DNA of 50,585 nt from Planctomycetia bacterium (GTDB lineage: Bacteria; Planctomycetota; Planctomycetia; Pirellulales; Thermoguttaceae). The DNA is taken from NCBI GenBank assembly GCA_030527185.1, contig JAUNBF010000023.1, positions 1 through 50,585 on the forward strand, given 5' to 3'. Position numbers and translations under genes: made by a program. Within the stretch, counting starts at the first letter, position 1. Each line of letters starts with the position of its first letter. The notes under the pieces are model-generated. The model did not search any database and was not told where the DNA came from. It worked only from the letters and a program-made list of their open reading frames with translations. Below, piece after piece: positions 1-50,585 of this stretch.

Positions 1-91
1 TTTTGTCCCGACATTCCTCCTTCGTCGGAATCAACGCCTCCACCGCCGCCCAAAAATCGTCCGATATTTCCCATGGGGCCGTGCGTGGCAT
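1..91 (-). CDS. Partial transposase, N-terminus only (IS5/IS4-like)
   Basis: Thirty codons read leftwards from an ATG at 91-89 and run off the window edge. The peptide begins MPRTAPWEISDDFWAAVEAL and continues IPTKEECRDK. The pattern W-x-ISDD-x-W-x-x-(V/I)-E-x-L-IP is typical of the N-terminal domain of IS5-type DDE transposases. The catalytic region lies outside the window, so activity cannot be judged. The identification rests on a short motif. Confidence 0.6.
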   Translation of the reverse strand, partial: MPRTAPWEISDDFWAAVEALIPTKEECRDK

Positions 92-230
92 TTGTTTATT
101 CTCTTATACCCCTTATTATCGGAAATAATTGGGAGAATGTTTTATTGTTTTCGGATAAGTCCTAAGACTTTTTCCTCTGTTTTTTATTCTGACGAACGCT
201 ATTTTTGATATTTCTCAGTTGTCAAAATCT

Positions 231-251
231 GCGTTTTATGCTATAAAACGC
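231..251 (-). terminator. Putative terminator of the AraC-type gene
   Basis: A perfect 9-bp inverted repeat (GCGTTTTAT, 3-nt loop, ATAAAACGC) lies 22 bases past the stop codon of the minus-strand regulator. On the minus strand it is followed by a short TTTT stretch, so it could end that transcript. The U-tract is weak. Confidence 0.5.
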
Positions 252-272
252 GACTTATCGTGTATCCCGCGT

Positions 273-1322
273 TTATTTTCCCGGGGCGATAAAAGCGGTC
301 TGTTTTTCCGTCTGTTGACGGTACAATTTGGGGGAAAGGCCATACTCGGATCGGAAGGTGGTGGCAAAATATTCTGCCGAGCCAAAGCCACATTCCTGAG
401 CGATCTGGCCGATTGTCCAGGCGGACTGTTCCAGCAGTTCTTTGGCTGCTTCCAGACGTATTTTTCGCAGGAATTCCGCGGGGGACTGGTTGGTATGAAG
501 TTTGCAGTAGGTGGTAAACTGGGTGGTGCCAATCCCGCAGGCGGCGGCCATGGTACGGACTGTCCAGGGATGTCGCATGGCATTTTGGTCTTCCTGGAGA
601 CTTTTCAGGAACAGTTCCGTGGCACGGGAGGATGAGGAGAGGTTTTCATCCAATTCAACAACCTCTTTCTGAAGGAGTTCCAGGAGATTGAGGAGTAACT
701 CATTGATGCGCACGGCCAGACGGGAAATCCGTTTGTCTTCCGATTCGGTTTCGACCGCCTCGGCAATTTTGAGGAAACTTTGTCGAACGGCACGATCCGC
801 CTGAAGGACGGTCATCTCGTTCCACCGCAGCAGATATGTCAACGTCTGCAAATCTTCCGGTGTCAAGACCAGCCAGGAAGGCCATTTCCAGACCTGATTG
901 GGATAGTGGACGCCGACATCGAGGATAATCCAGTGGAGCCGTCCGACTTCGAGGTTGGGGGAACCGTAGCGGTGCATTTGCCAGGGGCGGGTGAGGGTCA
1001 ATTGGCCGGAATCGACCCAGTAGGGGGGCTGGTGATCGACGGCAAAGAACATTTTTCCGGTTTCCTGGAACTCGATTTCAAGTCCTTCGTGTCGGTGCCA
1101 GCCAAGTCCCCAGGTTTGCGGATTTTTGGCGTCCCAGTAACCGACGCTTCGCAGACCGGGAAGGGCCTCTTCGGGAAGTGGCTCTCCGGGATAGCAGCCG
1201 CGAGCGAGGGCTTTCAACTCAATTTCACCACGTTTGGCCGCTTCTGCCAGAGGTCCGCAGGGGCCTTGACAGGCGAGTGGTTCACGAATACGGATGTGGG
1301 TCGAGGTCAAAAGCATAGACAT
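273..1322 (-). CDS. AraC-family transcriptional regulator
   Basis: The protein (349 aa from the ATG at 1322) has an N-terminal cupin-like sensing half (HRHEGLEIEF, then a DSGQLTLTRPWQMH stretch) and a C-terminal AraC double helix-turn-helix over roughly residues 250-340. The second helix region reads IGQIAQECGFGSAEYFATTF followed by GLSPKLYRQ, the family signature. A TTG 15 bases upstream could extend it, but the ATG at 1322 has a GGA at a usable distance. It is divergent from the ceramidase-like gene cluster and separated from it by about 265 bp. AraC proteins in this position usually activate the adjacent catabolic operon in response to its substrate, so that role is inferred here. The ligand cannot be read from the sequence. 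Confidence 0.9.
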   Translation of the reverse strand: MSMLLTSTHIRIREPLACQGPCGPLAEAAKRGEIELKALARGCYPGEPLPEEALPGLRSVGYWDAKNPQTWGLGWHRHEGLEIEFQETGKMFFAVDHQPPYWVDSGQLTLTRPWQMHRYGSPNLEVGRLHWIILDVGVHYPNQVWKWPSWLVLTPEDLQTLTYLLRWNEMTVLQADRAVRQSFLKIAEAVETESEDKRISRLAVRINELLLNLLELLQKEVVELDENLSSSSRATELFLKSLQEDQNAMRHPWTVRTMAAACGIGTTQFTTYCKLHTNQSPAEFLRKIRLEAAKELLEQSAWTIGQIAQECGFGSAEYFATTFRSEYGLSPKLYRQQTEKQTAFIAPGK

Positions 1323-1463
1323 GATAATTCCAGGCAAAAAGGTTCCAGGGGACGTAAAAAATACGATTAACGAGGGGGAATTATCCCAAAAATTACAAAG
1401 GAAAAGTTCTTTTTTCCATCCATCTTCAATATACTTTACTTTTTCTTAAAAAACAACCCCCGA

Positions 1464-1505
1464 AACCTTCGATTTTATTCACCGTAGAAAATCGAAGGTT
1501 TTTTT
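1464..1505 (+). terminator. Hairpin with T-tract just upstream of the operon promoter
   Basis: A 13-bp inverted repeat (AACCTTCGATTTT ... AAAATCGAAGGTT) is followed directly by a run of T on the plus strand, the form of a rho-independent terminator. It ends three bases before the -35 box of the ceramidase cluster promoter. No plus-strand gene precedes it, so it may insulate the promoter from upstream transcription or be a binding site for the divergent AraC protein. Confidence 0.55.
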
Positions 1506-1507
1506 CC

Positions 1508-1536
1508 TTGCAATTAGGTGGGAGGTGGTTTATACT
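1508..1536 (+). promoter_or_regulatory. Sigma-70-type promoter of the ceramidase-like cluster
   Basis: TTGCAA at 1508-1513 and TATACT at 1531-1536 are separated by 17 bases. Transcription would begin near 1543, which rules out the upstream in-frame start at 1508 and supports the GTG at 1589. The box lies between the AraC gene and the cluster, as expected for a regulated promoter. Confidence 0.65.
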
Positions 1537-1588
1537 GAAAGCATGGATGGAAAAAAGAGAGAGGATGGAAAAAAGAAAAGGAGTGAAC

Positions 1589-3073
1589 GTGAAACGAAAA
1601 TTTGGGAAGGTGATAACGTGGTTCTGGGCGATTTTCGGGATGGTTTCGGCAAGTGCGGGAGGTGATTTTCAGGTCGGTGTCACTTCCGTGGAGATAACGC
1701 CGCCGGGAGAAGTGGCTCTCTGGGGACAGTTTCATCTGCGGGTTTCCAAAACGCCGGAAACGCCTTTGACCGCGAATATTGCGGCTTTGCAGGCAGGGGA
1801 GACGAAAGTGACGCTGGTTTCGCTCGATTTGCTCCAACTCTCGGATGAACTTGTGCAGGCGGTTCGTGAGGCGGTGGGAAAAAAGGACGCGGGGATTCCT
1901 CAGGATTCGATTGTGATGGCGGCGACGCATACGCACACAGCGCCGACGTTGACGACAGGACGTAGTATGGAGCAATCCGAGTCGAAAGAAAAAGCTCCCC
2001 TTCCCGGCATGGCAGGAAATGAGAATTTGCTCACTGTAGAAGAAACAATCTCCTTTCTGGCCGACCGAATCAGCGACGGAATCGTGGCGGCATGGAAAAA
2101 TTTGAAGCCGGGCAAAATGACGTATGGTCTGGATCGAAACAGCATTGGTTTCGGGCGGCGGGTGGTCTATGCGAATGGTTCGGCAGCCATGTACGGAGTG
2201 ACGAATCGGGAAGATTTTCGGAATTTGGAGGGGATGGACGATGACGATGTGGGGACGATTTTCTTTCTGGATACGGCAGATAATCTTTTGGCCATTCTGG
2301 TGAATGTGGCCTGTCCGTCGCAGGTGGTGGAAGGGCGTCATGCGATCAACGCGGATTACTGGCGTGTCGTGCGGGAAAAATTGCAGGCTCGGTACGGTCA
2401 ATCGGTCGTCATTTTGGGCACCTGTTCGGCGGCAGGGGATATTTCGCCACGTCCGTTGGTGCAGAAAAAAGCGAACGAGCGAATGCGGCAGTTGCGGGGA
2501 GTGGACGAGATGGCGGAGATTGCCCGTCGGATTGATCTTTCGGTGTCGCAGACGTGGGACGCGGTGCAAAAAGCAGCCGATTCGCAGCCGGTTTTGAAAC
2601 ATCAGAAGTTGCGTGTGGAGCTTCCGTTGCTGAACTTTACCGAAGCGCAGTATCAGGAAATCAAAAAAATGTACGATCATTACTGTCGGCTCGCGGCAGA
2701 TGAAAAGACCGCCGGGCAGGCGTTCATGGGAAAGGCATGGTGTGGTTTTGCCCTGAAACGTTACGAACTTTTGCAGAAAAATCCCGACGCGGCATGGGGC
2801 GTGGAGGTTCACGTCGTGCGAATTGGCGACACGGTTCTTTGCACCAATCCGTTTGAGCTTTTCACCGAATACGGCATTCGGATGAAGGCTCGTTCGGCGG
2901 CGACGCAGACATTTGTGGTGCAATTGAGCGGTTTTGGGAGTTATCTTCCCACCGAGCGTGCATTGCAGGGAGGAGGCTATTCCGCCATTCCGCAGAGTTG
3001 CTTTTTCAGTCCGGCAGGTGGGCAGAAATTGGTGGACGAAACGGTGAAAGCGATTCAGGAAATGTTTCCGTAA
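1589..3073 (+). CDS. Secreted ceramidase-like amidohydrolase, paralog 1
   Basis: This 494-residue protein opens the cluster. The GTG start has a perfectly placed AAAGGAG (1577-1583) and is followed by a signal peptide ending near ASA-GG. It belongs to the neutral/alkaline ceramidase N-terminal domain family (PF04734 type): FQVGVTSVEITPP at the mature N-terminus, ATHTHTAP around residues 112-119 (two histidines expected to bind zinc) and AAGDISP near residue 286, matching the family GD-x-SP motif. It is the most divergent copy: the EGMEDHDVG block of its paralogs reads EGMDDDDVG, and it lacks their long C-terminal insert. Known members cleave the amide of ceramide, but many environmental relatives have no known substrate, so function is given only at family level. 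Confidence 0.85.
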   Translation: MKRKFGKVITWFWAIFGMVSASAGGDFQVGVTSVEITPPGEVALWGQFHLRVSKTPETPLTANIAALQAGETKVTLVSLDLLQLSDELVQAVREAVGKKDAGIPQDSIVMAATHTHTAPTLTTGRSMEQSESKEKAPLPGMAGNENLLTVEETISFLADRISDGIVAAWKNLKPGKMTYGLDRNSIGFGRRVVYANGSAAMYGVTNREDFRNLEGMDDDDVGTIFFLDTADNLLAILVNVACPSQVVEGRHAINADYWRVVREKLQARYGQSVVILGTCSAAGDISPRPLVQKKANERMRQLRGVDEMAEIARRIDLSVSQTWDAVQKAADSQPVLKHQKLRVELPLLNFTEAQYQEIKKMYDHYCRLAADEKTAGQAFMGKAWCGFALKRYELLQKNPDAAWGVEVHVVRIGDTVLCTNPFELFTEYGIRMKARSAATQTFVVQLSGFGSYLPTERALQGGGYSAIPQSCFFSPAGGQKLVDETVKAIQEMFP

Positions 3074-3110
3074 ATTTTTGTTTTCATTTTATATCACGAA
3101 AGGAAGAGAT

Positions 3111-4433
3111 ATGGTCAATCGACGAGAGTTTTTGAAAAGTACCGCGTTGGGCGTGGCTGCGAGTCCGTGGCTGGTTCCAGGGTCGGTTTTGGGAAAAGAT
3201 GGGAATTTGCCTGCCAGCGAACGGATTGTGATTGCGATACTGGGCATGGGAAATCGTGGTCGTCACTCCTTCCAGGCGATGAAGCCACTGCCGGATCATC
3301 AAGTGGTGGCGATTGCGGAAGCGCGGCGGGATCGTGGTGAGGATGCCTGCCGAATGGTGGACAATTTCTACAAGGAGCGGCTCGGCGCGGCAGAATACAA
3401 GGGGTGCCAATTGTACGGCGACTTCCGCGACATCCTCCTGCGGGACGACATCGACGCGGTGTGGGGCACGGTCTGCGACCACTGGCATGGCTGTCTTTAC
3501 AGTCGAATCATCGAGTCGGGGAAGGATGTTTACGGCGAAAAGCCTCTGACGCGCTGGATTGGACAGGGGGTGAAGGTCAAAAAACTGGTGCGTCAATACG
3601 GCACTGTCTTCCAGACCGGAACGCAGCAGCGAAGCGATCCGAAATTCCGGCTGGCGTGTAACCTGGCGCGGAACGGTTACCTCGGCAAGATTACGGAGGT
3701 GCAGGTGGCGGCACCGGGCGGAACGGCGATTGAAAGCGTGCCGTCGTGCGACCCGCCGGAAGGGTTCGACTGGGATATGTGGAGTGGGCCAGCCCCGTTG
3801 CACCCGTTCGACCCGCGTCGTGTGGAGTGGTTGGGGCTGTACATGATTGCCGACTACTGTGCCGGATTCATCACCAACTGGGGCGTTCACCATCTCGACA
3901 TTGCCGGCTGGGGCGTCCCGGAAATCTTTGAAAAACCGTTCGACATCGAAGGAAAAGGGGTTTTGCCGACGCACGGTATGGCGGACACGTGGATTTCGTG
4001 GCAGATGAAAATGACGTATGACAGTGGTCTGATCATGCACTTTGTCAACTCCGGCAATCCGTACAAACAGGGTTGTCGTTTTATCGGCGACGAAGGGTGG
4101 GTTCATGTCAATCGTGGCGGCATTGAGGCGAGCGACCCGGCACTTTTAACCGTCCAGTTCAAGGATTCCGACCACCTTCTCCACGCCAGTCCTGCCTGGG
4201 GCGATTCCTACACGGCACACACGGCCGACTTCTTCCGCAGTATGCGAACGCGGCAAGACCCCATTTCTCCCGTCGAGCAAGGGCATTACGCCACGACATT
4301 GGGGAACGTTTCGGACATTTGTCTGCGTTTGGGGCGGAAATTGCGTTGGGATCCGCAGGAGGATGTGTTTGTAAACGACGCGGAAGCGAACGCCATGCGA
4401 ACACGAGCGGAACGCAGCCCCTGGACGATGTAA
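3111..4433 (+). CDS. Secreted Gfo/Idh/MocA-family oxidoreductase
   Basis: The protein (440 aa) starts at the ATG at 3111, preceded by AAAGGAAG. It carries a twin-arginine leader (NRREFLKSTALGVAASPW), so it is probably exported folded with its cofactor. A Rossmann motif (ILGMGNRGR, residues 43-51) and the family EKP motif (GEKPLTR, residues 142-148) are present. The C-terminal half has the WGVHHLDIAGWG block typical of secreted planctomycete members. The family uses NAD(P)(H) to oxidise or reduce sugars and cyclitols. Its place 37 bp after paralog 1 suggests it acts on the same substrate or on a product of the amidohydrolases. Confidence 0.9.
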   Translation: MVNRREFLKSTALGVAASPWLVPGSVLGKDGNLPASERIVIAILGMGNRGRHSFQAMKPLPDHQVVAIAEARRDRGEDACRMVDNFYKERLGAAEYKGCQLYGDFRDILLRDDIDAVWGTVCDHWHGCLYSRIIESGKDVYGEKPLTRWIGQGVKVKKLVRQYGTVFQTGTQQRSDPKFRLACNLARNGYLGKITEVQVAAPGGTAIESVPSCDPPEGFDWDMWSGPAPLHPFDPRRVEWLGLYMIADYCAGFITNWGVHHLDIAGWGVPEIFEKPFDIEGKGVLPTHGMADTWISWQMKMTYDSGLIMHFVNSGNPYKQGCRFIGDEGWVHVNRGGIEASDPALLTVQFKDSDHLLHASPAWGDSYTAHTADFFRSMRTRQDPISPVEQGHYATTLGNVSDICLRLGRKLRWDPQEDVFVNDAEANAMRTRAERSPWTM

Positions 4434-4452
4434 TTGATAATTGATAATTGAT
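4432..4452. repeat. Three tandem AATTGAT heptamers
   Basis: AATTGAT occurs three times head to tail directly at the stop codon of the oxidoreductase gene and just before the 160-bp repeat. A related AT-rich triplet of ATTAATG-like units follows the next gene at about 6576-6596. Confidence 0.7.
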
Positions 4453-4455
4453 AAA

Positions 4456-4618
4456 AGCCGCGTAGCGGCGATCCAAAAATCTTTGGAAGGAGAGGTCTGG
4501 AGAGGATAACTCTTTCTATAGAAAGGTTTCCTCTCCACGACGGTGGAAGTCTTGACGGGAAAGCGGCTATCGGCTTGCCGCAAGCCGCGCTACACCTGGT
4601 ACAAAAGACTTTTTCAAA
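4456..4618 (+). repeat. Structured ~160-bp interspersed repeat, copy 1
   Basis: This intergenic element is nearly identical to 18433-18593, with differences concentrated at the ends. It holds three hairpins: GCCGC-gta-GCGGC at the left edge; a long stem built from GGAGAGGA, AAC and CTTTCTA pairing with TAGAAAG, GTT and TCCTCTCC; and CGGCTTG-ccg-CAAGCCG near the right end, followed by CTTTTT. It could be a MITE-like or REP-like element or a mobile terminator. It contains no gene. Confidence 0.8.
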
Positions 4619-4660
4619 GAGTGTTCAAATTACCAAACCTTTATATTTACGAGAAGAATC

Positions 4661-6574
4661 ATGCGATATATCCAAATTTTAGTGACATTATTTTTCCTCA
4701 CCTCCGTCCTCACCGCCAACGACTGGGCGACGACGGGCAAAGGGGGGAGTGCGGGAAATCTGACGACAGAAGAAATTCAACAAGCGTGGGCGGAAATGCC
4801 ACGGTGGAATGCGGGGACAGATGCGAAGGCTTTGTTTGCGATGGACTGGATCGTCATTCGCGCCACGAGCGATCCGGCAACCCGGCAGGCCACGGCAGGG
4901 CGACTGGCGGAACTGCTGAAATCACCGGAGACGACGGCCAGTGCCAAAAAATTCATCCTTGCGAAGCTGTACCAGATCGGCACGGAATCGGAAGTCGCGG
5001 CGGTGGTTCCATTTTTGAACAACCCTGAAACGGTGGACGACGCACGGCTCTTTCTGGAACGCATCGGCACGGCAGAAGCACGGCAGGGTCTGCGGGAAGC
5101 GGCTGGAAAACTGGAAGGTCGGGCACTCATTGGCGTGATGAATTCGCTTTCGCTCCTGGAAGACGCGGATTTTCTGGAGACGCTCTCTGGTTACACCACA
5201 TCGGCAGACAAAGCGGTGGCACTGGCAGCGTGGCGGGCGTTGGGGAACTACGGCAGTGACGCGGCAGGACGGCTTTTCCTCCGATTTTTGCAGGCCGAGA
5301 AGGGAAAGAACGTTCCGTTGGAATCCGGGGCGATTCGCTGCGCGATTTTACTGAAAGAGCGTGGAAATGCGTATTTGGCGGAAGCGATTCTGGATCAGAT
5401 GACATTCTCGTATCGCGGTGAAGCGGCACGTCAGGCAGGTTGGCAGGCTCGTTGGGACGCGATGAGTGAGGCGGATCAGAAGAAACTGGCTCAGGAGTGG
5501 AAGAATTCGCCCGAAACTGCCAAACGGTGGGTGGCTTATCAGGTGCTGATGAAACAGGATTTTGGAAGATCGCAGGAAGGGAAAGGTTTTCCCGAATGGC
5601 TGAAGTCGCTGGAGTCGGACAACGTGCAGGCCGAGAAAGAAGCGGTGAGCTTTTTCCTCACGCAGCCGAAAGACGCGGTTGGCGGTTTCCTCTTGCAGGA
5701 GCTTCAGGGACAGAAAATTCCGTCGAAGAAAATCGTCGATTTGCTGGCACGGCTGAAATATTACAACGCGATTGACACGTTGGTGAACCTGGCGCGGAAG
5801 GGTGAGCCGGAAATTTACGAAGTGGCGATTTCCGGGCTGCGTGGGATTTGCGACGCGGACGAGCCGGATTTGGAACGGGTGTTGAAGTTGTATCTCGACG
5901 TGCAGGACGTGAAGCAGAAAGACCTCATCAGCCGAACGATTGCGGCCATTGCGGAAAAGAACCCGGAAAAAGCGCGTCGGGCGGACATTTTGCTTGGCTT
6001 TATTGAAAAAGATGGTCGAAAAGCGGAAGTCGCGTTCCAGGCGGAGGTACTCCCCATGCTGGGACGTTTGGGAACGGCGAAAGTCTTTGAAAAAGTGGAA
6101 GTTGCGCGGAAGTCGGAGCAGGAAGCTCTCCAAAACGCGGCGTGGCAGGCGTTGTGCAATTGGCCCAACGCGGAACATGCCGATTTGCTCTGGGAACGGG
6201 CGGCGGCAGGCGATTCAGCAGCTCTGCGAGCGTACATTCGCGTGATCACGATTCCGAGTGAACGGTCTGCCGAGGCGGTTTTGGCCGACTTGCAAAAAGC
6301 GTTTGCCAAGGCGGATTCCGTGGAAAATCGGCAACTGGCACTTGCCCGCGCGTCTGCGGTACGGTGCAAGGAGACCGTGGCGTGGGCGGCGACGTTCCTG
6401 GATGACGAGGCACTTTCGCAAGTCGCGTGCCAAACGATTGTGGAACTGGCTCACCACCGTTTCCTGCGACAGCCAAACAAGGCCTTTTTTGAACCCATTC
6501 TGGAAAAGGTGAAGGCGGTTTCCAAAGATGCGGAGATTCAACAGCGAGCGGAAAAAGCCCGACTGGGAATGTGA
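4661..6574 (+). CDS. Secreted HEAT-repeat protein
   Basis: The protein (637 aa) has a signal peptide of about 19 residues (MRYIQILVTLFFLTSVLTAN) and then consists almost wholly of alpha-helical HEAT-like repeats, with recurring units such as LAAWRALGNYGSDAAGRLFL and repeated LL/LARL helix pairs. No catalytic domain is visible. HEAT solenoids are protein-binding scaffolds, so it may organise exported enzymes of the cluster. The specific partner is unknown. It lies on the same strand between the oxidoreductase and the second amidohydrolase, separated from the former by the 160-bp repeat. Confidence 0.75.
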   Translation: MRYIQILVTLFFLTSVLTANDWATTGKGGSAGNLTTEEIQQAWAEMPRWNAGTDAKALFAMDWIVIRATSDPATRQATAGRLAELLKSPETTASAKKFILAKLYQIGTESEVAAVVPFLNNPETVDDARLFLERIGTAEARQGLREAAGKLEGRALIGVMNSLSLLEDADFLETLSGYTTSADKAVALAAWRALGNYGSDAAGRLFLRFLQAEKGKNVPLESGAIRCAILLKERGNAYLAEAILDQMTFSYRGEAARQAGWQARWDAMSEADQKKLAQEWKNSPETAKRWVAYQVLMKQDFGRSQEGKGFPEWLKSLESDNVQAEKEAVSFFLTQPKDAVGGFLLQELQGQKIPSKKIVDLLARLKYYNAIDTLVNLARKGEPEIYEVAISGLRGICDADEPDLERVLKLYLDVQDVKQKDLISRTIAAIAEKNPEKARRADILLGFIEKDGRKAEVAFQAEVLPMLGRLGTAKVFEKVEVARKSEQEALQNAAWQALCNWPNAEHADLLWERAAAGDSAALRAYIRVITIPSERSAEAVLADLQKAFAKADSVENRQLALARASAVRCKETVAWAATFLDDEALSQVACQTIVELAHHRFLRQPNKAFFEPILEKVKAVSKDAEIQQRAEKARLGM

Positions 6575-6677
6575 TTAATGGATTAATGATTAATGCGGTC
6601 ACGAATGCTGAAACCCCTCTCTCTGGGAGGGGTACGGCGTTCGTTGGGGCGGTTTGAAGAATTTCGAGGAGCGAAAC

Positions 6678-8123
6678 ATGTATCGAGGAATGGTGATTTT
6701 AGGAAGTCTGTTCTGGATGTTGGGTCCGGGATGTTGGGCGGCGGAGACGAAAGCTCCTGGATTTTACGTGGGAGCGGCTTCGTGCGACATTACGCCAGAC
6801 GGTCCGGTTTCGCTTGCGGGGCAGTTTTACACGCGGATTTCCGAGGGTGTGGCAACTCCGATCATGGCCAATGTTCTGGCGTTGGAATCGATCGCGGCAG
6901 ACGGCAAACAGGATCATGCCATCTGGGTCAGTCTGGATATTGGCGGCATTCCACTCATTTTCAACACCACGATTAGGGAAGCGTTTCGGGAAGCGTTTCC
7001 GCAACTGGATGTCAACAAGTTGATTCTGTCCGCAACGCATACGCACAGTGCCCCTCTTCGCGGTGAGGAGTTCAGCGAATTTTGTGCGTCGCGGGTGATT
7101 CCAGCGATAAAGCAAGCGTGGGAGAGCCGTTCGGCAGGAAAATATGCGTATGGGCTGGGTCACGCAGTCGTGGCGTACAACCGACGGGCGATTTATGCCA
7201 ATGGCACGGCGGTGATGTATGGCAACACAAACAGTCCGAATTTCCGCGCGATGGAAGGGATGGAAGACCACGATGTCGGGACGCTCTTTTTCTGGAACGC
7301 GGAAGACAAACTGATTGCGATGATGGTGAATGTGGCCTGTCCTGCGCAGGAGATGGAGCATTCGCTGAAAATCGATGCCGATTTCTGGGGGCCGGTTCGG
7401 ACGATGTTGCAAAAGGAGCATGGCGAGGATTTGGTCGTGCTGGGCGTGTGCGGAGCGGCCGGGGATATGTCACCGCATATCCGGTATCGGAAGGCTGCGG
7501 AAGAACGGATGCGGGCGTTGCGGAAATTGAGCCGGACGGAGGAACTGGCACGTCGGATCGTCCGTGCGGTGGAAGAGGTTTGGGAAGTGGCGGAAGCGAC
7601 GCGGGAAGTCCCCTCCACGGTACGGAGTCTGTATCAGGAAATCGAGCTTCCCGAACGGAAAATTACGGAACAGGATTACAAAGAGGCCGTCGCCAACGCG
7701 GAACGTGAGGAAAAGGCTGCGGCAGAGTCGAAAGATGGTGACAAGTCGGGTCATTCCGGGAAAGCAAGGTGGCATCGGCGGATTGCGCAGCGTTGGGAGA
7801 AGCTGGCGGAAAATCCGAATCCGATGTATCCGACGTGTGTTCATGTGGTGCGGATCGGGGACACGGTTTTGTGTACGAATCAGTTTGAACTCTACACCGA
7901 TTTTGGCGTTCAGATGAAATCCCGTTCGCCAGCCAAGCAGACGTTTGTCGTGCAGTTGTGCGACGGGCTGATTGGCGGTGGGACGTATCTTCCCTCCGAG
8001 CGAGCCATGCAAGGGGGCGGTTACGGAGCGGTCATTCAGTCGAACATGGTCGGTGCGGAAGGGGGGCAGATTTTGGTGGAAAAGACGTTGGAAATGGTGA
8101 ATCAGCTTTTTCCAAGACCATGA
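6678..8123 (+). CDS. Secreted ceramidase-like amidohydrolase, paralog 2
   Basis: The protein (481 aa) starts at the ATG at 6678, preceded by GAGGA. A signal peptide ends at CWAAET and the mature chain begins FYVGAASCDITPDGPVSLAG. The zinc-site motif ATHTHSAP lies near residues 118-125 and AAGDMSPHIRY near residue 265. After that comes a charged helical insert (residues about 310-370), then THVVRIGDTVLCTNQFELYTD-like and YLPSERAMQGGGYGA blocks shared by all later copies. It lacks the loop of about 18 residues that follows ATHTHSAP in paralogs 4-6. The product starts the tightly spaced part of the cluster, 42 bp before the fusion gene. Confidence 0.85.
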   Translation: MYRGMVILGSLFWMLGPGCWAAETKAPGFYVGAASCDITPDGPVSLAGQFYTRISEGVATPIMANVLALESIAADGKQDHAIWVSLDIGGIPLIFNTTIREAFREAFPQLDVNKLILSATHTHSAPLRGEEFSEFCASRVIPAIKQAWESRSAGKYAYGLGHAVVAYNRRAIYANGTAVMYGNTNSPNFRAMEGMEDHDVGTLFFWNAEDKLIAMMVNVACPAQEMEHSLKIDADFWGPVRTMLQKEHGEDLVVLGVCGAAGDMSPHIRYRKAAEERMRALRKLSRTEELARRIVRAVEEVWEVAEATREVPSTVRSLYQEIELPERKITEQDYKEAVANAEREEKAAAESKDGDKSGHSGKARWHRRIAQRWEKLAENPNPMYPTCVHVVRIGDTVLCTNQFELYTDFGVQMKSRSPAKQTFVVQLCDGLIGGGTYLPSERAMQGGGYGAVIQSNMVGAEGGQILVEKTLEMVNQLFPRP

Positions 8124-8165
8124 TTTTGAAAAGAGGTTGAAACCATCTAATTTTAAGGAGAAAAA

Positions 8166-10466
8166 ATGTATCGAGGAATGATGATTTTGCTGAGCCTGAT
8201 TTTGCTTTTGGGGCAACCGACCTCTGCGGCAGAACGAAACGCGGAAGCGAAGGCGGCTTTGGAGAAATTGAACTGGAAAATAACGGTTGCGGCGTACACC
8301 TACCGAAATTTCACGTTTTGGGAAACGGTGGAGAAGGTCGCGGATTTGGGCGTTGATTCGATTTATGGCTTCAACTTCCAGAAAATCGGCGGCGGACTGG
8401 AAGGGAATCTGGACCCGGCGGCGATGTCGGACGAAACGCTGGCGAAAGTGAAGGCCAAACTGGACGCGGCGGGATTGGATTTGGTGGCGTTGTACTACGG
8501 TGGCTTCCCGAACGATGAAACGGCGTGCCGGAAGATTTTCGAGCGGAGTAAACGGTTGGGAATCCGTTATTTTGTGAGCGAACCGCAACCCGAACAGTTG
8601 CCGATGTTGGACCGACTTGCCCAGGAGTACGGAATCATCGTGGGGCAGCATGGGCATGACAAGAAAAGCTCTCCCAACACATGGCATCCGGTGCTGGTTG
8701 CGAAAGAATGCGCGAAATACACACCTGCCATCGGTGCGTTCAACGACACGGGTCACTGGATTCGTTCGGAACTGGAGCCATCGGAAGGGGTGGCGATTTT
8801 GAAGGGTCGGACGGTCGGTTTCGACCTGCACGATTTGGATACGCACGGAAGGGACGTGCCGTTGGGAACGGGCGTTGGGAAGATTGCGGAGATGCTGGAA
8901 ACGCTGGCGGCAGTCAATCCGAATCCGGTGCTGATCGGGATTGAGTACAACAGCAACCCGGAAAATCCGACGCCGGATGTCGAGCAGTGCTTGGCGTTTC
9001 TGGAAAAGGAGGCCGTTCGGATTGCGTCGCAACCACTGAAAAAAGTTCCACCACGGAAGAAACCCGGATTTTACGTCGGAGCCGCGTCGTGCGACCTCAC
9101 GCCGGAGCGTCCGGTGTTTCTTTCCGGGCAGTTTCATACCCGAATTGCCAGTGAAGCGAGTACGCCCGTTATCGCCAATGTCGTGGTGATGGAATCGGTC
9201 GGTGAGGAGGGTTCGTCGGACTGCGTTTTTCTGTTGAGCATGGACACGTGCGTCATCCGTCCCGAATTTAATCAGGCATTTCGGAAAGCGTTTCGGGAGA
9301 CCTTTCCGCAATGGGACGTGAACAAGCTGATTTTAAGCGCGACGCACACGCATGCCGCCCCGCATATTGGCGGGGACGGATATTATCGCACAGATCAGAA
9401 AGAGGTGATGTCGTCAAGCGAGTACATCGCTTTTTGCATTCCCCGAATGCTTGCCGCGATAGAAAAAGCGTGGGGAAACCGTTCGGCAGGGAAATATGCG
9501 TACGGGCTGGACTTTGCGGTGGTGGCCTGCAATCGGCGGGCGGTTTACGCGGATGGAACGGCTGTCATGTACGGCAATACCAACGACCCGAATTTCCGGG
9601 CGATAGAGGGGATGGAAGACCACGATGTCGGAACGCTCTTTTTCTGGAACGCGGACGACCAGTTGATTGCGATGTTGGTGAATGTGGCCTGTCCTGCGCA
9701 GGTGCATGGGAGTGTGCGGAAAATCGACGCGGATTTCTGGGCACCCGTGCGGACGATGTTGCAAAAGAAGTACGGCCAGGATTTGGTCGTGCTGGGGCTG
9801 TGCGGCGCGGCAGGGGATATGGCACCTCATATCCGATACCGTCAGACGGCGGAAGTGCGTATGCAGGAAATGCGGAAACTGGGACGAGCGGAGGAACTGG
9901 CACGACGGATTGTCGATGCGGTTGATCAGACGTGGGAAGTGGTCGAAAGAACACGCGAAAAACCGTCGATTTTGAAAAATCTCTACGCGGAAGTCCAGCT
10001 TCCCGAACGGAAAATTACGGAAGACGATTACCGAAAAGCCATTTCGGAAGCGGAGCGGCTGGAGAAGGTGGCGGCTCAGTCGAAGGAAGGCGGAGCTTAC
10101 ACGCAGGCAAAATGGCACCGGAATATCGCCCATCGTTGGGAAAAGTTGAAGGAAAATCCGAATCCGATGTACCCGACGTGTATTCATGTGGTGCGGATCG
10201 GGGATGCGGTTTTGTGTACGAATCAGTTTGAACTCTACGCCGATTTTGGTGTCCAGATGAAAGCCCGTTCGGCAGCGAAACAGATGTTTGTGGTGCAATT
10301 GTGCGACGGTCTGGTGGGAGGAGGAACGTATCTTCCGTCGAAACGAGCCATGCAGGGAGGCGGCTACGGAGCGGTCATTCAGTCGAACATGGTCGGTGCG
10401 GAAGGGGGGCAGGTTTTGGTGGAGAAAACGTTGGAATTGGTAAATCAACTCTTTCCGAAAAAGTAG
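8166..10466 (+). CDS. Fusion: secreted sugar-isomerase-like TIM barrel plus ceramidase-like domain
   Basis: The protein has 766 residues. A signal peptide (to about residue 22) is followed at about 30-290 by a xylose-isomerase-like TIM barrel of the sugar phosphate isomerase/epimerase superfamily, with candidate metal ligands in FVSEPQPEQ, AFNDTGHW, GFDLHDLD and IGIEYNSN. After a linker rich in K, P and R (KKVPPRKKPG) comes a complete ceramidase-like domain starting FYVGAASCDLTPERPVFLSG. The domain keeps ATHTHAAP, but the GD-x-SP serine is alanine (GDMAP, A553, codon at 9822). The start has AAGGAG nine bases upstream. Fusion of the two activities on one exported chain implies sequential action on one substrate. 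The Ser-to-Ala change may mean the hydrolase half is altered or only binds. Confidence 0.85.
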   Translation: MYRGMMILLSLILLLGQPTSAAERNAEAKAALEKLNWKITVAAYTYRNFTFWETVEKVADLGVDSIYGFNFQKIGGGLEGNLDPAAMSDETLAKVKAKLDAAGLDLVALYYGGFPNDETACRKIFERSKRLGIRYFVSEPQPEQLPMLDRLAQEYGIIVGQHGHDKKSSPNTWHPVLVAKECAKYTPAIGAFNDTGHWIRSELEPSEGVAILKGRTVGFDLHDLDTHGRDVPLGTGVGKIAEMLETLAAVNPNPVLIGIEYNSNPENPTPDVEQCLAFLEKEAVRIASQPLKKVPPRKKPGFYVGAASCDLTPERPVFLSGQFHTRIASEASTPVIANVVVMESVGEEGSSDCVFLLSMDTCVIRPEFNQAFRKAFRETFPQWDVNKLILSATHTHAAPHIGGDGYYRTDQKEVMSSSEYIAFCIPRMLAAIEKAWGNRSAGKYAYGLDFAVVACNRRAVYADGTAVMYGNTNDPNFRAIEGMEDHDVGTLFFWNADDQLIAMLVNVACPAQVHGSVRKIDADFWAPVRTMLQKKYGQDLVVLGLCGAAGDMAPHIRYRQTAEVRMQEMRKLGRAEELARRIVDAVDQTWEVVERTREKPSILKNLYAEVQLPERKITEDDYRKAISEAERLEKVAAQSKEGGAYTQAKWHRNIAHRWEKLKENPNPMYPTCIHVVRIGDAVLCTNQFELYADFGVQMKARSAAKQMFVVQLCDGLVGGGTYLPSKRAMQGGGYGAVIQSNMVGAEGGQVLVEKTLELVNQLFPKK

Positions 10467-10486
10467 TTTGTAACGAAAGGAAAACG

Positions 10487-11992
10487 ATGAAACGAAGCCT
10501 CTTTTTTATGACTGGGCTGTTAGGATTCCTCTTTTTGCCGATGGCGGTAGGGGAGGAAACGAGTCCGGCAACCCAAGCTCCCGGATTTTACGTCGGAGCC
10601 GCGTCGTGCGACCTCACGCCGAAACCTCCGGTCGTTTTGAGTGGGCATTTGGCGACGCTGATTGCGGATAAGGTGGCGACACCGTTGACAGCCAATGTGA
10701 TTGCGATGGAATCGATTGCGGAAGATGGTACGAACGATTACGCTATTTTCGTGACGATGGACACCTGTTCCATACGGATCGATTTTTACAAAGCGTTTTG
10801 CCAGGCATTTGAAAAAGCCTGTCCGCAATGGGATGTTCGCAAAGTCATTCTCAACGCGACGCACACGCACAATGCCCCGGATATTCGTGCCGACGGGTAT
10901 TATTCGATCGGGCGGGACGATGTGATGAAATCCAGCGTGTACACCCAATTTTGCCTGGATCGGATGATTCCGGCAATTCAGAAAGCGTGGGAGAGCCGAA
11001 CGCCTGGGAAATATGCCTACGGGCTGGATTTTGCGGTGGTGGCGTACAACCGACGGTCGGTTTTTGCGGATGGTCACGCGGAGATGTACGGGAAGACGAA
11101 CAACCCGAATTTCCGAGCGATCGAAGGGATGGAAGACCACGATGTCGGGACGCTCTTTTTCTGGAATGACCAGGACAAACTGATTGCGATGATGGTGAAT
11201 GTGGCTTGTCCGTCGCAGGAAAATGAGGGTCGTTTGGAGATGGATGCCGACTACTGGGCACCAACGCGAAAGATGTTGCAGAAAAAGTACGGGGAGGATT
11301 TGGTCGTGCTGGGACTGTGCGGTGCGGCAGGGGATATGTCGCCCCATACGCAGTACCGTCGCGGGGCGGAAGACCGGATGAGTTCGATGCGAAAACGGAC
11401 GCGGGTGGAAGAAATGGCACGGCGGATTGTCGGTGCGGTGGACGCGACGTGGGAGGTGGTGGCGGGAACGCGGGAAGTCCCTGCCGTCATGAAGAACCTG
11501 TACGCGGAAATCGAGCTTCCACAACGGAAAATTACGGAGCAGGAGTACAAAAGTGCCCTTGCGGAAGCTCTGCGACTGGAGAAGATTGTCGCCGACGCGA
11601 AGCCGGGCGAGCAGACGGGAGCGTTTTCACAAGCCAAGTGGTATCGTCGGGTGACGGACCGCTGGGACCAGCAGCAGGAGAATCCGAACCAGGTGTATCC
11701 GACGTGCATTCGCGTGGTGCGGATTGGAGATACCGTACTTTGCAGCAACCAGTTTGAACTCTTTACCGACTTCGGCGTTCAGATCAAAGCACGTTCCCCA
11801 GCCAGGCAGACGTTTATCGTGCAGTTGAGCAACGGTCTGGTGGGAGCGGGAACGTATGTTCCGTCGAAACGTGCGGTGAAGGGAGGGGGCTACAGTGCCA
11901 TTCCTCAGTCGAACATGGTCGGGCCGGAAGGGGGGCAGGTTTTGGTGGAGAAAACGCTGGAAATGGCGAATCAGCTTTTTCCGAAGAAGTAG
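10487..11992 (+). CDS. Secreted ceramidase-like amidohydrolase, paralog 4
   Basis: The protein (501 aa) starts at the ATG at 10487 with GAAAGGAAAACG just upstream. The same leader precedes paralogs 5 and 6. A longer frame reaches back into the previous gene but has no ribosome-binding site. A signal peptide ends near VGEE, followed by FYVGAASCDLTPKPPVVLSG. The histidine motif is ATHTHNAP, and the GD-x-SP motif is AAGDMSPHTQY. The final block is less conserved than in its neighbours (YVPSKRAVKGGGYSAIPQS), resembling paralog 1 at that point. It begins 20 bp after the fusion gene, consistent with one transcript. Confidence 0.85.
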   Translation: MKRSLFFMTGLLGFLFLPMAVGEETSPATQAPGFYVGAASCDLTPKPPVVLSGHLATLIADKVATPLTANVIAMESIAEDGTNDYAIFVTMDTCSIRIDFYKAFCQAFEKACPQWDVRKVILNATHTHNAPDIRADGYYSIGRDDVMKSSVYTQFCLDRMIPAIQKAWESRTPGKYAYGLDFAVVAYNRRSVFADGHAEMYGKTNNPNFRAIEGMEDHDVGTLFFWNDQDKLIAMMVNVACPSQENEGRLEMDADYWAPTRKMLQKKYGEDLVVLGLCGAAGDMSPHTQYRRGAEDRMSSMRKRTRVEEMARRIVGAVDATWEVVAGTREVPAVMKNLYAEIELPQRKITEQEYKSALAEALRLEKIVADAKPGEQTGAFSQAKWYRRVTDRWDQQQENPNQVYPTCIRVVRIGDTVLCSNQFELFTDFGVQIKARSPARQTFIVQLSNGLVGAGTYVPSKRAVKGGGYSAIPQSNMVGPEGGQVLVEKTLEMANQLFPKK

Positions 11993-12067
11993 TGTTGTAA
12001 GCATTCTTCTCCCTCGGAGGGTCTACCACAGGCAGGTGAGGAATCCATTTTTGATGAAAGGAAAACG

Positions 12068-13558
12068 ATGAAACGAAGGATTCTGTTTTGGGTGGGAATG
12101 TTTTTCCTCCTCGTTTTGCCGGAAGTTGTCGCTGCGAAATCCCCTGGATTTTACGTTGGAGCCGCGTCGTGCGACATCACGCCGGATCGTCCAGCCACAC
12201 TTGCCGGACAATTTGCCACGCGGATTTCGCAAGGGGTGGCGACCCCTGTCACGGCCAATGTGGTGGCGATGGAATGGGTGGACGCGGAAGGAAAATCGGA
12301 CTACGTTATCTGGGTGAGTCTGGATGTGGCGGTGATTAGCCCGGATTTCAGCATCCCGATGCGGAAGGCTTTCCAGGAGAAATTTCCGCAGTTGGAGCCG
12401 AAAAAGTTGATTCTCTCGGCGACACATGCCCACAGTACGCCGAGCCTCACTTCCCGCGACAATTATCTCGTTCGTGATAAGGGAATTATGGCTTTGAAGC
12501 AATACGTTCCGTATGTCACCGAGCGAACCCTTCTTGCCATCGAGAAAGCGTGGGAAAGTCGAACGGCAGGAAAGTACGCTTACGGGATGGACTTTGCCGT
12601 GGTGGCGTACAACCGGCGGGCAATTTACGCGGATGGTCGAGCGGTGATGTACGGTAACACCAACGACCCGAATTTCCGGGCGATGGAGGGGATGGAAGAC
12701 CACGATATTGGCTGCATGTTTTTCTGGAACGCGGAAAACAAGCTGATTGCGGCAATCGTGAATGTGGCGTGTCCTGCGCAGGAAAACGAAGGCTCCATGA
12801 AAATCGACTCTGATTTTTGGCACCCGGTACGAACGACGTTGCAAAAGAAGCATGGCGAGGATTTGGTCGTGCTGGGACTTTGCGGCGCGGCGGGGGATAT
12901 GTCGCCACACATCCGGTATCGCCATGCCGCGGAAGAGCGAATGCGGGAACTGCGAAAACTGAGCCGGACGGAAGAACTGGCGCGGCGGATTGTTGCTGCG
13001 GTGGAGAATGTTTGGGAGGTGGTGGAGGAGAGACGCGAAGTTCCCTCGGTGATGAGACATTTGTATGAGGAAATGGAGCTTCCCGAACGGAAGATTACGG
13101 AAGCGGATTACCGACGTGCCGTATCGGAAGCGGAGCGTTTGGAGAAGGTGGCGGCCGAGTCGCAAGACGGCGGTGCGAGCAATGGCTCCTACTCCATGGC
13201 AAAATGGCATCGGCGGATTGCTGAGCGTTGGGAAAAACTCTCGACGAATCCGAATCCGACGTATTCGACGTGCGTTCACGTCGTGCGGATTGGCGACACG
13301 GTCTGGTGTACGAATTCGTTTGAACTCTACACCGATTTTGGCGTTCAGATGAAAGCTCGGTCGCCTGCGAAACAGACGTTTGTGGTGCAACTGTGCGACG
13401 GTCTGGCGGGCGGAGGAACCTATCTTCCGTCGGAACGGGCAATGCGGGGTGGCGGTTACGGGGCAATTATTCAGTCGAACATGGTGGGTGCCGAAGGGGG
13501 GCAGATTTTGGTGGAGAAGACGTTGGAACTGGCGAATCAGCTTTTTCCCAAAAAATAG
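12068..13558 (+). CDS. Secreted ceramidase-like amidohydrolase, paralog 5
   Basis: The protein (496 aa) has a signal peptide (MKRRILFWVGMFFLLVLPEV) and begins FYVGAASCDITPDRPATLAG. The histidine motif is changed to ATHAHSTP, keeping both histidines. AAGDMSPHIRYR is intact. It is closest to paralog 6: they share a recognisable signal peptide, the stretch GYNRR-like AVVAYNRRAIYADGRAVMYG and most of the C-terminal third. The 75-bp gap before it carries a small CCCTCGGAGGG-type inverted repeat at about 12011-12021. The GAAAGGAAAACG leader fixes the start. Confidence 0.85.
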   Translation: MKRRILFWVGMFFLLVLPEVVAAKSPGFYVGAASCDITPDRPATLAGQFATRISQGVATPVTANVVAMEWVDAEGKSDYVIWVSLDVAVISPDFSIPMRKAFQEKFPQLEPKKLILSATHAHSTPSLTSRDNYLVRDKGIMALKQYVPYVTERTLLAIEKAWESRTAGKYAYGMDFAVVAYNRRAIYADGRAVMYGNTNDPNFRAMEGMEDHDIGCMFFWNAENKLIAAIVNVACPAQENEGSMKIDSDFWHPVRTTLQKKHGEDLVVLGLCGAAGDMSPHIRYRHAAEERMRELRKLSRTEELARRIVAAVENVWEVVEERREVPSVMRHLYEEMELPERKITEADYRRAVSEAERLEKVAAESQDGGASNGSYSMAKWHRRIAERWEKLSTNPNPTYSTCVHVVRIGDTVWCTNSFELYTDFGVQMKARSPAKQTFVVQLCDGLAGGGTYLPSERAMRGGGYGAIIQSNMVGAEGGQILVEKTLELANQLFPKK

Positions 13559-13578
13559 TTTTTAATGAAAGGAAAACG

Positions 13579-15075
13579 ATGAAACGAAGTTTTTTATTTT
13601 GGGCAGGGATGTTTTTCATCCTCATTTTACCGGGGATAACTGCGGGCGAAGAGGCGAGAACACCGGGATTTTACGTAGGAGCCGCGAAATGCGACATTAC
13701 GCCGGATCGTCCGGTTCCGCTTGCCGGGCAATTCCACACACGGATTTCGCAGGGAATCGACAATCCCGTCATGGCGAACGTGGTGGCGATGGAATGGGTG
13801 GACGCGGAAGGCAAATCGGACTATGCCATTTGGGTGGGCATCGATACCGTTTCGATTCGGTACGAGTTCAACCAGACGATTCGCAAGGCATTTCGGGAGA
13901 AGTTTCCGCAGTTGGATGAAACCAAGCTGATCCTTTCGGCGACGCATACGCACAGTGCGCCGGGACTCATTGCGGACGATTATTACCGAATCAACCAGGA
14001 AGGGGTGATGTTGCCCAGTGAGTATATCCAGTTCATGGTCGGGAAGATGATTCCGGCGATGGAGCAGGCGTGGGAAGGGCGAACGGCAGGGAAATATGCC
14101 TACGGGATGGACTTTGCGGTCGTGGCGTACAACCGGCGGGCGATTTACGCGGATGGTCGGGCGGTGATGTACGGCAACACCAACGACCCGAACTTCCGAG
14201 CAATGGAGGGGATGGAAGACCACGATGTCGGTTGCATGTTTTTCTGGAACGCGGAGGACAAGCTGATTGCGATGATGGTAAACGTGGCGTGTCCGTCGCA
14301 GGAAAACGAAGGTTCCATGAGAATCGACGCGGATTTCTGGCACCCGGTGCGAACGATGTTGCAAAAGAAACATGGCGAGGATTTGGTGGTGCTGGGACTT
14401 TGCGGCGCGGCGGGAGATATGTCGCCACACATCCGGTACCGTGTCGCGGCGGAGGAACGAATGCGGGCACTGCGGAAACTCAGTCGCACGGAAGAGTTGG
14501 GACGCCGGATTGTCGGTGCGGTGGAAAGTACGTTGGAGGTGGTGGAAGGGACGCGGGAAACGCCGTCGGTGTTGAAGAGTCTCTATGCGGAAATCGACCT
14601 TCCCGAGCGGAAAATTACGGAGCAGGATTACCAACATGCCGTTTCGGAAGCGCAGCGATTGGAGAAAATTGCGGCTGAGGCAAAAGATGGTGGTGCTGGC
14701 GGACCTTACACGCAGGCCAAATGGCATCGGCGGATTGCGCATCGTTGGGACAAGTTGGCGGAGAATCCAAATCCGGTCTATCCGACGTGCATTCACGTGG
14801 TGCGGATTGGCGACACGGTCTGGTGTACGAATCAGTTTGAACTCTACACCGATTTTGGCGTTCAGATGAAAGCGCGGTCGGCGGCAAAACAGACGTTTGT
14901 CGTGCAGTTGAGCGACGGTCTGATCGGTGGTGGGACGTATCTTCCGTCCGAACGAGCCATGCGAGGGGGCGGTTATGGAGCCGTCATCCAGTCGAACATG
15001 GTGGGGGCGGAAGGTGGGCAAATTTTGGTGGAAAAGACGCTGGAACTGGTAAACCAGCTTTTTCCGAAAAAGTAA
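13579..15075 (+). CDS. Secreted ceramidase-like amidohydrolase, paralog 6
   Basis: The protein (498 aa) starts at the ATG at 13579 after the shared GAAAGGAAAACG leader. Its signal peptide ends near ITAGEE and is followed by FYVGAAKCDITPDRPVPLAG. It has ATHTHSAP, an adjacent tyrosine-rich loop (DDYYRINQEG), and AAGDMSPHIRYR. Its long runs of identity with paralog 5 at protein and DNA level indicate the most recent duplication in the array. It is followed by the sugar isomerase gene after 24 bp. Confidence 0.85.
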   Translation: MKRSFLFWAGMFFILILPGITAGEEARTPGFYVGAAKCDITPDRPVPLAGQFHTRISQGIDNPVMANVVAMEWVDAEGKSDYAIWVGIDTVSIRYEFNQTIRKAFREKFPQLDETKLILSATHTHSAPGLIADDYYRINQEGVMLPSEYIQFMVGKMIPAMEQAWEGRTAGKYAYGMDFAVVAYNRRAIYADGRAVMYGNTNDPNFRAMEGMEDHDVGCMFFWNAEDKLIAMMVNVACPSQENEGSMRIDADFWHPVRTMLQKKHGEDLVVLGLCGAAGDMSPHIRYRVAAEERMRALRKLSRTEELGRRIVGAVESTLEVVEGTRETPSVLKSLYAEIDLPERKITEQDYQHAVSEAQRLEKIAAEAKDGGAGGPYTQAKWHRRIAHRWDKLAENPNPVYPTCIHVVRIGDTVWCTNQFELYTDFGVQMKARSAAKQTFVVQLSDGLIGGGTYLPSERAMRGGGYGAVIQSNMVGAEGGQILVEKTLELVNQLFPKK

Positions 15076-15099
15076 CTTTTGAGAAAGAAAGGTAATTTC

Positions 15100-15924
15100 A
15101 TGGGCAAAATTGCGTTGGGAATGAATCTGGAAGCGACACGCCATCACGACAAACCGTTTTTGTGGGGTTTGGATCGCGCGGCGGAGATCGGTTATGAATA
15201 TGTGGAGCCGATGGTTCACTTCGGTCGGGAACTGATGTCGGAAGCGGGCTATTTCCATACCGTTTCGCTTTTTAACGATCCGTATGTCATGCGTCGGGAG
15301 TGCGAAAAACGGGGTTTGAAAATTTCCGGTTTGCAGGCACATGGCCCGCTGGGACGACCGGACTATCATGGCGAGTACCTGAAAATGGCGATCCGTTACG
15401 CGGCCGAGTGTGGCTCTCCGGTCGTCAATACGGACGAGGGAATCAAGGCACCGTGGACGACGAAACTGGAAGATATGGTGCTGATGCGTTATACCTTGCA
15501 GGAAGCGGCCTTCGTGGCGGAACCGCGTGGTATCAAGATTGGTCTGGAGTGCCATTCGCAGTATTCCAAAACGCAGGAAGGTTTGGACGAGATTTATTCG
15601 TTGGTGCAGTCGCCGTCGATTGGAATCAACCTCGATACGGGGAATGCGTATCTGTGTGGCGCGGACGTGTATGGTTGGCTGGAACATGTGTGCGATCGGC
15701 TGGTACACCTCCATGCGAAAGACATCTCCGTGGCGCATTCCGAAGCGGAGTTGGGGCAGGTCACGGGAACGCCGGTTGGGTGTGCCTGCGGTGACGGGAT
15801 TTTGGACTGGGAGCGGATTATCAAGATTTGCCGCAACTGTCCGAACGATTTGGTATTTTCGGTGGAGTGCGGTTCGATAGAGGAAGCCCAACGCAGTTTT
15901 GAACACCTGTCGCGGTATTTGTAA
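15100..15924 (+). CDS. Sugar phosphate isomerase/epimerase family protein (cytoplasmic type)
   Basis: The protein (274 aa) has no signal peptide. The ATG at 15100 follows AAAGAAAGG. The fold is the xylose-isomerase-like TIM barrel, with four conserved metal-site blocks in order: IGLECHSQY, IGINLDTGNAY, LVHLHAKDIS and FSVECGS. The family interconverts or dehydrates sugars and inosose-type cyclitols. It is the last gene before the terminator and likely handles the product taken into the cell. The N-terminal barrel of the fusion protein belongs to the same superfamily but is not closely similar. Confidence 0.88.
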   Translation: MGKIALGMNLEATRHHDKPFLWGLDRAAEIGYEYVEPMVHFGRELMSEAGYFHTVSLFNDPYVMRRECEKRGLKISGLQAHGPLGRPDYHGEYLKMAIRYAAECGSPVVNTDEGIKAPWTTKLEDMVLMRYTLQEAAFVAEPRGIKIGLECHSQYSKTQEGLDEIYSLVQSPSIGINLDTGNAYLCGADVYGWLEHVCDRLVHLHAKDISVAHSEAELGQVTGTPVGCACGDGILDWERIIKICRNCPNDLVFSVECGSIEEAQRSFEHLSRYL

Positions 15925-15932
15925 ACTTTTCA

Positions 15933-15978
15933 GCCGCAGAGCCACTTCAGGGATGAGGTGGCTTTCGGCACCCTTTTT
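15933..15978 (+). terminator. Terminator of the ceramidase-like cluster
   Basis: A two-part stem (GCCG and AGCCAC pairing with GTGGCT and CGGC, 12-base loop) is followed after a short spacer by TTTTT. It begins nine bases after the isomerase stop codon and ends 20 bases before the next start. Confidence 0.65.
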
Positions 15979-15997
15979 GAAAAACAGGAGAAGTATC

Positions 15998-18442
15998 ATG
16001 CGAACGCAAATTCATGACACCATTCCATATATAAAAAAATATATATATATGGCACTTGTATTTCCCGTAAGTCTTTACGCGGGAACGGTTTATCAAATAA
16101 CCAGTAGCACTGGTACTTACACCACCCATACGAATGCCTGGCCGGACGGTAATATCACGATTCTAGATGGAACCATTGCGGTTGAGTCTGGGGAAGGTGC
16201 CTCCATCCGTGACTATCGCATTCCTGTTATTTCCCGAACCATTCCCCTTTATCTGGGCTACACGTTATCCAACGGCGAAGTCGTCCCTTCGACCACTGGT
16301 GGCTCCGTATGGTTTTCCGGGAATTATACAGCCGCGACGGGATTTTCCATCCATTCCTACGGTGGCTCTATCGTCCACGCAGGTGCTGGAGATATGACGG
16401 TAAACGTCTCGGCAAATATTGCTGAAAATGGATACCTTTCATTGGCTTGTAATGGTGGCGGCAAACGTCTTTTCCTCAACAGTCCAATTTCCGGTCCGAC
16501 ATCGGGTGCCATCTACGTCTCCACCGCCAATCAAAACTCTGGAGGAGGTACGTATAACGGAATCATCATCGGCTCTTCCGACAACGCATTTTCAGGAACG
16601 TGGCTGGTAGGAAAAGTTGCGACTGGCGAATCCCGCAACGCCCGCCTGAGAGTGACGGGGAAAAATGGGCTGGGGACTGGCTCCACTTTGCAAATCGGTT
16701 CCCCCTCCACCTTTATTGGCAATGGTGGTCCGGTTTCGGTGGAAGTGAAAGCGGATCAGACGATTGCCAATCTGGTCATCGATCCGCGCAGTTCGGCAGA
16801 GGGAACGGCCAGTGCATTGGTTATTGATCGCGGTTTGACATTTACCGTAACCGGAACGACGACGATCAACGGCGGTTACAATCCGATTGCGGTGGACTTG
16901 AGTGTTACTTCTTCCAACGCGACGACCATTTCACTAGGAGACCTGAAAATTGCTGGAAATACGGAAACATTTGAATGGTTCTCCCTTTCGGCCAGAAGCA
17001 TGACGATTGACGCTGGCTCCCAATATACCGTCCACGGTGCCCGCGTCCACCTTGGTGAGGGTGGTTTGAACGTGCCTGCCGGGGCAACGTTAAAAGTTGG
17101 CCTTCAGGAGAATATGGCCGCCAGCCCTGTGGTGAATTTCACTTCCACGGCAGGTACGAAGGTACTCCAAGGCACGCTGAATGTGTACCACAACGGAACG
17201 ATCAACCGCAGTCTGGAATACCAGCTTTCCAACGCGGACGTGACCGATTTTGCCACGATTCAAATCGATTCCGCCATCACCAACGCGGGAATGGGGCTGT
17301 TTTATCGCAACGGCAATACGGTTGTTTCGAGACCGTGGGTTTACGTCAACGGTGCCACTACGGGAACGGCCTGGAATGGCGACACTTACGGTGCCCGGGA
17401 TGTGCGTGTGATTCAAACAGGCGAATCGGGTGGTTTTACGAGCAGTAATATTCCGAGCAATCCCATGCTGGAGCTTTATCTGGGATACAACCTTTCCAAT
17501 GAATCACTTTCCCCTTCCAACGAGAGCAATCATGCGGGGAATGTCTGGATGAACGAAAACCTGAATCCGGGGCGGATTTTTGCGTACCGGGGGGGAATTT
17601 ACCATGCCTCGGATGGCAATACCCTGAATTTGGGGGGCGAACTCATCCTGGCGAAAGACGCGGTTTTCGGTCTGGGAGCGAATGGCGCGAAGCGGACGTT
17701 GAATGTCAACACGGCCATTTTCGGGGATGAGACCGTTTCGCTTTCCATCACCACCGATACGAAACAACAGGGAACTTTCATCCCTGATCTGCACGTGAAC
17801 AAAGTGGTGCTGAACTCGGAAAACAGCACGTTTGCCGGAACCTGGAAGGTAGGCCTCTCCGTAACGGACGTTTCCCGGGAAGCGAATCTGGAAATCCGGG
17901 GTGAAAATGCTCTGGGAGCCAATTCGACGCTCCAAATCCATTCCCCCGCCCCCAATACCGTCCCGGACAGTCTTCAGCAAGATTCTGGCCCGGTGACGGT
18001 CGATGTTTACGCTTCTCAGACCGTGAAATCGCTGGAAATTCAAGCCGACGCGGAAATGACGCTCCACGCAGGAACGTTCACCGTGCGGGAGTCGCTGAAT
18101 ATTCAGCCCGAAGCGGTGATTAACCTGGTTTTGGAAGACGCACTTCTGGAATTTTCCGGCCCAAATGGGACTTTTCTGGGCGAACTCAACCTTTTGTGGG
18201 AGGAGACCGCCGAAGTGGATGTTTTCAGCATCTACAATTTCCTGAAATCGGATTATCTGGGGGAACTGGCCGCGTTGGTGAGTGTACCGGATGCGTTTGC
18301 CGCGTTGGGAATGGGGGTGCATTACCGCGACGGTGCGTATTCCCTCCTGAACCCCGCCGCCGTGCCGGAACCGGGGACGTGGGTACTGTTGGTGTTTGGA
18401 ATGACGCTGCTTTGGGTGCGGCAGCGCATAATAGCCGCGTAG
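15998..18442 (+). CDS. PEP-CTERM surface protein with internal duplication
   Basis: The protein (814 aa) starts at the ATG at 15998 with CAGGAG upstream. A hydrophobic export signal (MALVFPVSLYAGTV) precedes a long beta-rich region of the autotransporter/beta-helix type. Two units resemble each other: about residues 84-260 (LYLGYTLSNGEVVPS, WLVGKV, STLQIGSP, GPVSVEVKADQTIANL) and about 488-690 (LYLGYNLSNESLSPS, WKVGLS, STLQIHSP, GPVTVDVYASQTVKSL). The end is a PEP-CTERM tag: VPEPGTWVLLVFGMTLLW followed by VRQR, which predicts exosortase sorting to the cell surface. The last residues and the stop codon come from the 160-bp repeat. No catalytic motif is seen. It is followed by a DUF1559 gene, as is the second PEP-CTERM gene. 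Confidence 0.85.
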   Translation: MRTQIHDTIPYIKKYIYMALVFPVSLYAGTVYQITSSTGTYTTHTNAWPDGNITILDGTIAVESGEGASIRDYRIPVISRTIPLYLGYTLSNGEVVPSTTGGSVWFSGNYTAATGFSIHSYGGSIVHAGAGDMTVNVSANIAENGYLSLACNGGGKRLFLNSPISGPTSGAIYVSTANQNSGGGTYNGIIIGSSDNAFSGTWLVGKVATGESRNARLRVTGKNGLGTGSTLQIGSPSTFIGNGGPVSVEVKADQTIANLVIDPRSSAEGTASALVIDRGLTFTVTGTTTINGGYNPIAVDLSVTSSNATTISLGDLKIAGNTETFEWFSLSARSMTIDAGSQYTVHGARVHLGEGGLNVPAGATLKVGLQENMAASPVVNFTSTAGTKVLQGTLNVYHNGTINRSLEYQLSNADVTDFATIQIDSAITNAGMGLFYRNGNTVVSRPWVYVNGATTGTAWNGDTYGARDVRVIQTGESGGFTSSNIPSNPMLELYLGYNLSNESLSPSNESNHAGNVWMNENLNPGRIFAYRGGIYHASDGNTLNLGGELILAKDAVFGLGANGAKRTLNVNTAIFGDETVSLSITTDTKQQGTFIPDLHVNKVVLNSENSTFAGTWKVGLSVTDVSREANLEIRGENALGANSTLQIHSPAPNTVPDSLQQDSGPVTVDVYASQTVKSLEIQADAEMTLHAGTFTVRESLNIQPEAVINLVLEDALLEFSGPNGTFLGELNLLWEETAEVDVFSIYNFLKSDYLGELAALVSVPDAFAALGMGVHYRDGAYSLLNPAAVPEPGTWVLLVFGMTLLWVRQRIIAA

Positions 18443-18593
18443 CGGCGGACAAAAATCTTTGGAAGGAGAGGTCTGGAGAGGATAACTCTTTCTATAGAAA
18501 GGTTTCCTCTCCACGACGGTGGAAGTCTTGACGGGAGAGCGGCTATCGGCTTGCCGCAAGCCGCGCTGCGCCTGGGCGAGAGACTTTTTCAAA
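18433..18593 (+). repeat. Structured ~160-bp interspersed repeat, copy 2
   Basis: This is the second copy of the element at 4456-4618, in the same orientation and with the same three hairpins. Its left edge overlaps the PEP-CTERM gene and supplies its final codons and stop. The element therefore inserted, or the gene end was rearranged, at the stop codon. Confidence 0.8.
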
Positions 18594-18686
18594 AAGCATT
18601 GGAATTTCCAACCTGTCGAGACGATGTTTGTTCACGGCTCTTTCAGGAGAACACCTACTTATCCTCATGAATCAAGGAGCAAAACT

Positions 18687-19682
18687 ATGAAAAATCGTGG
18701 TTTTACGCTGGTGGAACTACTGGTAGTGATTGCGATTATTGGAATGCTGGTGGGGTTATTGTTACCAGCCGTCCAACAGGCACGGGAAGCAGCCCGAACG
18801 ATGCAGTGCAACAATCATCTGCGTCAGTTGGCACTGGCAGCGTTGAATCTGGAATCGACGAACGGGCACTACCCGACGAACGGCTGGTTTTTTGAATGGA
18901 CGGGCGACCCGGACCGTGGCTTTGGCGGGGAGCAGCCGGGTGGATGGGCCTATTCGCTTCTTCCCTTTATGGAACAGACCGCCCTCCATCAATTGGGCGC
19001 GGATGGCCAGCGAGATACGGAAACGCCGCAACAACTCAACGGCGCACGCGATCGAGCGATGGTACCGTTGAGTTTTCACTACTGTCCATCACGACGAACA
19101 CCTGTTCTGCGTCCCTGTACCATACCGCGTAATTCCAGTGCGCTCCCGGATAATCTGGGAACGAAAACCGATTACGCCGGCTGTCGGGGAAGCCTGGCGT
19201 GGTACGACTTTCGCAGTAAGGAAGGCCCGTATTCGCTGGCTGCGGGGAATAAGCTGACACAAACCAACGGTTGGGAGTCGGCCTCGTTGTACAATGGCGT
19301 CTGCCAACGCCGTCATGCCGTGACGATGGCGGAAATTCGCGACGGTACGACGAATACGTATCTCTTTGGGGAACGCTATCTGAATTCCGATGCTTACGAA
19401 AGTGGTACGAACATGGAAGACAACGAAACGGCCTACGTCGGACAATGTGGCGATACCGGTCGTTCGACGAACATGCCCGAAGACTGGCCGACGAAAAACG
19501 CTCCCCGACAGGATCGGTGGGGCTACGAGTCGAACGGCTCTTTCGGAAGTCCCCACGCGGGCGCTTTCGGCATGGCTATGTGCGACGGCTCCGTGCAACG
19601 TATCAGCTACAGCATTGAAATCGAAATCCACCGGGATTTGGGGGCACGGAACGATGGCAATCCGGTTCAGATTCCTCAATAA
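18687..19682 (+). CDS. DUF1559 pseudopilin-like protein (H-X9-DG type) 1
   Basis: The protein (331 aa) starts at the ATG at 18687 after AAGGAG. It has a prepilin-type N-terminus: [20 protein letters not shown], where cleavage by a prepilin peptidase is expected before the phenylalanine, followed by [10 protein letters not shown]. The C-terminal part has the planctomycete motif H-x9-DG (HAGAFGMAMCDG). These proteins are hugely expanded in Planctomycetota and are thought to form or decorate pseudopilus-like envelope structures. The individual role is unknown. It lies downstream of the PEP-CTERM gene and may be co-transcribed through the repeat. Confidence 0.92.
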   Translation: MKNRGFTLVELLVVIAIIGMLVGLLLPAVQQAREAARTMQCNNHLRQLALAALNLESTNGHYPTNGWFFEWTGDPDRGFGGEQPGGWAYSLLPFMEQTALHQLGADGQRDTETPQQLNGARDRAMVPLSFHYCPSRRTPVLRPCTIPRNSSALPDNLGTKTDYAGCRGSLAWYDFRSKEGPYSLAAGNKLTQTNGWESASLYNGVCQRRHAVTMAEIRDGTTNTYLFGERYLNSDAYESGTNMEDNETAYVGQCGDTGRSTNMPEDWPTKNAPRQDRWGYESNGSFGSPHAGAFGMAMCDGSVQRISYSIEIEIHRDLGARNDGNPVQIPQ

Positions 19683-19758
19683 AAAAACGTCGCTGCGGCC
19701 AGAAGAAAATCTGTTGCGACGCATTTATACTTCATTCACTTTGAATTTCAGGGAAACG

Positions 19759-19788
19759 AAAAAAAGCCCCTCCCTCTGGGAAAGGCTT
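19759..19788 (-). terminator. Terminator of the minus-strand DUF1559 gene
   Basis: Read on the minus strand, AAGCC-tt-TCCC-aga-GGGA-gg-GGCTT folds into a hairpin and is followed by a T-run (the A-run at 19759-19765). It lies about 75 bases past the stop codon of the convergent DUF1559 gene. Confidence 0.65.
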
Positions 19789-19863
19789 GGGGAAGTGAAT
19801 CCGAAAAAACTCAAGTGAATGGAGTATATTTCAATAATTATCAACGATCAATTTAATAAAGCA

Positions 19864-20960
19864 CTATTCTGGAATTTTCGCAGGCCGTCCATCGTTACGT
19901 GCTCCCAAGAGAGCGTGCGTTTCAGGATCAATGGAGTACGAAATCCGTTGGACGGAACCGTCGCACATCGCCATTCCCAACGCTCCTGAATGGGCACTGC
20001 CAAAAAATTGAGAAGAATCGGAGGCATAAGAGGCACGATCCTGAATCGGTGGGAAAGGAGAGAAGGTGATGTTTTCCTGAGTATTTTCAATCGTGCCGCA
20101 CGAACGGTGAGTGTCGCAATCGGCTCCGACGTAAAGAGATTCATTATCGCCTCCGGTACTGACGTCAAATTCATAATTTTCGGGAGCAAGATACTTTTCA
20201 CCAATCAGGTAAGTATTCGTCGTTCCGTCACGGATTTCGCCCAGGGTAACTTCACTGCATTCGTAAATAACGCCGTTATGTTTGGATCGTGTACGGTTTT
20301 GACTTTTCATTTTTTCGTATCCGTCGGGAATATTGCTGGGATAGAAATTGGAATAAGACGTGCTGTTGCGTGAGCCGTAATTGGCTGCGTAGTCTCCTTT
20401 GGCAACGTAAGTACCATCGGCATTGGCAGGGACGGCATTGGCAGGATAACTCCCTGACTGGTAAGTTTTCGGCGTTCGCCGCGAAGGACAATGAAAGACG
20501 GCCACGGGCGTTTGGGTACGAATTCCCGACTCGTTCATATACGTTCCACTCGGATTGTCCACAACTCCGTCCGAACCAAGCTGAAAAAGAGCCGTTTGTT
20601 CCAGATAGGGCAAAAGAGAATACGTCCATCCACCCGGTTGAGTAGCCCCAAAACCAGCATCGGGGTCGCCTCCCCACTGCCAGTTCCAGCCGCCCGACGG
20701 ATATTTCCGTGACGCGCTTTCGTGGTTCATGCACGCCAAACCCAATTGACGCAGTTGATTGTTGCACTGCATTGTCCGAGCCGCCTCACGTGCCTGTTGC
20801 ACTGCCGGAAGCAGCAATCCCACCAGCATTCCAATAATCGCAATCACCACCAACAGTTCCACCAAAGTGAAACCTGAGGGATTTTTTCTCTTGCGGAGGA
20901 GATTTTCTACTTTATCCCCCCCCCCCAGTTTGACATTCTCAAGACGAAAACTGCGTTCAT
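19864..20960 (-). CDS. DUF1559 pseudopilin-like protein 2, start separated from body by a G11 tract (frame off by one)
   Basis: The body carries [20 protein letters not shown] and the H-X9-DG motif (HSGALGMAMCDG), so it is a normal family member of about 340 residues. The frame upstream of GFTLVELL contains no ATG, GTG or TTG before a stop codon. The only convincing start is the ATG at 20960-20958, which has AAAAGGAG at 20969-20976 and a promoter behind it. As written, that frame runs into a TAG after 16 codons because the tract at 20916-20926 has 11 G on the coding strand. Twelve (or nine) G would join MNAVFVLRMSNWGGG to DKVENLLRKRKNPSG and the pilin helix. Either the gene is phase-variable and off here, or one G was missed. 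Confidence 0.75.
20916..20926 (-). repeat. Poly(G) tract, 11 bases, inside a coding region
   Basis: Eleven consecutive C on the plus strand (G on the coding strand) lie between the start codon and the pseudopilin helix of the DUF1559 gene. The length is out of frame by one. Confidence 0.85.
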
Positions 20961-20990
20961 TTGTCGATCTCCTTTTCCAAAAACAATCTC

Positions 20991-21009
20991 TCAGGTCCCC
21001 ATGACCTGA
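20991..21009. promoter_or_regulatory. Perfect 7-bp inverted repeat in the DUF1559 leader
   Basis: TCAGGTC-cccat-GACCTGA lies about five bases after the predicted transcription start of the minus-strand DUF1559 gene. It could be an operator or a 5' RNA hairpin. It also encloses a second AAAGGAG-plus-ATG that stops after three codons. Confidence 0.4.
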
Positions 21010-21020
21010 TTTCTCCTTTC

Positions 21021-21049
21021 AGTATAATATTTCTCCCACCCTTTTACAA
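21021..21049 (-). promoter_or_regulatory. Promoter of the minus-strand DUF1559 gene
   Basis: On the minus strand TTGTAA (21044-21049) and TATACT (21021-21026) are 17 bases apart. The start site near 21014 gives a 5' leader of about 54 bases to the ATG at 20960. Confidence 0.6.
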
Positions 21050-21790
21050 GACCTCCCCACCCCTCTTTTTTCATTTTTCCGAGGGGAATATAGCTACCAG
21101 CTTCTCCGTGGGGGGAGGATGGGACATGAACTGACGAGAATGGGGTGGGGGAAGTATTCGGGAGAGAGAAATTTTTTGTACATCCGAAAAGAGGAGAGAA
21201 GTGTCTGAAAAGAGAAATATTTTGGAAAAAATAAAGAGAAAGAAGCTGTTTTTTGGGAAAAAAAAGAGTCCCCCAACTTGACGAAAAAGGATGGGAAGGA
21301 TACAATAAAAAATATCCATCAAGCTATTGAGTCGTTTCCGATTCCCCACTTTGCGAAAAATTCCTCCAGAAGAGAGCGGAGACAAATTATTACGGAAATT
21401 CAACGAATATTTTCAAACAGACGAAAGTCGACATTGAAATTTTATATTCCGATATAAAAGGAAAATTTTCCGAAAATCCCCCTTTGTTCACGGTGATGGA
21501 AGTTTTTTAAGAAACATTTTTCCTAAAAGGGAATTTTGTGGAAATGGACTGGACAAGAGTTTTTTCCTGGAACTACCACCCACAGCCGTTTTCTGAGGCA
21601 AACCGTTTTCCACAGGAGCGATGAGAACGTTTTCTGAATCCTGGAATTCAGGGAGCGTGAATCTGGAAGTTCCAGGAAAGAAGGATATTCGCAAGTTGCG
21701 ACGACATATCGTTTTTCCCTGGCGGACAACCTGATCCAATCATCAAAAGTATTATTATCGATATTATCAAAATCAAGGAGACCATTCGGT
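21050..21790. other. 740-bp intergenic region without a recognisable gene
   Basis: The region is AT- and purine-rich with many homopolymer runs. Short open frames on both strands show no known motif or good ribosome-binding site. It holds one good plus-strand promoter (21278-21306). Otherwise no feature is supported. Confidence 0.6.
21278..21306 (+). promoter_or_regulatory. Promoter-like element with a ~480-base untranslated downstream stretch
   Basis: TTGACG (21278-21283) and TACAAT (21301-21306) have 17-base spacing. The next good plus-strand start is the deacetylase at 21791, so the promoter would produce a long leader or a small RNA. Confidence 0.45.
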
Positions 21791-22630
21791 ATGTTTACCA
21801 ACAGCAACGTTTTGTATGATCGACGTGTCAACAATCTTGTGGAGCGGGCTGGGGAAGCTCGCATCATTTTTCCTTCGTGGAAAGGGAAAGAGGAGTGCTG
21901 GTTATTTCTGGCAGCCCACGATGACGACATTGTAACAGGAGCAGGGCTGACACTCCTGGCAGGTTTGGAGGAGAAAGCGGACGTTCATGCCGTCATCACC
22001 GCCAACGGCAATATGGGTTACTGTCGTCCTGAGTATCGTGAAAGTATCGCGTCCATTCGCCGGGAAGAGGCGTTGAAATCGTTCCGCCTTCTGGGGCTGG
22101 ATCAGGAAAAAGTCCATTTTCTTGATTTTGATGATTGCAGTTTTTACCTCCAGGCAGGCCGTCGTCTGGTGAGCGACTCGTTTGCGTCGTCCGCGAATAC
22201 GGTGATTGCCGGAGCGACCGGATTGCAGAATTCGTACACATGGATATTGCGGAAAGTTCGTCCGACACGTGTTTTCTTCCCGACGCCGACAGACATCCAT
22301 CCCGACCACCAATTGGCGGCGCGGGAGATGATAATCAGTCTTTTCCATGCTCAGGGGGATATTTGGCCGGAATTAGGACCGAAATTGGAGGAGATTCCGT
22401 TGCTTTACGAATACTCGACGTACAGTGACTTTGCCACGCAGCCGACGATGCGGATTCGGGCGACGGATACGTTGTGGAAGAAGAAGCTGGCGGGAATTAA
22501 GGCGTACAAGAGCCAGGAGCAGATCGAGATGCTGATTGAGCTTCAGAAGAAATCGGGTGCGCAGGAATATTTGCGGGAAGTCCAATTCGACATCCTGGAA
22601 CCGCACAAGTACGACCGTCTGTTTGGCTGA
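21791..22630 (+). CDS. PIG-L/LmbE-family deacetylase
   Basis: The protein (279 aa) starts after AAGGAG. It has the zinc-site motif AAHDDD (H43-D44-D45-D46, a variant of AHPDDE), RREEA at about residue 91, and HPDH at 170-173, the second metal-binding motif. The family removes N-acetyl groups from sugars such as GlcNAc derivatives (GlcNAc-PI, mycothiol and bacillithiol pathways, antibiotic precursors). No signal peptide is seen, so it acts in the cytoplasm. The substrate here is unknown. It is followed at 22662-22688 by a GGAAGGGG/CCCCTTTTCC hairpin that may separate it from the next operon. Confidence 0.88.
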   Translation: MFTNSNVLYDRRVNNLVERAGEARIIFPSWKGKEECWLFLAAHDDDIVTGAGLTLLAGLEEKADVHAVITANGNMGYCRPEYRESIASIRREEALKSFRLLGLDQEKVHFLDFDDCSFYLQAGRRLVSDSFASSANTVIAGATGLQNSYTWILRKVRPTRVFFPTPTDIHPDHQLAAREMIISLFHAQGDIWPELGPKLEEIPLLYEYSTYSDFATQPTMRIRATDTLWKKKLAGIKAYKSQEQIEMLIELQKKSGAQEYLREVQFDILEPHKYDRLFG

Positions 22631-22742
22631 AAAGCGGTCGACGGCCTATGTGGAACGATTGGGAAGGGGGTGTTTTCGCCCCTTTTCCATGGAGGAAGGC
22701 TAGGAGTCAGGCAAAGACAAACGAGTCAGGAAAGGGATTTCG

Positions 22743-23048
22743 ATGACAGAGCCGAAATATGCGCCGACGTACGTGCGTTTGAGTGAAGAGGAAATTCGAC
22801 GGCAAAAAGAGCAGGAGATTCTCGATTTGAGTATTGCTCAGATTGGACTTCTGGTTCGGACGACGAACTGTCTGGAATCGGAAGGGATTTTTACGGTACG
22901 CGATTTGCTGAAGTGTCCTCCCGAACGCCTGTTGAAGATTTCCAATTTTGGGTTGAAGACATTGGATGAAGTTTACAAGGCCTTGGAGAAGTATGGTTTT
23001 CAGCGTCGTTCTCAAAAACGGCCGGAGGAATCCGCACATCAGGATTAG
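22743..23048 (+). CDS. Stand-alone RNA polymerase alpha C-terminal-domain protein
   Basis: The protein (101 aa) matches the alpha-CTD helix-hairpin-helix domain: LDLSIAQIGLLVRTTNCLES, then IFTVRDLL, LLKISNFGLKTLDEV. In RpoA this domain contacts UP-element DNA and activators, but here it lacks the rest of alpha. An N-terminal charged helix (residues 10-28) replaces the linker. Such orphan copies could bind promoter DNA or transcription factors, or compete with RpoA. Its stop is three bases before the DUF3592 start, so the two are probably co-translated. The start is supported by GGAAAGG. Confidence 0.85.
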   Translation: MTEPKYAPTYVRLSEEEIRRQKEQEILDLSIAQIGLLVRTTNCLESEGIFTVRDLLKCPPERLLKISNFGLKTLDEVYKALEKYGFQRRSQKRPEESAHQD

Positions 23049-23051
23049 TCA

Positions 23052-24491
23052 ATGGTTCATTCCTGGTTACTAACGAAAAAACGTGGCAACCGTCGCACCG
23101 ATTCCCGTTTTTGGGGTTGGATGGCAGAGGTTGGCTTTGCGACATTCTGTATTTTGGCTGGTTTTCTGGGCATACTTTGGATTTTTGCGCTTTATATCCT
23201 GCCAGAATGGCGGGTGCGCGAACACTACCAGCCGGTTATCTGTACGTTGGAAGATGTGCGTGTGGTGAAAAAGGCCTTGTTTGCCCAACAAATTATCACC
23301 CCCGAAGCAGAGCCAGCCACGTTTTTCAACGAGGAAGAAACGGCCCCGACAGAAGAAAATCTCTCGGAAAAGGCTCCAGGCGAGGAGAAAAATCCTGCTT
23401 TTCCCGCACGTTCCGGCATTGCTCAGACGCAGTTCGTGCCGGAGTTGCTTTTTGGATATGAAGTGAACGGAAATACCTACCGCAGTTGGACGAAGGGATT
23501 CCATTCGATTTCGCAACCTGGTTTTGCCACGAAAAAAGAAGCGTTGGACTGCCTTCGGGAATGGAAAAAAGGGGAACGGTATCGTTGTTGGTACGACCCG
23601 GAAAATCCCGACCATTTGGCAGTGGGACAATATTGGTCATGGGAAAATATTTTCGCGTTGCTGATTCCCTTTTCGCTGTTGCTGATTGGAACGGGAGCGT
23701 TGTTCCATTCGCTGTTGTCGCCGCACTGGGGTTCACGGGAGTATTCCGCGGCTGTGGCACAACGTGTCACCCATTTCACACCGTTTGAAGAAGGAGAGAA
23801 ACAGGAACCTTACCCCACCGTTCCCGACGGGGCCAGCATTACCGACAGTCCCGGCGTTCGTCTTGCCTACCGTCTCCCACGAGCCGATTCTCCGGCATGG
23901 AATCTGTTCTGGTTGGGCGGAATGGCTATTTTGTGGAATCTGGTGGTGTTGATTCACCTCGGACTTTTCGTAGGGAGCTGGAGTGACGGTTCCGCGGATT
24001 GGGTGCGGCTCTTTTTCACCCTTCCATTTGCGTTGGCTGGTATCGGGCTACTTCTCTGGACGGTCCGACAGTTCCGCCGAGCCACGACTATCGGTCCGAC
24101 ATTGGTGGAACTGGATCGTTTTCCCCTTTCTCCTGGTGAGACGGTACGTTTTCTGGTCTCTCAGGGAGGGCATTGGAAAGTCTATTGGCTTAACGTCATG
24201 CTGGTATGCGAGGAGGAGGTTGTTTTCACCCACGGAACCAATACCCGCCGTGAGCAACAACGTGTTTTTCAGCGACAACTCTTTTGCGAGGAAGGTTTTG
24301 AAATCACGCGGGCAGAACCGTTTGAAGTGGAGTTTTCCACCACGATTCCTGCCGACGCGATGCACTCTTTCGTGTCGCCGCACAATCAAATCAAATGGCA
24401 AATCATCGTTCAGGGAGCCGCGGCCAACTGTCCCGTTTTTGAACGTTCCTTTCCTCTGATTGTCACTCCTGGTGCCGGGTTCAATGGATAA
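23052..24491 (+). CDS. DUF3592-domain membrane protein
   Basis: The protein (479 aa) has a first membrane segment at about 27-50, then an extracytoplasmic DUF3592-type domain (LLFGYEVNGNTYRSW, CWYDPENPDHLAVG) and a membrane segment near 195-215 just after it. Two further segments lie at about 280-345, followed by a beta-rich C-terminal domain. The disordered acidic insert at about 80-115 (EEETAPTEENLSEKAPGEE) is unusual. Function is unknown. Its three-base gap from the orphan alpha-CTD gene suggests a functional link. Confidence 0.75.
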   Translation: MVHSWLLTKKRGNRRTDSRFWGWMAEVGFATFCILAGFLGILWIFALYILPEWRVREHYQPVICTLEDVRVVKKALFAQQIITPEAEPATFFNEEETAPTEENLSEKAPGEEKNPAFPARSGIAQTQFVPELLFGYEVNGNTYRSWTKGFHSISQPGFATKKEALDCLREWKKGERYRCWYDPENPDHLAVGQYWSWENIFALLIPFSLLLIGTGALFHSLLSPHWGSREYSAAVAQRVTHFTPFEEGEKQEPYPTVPDGASITDSPGVRLAYRLPRADSPAWNLFWLGGMAILWNLVVLIHLGLFVGSWSDGSADWVRLFFTLPFALAGIGLLLWTVRQFRRATTIGPTLVELDRFPLSPGETVRFLVSQGGHWKVYWLNVMLVCEEEVVFTHGTNTRREQQRVFQRQLFCEEGFEITRAEPFEVEFSTTIPADAMHSFVSPHNQIKWQIIVQGAAANCPVFERSFPLIVTPGAGFNG

Positions 24492-24814
24492 TTGGTAATT
24501 ATTGGTGGACAAGGTGTATTTTCATGTATGGGGAGGTGGAGTGATCGTGCAGGTCATAACGAAGAAACGTTTCATTCCCATCATTCGCAATGCAACAATA
24601 AATGGAAAAAGTCATAATTTGCGGCCTGGAAGAAAAAATCAGAAATTTCAGGAATATTTTGCCGAAAGAAAGAGGGAGGCCATTCTTTTCACCCCATGGG
24701 TTTGGGAAGGGGGCTTTGCAGAGGGAGGAGTATCAGGCGTAGGAGAGTTCTTCCCCGGACGTGAGGAGCGTTTTTGGAAAGACTCTCGGAAACAGATAAG
24801 GCTGCGATTGCATC
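24492..24814. other. Intergenic stretch, nothing recognised
   Basis: The stretch begins with AT-rich near-repeats (GATAATTGGTAATTATTGG) after the DUF3592 stop. An open frame over it has no ribosome-binding site and a low-complexity, arginine- and glycine-rich translation, so it is not taken as a gene. Confidence 0.5.
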
Positions 24815-25096
24815 ATGGATAAAAGAATCTATCGAGTTGTAACACAGGGTGTGGATGGAAATATTCTTACGGAAGATTTTGACTCCATCGAAGACGTCAA
24901 ACGTCGCTATCGGCAAAAGGGGACGGATGATTGTACGATGATCAAGCATCTGAAAAAGTTGCCTGTTTTTGAAGGTTTGATTGGTCCATTACCGGAAGGT
25001 CCCTTCATTCGCTACGAGTCGAAGGCCGTTTTTGAACTTCTGACACCGAAGTGGCATACGGTGATACCCGTGAAACGGAAAAGGAAATCGTCCTAG
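24815..25096 (+). CDS. Small protein of unknown function
   Basis: The frame encodes 93 residues, MDKRIYRVVTQGVDGNILTE onward, with an acidic N-terminal half and a strongly basic end (VKRKRKSS). No known domain is recognised. Codon use resembles the neighbouring genes, and the frame starts close to an AAGG, but no promoter is evident. Treat as probable. Confidence 0.5.
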   Translation: MDKRIYRVVTQGVDGNILTEDFDSIEDVKRRYRQKGTDDCTMIKHLKKLPVFEGLIGPLPEGPFIRYESKAVFELLTPKWHTVIPVKRKRKSS

Positions 25097-25157
25097 AGAA
25101 GATTTTCCAAAGTTCTCTGCCGTCCCAGGGAATAAAGGGCAGTTCTTGGGTAAATCC

Positions 25158-25173
25158 ACGTGATGAATCACGT
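25158..25173. promoter_or_regulatory. 16-bp palindrome upstream of a promoter
   Basis: ACGTGAT-GA-ATCACGT lies 59 bases before the -35 box of the HEAT/TPR gene. The symmetry fits a dimeric regulator site. It could also be part of a terminator for the small gene upstream. Confidence 0.35.
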
Positions 25174-25231
25174 TTGGAGTGGTCTTTTGTGGTTCTTCCG
25201 GTTTGAATTTTGGTGTATCGGCCTCCCCTCG

Positions 25232-25260
25232 TTGCGAAAAAGGGAAAGACTTTCTATAAT
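25232..25260 (+). promoter_or_regulatory. Promoter of the HEAT/TPR gene
   Basis: TTGCGA (25232-25237) and a consensus TATAAT (25255-25260) are spaced by 17 bases. It places the mRNA start near 25267 and excludes the in-frame start at 25210. Confidence 0.6.
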
Positions 25261-25308
25261 GAGTTAAAAGGAAGTAAAGAAGTGCCGGAAGTAAAGGATG
25301 GTTCTGTG

Positions 25309-27063
25309 ATGCGTTTGAGAGTAACTTTGTCGATTTTTGCGATTTTGGGGATTTGCCAGGCCGTGGCAGGTCTGGAATTGGACTTTTCAGGAGTAACGCC
25401 GCAACAACGGGCGGAAATGAGCCATTGGGTGGAACGTTTGGGAAATCCCTCGTGGCACATTCGTCGTGAAGCAGGTGAAAAACTGTTGGGATATGGTCTG
25501 GATGCGTTGGAGTTGCTCAAAGAGGCGGAAACGGATGACGACCCGACCGTCGCTTCCATGGCACGTTTTTATTCCGGCCTTCTTTCTCGCGGAATGGTGC
25601 GAATGACCGATTCGGAAGAGGTGAAGGAAATTCTGGAACGCTACGGGGAAAGCGATTCGCAAAACGCGGAAATCATCCAGAAAATCAGTACTCTTTCTCA
25701 TGAAGTGGCGATTCCTCTCCTGATGCGGATTCTGATTTATGAGACGCGGGAAGAATGTGTGTTTCAGGCCGCATTGGCAATTTTGTGGAAACTTCCGCAC
25801 GCAACGGTACTGCACCCGATTCCGTCGCCGATTCCTGGGGAGGGGGAGAAAAAACCTCTGGACGAAACGGTGATTTTGACGCGGGACGACCTTCCAGCCG
25901 TGAGGGCCTTGCGGAAGGCGTATGTGGAGCGGATTTACGATGCCCTGCCACGTGAAACGTTCAAGAAACAAGGTGTCCAGATTTTGAGAGACCTTCTGGA
26001 ATTGGAAATTCGCCTGCAACAAAACGAGGAGAAAGAGGAACTCTCACAGAGAGTCTTGCTGGCTCAGTGGTGTCAGATCCGAATCCAGGAGTTTCAGGCC
26101 ATGGTCGAGTCGCTTCCTCCTGGCAACACTCTTCGGACGCGAAAAATGCAGTTATGGCTCGATTATTCGTACTGTGTGGGGGATTTGCTGGCACGTAGGA
26201 ATCAGGCGTCACTGCATAAAAAATGGACAACCCGCGTACGGTCGCCCAACATGAGTCATCTGGCTGGTTTTTTTCGGAATGATCAGGAACGTTTTACCGA
26301 TCTCTTTTACCGTATCCAGTTGATTGAAAAGCTGGCGGAACGCGGGCATTGGAGCTGGAGTCACGACGAGGCAGAGTATCTGCTCACGACGATTCAGCAA
26401 GTGGAAGTACCCCTGGCATCTTCGCCGTTGGCTAACCTTTTCCATTATTGTGGTAATCATCAGCGGGCTGCGGAACTCCTTCAGCAATGTCTGCGGAACG
26501 TCTTGATTCTCAATGCCATGGAGCGACTTGGAATTCAGGAGCTGGACTGGGAAGTGCGTGCTCAATATTATCTCGCGTGGCAAGCTGGCGTCGAAAACCA
26601 GGGTGACAGGCAGAAGAAAATCTTGCGGGAAATTTTGGAAAAAGAGCCGTTGGAAGCCGATTCGTTGATTCTCTCTTACCGGATTGCGGAGGCACATTCG
26701 GACACGGCCTGGAAAGAGGAGACGGAAACGCGAATCGAGACTGCCCTGGATGAAATCGTGAAAAAAATCGACGATTCCGTCACCTCCGATAAGGCTCAAA
26801 ATCAAAATCTTTTCGCATGGCTTGCCGCCAATACCCATCGACGGCTGGACGAGGCTCTGGACTACGCCAACGCGGCCGTGGCAAGTTTCCCCGAATCAGG
26901 AGGGATTCGTGATACGCTTGCCCATGTACTGTTTGCCCAGGGAAAGATTCAGGAAGCGATTGAGCAACAAAAACAAGCAACCGTTTCCCGTCCTTATGAT
27001 CTGGAAATCCGTCGCAATTTATGGCGATTTCAGGATGCCGCGACTACCGGAATCAATCCATGA
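25309..27063 (+). CDS. Secreted HEAT/TPR-repeat protein
   Basis: The protein (584 aa) starts at the ATG at 25309, with a GTG one codon earlier as an alternative. It begins with a signal peptide, MRLRVTLSIFAILGICQAVA. The next ~160 residues are HEAT-like (WVERLGNPSWHIRREAGEKL, a typical planctomycete repeat unit). The C-terminal third is TPR-like (DEALDYANAAVASFPESGGI, then HVLFAQGKIQEAIEQQKQA). No enzyme motif is present. It is probably an envelope-located protein-interaction scaffold, with no partner visible. Confidence 0.75.
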   Translation: MRLRVTLSIFAILGICQAVAGLELDFSGVTPQQRAEMSHWVERLGNPSWHIRREAGEKLLGYGLDALELLKEAETDDDPTVASMARFYSGLLSRGMVRMTDSEEVKEILERYGESDSQNAEIIQKISTLSHEVAIPLLMRILIYETREECVFQAALAILWKLPHATVLHPIPSPIPGEGEKKPLDETVILTRDDLPAVRALRKAYVERIYDALPRETFKKQGVQILRDLLELEIRLQQNEEKEELSQRVLLAQWCQIRIQEFQAMVESLPPGNTLRTRKMQLWLDYSYCVGDLLARRNQASLHKKWTTRVRSPNMSHLAGFFRNDQERFTDLFYRIQLIEKLAERGHWSWSHDEAEYLLTTIQQVEVPLASSPLANLFHYCGNHQRAAELLQQCLRNVLILNAMERLGIQELDWEVRAQYYLAWQAGVENQGDRQKKILREILEKEPLEADSLILSYRIAEAHSDTAWKEETETRIETALDEIVKKIDDSVTSDKAQNQNLFAWLAANTHRRLDEALDYANAAVASFPESGGIRDTLAHVLFAQGKIQEAIEQQKQATVSRPYDLEIRRNLWRFQDAATTGINP

Positions 27064-27180
27064 CTGGCATCGAAGACCAGGATGTTCACAACACTGCCAT
27101 CCGCACTCTTTCCGTCTGGCCGCGAACCGGACGGTGAAGAGCCTGGATTGGCTGTTTGGGCGACGCTTGCGCGATTTTAT

Positions 27181-27372
27181 TCATAATTGCCGCACTGTTT
27201 CCAACTCCATTACCTCGTGCGAAACGACGACGGAAATCGGTTTGACGGGGGTTTGGGGAAGATACGTTTTTCGTTGGAGAAACTCCTCACGCTTCCCCTT
27301 GTTCCAGTTCGCCACGGGACGAAAATAACCGACGACTCGGGAATAGACTTCTGTTTTTTCTCCGCATTTCAT
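27181..27372 (-). CDS. Detached glycyl-radical C-terminus of class III ribonucleotide reductase
   Basis: The protein (63 aa) begins MKCGEKTEVYSRVVGYFRPV and continues ANWNKGKREEFLQRKTY. In ordinary NrdD this segment follows a CP-x-C motif at the extreme C-terminus. The glycine of RVVGY (G15 here) carries the radical, and the WNxGKxxEFxxRK tail completes the domain. The 662-residue NrdD at 28079-30067 stops exactly where this segment should begin. The ATG overlaps the nrdG stop as ATGA, so it is co-translated within the operon. The last ~25 residues have no family counterpart. The enzyme probably works as a complex of the two chains. Confidence 0.8.
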   Translation of the reverse strand: MKCGEKTEVYSRVVGYFRPVANWNKGKREEFLQRKTYLPQTPVKPISVVVSHEVMELETVRQL

Positions 27373-28079
27373 TTTGAAAATTCCTTTCCGTAAAGTCCGC
27401 GAACATGAGCCAACGTGCCCAGTTCCTGTGAAAATTGAAAAAGTTGGTGATCGGTATAGGGGGGCAAAACCTTGAGCGACTCGTCGAGAATATCGACCTC
27501 ATGGAATGGCTGCAAATGCCAGTGGGAAATGCCCAGGGCGAGGAGTTCGTCGCGCATTTCCAGCAAATCTTCTCTGGAAAGATACGCCGGGTGGACGGTG
27601 GTGCGAACGTCGAGGAAAATCCCCGCTTCGACCAACATGACTAGCGTCTGCTGCACTTTTTCTGCCGCGTGAGGTTGCCCCAGCGTATCGTATTTTCGGG
27701 CGGGGAGTTTGTAATCAACACCAGCGGCCTGAATCAGGTCTTGGTCCAAAAGTTCCCGCACCCGTTCGGGAAAAGTGCCATTGGTGTCGAGCTTGACCGC
27801 ATATCCCATTTCCCGCACCCCTTGCAAAACTTCCGCCAAATCGTTCTGCAACGCAGGTTCCCCGCCGGAAAAGACCACGCCGTCGAGAAAATTTTTCCGC
27901 ACGTCGAGAAACTGATAAAACGTTTCCAGCGAAATCCGCGGCTGGCTCTGCGGGTCGACAATCAGGCAGGGATTGTGGCAAAAGGGACATCGCAAATTGC
28001 ACCCTGCGGTAAATACCACGGCGGCCAGTTTGCCGGGATAGTCAATCAGGCTGAAGGGGACCAAACCACGAATATCCAT
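27369..28079 (-). CDS. nrdG: Anaerobic ribonucleotide reductase activating enzyme (radical SAM)
   Basis: The protein (236 aa) has the radical-SAM cluster motif CNLRCPFC (C27, C31, C34) after the characteristic opening MDIRGLVPFSLIDYPGKLAA, and FSGGEPAL further on. It binds a 4Fe-4S cluster and SAM and generates the glycyl radical on NrdD. The sequence type matches the pyruvate-formate-lyase-activase-like NrdG group. The ATG overlaps the nrdD stop (TGATG) and its own stop overlaps the next start (ATGA). The radical site it must target is on the separate 63-residue protein. Confidence 0.9.
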   Translation of the reverse strand: MDIRGLVPFSLIDYPGKLAAVVFTAGCNLRCPFCHNPCLIVDPQSQPRISLETFYQFLDVRKNFLDGVVFSGGEPALQNDLAEVLQGVREMGYAVKLDTNGTFPERVRELLDQDLIQAAGVDYKLPARKYDTLGQPHAAEKVQQTLVMLVEAGIFLDVRTTVHPAYLSREDLLEMRDELLALGISHWHLQPFHEVDILDESLKVLPPYTDHQLFQFSQELGTLAHVRGLYGKEFSK

Positions 28080-30067
28080 CACTCACTCACCTCGCACGGG
28101 CACTGCGAATGGACGCCAGAAAGGTAGCCATGAATCGGGCAGATACTGAACGATGGTGTGAGCGTAAAATACGGCAACCGATACCCCGTGGCAATCTTTT
28201 TCACCAGCGACGCGACAACCTGCGGGTCGTCCATTCGCTCGCCCAAAAAAGCATGAAAAACCGTCCCTCCGGTATATTGACATTGTAAGTGATCCTGCAA
28301 ATTCAACGCCTCGAAGAGGTCTTGCGTGTACTGCACGGGAAGTTGGGAGGAATTGGTATAATACGGAATGGAGTCCCCCGCCGTCACGATTTCGGAATAC
28401 CGTTTTTTGTCCTCTTTGGCTAGTCGGTAACTAGTTCCCTCGGCAGGCGTCGCTTCCAGATTGTAGATATGATCCGTCTCTTCCTGATAATCTTGCAGCC
28501 GCGACGACATTTTCTCCAAAACGCGGTGCGCAAAAATCTGGCCGTCCGGCTCCGCAATGGAGCAGCCGAGAAAATTCCGGCAGCACTCATTCATCCCCAC
28601 CAGGCCGATCGTGCTGAAATGGTGTTCGAGCGTCTCCAGATACGTCTTGGTATATGGCAACAACCCACTTTCAAGATGTTTCTGGACGATCTTTCGCTTG
28701 ATTTCCAGCGACTCTTTCGCCAAATCCATCTTTTCGTAGAGCGTGGCAAAGAATTCGTCCTCATTTTGAGCCAAATAACCGATTCTAGGCATGTTGATCG
28801 TCACAACACCAATCGAGCCGGTTTTTTCGCCTGCTCCGAAAAGTCCGCCCGTCTTGTTGCGGAGCGTTCGGATGTCCATTTGGAGACGGCAACACATCGA
28901 CCGGACGTCTCCTGGCTTGAGGCTACTGTTGACGAAGTTCTGGAAGTAGGGAAGTCCGTATTTTCCGGTCACTTCAAACAGAAGTTTGGCATTTTCCGAA
29001 TCCCAGTGAAAATCTTTGGTGATGTTGTACGTCGGGATGGGGAAGGTGAAAATGCGTCCGTCGCGGTCGCCCTGTGCCATGACCTCCAGAAAGGCACGGT
29101 TGATCATCTCCATTTCCCGCGCAAAATCTTTGTACGTCGCGGTATCGTGGGGCTTGCCACCCACAATGACCGGAGCGTCGCGTAAATCCTCCGGTACCTC
29201 CCAGTCAAACGTCAAATTCGTAAACGGCGTCTGACCCCACCGACTGGCGATGTTCAGCCCGAAGATGAATTGCTGGATGTTCTGCCGGACTTCGGTGTAC
29301 GTGAGGTTGTCGAAGTGGACGAACGGTGCCAGGAGCGTGTCGAACGAACTGAACGCCTGTGCCCCCGCCCACTCGGTCTGGAGCGTGGAGAGAAAGTTGA
29401 CGATCTGCCCCAACGCCGTGTCAAAATGTTTCGCGGGAGCAGCACTGGCACGTCCACCACTCCCCTGAAAACCACGTTCCAAAAGCTCCCGTAAACTCCA
29501 CCCCGCACAATACCCCACAATCCCACAGGAGAGGTCGTGCAGGTGAAAGTCGCCGTTTTTGTGAGCGTCGGCAATCTCTGCCGGATAGATATTCGCCAGC
29601 GTGTAATTCGCCACGACCGTCCCGGAAATATGGTTCAGCAGGCTTGCATACGAATAATCCGCGTTGGAATTCTCGTTCACCCGCCAGTCGTCGTGATGAA
29701 TGTAGTCCGCCACCAACGACTGAATGTCCAGCATCAGCCGCTTCGCGTCCCGCAATTTCCGGTGCTGCTCCCGGTAGAGAATGTATGCCTTCGCGGTCTC
29801 CAGATAATCGTGCTGAATCAGGCTCTTTTCCACCATGTCCTGAATCTCTTCCACCGTCGGAATCTGATCGAACTGGAAGAATTGATGTTCCAAACTCCGG
29901 CAGGCAAACTGGCAGACGCACTCCGCCAAAATCCGCAACTTTTCCGTACTCTCCCCGGAAAAATTCGTTGCCTGGAATGCCTTGAAAAGGGCCTGTTGGA
30001 TATGTTGCGGCTCAAACGGAACGACACTCCCGTCCCGCTTGATGATCTGTCGGGGTAACGTAGACAT
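28079..30067 (-). CDS. nrdD: Class III ribonucleoside-triphosphate reductase, large part lacking the glycyl-radical domain
   Basis: The protein (662 aa) starts at the ATG at 30067, since the frame further upstream is riboswitch. An ATP-cone occupies about residues 5-95 (QIIKRDGSVVPFEPQHIQQA). The ten-stranded barrel follows, with NLTYTEVRQNIQQFIFGLN, DVRSMCCRLQMD, GVVTINMPRIGYLA and FTLTPSFSICPIHGYLSG near the end. It makes deoxynucleotides without oxygen, using formate or thioredoxin as reductant. The chain ends HSQCPCEVSE, lacking the RVxGY glycyl-radical loop that closes every standard NrdD. That loop is the third gene of the operon. A cobalamin riboswitch precedes it. Confidence 0.9.
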   Translation of the reverse strand: MSTLPRQIIKRDGSVVPFEPQHIQQALFKAFQATNFSGESTEKLRILAECVCQFACRSLEHQFFQFDQIPTVEEIQDMVEKSLIQHDYLETAKAYILYREQHRKLRDAKRLMLDIQSLVADYIHHDDWRVNENSNADYSYASLLNHISGTVVANYTLANIYPAEIADAHKNGDFHLHDLSCGIVGYCAGWSLRELLERGFQGSGGRASAAPAKHFDTALGQIVNFLSTLQTEWAGAQAFSSFDTLLAPFVHFDNLTYTEVRQNIQQFIFGLNIASRWGQTPFTNLTFDWEVPEDLRDAPVIVGGKPHDTATYKDFAREMEMINRAFLEVMAQGDRDGRIFTFPIPTYNITKDFHWDSENAKLLFEVTGKYGLPYFQNFVNSSLKPGDVRSMCCRLQMDIRTLRNKTGGLFGAGEKTGSIGVVTINMPRIGYLAQNEDEFFATLYEKMDLAKESLEIKRKIVQKHLESGLLPYTKTYLETLEHHFSTIGLVGMNECCRNFLGCSIAEPDGQIFAHRVLEKMSSRLQDYQEETDHIYNLEATPAEGTSYRLAKEDKKRYSEIVTAGDSIPYYTNSSQLPVQYTQDLFEALNLQDHLQCQYTGGTVFHAFLGERMDDPQVVASLVKKIATGYRLPYFTLTPSFSICPIHGYLSGVHSQCPCEVSE

Positions 30068-30141
30068 AGTACCTGAAATAGGGTGAATGGCTGAAAAACA
30101 ACATCTCCGTCCGTCTCCCACGCGAACAGCGACGATTTCTC

Positions 30142-30325
30142 GATTCCAGGTAGGTCTTCTGACTTGTACGGCTTTTCCACAGAGCAAACCTTCTCGCACA
30201 GCATTCTGGCAATGGTCTTTCAGAAAGCTCTGTTCTCGTACTCACAGCGGCGGGGACCGTTCCGGCTTCCGCGTTTTCAACGCCCGGATTCCCTGTTACA
30301 GAAGGAGGACAGTATCTCTCCCTCT
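30142..30325 (-). ncRNA. Cobalamin riboswitch controlling the nrdD operon
   Basis: Read on the minus strand, the leader contains the ordered conserved blocks of the B12 element: AGGGAAtCCGG, GCCGGAACGGTCCCCGCCGC followed by TGTGA, GCCAgaaTG, GAGAAGG, and finally AAGTCAGAAGACCTACCTGG. This matches the consensus boxes up to the final GGAGACC-type block. It sits 75 bases before the nrdD start. A B12 riboswitch on a B12-independent reductase fits repression when a cobalamin-dependent class II reductase can take over. No class II gene is in this window. Confidence 0.85.
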
Positions 30326-30395
30326 CACCTGTCGAGGACTTCCCCCGGCACCGTTGACTTGAGCCAACCATGCCAGGGTCAAAACTTCGTCTCTC

Positions 30396-30423
30396 AATAT
30401 AGCATTTGCTTCCAACTTGTCAA
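30396..30423 (-). promoter_or_regulatory. Promoter of the nrdD operon
   Basis: On the minus strand TTGACA (30418-30423) and TATATT (30396-30401) are 16 bases apart. The transcript would start near 30389, giving a leader of about 320 bases that contains the whole riboswitch. Confidence 0.65.
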
Positions 30424-31023
30424 GAGATTCTTTCCCTGGAAAACCGTTCTCTTCCCCCCCTTGTTTTCCGTTTTTATGGGAAAAACAGGAACGAACAACG
30501 CCGAAAAATTTTTTGAAATTTTTGGGAAAAAGGGAAATTTTACTTTTCGTTCCTCTATCCCAACACCGCATATCTTGGGAAAATTCCTCCTGAAACCACC
30601 ATATCTTGTGGTTTCCCACAGGGGGAATGCTTGGGAGAAGGAATTCTATTTTCTGACAAAACTTGAGAAATCTTAAGAAGATGCCGTGAAGCCATGGCCG
30701 AAATGACAGGAAAATGAAAGGAGAGGCAACGTGTTGCCTGGACAGCTTACGGTGCCCGGCTATATTATTCGACCAGCCCCACGAGCGGGAAAAAAAGGCG
30801 ACGCACAGGCGGAGAGACGCTGAGGGGGAAAAGGGGGTTCAGCGCCTTGGGGAACCTGCACGTCGGCCTCAAAGGTTGGTTTTCCTGGGGGAGGGGTATT
30901 TCCAGGATAAACCTGTTATACAACAACCCATCGGAAAAACGCAGGAATAAATTGAGTATTTTTGGAAATTTTTTGAAAAAGGGACTTTTCCGAAAAAATT
31001 TTCAATGTTTCCGCTTTTCTATT
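30424..31023. other. 600-bp intergenic region without a supported gene
   Basis: The region lies between the nrdD promoter and the 3' end of pckA. It holds a palindrome GGCAA-cgtg-TTGCC near 30726 and a hairpin CGCTGA...TCAGCG at 30818-30844, which may be a pckA-proximal terminator or a degenerate element. A 78-residue open frame across it is arginine-rich and has no ribosome-binding site or motif. Confidence 0.5.
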
Positions 31024-32595
31024 TTACACACGTGGGCTACCCGCAAGGATTTCGGGAGAAGCGGAATCGGCATATTTCTCGAAATTCTTCCGAAACGCTT
31101 CGGCCAACTTCAGAAGCGTCGCGTCGTAAGCGGCCGTATCTTCCCAACCGTTGCGGGGAATGAGGACTTCTGCCGGAACATCTTTGCACCGCGTGGGAAT
31201 TTGCAGCCCGAAAACCGGATCGGTCACGGTCGGCACTTCAGCCAGTTCACCGGAATGAATCGCGTCAATCACCGCGCGGGTATGTTTGATCGACATCCGT
31301 TTTCCGATGCCGTAGCCACCCCCCACCCAGCCGGTATTGACGAGCCAGGCACGACTTCCATGCTCCTTCATCTTTGCCGCCAGCAACTCGGCATATTTCG
31401 TCGGGTGCCAGACGAGGAACGCGGCTCCGTAGCACGCGGAAAATTCCGGCACCGGCTCCTTGATTCCCACTTCGGTTCCGGCCACTTTGGCGGTGTAGCC
31501 ACTGATGAAGTGGTACATGGCCTGCTCCGGTGTCAGGCGACTTACCGGCGGCAAGACACCAAACGCGTCGCATGTCAGGAGGATGATATTTTTCGGATGC
31601 CCTCCCCAGGCGGGGATTTTGGTGTTGGGGATGTAGGTCAGAGGGTAGGCCGCACGGGTATTTTCGGTCAGCGACTTGTCGTCGTAATCGACCTCACGGT
31701 TCTGCGGGTCGGCAATCACATTCTCCAAAACGGTGCCGAAACGAATCGCGTTGTAAATTTCCGGCTCGCTATCCTTGGAAAGGTGGATACATTTGGCGTA
31801 GCAACCCCCTTCGATGTTGAAAACCCCTTCGTTGGTCCAGCAGTGTTCATCGTCGCCGATCAGTTTTCGGTGGGCTTCGGTCGAGAGCGTGGTTTTGCCA
31901 GTTCCCGACAGTCCGAAAAAGAGCGAAACATCCCCGTCCGGTCCCTCGTTGGCCGAGCAGTGCATCGACAACACACCCTGTTTCGGCATGAGGTAATTCA
32001 TGATGGTGAAAATCCCCTTTTTCATCTCCCCCGCATACTGCGTTCCGAGAATGACGAATTCGCGTGCCTGGAAATTCAAACTCACACTCGTTTGGGAGGT
32101 ATGCGAACCAAGTTCCGGGTCGGCGGGAAAGAGGCCAGCATTGAAAATGACGTAATCCGGCTCTCCGAAATCGGCCAATTCTTCCGCCGTCGGCATAATC
32201 AGCATGTTGCTCATGAAGAGGGCATGGTACGCTCGCGTACACAAAACCCGCACCTTCACACGATACTGCGGATCCCATCCGGCAAAACCATCAATGACGT
32301 AGATTTTCTGAGCGTGATTCAGAAAGTCGATTGCCCGCTGCCGATTGTGTCGAAAGGAGTCGGCGTCGATTTTCATGTTGACGTTGCCCCACCAAATATC
32401 CTCCGACGTAAGCGTTTCTTCCACAACACGTTTATCCTTCGGACTACGCCCTGTTTTTTCGCCCGACGTGGTCATCAGTGCCCCGGTAGAAGAAATCCGG
32501 GCATTGTCCGATTGCAACGCATCTTCATAAAGATGGGCCACGGCCGGGTTGCGTTCGACATTGGTTTGTGTGATTCCGTACTGTGAAAGATTCAT
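31024..32595 (-). CDS. pckA: Phosphoenolpyruvate carboxykinase (ATP)
   Basis: The protein (523 aa) is a full-length ATP-type PEP carboxykinase, which interconverts oxaloacetate plus ATP with PEP, CO2 and ADP. Visible motifs are the substrate-binding TTSGEKTGRSPKDKR stretch (42-56), the kinase-1a P-loop GLSGTGKTTLS (228-238), the metal-binding LIGDDEHCW block, and VNTGWVGGGYG-type ending with RMSIKHTRA. The ATG is preceded by GGAG ten bases upstream. In anaerobes this enzyme often runs toward oxaloacetate in the succinate pathway, but the direction cannot be read here. It is a single-gene unit. Confidence 0.95.
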   Translation of the reverse strand: MNLSQYGITQTNVERNPAVAHLYEDALQSDNARISSTGALMTTSGEKTGRSPKDKRVVEETLTSEDIWWGNVNMKIDADSFRHNRQRAIDFLNHAQKIYVIDGFAGWDPQYRVKVRVLCTRAYHALFMSNMLIMPTAEELADFGEPDYVIFNAGLFPADPELGSHTSQTSVSLNFQAREFVILGTQYAGEMKKGIFTIMNYLMPKQGVLSMHCSANEGPDGDVSLFFGLSGTGKTTLSTEAHRKLIGDDEHCWTNEGVFNIEGGCYAKCIHLSKDSEPEIYNAIRFGTVLENVIADPQNREVDYDDKSLTENTRAAYPLTYIPNTKIPAWGGHPKNIILLTCDAFGVLPPVSRLTPEQAMYHFISGYTAKVAGTEVGIKEPVPEFSACYGAAFLVWHPTKYAELLAAKMKEHGSRAWLVNTGWVGGGYGIGKRMSIKHTRAVIDAIHSGELAEVPTVTDPVFGLQIPTRCKDVPAEVLIPRNGWEDTAAYDATLLKLAEAFRKNFEKYADSASPEILAGSPRV

Positions 32596-32721
32596 GATAA
32601 CAATTCTCCCTAAAAGGTGTCGTTACTCTTACCGTCGATGACGTACAAAAGCCATCTCTCAATCCATCCACGTTGATGAATCTGCGGCCCAAGAGTGCTA
32701 TTCACAAAGAGAGATGGTCAC

Positions 32722-32750
32722 TCTATAGTCTCCCATTATGAATATAACAA
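32722..32750 (-). promoter_or_regulatory. Candidate pckA promoter
   Basis: On the minus strand TTGTTA (32745-32750) and TATAGA (32722-32727) are 17 bases apart, giving a leader of about 120 bases. Both boxes deviate from consensus. Confidence 0.35.
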
Positions 32751-32901
32751 CGTATTATTAACAAATTTTCAACTTTTGTATAGGGGGTACCCAAGGTGAT
32801 GGAATAAGCACCCAATCTTGTCAATTTAACACGTGGGGTATGAAAACTGGCAAAAATACAAAAAAATTTTAAAAATATCTCCCCACTTTCCCATTTTTTA
32901 C

Positions 32902-32929
32902 TTGACAACGCGATTTTTTAAAGTAAAAT
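32902..32929 (+). promoter_or_regulatory. Promoter of the second PEP-CTERM gene
   Basis: A consensus TTGACA (32902-32907) and TAAAAT (32924-32929) are separated by 16 bases. The start site near 32936 leaves both candidate start codons (32963 and 32988) on the transcript. Confidence 0.65.
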
Positions 32930-32962
32930 GGAATTGTTGGAAAGCTGGATGATGTCCAGAAG

Positions 32963-34417
32963 ATGTATTTTCAGACAGGAGAAAAAAATGAAACGGTTTA
33001 TGGATCCATTGGCACCTTCACATTGCGCGGGGGGGGGGGGATAGGCAAAGTTCACGTCTGGCGATTTGTCTTTTGTTTCGCGTTTCTTTGTGGAATTTCC
33101 ACTTCTGTTTTCGGTATCGAAAGTTCTTTTAAAAACATGGGGGCTCAGTTTAATTTGAACGAAACTTCCGTGATGGTGGGTGCCGATGGTCAGACGGTGA
33201 GTGCCTGGAACGATGCTTTGGGAGGAAGCATTTCCTTCGTAAAAAACGATTCCTACGCAGCTCCCACGTTTTCTTCCGAAAAGTCGATTGGCGGATACGC
33301 GGCGGTTTATTTTTCTACAGATTCCGTTCAGCGTTTGACGTCAGCCGATTCCTTTCCCGTCGCCCCCAAAACGATCTTCATCGTCAGTCAAAATGATGTA
33401 TACACCAGTGTTGCGGAAGTTTTCGGTGTGGAAGGTGAAGATCGAGGGATTCGCACCAATGCACCAGGTGGGAATAACTACTTTGGTTATGGCAATGGTG
33501 GTGCCTTGGACTATGTTTATCTGTCAAGCGGAACCTATTATGGCACACTTGCGGTGAATGGGGAAACAACGCCGAATGTGGATGGCAGAAGTGTTGGTAT
33601 CGCCCCTCTGAATCAATCTCTTCTCGTTTCGGCCAGAGGAGCGGAGGCGACCGTGAAACAAATGAACGGCCAGAAGCTTTCCATCGGTTCGTATTCGACG
33701 TATGGACGTCGTTTTCGGGGTTCCATGACAGAAATCGTGGCGTTTGATTTTGCATTGACAGACGTGGAAATGAAGGTTGTCAATACACTTCTGGCTACCA
33801 AATATGGCTTGAACATGAAGGCGGGGTCGGTTTACGATTATGCCGCTCCAACACACACGAAAGGCTTGTTTTATCTCGGCAAAACGGCTCAGGAAGATGC
33901 GGATGATGCCGATTATTTCAACGTTGTCTCCAATGGCAGTTATGGTTTGACGCTTGATTTTAAACGAGCTTCCGGCAGTGGGGAAATTTTTGTGGACGGG
34001 AATGGGATTCTGGTGGGGAACAATTCGCTGGAAGAGATTTCCTGGGACAATTCCGAAACGAATATGCCGGAAATGGTGGCCGCCAGTCGGGAATGGTTTG
34101 CCGATTCGCTCGATTCGGGTGAGTTGTTCATGGAGATTGACGACACGCTCCTTACGCTGACGTTCAGCGACGAATTGGCCGGTGGCGACACGCTTTTGTA
34201 TCGTTCCACCGCCAGCGAAACCTACTCCGTTTTCGACAAGATTCTGGCCGTCGAGTCGGGAGACGGAACGATTTCCTTCACGCTCAGAGCCAGCGATTTT
34301 GAGTTGGGAAAATTCTATACGGTAGGCCACGTCCCGGAACCTTCCACCGGGATATTGTTCCTCGGTTTGTTGGCAGGCTGGTTCCTGATTCGCGGAAAGA
34401 AGAGCCATGATGTTTAA
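32963..34417 (+). CDS. PEP-CTERM surface protein (concanavalin/LamG-like) with a G12 tract before its signal peptide
   Basis: The body has a signal peptide ([20 protein letters not shown]) and a region with LamG-like features (residues about 60-270). It ends with the sorting tag [20 protein letters not shown] and RGKK, predicting exosortase-dependent surface display. With 12 G at 33029-33040, only the ATG at 32963 (484 aa, poor ribosome-binding site) is in frame. The ATG at 32988 has CAGGAG ideally placed but reaches a TAG just after the tract. Thirteen or ten G would put it in frame as [18 protein letters not shown] plus the signal peptide. The tract could thus switch between a strong and a weak start. 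It overlaps the following DUF1559 gene by 11 bases. Confidence 0.8.
33029..33040 (+). repeat. Poly(G) tract, 12 bases, inside a coding region
   Basis: Twelve consecutive G lie between the start codon(s) and signal peptide of the PEP-CTERM gene. The best start is out of frame by one base at this length, the same offset seen at the DUF1559 tract at 20916-20926. Confidence 0.85.
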
Positions 34418-35306
34418 ACGTGCTTTTACGCTGGTCGAACTTTTGGTGGTGATTGCGATTATCGGCATGTTGGTAGGCCTCCTACTCCCCGCTGTCCAAC
34501 AGGCACGTGAAGCTGCCCGAAACATGCAATGTCAAAATCACCTGGCGCAAATTGCCAAAGCGACCAATGTTCACATGACGATCATCAGCGGTCGTATTCC
34601 GACGGGTGGCCTCAGTTGTAATTATCTGGGAGATGCCAACCGTGGGACGGGAGAAACGCAACGCGGCGGCTGGCCGTATTGTTTGCTCGATTATCTGGAG
34701 CAGTCGGCATTGAAAGATACTTCCGTGCAAGTCCGAAGTACGACTCCTTTGCCGATTTATTATTGTCCGTCGCGCAGAAAGCCCACGCTCTATTACACAT
34801 ACGAAAGAAGCATGACGGTGGAACATGCGGATGGAACGTCCGAAACGGCCAAATGTCCCAAGTATTCCGCGAAGATTGACTACGCCGGAAATTGCGGAAG
34901 TGCCAACGGTGTGGCCAACACCAAGGAGAGTGACGGCCCCATTTTCAATCGCCAGATTTCGCTCCAGGAAAGCGATATTACCGACGGACTTTCCCAGACC
35001 TGTTTGATTGGTGAAAAGTATCTCCGTTCCGAAGTAGCTCTTTCCGAATTCGATGATTCGGGAGACGACGACCCCTATTCTGCCGGATTCAATCATGACA
35101 GCCTCCGATGTTACGGAACAGGGAAGTTGTGGATGGATCGATCGGGATATACGCAATACGATATGTTCGGCTCTGTCCACGCGGGCGGCATGAATATGTC
35201 TTTCTGCGACGGCCATATCTCCCGAATGTCTTACGATACAAACTCGCAAACGCTCTTCCGTCTGTTGAACCGCCAAGATGGAAATATTGTGGAAGTGGCT
35301 CCCTGA
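34407..35306 (+). CDS. DUF1559 pseudopilin-like protein (H-X9-DG type) 3
   Basis: The protein (299 aa) starts [21 protein letters not shown]; either of the first two ATGs may be used. It has [14 protein letters not shown], and ends with [12 protein letters not shown], the H-X9-DG motif. Its start lies inside the end of the PEP-CTERM gene, so the two are translationally coupled. This repeats the gene order seen at 15998-19682. It has no poly(G) tract. Confidence 0.92.
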
Positions 35307-35315
35307 CCTGTCCAC

Positions 35316-35344
35316 TTGACAAGAGAGTAGGGATAAGTGATAAT
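35316..35344 (+). promoter_or_regulatory. Promoter of the large glycoside hydrolase gene
   Basis: TTGACA (35316-35321) and GATAAT (35339-35344) have 17-base spacing. The mRNA would start near 35351, so upstream in-frame starts at 35337 and 35343 are excluded and the ATG at 35394 is favoured. Confidence 0.6.
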
Positions 35345-35393
35345 GAATGGTTCTTGCGAAGGAACCCTCCCCCCTTTTTGGAAAGGAAAGATC

Positions 35394-38300
35394 ATGATTC
35401 AACGTGTTTTATTCAGTTTACTGTTTGTGTTGCTTTCCTGTCCCTGTCGGGGGGAGTCGATGCTGGATTTGGCAGACCCGACCCAACTTTCCCAGCCGCA
35501 AGGGGTGGGGTATCCGTCGAGAGATGAGAATGTGGATATTGCCCAGGGATTCGTCACGCCACCAGCAGGCTACGGGGAAGTGCCGTTCTGGTGGTGGACG
35601 GGAGACCCTCTCGACAAAGAGCGTCTGAAATGGCAACTGGAGGAGCTTCACCAAAAAGGAATTTCGGGCGTCCAGGTCAATTATGCCCACAAAGATAAGG
35701 AAAATTGGGCAACTTTCCCCAATTCGCCGGAGATTTTTTCCGATGCGTGGTGGGATTTTTACACCTTTGTTTCAGCAGAAGCGAACCAACGCGGTATGGG
35801 AATCGGGCTGAGTACCTACACCCTCGACTGGCCGGGAGCGAAGAATCTGTTTCAGGAACATGTTTACAATGCTCCCGAATTTTACGCGAAAAGTCTCCAT
35901 GCCCATCCGATTCGCCCGATCAAAAAGGGGGAGACCGTTACCGTTCCACCGGAGGAAAAGGAGATTGCCATTGCCGCCTTTCCCACGCACGATGGTAAAC
36001 TCAACGCGCCCGGCAAACTTCTGAAACCGGGACAGCCGTTTACCGCTGCGTGGGACGGGATTCTCTGGCGGCTTTCATGGAAGGAACGGCCTGGGACGCT
36101 CAACCCCATGCACCCCGGTTCCGGCAGGCGAGTTCTTGAAAAATTCTACCAGCCATTCGTCGAACACAACGCGGGCAAAACGCACGATGGACTGAACTAT
36201 TTTTTCAACGACGAACTTCGTCTGGGAGTTTCCGGCTACGAATGGTGCGACGATTTTGCGCAACAGTTCCAAAAATATCAGGGTTACGACCTTTTGACCT
36301 GTTTTCCCGCCCTCTTTACCGATATGGGAGACCGAACGGCCAAAATTCGGATGGATTACCGCAACGTGCAATTGCAATTGACGGAAGAGCGGTATTTTCA
36401 GCCGATTTTTCACTGGCATTACGACAAAGGGTTGATTTTCGGCTGCGACAACAATGGACGAGGAATGCATCCTGCCGAATATCACGACTATTTTCGAGCC
36501 TGCCGATGGTACACGGCTCCGGGACACGACACTCCTGGCGGCGGAGCCAATTTCATCAAAGGGAAGGTCTCCAGTTCCATTGCCAGTCTCTACCACCGAC
36601 CCCGTGTCTGGCTGGAAGGGTATCACTCGCTGGGGTGGGGAGCCACTTTGGATCGGCTCATGGCGGCCACGAACGAGAATTACGTTTATGGCTGTACCCT
36701 TCTGAATCTGCACGGCCTTTACTACACCACCCATGGAAGTCATTGGGAATGGGCACCCCCTTGCTACCATTTTCGGATGCCGTACTGGAAGCACATGGGA
36801 ACCTTCCTGAAATATTTCGAGCGGCTCTCCTACGTTCTGAGTCAAGGAACGTGGCAGTCGGAAATTGCCATCATGTATCCCACGTCGCCTCATTGGGCAG
36901 GTTTGGAAGAAAACCAGAAGGAGGCCACGAAGCTGGCTTTCAACGCTGCCCAGACGATTTACGCGACAGGGCGGGACATCACGTTCCTGGACGACCAGTC
37001 GCTGTTGCGAGCCAAAATTCAAAACGGGAAACTTTGCGTCAGTGGGATGGAATTCTCGGTTTACGTACTTCCGGGTGTGGAAGCGATTCGTTTCGATGTG
37101 CTGGCGAAACTGCGGGAATTTCAGAAGGGGGGCGGAACGGTGATTTGCCTGGGAAAAAAGCCACGGATAAGCGATCGGACAGGAGCCAACGACCCGGAAG
37201 TGGAGAGATTGGCCGATACCCTTTATGCCGAACAAAAACCGTTGGATGCGTGGCTGCCCGTTCTACCGCAGGACGTGAAGGGGGAGCAGCCGGTCAAGTA
37301 CCTGCACCGCCGAATTGGTAAACGGGACGTCTATTTTGTGATGAAAGCGGCCAAAGATTCGGAGCTTTCTTTCCGGGTGGAGGGGATTCCGTCACTCTGG
37401 GATGCCATGACGGGAAAAGTTTTGCCGATGACGGTCACGAAAGTAGAGAACGGCTATACGACTGTCGTCATGCCGCGTGAGTCACAGGAAGCGACGTTGG
37501 TGGTGTTTGAGCCGGGGAAACCGGTAATTTCCCAGCGTCGTCCTGCCGAGGCGATGGAAAAAATGAAGATTTCCGGGCCGTGGCAGTTCCAGCTCCTGCC
37601 AACGATGAACAACCGTTGGGGCGATTTTCGGCTGCCGGTAACGGAGGATAACCGAATCATCGGTGCGGAAGCGCGACAGGTAACGCTCGTGGAAAACGGC
37701 CAAACACGAACCGTGACGTGCGGTTTTGGTACCCAGTTCCAGCAGGCGGACGGGACGCCGTACACTTTCTCCTGGCGATGGGGTGTGGAAGGTGATCCCG
37801 GACATCAGGGTTATCATGGTTTGAAGGAAAATGTGACGGATCATTTTATTGCCCTGGGTGCCAAAAAGGAGGGAAAAAACGAAACGCTCTATGTGGAAGA
37901 AAATCCCGCGAAAACGTACACCCTTTCCACCCACGTCCGATACCGGGGAGCCGCCACGATTCAGTGTGGCGGGAATTTGCCGTCGGAAGTGCGACTGGAT
38001 GGAAAACGGTTGCCCGCAGACGTGAAAACGGTGGAGCTGAACGGGAACCTGCAAACTTTGCAATTGGTTTACACCACGGCAGGACGGGGATTTTGGTTCC
38101 TGGAAAAAGGAGACGTTCCCCGACGTTCCGCCCAAGGAGAAAAGAGCGATATTCCGCCCGCGAACCAGACGGGAACGCCGCTTGCCATGCAATGGTACGA
38201 TGTGGATTACGTGCCCTTTCGGGTACCTCACGCGGAAAAGGTGGAGTTTCGTTTTGCGGCTCCTCCCGGACTGAAAGGCTTTGTGCTGACCGTGCCGGAA

Positions 38301-38876
38301 GTCTGTCAAATACCACCGCTCTCCCCAGGTTTTACCATCACCGAAACACCTCCCCAACTCCCGAAAACACGACGTTTTGTCGCGGTGGCCCATGCCGTGC
38401 GGGAAAAGAAATCGGAAGTCGTCTTGACCGCCACGCTTCCCGAAGAAATCGAAGGGGGGGCATACTTTGCGGAACCTGTGGTATTCCAGACCGAAGTGGG
38501 AATCGTTGACGAACTATTCGACTGGTCTGCCCCAGGGACAGGATTGGAAACGTACTCTGGGGGGGCGATCTATACGAAAACCATCACACTCACCCAGTCG
38601 CAGGCCGAACAGATCCGCGAAATGGAATTCGGCCACCTCACAGCCACCGCGGAAGTTCGTGTCAACGGCCAACCGGTCGCCGTTCTGGTCGCTTCCCCAT
38701 GGAAATGTCCCTGCGAAGGCTTTTTCCGGGAAGGGGAAAATACGCTTGAAATCGAAGTTTACAACACGCTTGCCAGCCACTTCCGCACCATTCCGTCCCG
38801 CTACCGTGGCGATCCGAGGAATGCCGGACTGCTCGGTCCTGTCACGTTGAACTGCCAAAAAGGGGAGCCGCGTTAA
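35394..38876 (+). CDS. Large secreted glycoside hydrolase, GH106 (alpha-L-rhamnosidase)-like
   Basis: The protein (1160 aa) starts at the ATG at 35394 after GAAAGGAAAG. Its signal peptide is MIQRVLFSLLFVLLSCPCRG. The N-terminal half has the opening typical of GH106-like enzymes (VPFWWWTGDPLDKERLKWQL, then HQKGISGVQVNY), an acidic candidate site in FNDELRLG near residue 270, and GYDLLTCFPAL. The C-terminus is a galactose-binding-like jelly roll (AEVRVNGQPVAVL, GENTLEIEVYNTLASHF). Length and architecture fit exported plant or algal polysaccharide enzymes. The rhamnosidase assignment is by family resemblance, and substrate is not certain. Its stop codon overlaps that of the convergent DUF6528 gene. 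Confidence 0.72.
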   Translation: MIQRVLFSLLFVLLSCPCRGESMLDLADPTQLSQPQGVGYPSRDENVDIAQGFVTPPAGYGEVPFWWWTGDPLDKERLKWQLEELHQKGISGVQVNYAHKDKENWATFPNSPEIFSDAWWDFYTFVSAEANQRGMGIGLSTYTLDWPGAKNLFQEHVYNAPEFYAKSLHAHPIRPIKKGETVTVPPEEKEIAIAAFPTHDGKLNAPGKLLKPGQPFTAAWDGILWRLSWKERPGTLNPMHPGSGRRVLEKFYQPFVEHNAGKTHDGLNYFFNDELRLGVSGYEWCDDFAQQFQKYQGYDLLTCFPALFTDMGDRTAKIRMDYRNVQLQLTEERYFQPIFHWHYDKGLIFGCDNNGRGMHPAEYHDYFRACRWYTAPGHDTPGGGANFIKGKVSSSIASLYHRPRVWLEGYHSLGWGATLDRLMAATNENYVYGCTLLNLHGLYYTTHGSHWEWAPPCYHFRMPYWKHMGTFLKYFERLSYVLSQGTWQSEIAIMYPTSPHWAGLEENQKEATKLAFNAAQTIYATGRDITFLDDQSLLRAKIQNGKLCVSGMEFSVYVLPGVEAIRFDVLAKLREFQKGGGTVICLGKKPRISDRTGANDPEVERLADTLYAEQKPLDAWLPVLPQDVKGEQPVKYLHRRIGKRDVYFVMKAAKDSELSFRVEGIPSLWDAMTGKVLPMTVTKVENGYTTVVMPRESQEATLVVFEPGKPVISQRRPAEAMEKMKISGPWQFQLLPTMNNRWGDFRLPVTEDNRIIGAEARQVTLVENGQTRTVTCGFGTQFQQADGTPYTFSWRWGVEGDPGHQGYHGLKENVTDHFIALGAKKEGKNETLYVEENPAKTYTLSTHVRYRGAATIQCGGNLPSEVRLDGKRLPADVKTVELNGNLQTLQLVYTTAGRGFWFLEKGDVPRRSAQGEKSDIPPANQTGTPLAMQWYDVDYVPFRVPHAEKVEFRFAAPPGLKGFVLTVPEVCQIPPLSPGFTITETPPQLPKTRRFVAVAHAVREKKSEVVLTATLPEEIEGGAYFAEPVVFQTEVGIVDELFDWSAPGTGLETYSGGAIYTKTITLTQSQAEQIREMEFGHLTATAEVRVNGQPVAVLVASPWKCPCEGFFREGENTLEIEVYNTLASHFRTIPSRYRGDPRNAGLLGPVTLNCQKGEPR

Positions 38877-39862
38877 AAAACATTCGGAATCCACCACCGG
38901 GCTTTGTAGAACATCGCTCCCTCCCGGTGCGCAAAAGGCGAGAGTGGAATGTTCAGGTACGAGACCGTGGGACTCCACCAATCGACCGTCGGCGAAAGGA
39001 CAATCAGCTTCCCATCCGGGGAAAGGGAGATGCTCTTGATCCGTTTTTTATCACTCAGGGGAATCAGCACGCGGCTGGGGATGTCGAAAACGGCAATGCC
39101 CACCCCCGTGACAAAAAGGGCATGCGTCCCTGGAATCGGGTAAAGGTCATGGCCGTATTCTGCCAGCGTACCTTCCAGAGGAAGCGAGTATTCCTTGGTG
39201 AAAGCGGGTTTTTCCTTGTCGAAATTGTAACGGTACGCGGCCAGTTCCGTGTAACCCAAAACCCAGAGCCGCTGCGAACGACTGTCCCACACCATGCCGT
39301 GCCCACCGACGATCGGGTATCGTTGGGAGAAAACTTCCGGCCCGGTAAACGTTTCAGGAACGGCATAAACAGTAAAAAAACCGGCACTGGAAACCGAAAC
39401 GATATTCCCGTCGGGAAGCAACTCTGCCGAATGAGGATTCCCGTCCGCATAAGCATAAAAAAGCGTTGCTTTGTCCTCCAGACGTACCAGTGCCACACCA
39501 TTTCCCGAAGCGGTCATCAGAAGATGCGACGTTCCCAGTACCGGTTTGCATTCGTCAGGATGGCTGAACCAACGATAATGTTCCGGGCGAATTTGCGGCG
39601 AATCGCTCGGATGCCACTCCCACAGAATCGACGCGGGATCGTTCCAGTCGGAATTCGGCTTGAAAATCAGGACTTTTCCCGAAGCCTGTTCCGCTCCCAC
39701 CACGGGATGGGCGGCAGAACCGGTCGGTACACTTTCGGACTCCACCTGTTTTCGGATTCCGTTCAAAACTTTTGCCAATTCGGGCGAAATTGGCTCTGTT
39801 TCCGCTCCTGTCAGGAGGGAAAATGTTCCCATCGATAAAAATAGAAAGACGACTCTTCTCAT
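38873..39862 (-). CDS. Secreted DUF6528-type beta-propeller protein
   Basis: The protein (329 aa) starts at the ATG at 39862; a start 12 bases further upstream is possible. A signal peptide (MRRVVFLFLSMGTFSLLTGA) is followed by the DUF6528 pattern: WNDPASILWEWHPSD, then NPHSAELLPDGNIVSV, GHGMVWDSRSQRLWVLG and YGHDLYPIPGTHALFVT. Repeated blades of this kind form a propeller that binds carbohydrates or proteins. Known relatives sit beside glycoside hydrolases, and here its 3' end overlaps that of the GH106-like gene by four bases. No catalytic residue can be named. Confidence 0.72.
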   Translation of the reverse strand: MRRVVFLFLSMGTFSLLTGAETEPISPELAKVLNGIRKQVESESVPTGSAAHPVVGAEQASGKVLIFKPNSDWNDPASILWEWHPSDSPQIRPEHYRWFSHPDECKPVLGTSHLLMTASGNGVALVRLEDKATLFYAYADGNPHSAELLPDGNIVSVSSAGFFTVYAVPETFTGPEVFSQRYPIVGGHGMVWDSRSQRLWVLGYTELAAYRYNFDKEKPAFTKEYSLPLEGTLAEYGHDLYPIPGTHALFVTGVGIAVFDIPSRVLIPLSDKKRIKSISLSPDGKLIVLSPTVDWWSPTVSYLNIPLSPFAHREGAMFYKARWWIPNVF

Positions 39863-39923
39863 AAAAAACCTCATTTGTACAGGATTCATGGGCGGCACGC
39901 TTGTGCCAGGGCAAGGAACTGTT

Positions 39924-39952
39924 ATTATATCTTCCAGATGTCCTTTTGACTA
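39924..39952 (-). promoter_or_regulatory. Promoter of the DUF6528 gene
   Basis: On the minus strand a perfect TATAAT (39924-39929) lies 17 bases after a weak -35, TAGTCA (39947-39952). The leader to 39862 would be about 55 bases. Confidence 0.5.
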
Positions 39953-40272
39953 CCCCCATCCTCTAATTTTAGGGACACGGCCTCCTCTATTTTTGCTTGC
40001 CATGGTGCCGTAATTTTAAAATACGGAATTTATTTCTTTTGGGAAACCCTTGCTATTCCTCTCAAAACTGGTACAATTCATTTTATCGGAATTTTTTGAA
40101 AAATTCAAAAAAAAGGATAAATCATTCTTTATGGTAGACAAAAATGTCCGATGTATAGAAATACCCGTTTTCCTTGCCATTGGATTGCGTTTGGGAGTTG
40201 CGTCCATGGGAGTGGCTCTGTTTCAGGGGGATGGCAGAGAATTCTGAAAAAATTGATGGAAAACGGCGTCGA

Positions 40273-40301
40273 TTATCAAAAATAAGAACAAGTCCTATAA
40301 T
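40273..40301 (+). promoter_or_regulatory. Promoter of the 1421-residue TPR gene
   Basis: TTATCA (40273-40278) and TATAAT (40296-40301) have 17-base spacing. Transcription would start near 40308, 27 bases before the ATG, with GGAG in between. Confidence 0.6.
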
Positions 40302-40334
40302 TTTGAATAGAAATTTCCTTTTGGGAGTTCAGGA

Positions 40335-43300
40335 ATGGCACGAAAACGGCTTAATTTTCGCTTTTTGTTGATTCTTCTGGTAACTCTGTCCATTCTGGGC
40401 GGAGTTGGCTATGGTGTCTGGGGTTTTAACAAATCCCGTATTGTCGACAGTTTTTACGATCGTGGCATGGCTACTTACGAAGCTGGCGACAAAATCGGAG
40501 CCATGGAACTTTTTGGAAAGTACCTGGCAGGAGGAAAGGATACGGAGAAACGAGCCAAAGTCCTCCGTTTGATGGCATTTTTCCATGCGGACGAGTTGGA
40601 AACGATTGGCGTGGGGAGTGCTTCAAAACTGGAATTTATCCAGCGAGTGATTCAGAACGCGCTGGAGTTGCACCCCCGCGACCCGGAATTGAAAGAGGCG
40701 ATGGCGAAGGCCTACGGGAAAATGCGAAAATACACCCAGGCCTCGCGACTTTTCGACGAACTTTACAGCGAATTTCCCGAACAGCCCGATTTTTTGCTTT
40801 ACGCGGCGGAGAATCAGATTGCCGGAAACCAGTTGAATGAGGCGGGAATGCTTCTGGCCAAACTGGTGGAACAGCATCCGACGTATCTTCCCGGATACCT
40901 CTGTTATGCCAAATATCACGAATCGAATTTGGGTCAGGCAGACGTGGCGGAAAACATTCTGGACTCGATGGTGGAAGCGAATCTGCAATCCGCGACGGCT
41001 CATGCCAAACGAGCGATTTTTCGGATGAATCATGCCAATCCAGAAGGTGCGGCGGAAGACATTGCGTTTGCCATGGATTTGGAACCGGAGGCGGTCGATA
41101 CGCTGATTTCCGCGGGGATGTACGCCATTTATGAGAAGAAGTTTGGTGAAGCCCGCGAACTGTTGGAACGGGCCTTGGCGGCGGACGCTTCACGTTTGGG
41201 AGAAATCAGCAAATTGCAGATTCGCCTGGCGGACGCGGAGAAGAAACCGGAAGAAGTGGTGGATCTTTTGCGGCGTGAGATCGATGCCAAGGATGACCTT
41301 TCGTTGCGGCTCCAACTTTTTGAACGTCTGATTGCCATGCAAAAAACGGATGAGGCCAAAAAGGAACTCGAACATCTGCGACGGCTGAAAATGCCTGCAG
41401 AAGTGGTCGGTTTTTTTGAGTCCACGGTCGATATTCTGGAAAAGAAGTGGAAAGACGCGTCGCAGAAACTGGAACATGCCCGTGCCGCGATGGGGATGCA
41501 CCCGGAGATGCTCGCCTTTATCGATCGGCAATTGGCATTGTGCTACGGAGAGTTGGGGCAGACCGACAAACAGATCGATGCGTTCCGGCGAGCAGTTGAG
41601 AATGCTTCCGACGCGGAACTGGTTCCGGTTTACACGGCCTATATCGTGGTGCTGAACAAGGCGGGGAAAACGGAACAGTTGGAAGAAGTGGTGCGGGATT
41701 TGATGATTAAAATCGGGGAAGCGAAATTTATGGAGGTTCCCCAATTGCGAGCCATCCGAATTGCTCTTTTGACGCAGAAAGAGGCGATGCTTCCCAAGGA
41801 AAAACAAAACTGGGAGGCGATCAACAATCTTCTGCAATCGAACGACATGGCGGATGATCCCGAAAATATCCTTCTGAGTGTGCGTATGCTGATCAAGCAG
41901 GGAAAAATTGCCGAATCACGCGATTTGCTTCGGCAGGCCATGAACCGGAATCCTGAGACGCTGGCGTTTGCGTCGTATCTGGCGTTGCTGGAAGCTCAGG
42001 AAAAGAATTTCCAGGAGGCACTTCAGATTATCGATACCGCAATTGAGAAAAAAACGGTTCCGGGAATGTTTTTGACCAAAATTCGGATTCTTTTCCTGAT
42101 GGACAAGGAAAAAGCCGGAGTGGAATTGGAAAAAATGGAAAAGCAGATCGCGTCGTTTTCGCCGATCGCCCAGGCGACGATTTTGAAACAGATTGCCTCG
42201 GCATGGCTCCATTTCGGGGAGTTGGAAAAGGCCAAAACGCTTTTCGATCAAATTGTGAAACTGGAACCGGAAAATATCGGTATCAAAGTCCAGATGTTCG
42301 ACCTGGCGCGAAAAGCCAACGATAGTCGTGGAATGGACCTTCAAATGGGGCAGATTCGGCAACTGGCAGGGAACAACTCGGCAGAAAGTCTCTATTGTCA
42401 GGCCGCCAAAAAGATTTGGCAATTCACGCAAAAGAAAGTTTCCGCTCAGGAACTCGACGCGGCGATGGAGCTTTTGGAACGCGCGGAAAATACTCGTCCG
42501 AGCTGGGTCAACATTCCTCGTGCCCAGGCAGAAATTGCCCTTTTGAAAAACGATTATTCCGCCGCCATCGACGCTCTTTATCGTGTGGATCAGACGGGAA
42601 CCCTCTCCCCGCAGCAACTCGATTTGCTGATTCGGCTGCTGTATCGTGAGGAGCGTGACGGGGAAGTGAAGCAGTTGATTGAGAACAAACGCAATGCCAA
42701 TCTGGCGACCGACGCGGCGATGATGAGTGTCGAGGCGTTGGCCAATCAGGGAGAAGGGGATGAAGCGTTGCGTCGCGCGGAAGAAATCATTGATCCGAAC
42801 GATCCCAAAGATTCCCTTTGGAAAGGCCAGATTGCCTTGCGATCCAAGAATTACAAAGAGGCGGAGGAGGCTTTCCTGCAAGTGACCGAAATGTCTCCTG
42901 AAAATCCCAACGGTTGGCTTTCCCTTCTGCAAGTCCTGAAATTGCAAGAAAAAGAGGTTCCTGAAGAGGTTTTCATCAGTAAAATCCAGCAAGCCGTTCC
43001 TGCGGAAAAATTGCCTTTGTGTTTGGGGAAGGCGTACCAGCTTTTCGGAAAAGCCAAAGAATCGGAGGCCGCTTTCCGTCAGGCCTTAGCCCTGGAACCC
43101 AACGATTTGGAGGTTCTCTACGCCATCAGTCAGTTTTATATGTGTACCTCGCATCCCGAACTGGCGATTCCGCACTTGCGAAAAATGAACGAGCTGATCG
43201 GGGTGAATCGGAATTTGAGTGTCGATATGCGGAATTTGCAGTTGTCCTGGACGCGACGTTCGCTGGCTCAGATTTACGGAAAGTCGGCAGATTTCGACAA

Positions 43301-44600
43301 ACAGCAGCAGGCATTGCAACTGGTGGATGAGAATCTCCGTCAACAACCGGATTCCATCGATGATTTGAAAGTCAAGGCGACACTCCTGGCCGCGCGGAAC
43401 AATCCTACCGACAACCAGGCCGCCATTGAACTTTTGGAAAATATTCCGGCACTTTCTCCCAAAGAACGATTTTTGCTGGCGAAACTTTACGACATCCAGA
43501 GTTCCGGCTACGACAGCCGTATCATGTGGGAAAAATGCCAGGCACAAATGCGTGACTTGATTCATACCAACGATACGAATGTGGAGTACCTCCGAAGTTT
43601 TGTGGAGATGATGCTCCAGCACAAGTCGCCAGCGGTGGAAATCCAGCCGTATCTGGAACGTTTGCAGGCACTGGCTCCGCACGATTCCGAATCGCAGTTG
43701 CTGATTGCACAGGCACTGGCGGCTGCGGGGAATCAGGAGGAGGCGGAAAAAATCCTGCGACAAATCGCGGCGGTTCCGATTACCGAAGAAAACGAACCTG
43801 TGTTGAAGAAAGTCGCGTACCATTTGGAACGACTGGGGCGTTACACCGTTGCCATGGAATTGTGGGAACGACTGGTCACTTTCCAGCCGAAAAATCTCCT
43901 GCAACAGCTTCCTTCCCTGGCAAGAGAAGAGGGAATCATGCCAACTTTGGATAAACTGGAAAGACGCATCCAGGATTTGGATAGTACCGACATTTTGGAT
44001 GTGATTCCGACGATTTTCCGAGTCAGCAAACGGGTGGGAACCAAAGAAGAAACACTGCGGGCGGAAAAAATCGCTTCTGTGGCAGTACAGGAGAAAAAAG
44101 ATTCTATCGAGTACCAACTCTTTATGGGACGTTTCCTCGAAAGTCAGGGAAAAACTCAACAGGCCATCAAACAGTATCGCGATATGCTGGAAAATACCTC
44201 CTTAACCCGAGTTCAGAAAGCCTTCATTGAGAATAATCTGGCGTATGTGCTTGCCGTATCCGACACCGATATTTCCCAGGCCATCAACTTGGTGGAACAG
44301 GCCATAAAAGTCCTTGGAAATGGGCCTGATTTGCTCGATACGCAAGCGACGATCTATCTCAAAACCGGAGAACGTTCCCGAATCGACCAGGCCATTCATG
44401 ATTTGAAACGGGCCATTGTGGCGAAGCAGGAACCGCTCTACTATTTCCACCTCGCAACGGCCTACCTGAAACGGGAAAATCGAAATTCCGCCAAAATCGC
44501 GTTCGATATGGCAAAACGGCTTGATCCCAATCTGGCCCAAAACATTCCCAAACCGGAAATGAAAGATTATAACACGATCGTAACTCCGTTGGGACAATAA
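40335..44600 (+). CDS. Giant membrane-anchored TPR protein
   Basis: The protein (1421 aa) has a cytoplasmic RKR-type N-terminus and one membrane segment (residues 10-29, FLLILLVTLSILGGVGYGVW). The rest is a nearly continuous TPR/alpha-solenoid superhelix, with units such as DRGMATYEAGDKIGAMELFG, AKVLRLMAFFHADELETIG and QASRLFDELYSEFPEQPDFL recurring to the C-terminus. No catalytic domain is present. Such proteins usually scaffold envelope complexes or secretion and sorting machinery. Single-gene unit with its own promoter. Its 3' end faces the HzsA-like gene. Confidence 0.82.
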   Translation: MARKRLNFRFLLILLVTLSILGGVGYGVWGFNKSRIVDSFYDRGMATYEAGDKIGAMELFGKYLAGGKDTEKRAKVLRLMAFFHADELETIGVGSASKLEFIQRVIQNALELHPRDPELKEAMAKAYGKMRKYTQASRLFDELYSEFPEQPDFLLYAAENQIAGNQLNEAGMLLAKLVEQHPTYLPGYLCYAKYHESNLGQADVAENILDSMVEANLQSATAHAKRAIFRMNHANPEGAAEDIAFAMDLEPEAVDTLISAGMYAIYEKKFGEARELLERALAADASRLGEISKLQIRLADAEKKPEEVVDLLRREIDAKDDLSLRLQLFERLIAMQKTDEAKKELEHLRRLKMPAEVVGFFESTVDILEKKWKDASQKLEHARAAMGMHPEMLAFIDRQLALCYGELGQTDKQIDAFRRAVENASDAELVPVYTAYIVVLNKAGKTEQLEEVVRDLMIKIGEAKFMEVPQLRAIRIALLTQKEAMLPKEKQNWEAINNLLQSNDMADDPENILLSVRMLIKQGKIAESRDLLRQAMNRNPETLAFASYLALLEAQEKNFQEALQIIDTAIEKKTVPGMFLTKIRILFLMDKEKAGVELEKMEKQIASFSPIAQATILKQIASAWLHFGELEKAKTLFDQIVKLEPENIGIKVQMFDLARKANDSRGMDLQMGQIRQLAGNNSAESLYCQAAKKIWQFTQKKVSAQELDAAMELLERAENTRPSWVNIPRAQAEIALLKNDYSAAIDALYRVDQTGTLSPQQLDLLIRLLYREERDGEVKQLIENKRNANLATDAAMMSVEALANQGEGDEALRRAEEIIDPNDPKDSLWKGQIALRSKNYKEAEEAFLQVTEMSPENPNGWLSLLQVLKLQEKEVPEEVFISKIQQAVPAEKLPLCLGKAYQLFGKAKESEAAFRQALALEPNDLEVLYAISQFYMCTSHPELAIPHLRKMNELIGVNRNLSVDMRNLQLSWTRRSLAQIYGKSADFDKQQQALQLVDENLRQQPDSIDDLKVKATLLAARNNPTDNQAAIELLENIPALSPKERFLLAKLYDIQSSGYDSRIMWEKCQAQMRDLIHTNDTNVEYLRSFVEMMLQHKSPAVEIQPYLERLQALAPHDSESQLLIAQALAAAGNQEEAEKILRQIAAVPITEENEPVLKKVAYHLERLGRYTVAMELWERLVTFQPKNLLQQLPSLAREEGIMPTLDKLERRIQDLDSTDILDVIPTIFRVSKRVGTKEETLRAEKIASVAVQEKKDSIEYQLFMGRFLESQGKTQQAIKQYRDMLENTSLTRVQKAFIENNLAYVLAVSDTDISQAINLVEQAIKVLGNGPDLLDTQATIYLKTGERSRIDQAIHDLKRAIVAKQEPLYYFHLATAYLKRENRNSAKIAFDMAKRLDPNLAQNIPKPEMKDYNTIVTPLGQ

Positions 44601-44725
44601 CGCTGGAAAAGGGAAGGAGGGTAGAAAAGGGAGGATGGAAAATCCCCCCTCCAGGGAAAGGGAAGAAGCGGCTTTTCCTGGGAAGCCCTCGCTCGTGAGG
44701 CTCTTCCCGCCAGAGATTTTGTCGT

Positions 44726-44760
44726 GGCTGCGTTGCTTTGATGGACGAAACAACGCAGCC
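44726..44760. terminator. Bidirectional hairpin between convergent genes
   Basis: GGCTGCGTTG and CAACGCAGCC form a perfect 10-bp stem with a 15-base loop. It lies between the stops of the TPR gene (44600) and the minus-strand gene (44767). A second stem, GGGAAGCC...GGCTCTTCCC, precedes it at about 44680-44708. Neither is followed by a U-tract. Confidence 0.5.
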
Positions 44761-44766
44761 TGGAGA

Positions 44767-47700
44767 CTATTTCTTCTCTTCGCAAACCACTCGGAAACCG
44801 ACGTCGAAAACAGGCTGAAACGGCTCGAAAACGCGGTAGGAATCGAGGGTACTCCACCGAGCGGGCGTGTACCAGGAGCCGCCGCACGCCAGGACTTTGC
44901 CATCCTTTTCGGAGAGCGTCCACTCCGCCACGTTGCCGAACATGTCGTACAGGCCGTACGGGTTGGGGCGGTAGGAGCCGACCGGGGCACTGACGCGGGA
45001 GCCATCCTCGACGGAACTGTCCGCAATGCGCCACGGTGGAAGGGCACCTGTGCGTCCCTCCCAGCCGATGGGGTCGATGCGCTGGTGCGTCGCGTCGCAA
45101 AGATTTTCGTAGCGGGCATAATCGACCGTCACGTCACCAAACCAAAGCGGTGTATTGCGGCCTCCCGAAGCGGCTTTTTGCCACTGTTCACGGGTGGGAA
45201 GTGTGAACTTTCGCCCCGTTTTTTCGGAAAGCCAGGCACAGAACGCGAGTGCTTTTTCCTGCGAAATGCGTGCCACTGGCTGCTGGCGGCGGGACAAAAG
45301 CCAACCTGCTTCCCCTGGGCTGAACTGGATGAAGTCGCCGTATTCCACGCCGGTATCGTGAGTGGCGTCGAACTGGCGGTATTGTTCGTTGGTGATTTCG
45401 CACGTACTCATGGCAATGTCGGTTCCTGGAATCGGCACCAGCGTCAACGTTCCACCGGGGATGGCAATCGTCTCACCTGCGGGAATCTCCCCCTCAAACG
45501 GCACGGCTGGCGTCGTCGGCATTTTCACGTCCTGATGGGGCGGAACGGGTTTTTCACCCGCATTTTCCACCTCTTTGACCGGAAAATCGTCAGGATTGTC
45601 CGCCGGCAAAGGCGAAACGGAGGCGTAACGTTCCCGCAGAGTTTTTCGCCGTTCGTACTGATGTTTCACCAGCGATGCGATCTGCGGATTCCGTGATTCG
45701 CCCCAACTGCCGTAAAATGGGGCATTTAGGTCAATCCAATCGTAAAGTTTCTGCCAGTCCTCCTGGCTCAGTTGCACGTCGTAATGCCCACGGAGCAGGA
45801 GTTGCACGAGGTGCGTGGCGGTGGCGTGAAATTCGTAAGGCTTGTGAACCGCCATCTGGCTCTCTTTCGTCTGGGTACGCACATACCGACGCAGGTTGTA
45901 ATACGCCGGGGAAAATCGCGACGCCTGATTGTAGCCGTTGGGATGGTCGAACGCGGGGACGACCGGCCCGTCCTGGAACGAAATGGCTCCTTTTTCCGCG
46001 TGGCAGTCCACACAAAGACGATCCAGAATCGGCTGAATTTCCCGACGGAACGAAAATCCACGGGAAGCAGCGTCGGCCTGAATCGGCATGGGCGGTTTTT
46101 GCGACGCGATCGGAATCCGAATGGGTGGCGGAACGGAATTTTGCTCTTCGTGGCACCCTACACACGAGACCGATTCCCCCGGCATGGCGATCGTCCAACT
46201 GCGCATGTACTGAATCGCCCGACCTTCCGCGTCGAGAGGCTGAAAACCGACCGGGGTGTAGGCGGGAATGGTGAACGTGGCGGAACCATCCTCGTAAACC
46301 GGCACTGTCCCCAGGATCCGTTTCGGGTCCCATGGTCCGTCCAGCCCGACGCTATACGGCTCGGCTCCCATCCCCTGATACGAAAATTCGTAGGTGAAAA
46401 CCCGTAGATTTTTAACCGTTCCGCGTGGCACTTCCGGCAATCCCTGTCCGGTGTAAATATCCGCAATGAAGACATCCGCGTCGGCTCGGGAAGGCTCCGT
46501 CCGATCCATCAGCAACGGCGGACGCACCGTTTTTTTCCACGGAACCGGCTCCAGCAACGCCATCCCTTCCGCTTCTGCCAGAGGGACGATGTTGTCGAAA
46601 ATATCGACCAGGCAAATCCGCCACGGTGCCCCCGGCTTTTCTCGACAGGAGACCAGAAACGTCGTTTCGGAAATCGGGAACGGGTGGAGGAAATGCGGCG
46701 ACGTTTGCGCAATCGGCAAATCGAGCATCACTTTTGCCACCGGTTTTCCCCAGCCGGGAATTCTCTGCACGGCACCCTCATTTTCTTTACGTCCCAGGGA
46801 AGGATCAAAAATCACGCAATCCCCTATCCGATTCAGTTCGTGGTGTCCTGTCACAATCCCGACGAACCGCGACGTGTCTCCCGGAAGTGGACGGGCATAA
46901 AAGAGCGCGGCGGGGTAATACGAGCCACTGCCGTAATATTCCGACTGATTCGTGCCGTCGGGATTCATGTGAAACAGAATTCGCGAAAAACCGTGCGGCA
47001 AATCGGAGTATTCCCACCGCAAATACAACACCCGTCCATTCGGCAACAGCGTCGGGCACCAGTCGTGATCCTGTTCCATCGTCAACTGTCGAACGGCTCC
47101 GGTTTCGCCATCCTTTCGATAGAGGTTGCAGACGTGGACGCTCCCGTTCACACATGGCACCCCGGTAAAACAGGCGGTCGAACAAAAGACCAGCCCATCG
47201 TCAGGCAGGTAGCAGGCATCGTAATTATCAACGTCAACTTCTTCCACCGTCGGCACCAGCACCGCCTGCGGATTCGGTTGGTGGAGCGAAATTTCCCACA
47301 ACCGCCAGCGATTCCCCTCCAAATCAGGGTGTGGCATCGAAAAGAGGAGTTTTTCCGCGTCGAAATGGAGTTCCATATCCCCGACAAAAAAGTCTTTCGG
47401 CGGCGTGAAGACCGTTTCGCACTCCCCCGTTCGCCAGTTCAGCGTCCGAATCGTGTTCCCGTAGCCCGCTTTCGGGAGTTCGGAATTGCTGCCGTAGTTG
47501 GTCGGAAGTCCCAGTTTGTCCTGCCGACGTTCGATGTAGAGAATCTTCTCAAAATCGAGTTCCGGGTTGGCAAAAAGGGCTTCTTTCTGGAGAGTTGCAA
47601 ACGCCACCGCGTCGGTTTGTTCCCCCGACTCAAACGGTTTCAGCCGTTCCAGAAATGCGGCTCCGGGGTACTTTTCGCCATATTTTTGGGAAAAATGCTC

Positions 47701-48510
47701 CATTGCCCGACGCAGCGCTGCGGTGGGAAGTGGCTTTTCCCGCAACACCGGATTTCGCCACGCGGTGAGCGTCTCACTGTCCGGTTGAAAATGGAGCAGA
47801 TTTTTCAGAAATTGCTCCGTATTTTGGCGAAAACTCTCATCCGCATGGTCGTAAAGTGGCGAAAAACAGGCATTCCACGTCAAAATCACACTTTCCCCAC
47901 ACACGGCCGCATACATCGGATTGGACGGGCCGCCAGGCGTCTTGCCGAGGACCATGGCGTCGGGAAATTTCCACGCAAAACGCTGAAATGGATGGTAAAT
48001 CGCGTTCGTGAACCAGAAAACGCCCCGGTCTTCCACCACATTTTCCCACAGTTTTCCCTCCACACACGGTACCAACCCCGCCTGATGACGATCTTGCCCA
48101 AATGTCTGGAGAGCCAAATCCACCTCCCCAAAACCCAACTCCGGCAGCAGACTTCCCGCCTTCCCGGTCAGAAGTACCGTTTTCCGGCCACTTTGCAGGA
48201 ATTTCCCCACTTCCGCCAGACTCTCCTTTTTCAGCCGCGTTTCCGCTCCGCTTGCCGTAATGTCCTGATGAATCCAGAGTGTGGCAAAGCCTTCCAGAGA
48301 GACTTTCTCACCCTCCCGATTCACCCAATTCCCCTCACCGTCGGGAAAAAGCGTTTGCAAATCCACCTGCCGCCGCCCGACTTCCTGAGCGATCGAGTTT
48401 TCCTGCTTCAAAACGTTCTCGTGCGGCTGATCCAGCAAAAGGGCCACCTCCTGGGCAGACACCCCGACAACCAAAAAACTCCATAAACAAAACGGCAGGA
48501 AAGTTTTCAT
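44767..48510 (-). CDS. Multidomain exported protein: HzsA-like propeller, two CxxCH motifs, C-terminal FGE/SUMF1 domain
   Basis: The protein (1247 aa) has a signal peptide (MKTFLPFCLWSFLVVGVSAQ), then a ThuA/Rossmann-like region at about 25-260. From about 340 to 700 is a beta-propeller of the HzsA-related type (LSTACFTGVP-like, DHDWCPTLLPNGRVLYLRWE). Two c-type heme motifs follow, CVGCH near residue 782 and CVDCH near 833, the second inside a planctomycete cytochrome-like segment (REIQPILDRLCVDCHAEKG). The last ~230 residues are a formylglycine-generating-enzyme-like domain (STCEITNEQYRQF, YDMFGNVAEWT, GGSWYTPARW, VGFRVVCEE). Heme attachment is predicted outside the cytoplasm. Overall reaction unknown. 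Confidence 0.8.
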   Translation of the reverse strand: MKTFLPFCLWSFLVVGVSAQEVALLLDQPHENVLKQENSIAQEVGRRQVDLQTLFPDGEGNWVNREGEKVSLEGFATLWIHQDITASGAETRLKKESLAEVGKFLQSGRKTVLLTGKAGSLLPELGFGEVDLALQTFGQDRHQAGLVPCVEGKLWENVVEDRGVFWFTNAIYHPFQRFAWKFPDAMVLGKTPGGPSNPMYAAVCGESVILTWNACFSPLYDHADESFRQNTEQFLKNLLHFQPDSETLTAWRNPVLREKPLPTAALRRAMEHFSQKYGEKYPGAAFLERLKPFESGEQTDAVAFATLQKEALFANPELDFEKILYIERRQDKLGLPTNYGSNSELPKAGYGNTIRTLNWRTGECETVFTPPKDFFVGDMELHFDAEKLLFSMPHPDLEGNRWRLWEISLHQPNPQAVLVPTVEEVDVDNYDACYLPDDGLVFCSTACFTGVPCVNGSVHVCNLYRKDGETGAVRQLTMEQDHDWCPTLLPNGRVLYLRWEYSDLPHGFSRILFHMNPDGTNQSEYYGSGSYYPAALFYARPLPGDTSRFVGIVTGHHELNRIGDCVIFDPSLGRKENEGAVQRIPGWGKPVAKVMLDLPIAQTSPHFLHPFPISETTFLVSCREKPGAPWRICLVDIFDNIVPLAEAEGMALLEPVPWKKTVRPPLLMDRTEPSRADADVFIADIYTGQGLPEVPRGTVKNLRVFTYEFSYQGMGAEPYSVGLDGPWDPKRILGTVPVYEDGSATFTIPAYTPVGFQPLDAEGRAIQYMRSWTIAMPGESVSCVGCHEEQNSVPPPIRIPIASQKPPMPIQADAASRGFSFRREIQPILDRLCVDCHAEKGAISFQDGPVVPAFDHPNGYNQASRFSPAYYNLRRYVRTQTKESQMAVHKPYEFHATATHLVQLLLRGHYDVQLSQEDWQKLYDWIDLNAPFYGSWGESRNPQIASLVKHQYERRKTLRERYASVSPLPADNPDDFPVKEVENAGEKPVPPHQDVKMPTTPAVPFEGEIPAGETIAIPGGTLTLVPIPGTDIAMSTCEITNEQYRQFDATHDTGVEYGDFIQFSPGEAGWLLSRRQQPVARISQEKALAFCAWLSEKTGRKFTLPTREQWQKAASGGRNTPLWFGDVTVDYARYENLCDATHQRIDPIGWEGRTGALPPWRIADSSVEDGSRVSAPVGSYRPNPYGLYDMFGNVAEWTLSEKDGKVLACGGSWYTPARWSTLDSYRVFEPFQPVFDVGFRVVCEEKK

Positions 48511-48564
48511 CGTTTTTCACCTGTTTCTCAAAACAATCATTTGGTAAGACCTTTTCCTCCATCT

Positions 48565-48593
48565 TTTATAACCCATTCCCCACCTTTCTTCAA
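48565..48593 (-). promoter_or_regulatory. Promoter of the HzsA-like/FGE gene
   Basis: On the minus strand TTGAAG (48588-48593) and TATAAA (48565-48570) have 17-base spacing. The start near 48558 gives a leader of about 48 bases. Confidence 0.55.
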
Positions 48594-48598
48594 CCACC

Positions 48599-48769
48599 CC
48601 ACTCAACGAGCCGTTTTGGAAACGTGTGTTGAAACGGGTCAATGATGCAAATCGGGAACTGGCGACGCTGAACGGATTCTCCAGTACAATTCCGAATCAG
48701 GGAATTTTGATTAACGTATTAAGTTTGCAGGAAGCCAAGTTATTTAACGTACAGTCTCAAAACTCGTGA
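48599..48769 (+). pseudogene. Fragment of a Fic-family gene (N-terminal domain only)
   Basis: An open frame of 57 codons without its own start encodes PLNEPFWKRVLKRVNDANRE, then LATLNGFSSTIPNQGILINV and LSLQEAK. This matches the N-terminal Fic domain, whose consensus runs ANRALAELKG, IPN, LINTLSLQEAKDSS. At the point where DSS-x-IEN should follow, the frame changes to LFNVQSQNS and stops. The catalytic HPFxxGNG region is absent. It is therefore a decayed remnant that overlaps the promoter area of the preceding gene. Fic proteins transfer AMP to target proteins and often act as toxins. Confidence 0.75.
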
Positions 48770-48866
48770 AATAATTGGGAATATTCCCCCACCATTGGAA
48801 ATAAGAGGTGGGAGAATAAACGTTTTTTCAATGAAGAAGAAGGAGGAGATAAGAAGGAACTGCCCA

Positions 48867-49796
48867 TTAGGACAAAGGCGCAGAGGAACATTCATCCTCG
48901 GAGGTTGTTCTCATTTGGGGGACGGCAATGATTGTATAGGATTTTTTGCCAGAGCCTACCTGACGTGTAAAAACTTCTATCTGTACCTTTTTTCCAAAAA
49001 ATGCTTCCATCCATTTTGTGAGGTTTTCCTCTATCTTGTTAGATATATTACCATCAATCGAAAACTCTTCAGTGCGAAATTCAAATTTTCGGCTATGTGG
49101 AAGAATGCCTTCAAAGTTCCCCAAAAATTTTTCGGTTTTTTCTTCAATATTTTTAATATCCAAACGTTTTTCTATGATGTCAAGGCCAGAAATGGGAACC
49201 TTCCTATTGCGAATACCGATGTAACAGGTACTTTCATTCTCCGAAAGGAATTTGGCAAATCCATGAATGGTAGATATGGTCGCGTCGGAAAAATCAGAAA
49301 TAGCTTCCGTAACGGCATCATCATCTTTTTCCGCCGAGGCCAACAAAATTTCATTCGTTTTTTCGATAGCCTGACTTAATAAAGTGTCATTATATAATGT
49401 CTGTTGTTCTGTTGGCATAGGTTCCAAAACAAATCCAAACGAACCTTTACTGACGTTTGTAACCTGCATGTCAAATTGTTTGGCTCGATCCCTTTGAATC
49501 CCCCCCAGTTCTTTGCCAACGGCCTTGATTGCTCCCGTATAACGTGATAACGCCGTAGTTGCAAAATCCACTTGAATACCACGGTTACTCTGAACTTGAG
49601 GGCCGTTAAAAGCAATGGTTGCTCTAAACGGTTCCAGAGGTTCCTGGGCTTCCAACTTTTTGAGGCATTCTTCTAATTGCTCAATTTCTCTCTCAATACC
49701 TGCACGATCTAACTCTAACCAGGAAAACGAGGGCATGGTCTTCAATACCCTTTTTTCGTGCGATATGCGTGTCATTAAAATTTCTCGCTCAGTCAT
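48867..49796 (-). CDS. Partner protein of the DUF6932-like gene, function unknown
   Basis: The protein (309 aa) starts at the ATG at 49796 with a perfect AGGAGG, inside the end of the DUF6932-like frame. An N-terminal helical hairpin (REIEQLEECLKKLEAQ) is followed by FRATIAFNGPQVQSNRGIQV and by VTNVSKGSFGFVLEPM. I recall this pattern from proteins of unknown function encoded next to nucleotidyltransferase-like genes, but cannot confirm it. The C-terminus has KFLGNFEGILPHSRKFEF. There is no signal peptide or membrane segment. The arrangement resembles a toxin-antitoxin or defence pair. Confidence 0.6.
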   Translation of the reverse strand: MTEREILMTRISHEKRVLKTMPSFSWLELDRAGIEREIEQLEECLKKLEAQEPLEPFRATIAFNGPQVQSNRGIQVDFATTALSRYTGAIKAVGKELGGIQRDRAKQFDMQVTNVSKGSFGFVLEPMPTEQQTLYNDTLLSQAIEKTNEILLASAEKDDDAVTEAISDFSDATISTIHGFAKFLSENESTCYIGIRNRKVPISGLDIIEKRLDIKNIEEKTEKFLGNFEGILPHSRKFEFRTEEFSIDGNISNKIEENLTKWMEAFFGKKVQIEVFTRQVGSGKKSYTIIAVPQMRTTSEDECSSAPLS

Positions 49797-50363
49797 TACT
49801 CACCTCCTGATTCAGGATTTCCCAAGCACGTCGGTCATCATCCTGACACAATGGAATTTGTAGAAACCCCTTTAATTCCTGCTCTCGTGTGTGGCTCCAC
49901 CATAAATTCCAATAGGAAATTCGACTCACAATATATTCATATCACTCATATAATTCTGTAGAAGACATCTTCTGTATATTTTCTGTAGACGGGAGAATAA
50001 CCAAATAGCTGTCAATATGGTAATCTTTTTTCCATTTTCGATATTCCTCTGGCGATGGCATTTGCCGCCATATCACAAAATCTACCAGGTCAATATCATG
50101 CGGAGGGTGATTTCGTGTTTGTTCTACATTCTCCACAAAACTTCCATCGACCCATTGAAACCCGAATTCTATGTTGGAATAAAAATTCTCACGATATTTC
50201 AACCAATTTTTCAAAAGTTCACAACGTTCTGGAGAAGTATTAAACCTCTTTACAAATTCATCCGAAGTGGTAAGAAAGGGGAAAATATTTCCGTCCCTCG
50301 GTGGAATGGGAGGAAACCATTTTCTTCCCACTTAGGGAAATAAGGATACGAAGGCATCTCCAT
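49789..50363 (-). pseudogene. DUF6932-type nucleotidyltransferase-like gene with an in-frame UGA and a possible N-terminal frameshift
   Basis: The frame from 50331 encodes FLTTSDEFVKRFNTSPERC, then GFQWVDGSFVENVEQ and HDIDLVDFVIW, the WxDGSFV...P-x-DIDLV pattern of DUF6932. It stops at TGA (49944-49942) after 129 codons. The same frame then continues as RISYWNLWWSHTREQELKGF and ends at 49789, precisely the family C-terminus, giving about 180 residues in all. At the N-terminus another frame reads MEMPSYPYFPKWEENGFLP, which one extra C would join to the main frame. It is either a decayed gene or one read through at UGA. Driven by the promoter at 50428-50456. Confidence 0.65.
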
Positions 50364-50427
50364 AGAAGTATTCCTTGGGTACAATTCCATATAAAAGGTC
50401 TTCCTTTGCTTAATCTTTCTATCGGCT

Positions 50428-50456
50428 ATTATACCATGAAAAAATAGAGACTTCAA
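50428..50456 (-). promoter_or_regulatory. Promoter of the DUF6932/partner pair
   Basis: On the minus strand TTGAAG (50451-50456) and a perfect TATAAT (50428-50433) are 17 bases apart. The start near 50421 gives a leader of about 58 bases to the ATG at 50363. Confidence 0.6.
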
Positions 50457-50585
50457 GTGTTTTCCCTAAATTTCACCTGGAACGAAAAGCGAAAAGAGTA
50501 GAAATGAAAGAAAATTTTCAAAAAAAGGTGAAAAAAAGGGTGGGGATGGTCATATCTGGTAAGGGTGGGGGAGGGAGGGTGTTGA

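Follow-up and report, generated by a model that had tools for sequence, protein, structure and literature searches.

A nine-gene cluster with six ceramidase-like domains

The DNA analyzed here, referred to as the window, is a stretch of 50,585 nucleotides from a Planctomycetia bacterium. ORF and Pfam scans of the window confirmed the nine-gene cluster that an earlier note on this DNA had described. The plus-strand unit, at about 1583-15924, comprises cer1, gfo, heat, cer2, a TIM1-cer3 fusion, cer4, cer5, cer6 and tim2 in this order. It encodes six ceramidase-like domains and two xylose-isomerase-like barrels alongside a HEAT protein and a Gfo/Idh/MocA dehydrogenase with predicted TAT export. 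The features are as follows.

273..1337, minus strand: AraC-type regulator, divergent (HTH_18, 71.3 bits)
1462..1502, plus strand: hairpin followed by a T run, 5′ of cer1, which may act as a terminator or attenuator (z of -3.0 for the stretch 1440-1520)
1583..3073, plus strand: cer1, ceramidase-like, a separate deep lineage (PF04734, 21.2 bits; tree)
3111..4433, plus strand: gfo, Gfo/Idh/MocA dehydrogenase (twin-arginine start by eye)
4661..6574, plus strand: heat, HEAT-repeat protein (HEAT_2, 30.2 bits; orthologs; hydrophobic start by eye)
6678..8123, plus strand: cer2, ceramidase-like
8166..10466, plus strand: fusion of the TIM1 barrel (residues ~30-290) and the cer3 ceramidase-like domain (~298-766)
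10487..11992, plus strand: cer4, ceramidase-like, leader at 10475
12068..13558, plus strand: cer5, ceramidase-like, leader at 12056
13579..15075, plus strand: cer6, ceramidase-like, leader at 13567
15100..15924, plus strand: tim2, xylose-isomerase-like barrel, no signal by eye (AP_endonuc_2, 85.5 bits)
15938..15965, plus strand: terminator-like hairpin after tim2

The start codon of cer1 is uncertain (ATG 1547, ATG 1565 or GTG 1583). The divergent AraC regulator claimed earlier is borne out by its HTH_18 match and by a counterpart at another locus, L018, where a tblastn map placed a 57% identical AraC relative upstream of the cluster on the opposite strand. At L018, a DUF1559-type relative is located between the AraC and tim2 relatives. 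The terminator proposed for the unit has its match in the terminator-like hairpin 3′ of tim2. The leader GAAAGGAAAACG, said to be shared from the fourth paralog onward, does precede cer4, cer5 and cer6 as an exact match, and the identity extends over 23 bases. The strong promoter was not recovered, as the only plus-strand match was 9/12 and shuffled sequence gave more sites than the region itself. Sec-like hydrophobic N-termini were recognized by eye on the heat, fusion and cer proteins, and we infer from the signals so read that these proteins and Gfo are probably exported.

Several other genes of the window are of note. Directly after the terminator-like hairpin lies a long ORF without a Pfam match (15899-18442, +), with a PEP-CTERM-like tail by eye. 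A PIG-L family N-deacetylase (21791-22630, +; 70.2 bits) is found ~6 kb downstream of the cluster, and a link to N-acyl sugars is possible. The window also encodes three DUF1559 pilin-like proteins (18519-19682, +; 19864-20865, -; 34407-35306, +) and a GH106-type rhamnosidase (35337-38876, +; 98.2 bits), with a DUF6528 gene on the opposite strand at 38873-39898. Finally, an anaerobic ribonucleotide reductase gene (28079-30199, -; NRDD, 575 bits) has a cobalamin riboswitch (30132-30344, -; 80.4 bits) at its 5′ end and is followed by a radical SAM gene (27369-28082). Reductases of the NRDD type are not known to need vitamin B12, and the riboswitch would place this one under vitamin B12 control.

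The ceramidase fold is kept and one active-site histidine is replaced

Five of the cer proteins match Ceramidase_alk (PF04734) with scores of 20.1-29.2 bits, below the Pfam cut-off of 32.1, and the family is not among the matches listed for the TIM1-cer3 fusion. The cer3 and cer6 domains are 74% identical. Comparison of cer6 with the neutral ceramidase structures 2zws and 4wgk showed that it has the catalytic-domain fold of neutral ceramidase and lacks the C-terminal part of that enzyme. Seven of the eight mapped active-site residues are kept in cer6: human His194, His196, Arg257, Ser354, Glu540, Tyr579 and Tyr591 correspond to H122, H124, R185, S281, E420, Y453 and Y465. For the human enzyme, a published study describes active-site roles of His196, Arg257, Ser354, Tyr579 and Tyr591 (PMC6952831). 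The same seven residues are present across the six domains of the window, except that Ser281 is Ala in cer3. The position of human His303 is occupied by Pro238 in all six, and Gln240 stands two residues further on. We take His303, like His194 and Glu540, to be a zinc ligand (human numbering).

We collected 78 loci anchored on a ceramidase-like gene, from the best 80 of 250 relatives, and mapped them by tblastn. They come from planctomycetes, Bacteroidota, Kiritimatiellota and others. The His303 equivalent is missing from 97 of the 110 relatives in these loci. Residue conservation was read from the 236 of 255 matches that covered more than 300 model positions. Gln240 is present, and the ceramidase histidine lost, in 97/97 members of the subfamily. 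We tested for the active-site His303 and found it replaced; a plain ceramidase identity was rejected and the domains are not classed as such because this defining residue is absent. The fold and most of the catalytic residues favor acyl hydrolysis, yet one active-site histidine is replaced; the cer proteins may be acyl hydrolases with an altered metal site. For the removal of N-acyl groups proposed in the earlier note, polysaccharide deacetylase genes (5 of the 78 loci) and a GH20 gene at a single locus are hints only.

Relatives of these domains are numerous, with 1785 of 7997 scored candidates passing an E value of 1e-3. Among the few whose names were shown, they are called hypothetical proteins or similar, and their Pfam match reads ceramidase. 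The residue signature, together with the gene setting, argues that many relatives with a PF04734 match are probably not ceramidases, and proteins read as ceramidases may often act on sugars.

Duplications and fusions

A tree of 79 chosen ceramidase-like domains placed cer2 to cer6 in one clade with P0002, P0004 and P0006 (support 91/93), although some supports within this part of the tree are weak. DNA identity among cer2-cer6 is 68.6-78.8%. In contrast, cer1 is joined by long branches to one L018 gene, a grouping about which the program warns. The reading of six recent tandem copies was rejected, since clustering is confined to cer2 to cer6 and cer1 is an old lineage outside that clade. P0004 is itself a fusion, as are the proteins on the next branches, P0005 (the same as that of L010) and P0009 with P0010, which are likewise barrel-ceramidase fusions. 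Since a clade member and its nearest neighbors have this architecture, a fusion is the likely source of the free-standing copies, which would have arisen when it was duplicated and the barrel was lost.

Among the 120 relatives listed, the barrel precedes the ceramidase-like domain in nine, one of them that of the window, and follows it in three. The three with the barrel last (P0085, P0088 and P0098) group in a separate clade. Two orders require at least two joining events, and this speaks for joint action of both domains. Another relative, P0011, has two ceramidase-like domains in tandem.

The residues H162-x-H164, D194, H222 and E260 of TIM1 fit, in motif and spacing, those of AtOGE, a known 3-keto-glycoside eliminase of Agrobacterium for which PMC10628242 gives His132, catalytic His134, Asp163, His189 and Glu233; 3-epimerase folds are equally near. 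AtOGE was not among the 50 matches listed for the fusion model, which is no evidence against the likeness. In tim2, E150, H152, D179, H205 and E256 are invariant in a six-row alignment. Of 14 loci with tim2 relatives of 58-70% identity, one has a ceramidase-like gene in the vicinity and two have a gfo relative, and we therefore rejected tim2 as a marker of the cluster. At L130, L135 and L140, ThuA is found no more than ~1.5 kb from the tim2 relative, and at L145 the distance is ~4 kb; AraC relatives occur in L135, L140 and L145.

The dehydrogenase and HEAT genes form a pair

The nearest curated family of Gfo is a glycoside 3-dehydrogenase (NCBIfam BT_2158_fam), with 97.1 bits against an equivalog cut-off of 750. 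Its best PDB matches are 8tdf and 8tdh (E ~1e-14), which the PDB names only dehydrogenases and which presumably come from work on redox glycan breakdown.

A HEAT profile had 24 matches outside this genome in 392 genomes. In all seven loci fetched from these, a gfo relative was present; it is adjacent to HEAT in six, whereas in L148 it lies on the opposite strand at a distance of ~3 kb. Conversely, four of six gfo-anchored loci contained HEAT, of which L155 and L156 were already on the HEAT list when chosen, and two of the six are short contigs. None of these 13 HEAT- and gfo-anchored loci had a ceramidase-like gene. In L144, a locus found through a HEAT search, gfo and heat are accompanied by tim2 and two cer genes.

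Among ten HEAT proteins scanned from loci without a ceramidase-like gene, four carry ThuA and one carries 3keto-disac_hyd. The latter family is treated as 3-ketoglycoside hydrolases, with BT2157 named, in PMC9007349. In L152, L155, L156, L158 and L160, HEAT is fused to ThuA, at either end, or to the 3-keto-disaccharide hydrolase, beside Gfo/Idh/MocA genes. The HEAT proteins of L151 and L154 end in a C-terminal tail of ~170 residues, similar in L149, that Pfam does not recognize and that looks by eye like a sugar-binding sandwich. Because of the ThuA and 3keto-disac_hyd domains on HEAT, and of the ThuA genes and AraC relatives at loci of tim2 relatives, a connection to keto-sugar genes in the absence of ceramidase-like genes exists for gfo, HEAT, tim2 and the type of regulator. 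The window itself gave no tblastn match at E 1e-4 to one PF06439 query and two ThuA queries. In the 78 ceramidase-like loci, a PF06439 relative occurs within ~10 kb in L024, L028 and L074, and a ThuA relative in L026.

Recurrence at ceramidase-like loci

At some loci, length-based ORF calling had covered real genes with antisense ORFs, and for that reason the counts were taken from the tblastn maps. With thresholds of at least 55% identity to the copy of the window or of L033 for gfo, and at least 33% for HEAT, the two genes occurred together in 8 of the 78 loci (L010, L012, L016, L018, L021, L025, L033 and L036), neither without the other. In the tree, these eight loci are spread over two main parts. 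A Poisson estimate set eight or more such loci against an expected 0.013, a rough figure that takes each genome as 5.5 Mb and mixes two thresholds. TIM1 was found in seven loci and tim2 in six.

More broadly, a barrel of any of four types was present in 23/78 loci and a dehydrogenase, counted as a gfo relative or a Bacteroidota DUF7133-HEAT-cytochrome c protein, in 28/78, with both in 17. The two thus co-occur more often than by chance, a dehydrogenase being present in 17 of 23 loci with a barrel and 11 of 55 without (p 1.4e-5, for loci that are related and unequal in length). The Bacteroidota loci L038, L045, L055, L059 and L076 combine ceramidase-like genes with tim3, a third type of barrel, and the DUF7133-HEAT-cytochrome c protein. 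The HEAT protein of the window showed no likeness to the DUF7133 protein (E 0.16).

Operon neighbors were surveyed by Pfam in 83 of 118 ORFs from 60 loci (126 before eight of more than 1000 residues were dropped); the 35 left out by hand were mostly short, some of up to 673 residues, and two were SusD-like. In one further ORF set, 56 of 79 were scanned. The operon-neighbor survey gave sulfatase (5), GH51-like (4), GH3 (3), SusD (3), SASA esterase (3) and polysaccharide deacetylase (3); among the 25 of 107 families shown, none was a sphingolipid family. The view of the earlier note that the genes belong together was upheld by the eight gfo-HEAT-ceramidase loci, the fusions in both orders and the mostly carbohydrate operon neighbors.

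The association does not extend to the whole family. An even phylum search found ceramidase-like matches in 30 of 362 genomes, counting the genome studied here. In 20 loci fetched of 35 matches (38-47% identity), five of them contigs of <9 kb, gfo was present in two, a barrel in one and HEAT in none. Dehydrogenase or barrel neighbors are thus rare at distant loci (3/20), so that the association with sugar enzymes belongs to part of the ceramidase-like family only; this sample led us to reject any family-wide link with dehydrogenases and barrels. Among 20 loci of histidine-type relatives, sampled from a larger list, gfo occurred in one and barrel and HEAT in none; the 40 loci were classed without reading the residues of each individually. 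The DUF7133-HEAT-cytochrome c protein was discarded as a subfamily marker, being near 2/20 ceramidase-like and 7/20 histidine-type loci. Our literature search on planctomycete ceramidase paralogs and PF04734, with most subscription journals outside its reach, returned nothing relevant.

A possible oxidation and elimination pathway with added hydrolases

Gene order, recurrence, fusions, folds and the active-site residues kept or lost underlie our proposal. The evidence on the sugar enzymes favors oxidation and subsequent elimination over simple isomerization. We tentatively read the cluster as a mostly exported oxidation-elimination pathway for sugars, to which ceramidase-fold hydrolases acting on the same substrate have been added. 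Gfo would oxidize a glycoside at C3, and the TIM1 barrel of the fusion would eliminate the leaving group. Hydrolysis of an acyl bond, amide or ester, on the same substrate would be the likely role of the ceramidase-fold proteins, whose duplication would widen the substrate range. As a 3-keto-sugar enzyme sits on the HEAT chain in some relatives, HEAT may be a scaffold that keeps the dehydrogenase near the cleaving enzyme. Lastly, tim2 would likely process the released keto-sugar in the cytoplasm.

Alternatively, the ceramidase-fold domain might be no acyl hydrolase but itself the bond-cleaving enzyme of the keto-sugar route, in the place of ThuA or the 3-keto-disaccharide hydrolase. HEAT bears one of these domains in 5/10 proteins where ceramidase-like genes are absent, and the window has neither; Gln240 with loss of the histidine is invariant in the subfamily, and the barrel is fused in both orders. 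Against this, cer6 retains 7/8 mapped amidase active-site residues, and most of the distant subfamily members have no keto-sugar neighbors; this role is doubtful. We likewise consider it unlikely that the subfamily, with its lost histidine and invariant Gln, became a secreted 3-keto-sugar cleaver, fused in some bacteria to its partner eliminase as a two-step machine. Nor is it probable that the ceramidase-like and the dehydrogenase-HEAT-barrel genes serve separate purposes and are merely adjacent: each set is found elsewhere without the other, but the arrangement is present in eight loci from two main parts of the tree and the barrel-ceramidase fusion exists in two orders.

Breakdown of (glyco)sphingolipids, with the barrel freeing ceramide from 3-keto-glucosylceramide and the ceramidase-fold proteins cutting the ceramide, would agree with the neutral ceramidase fold and account for barrel and ceramidase domain on a single chain. 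This reading is very unlikely given the loss of the mapped histidine, the absent C-terminal part, the scores under the Pfam cut-off and the carbohydrate neighbors, with no sphingolipid family in the 25 of 107 shown. Equally improbable is cyclitol catabolism, with Gfo as inositol dehydrogenase, tim2 as inosose dehydratase and the ceramidase-like proteins acting on acylated cyclitols, since IolG and IolE are matched only weakly, at 55.4 and 37 bits and so far under the cut-offs of 355 and 290, and the scanned parts of the window contain no further inositol gene.

The oxidation-elimination route with added acyl-removing ceramidase-fold hydrolases is the most economical account. The barrel fusions and the gfo-HEAT pair point to oxidized sugars. 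In redox-based glycan breakdown, new enzymes are still emerging, and the cluster would, if the proposal is true, add an acyl-cleaving or sugar-cleaving step to it.

Comparison with known systems

Neutral ceramidase and the domains of the window share the fold and differ in the change of His303 to Pro238 with an invariant Gln, and in the carbohydrate gene setting. With inositol catabolism, Gfo and tim2 have in common the superfamilies of IolG and IolE, whose equivalog cut-offs are far from reached. Modules with ThuA or the 3-keto-disaccharide hydrolase (PF06439, DUF1080) have the gfo-HEAT pair like the window, from which both of those domains are absent. A parallel in composition is an operon with an oxidase, two sugar-isomerase-type barrels and a Gfo reductase, the Agrobacterium GlycDH-AtOGE-AtHYD-Gfo operon, which has been compared with operons for puerarin (PUE) and, in Bacillus smithii, levoglucosan (PMC10628242). 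The window similarly combines a Gfo-family oxidoreductase with two sugar-isomerase-type barrels, and the residue motif of TIM1 resembles that of the eliminase. The sequences are far apart, and no flavin GlycDH was seen among the nine cluster genes. Unlike in the Agrobacterium operon, the dehydrogenase and one barrel of the window look exported, and a HEAT protein and six ceramidase-fold domains are added.
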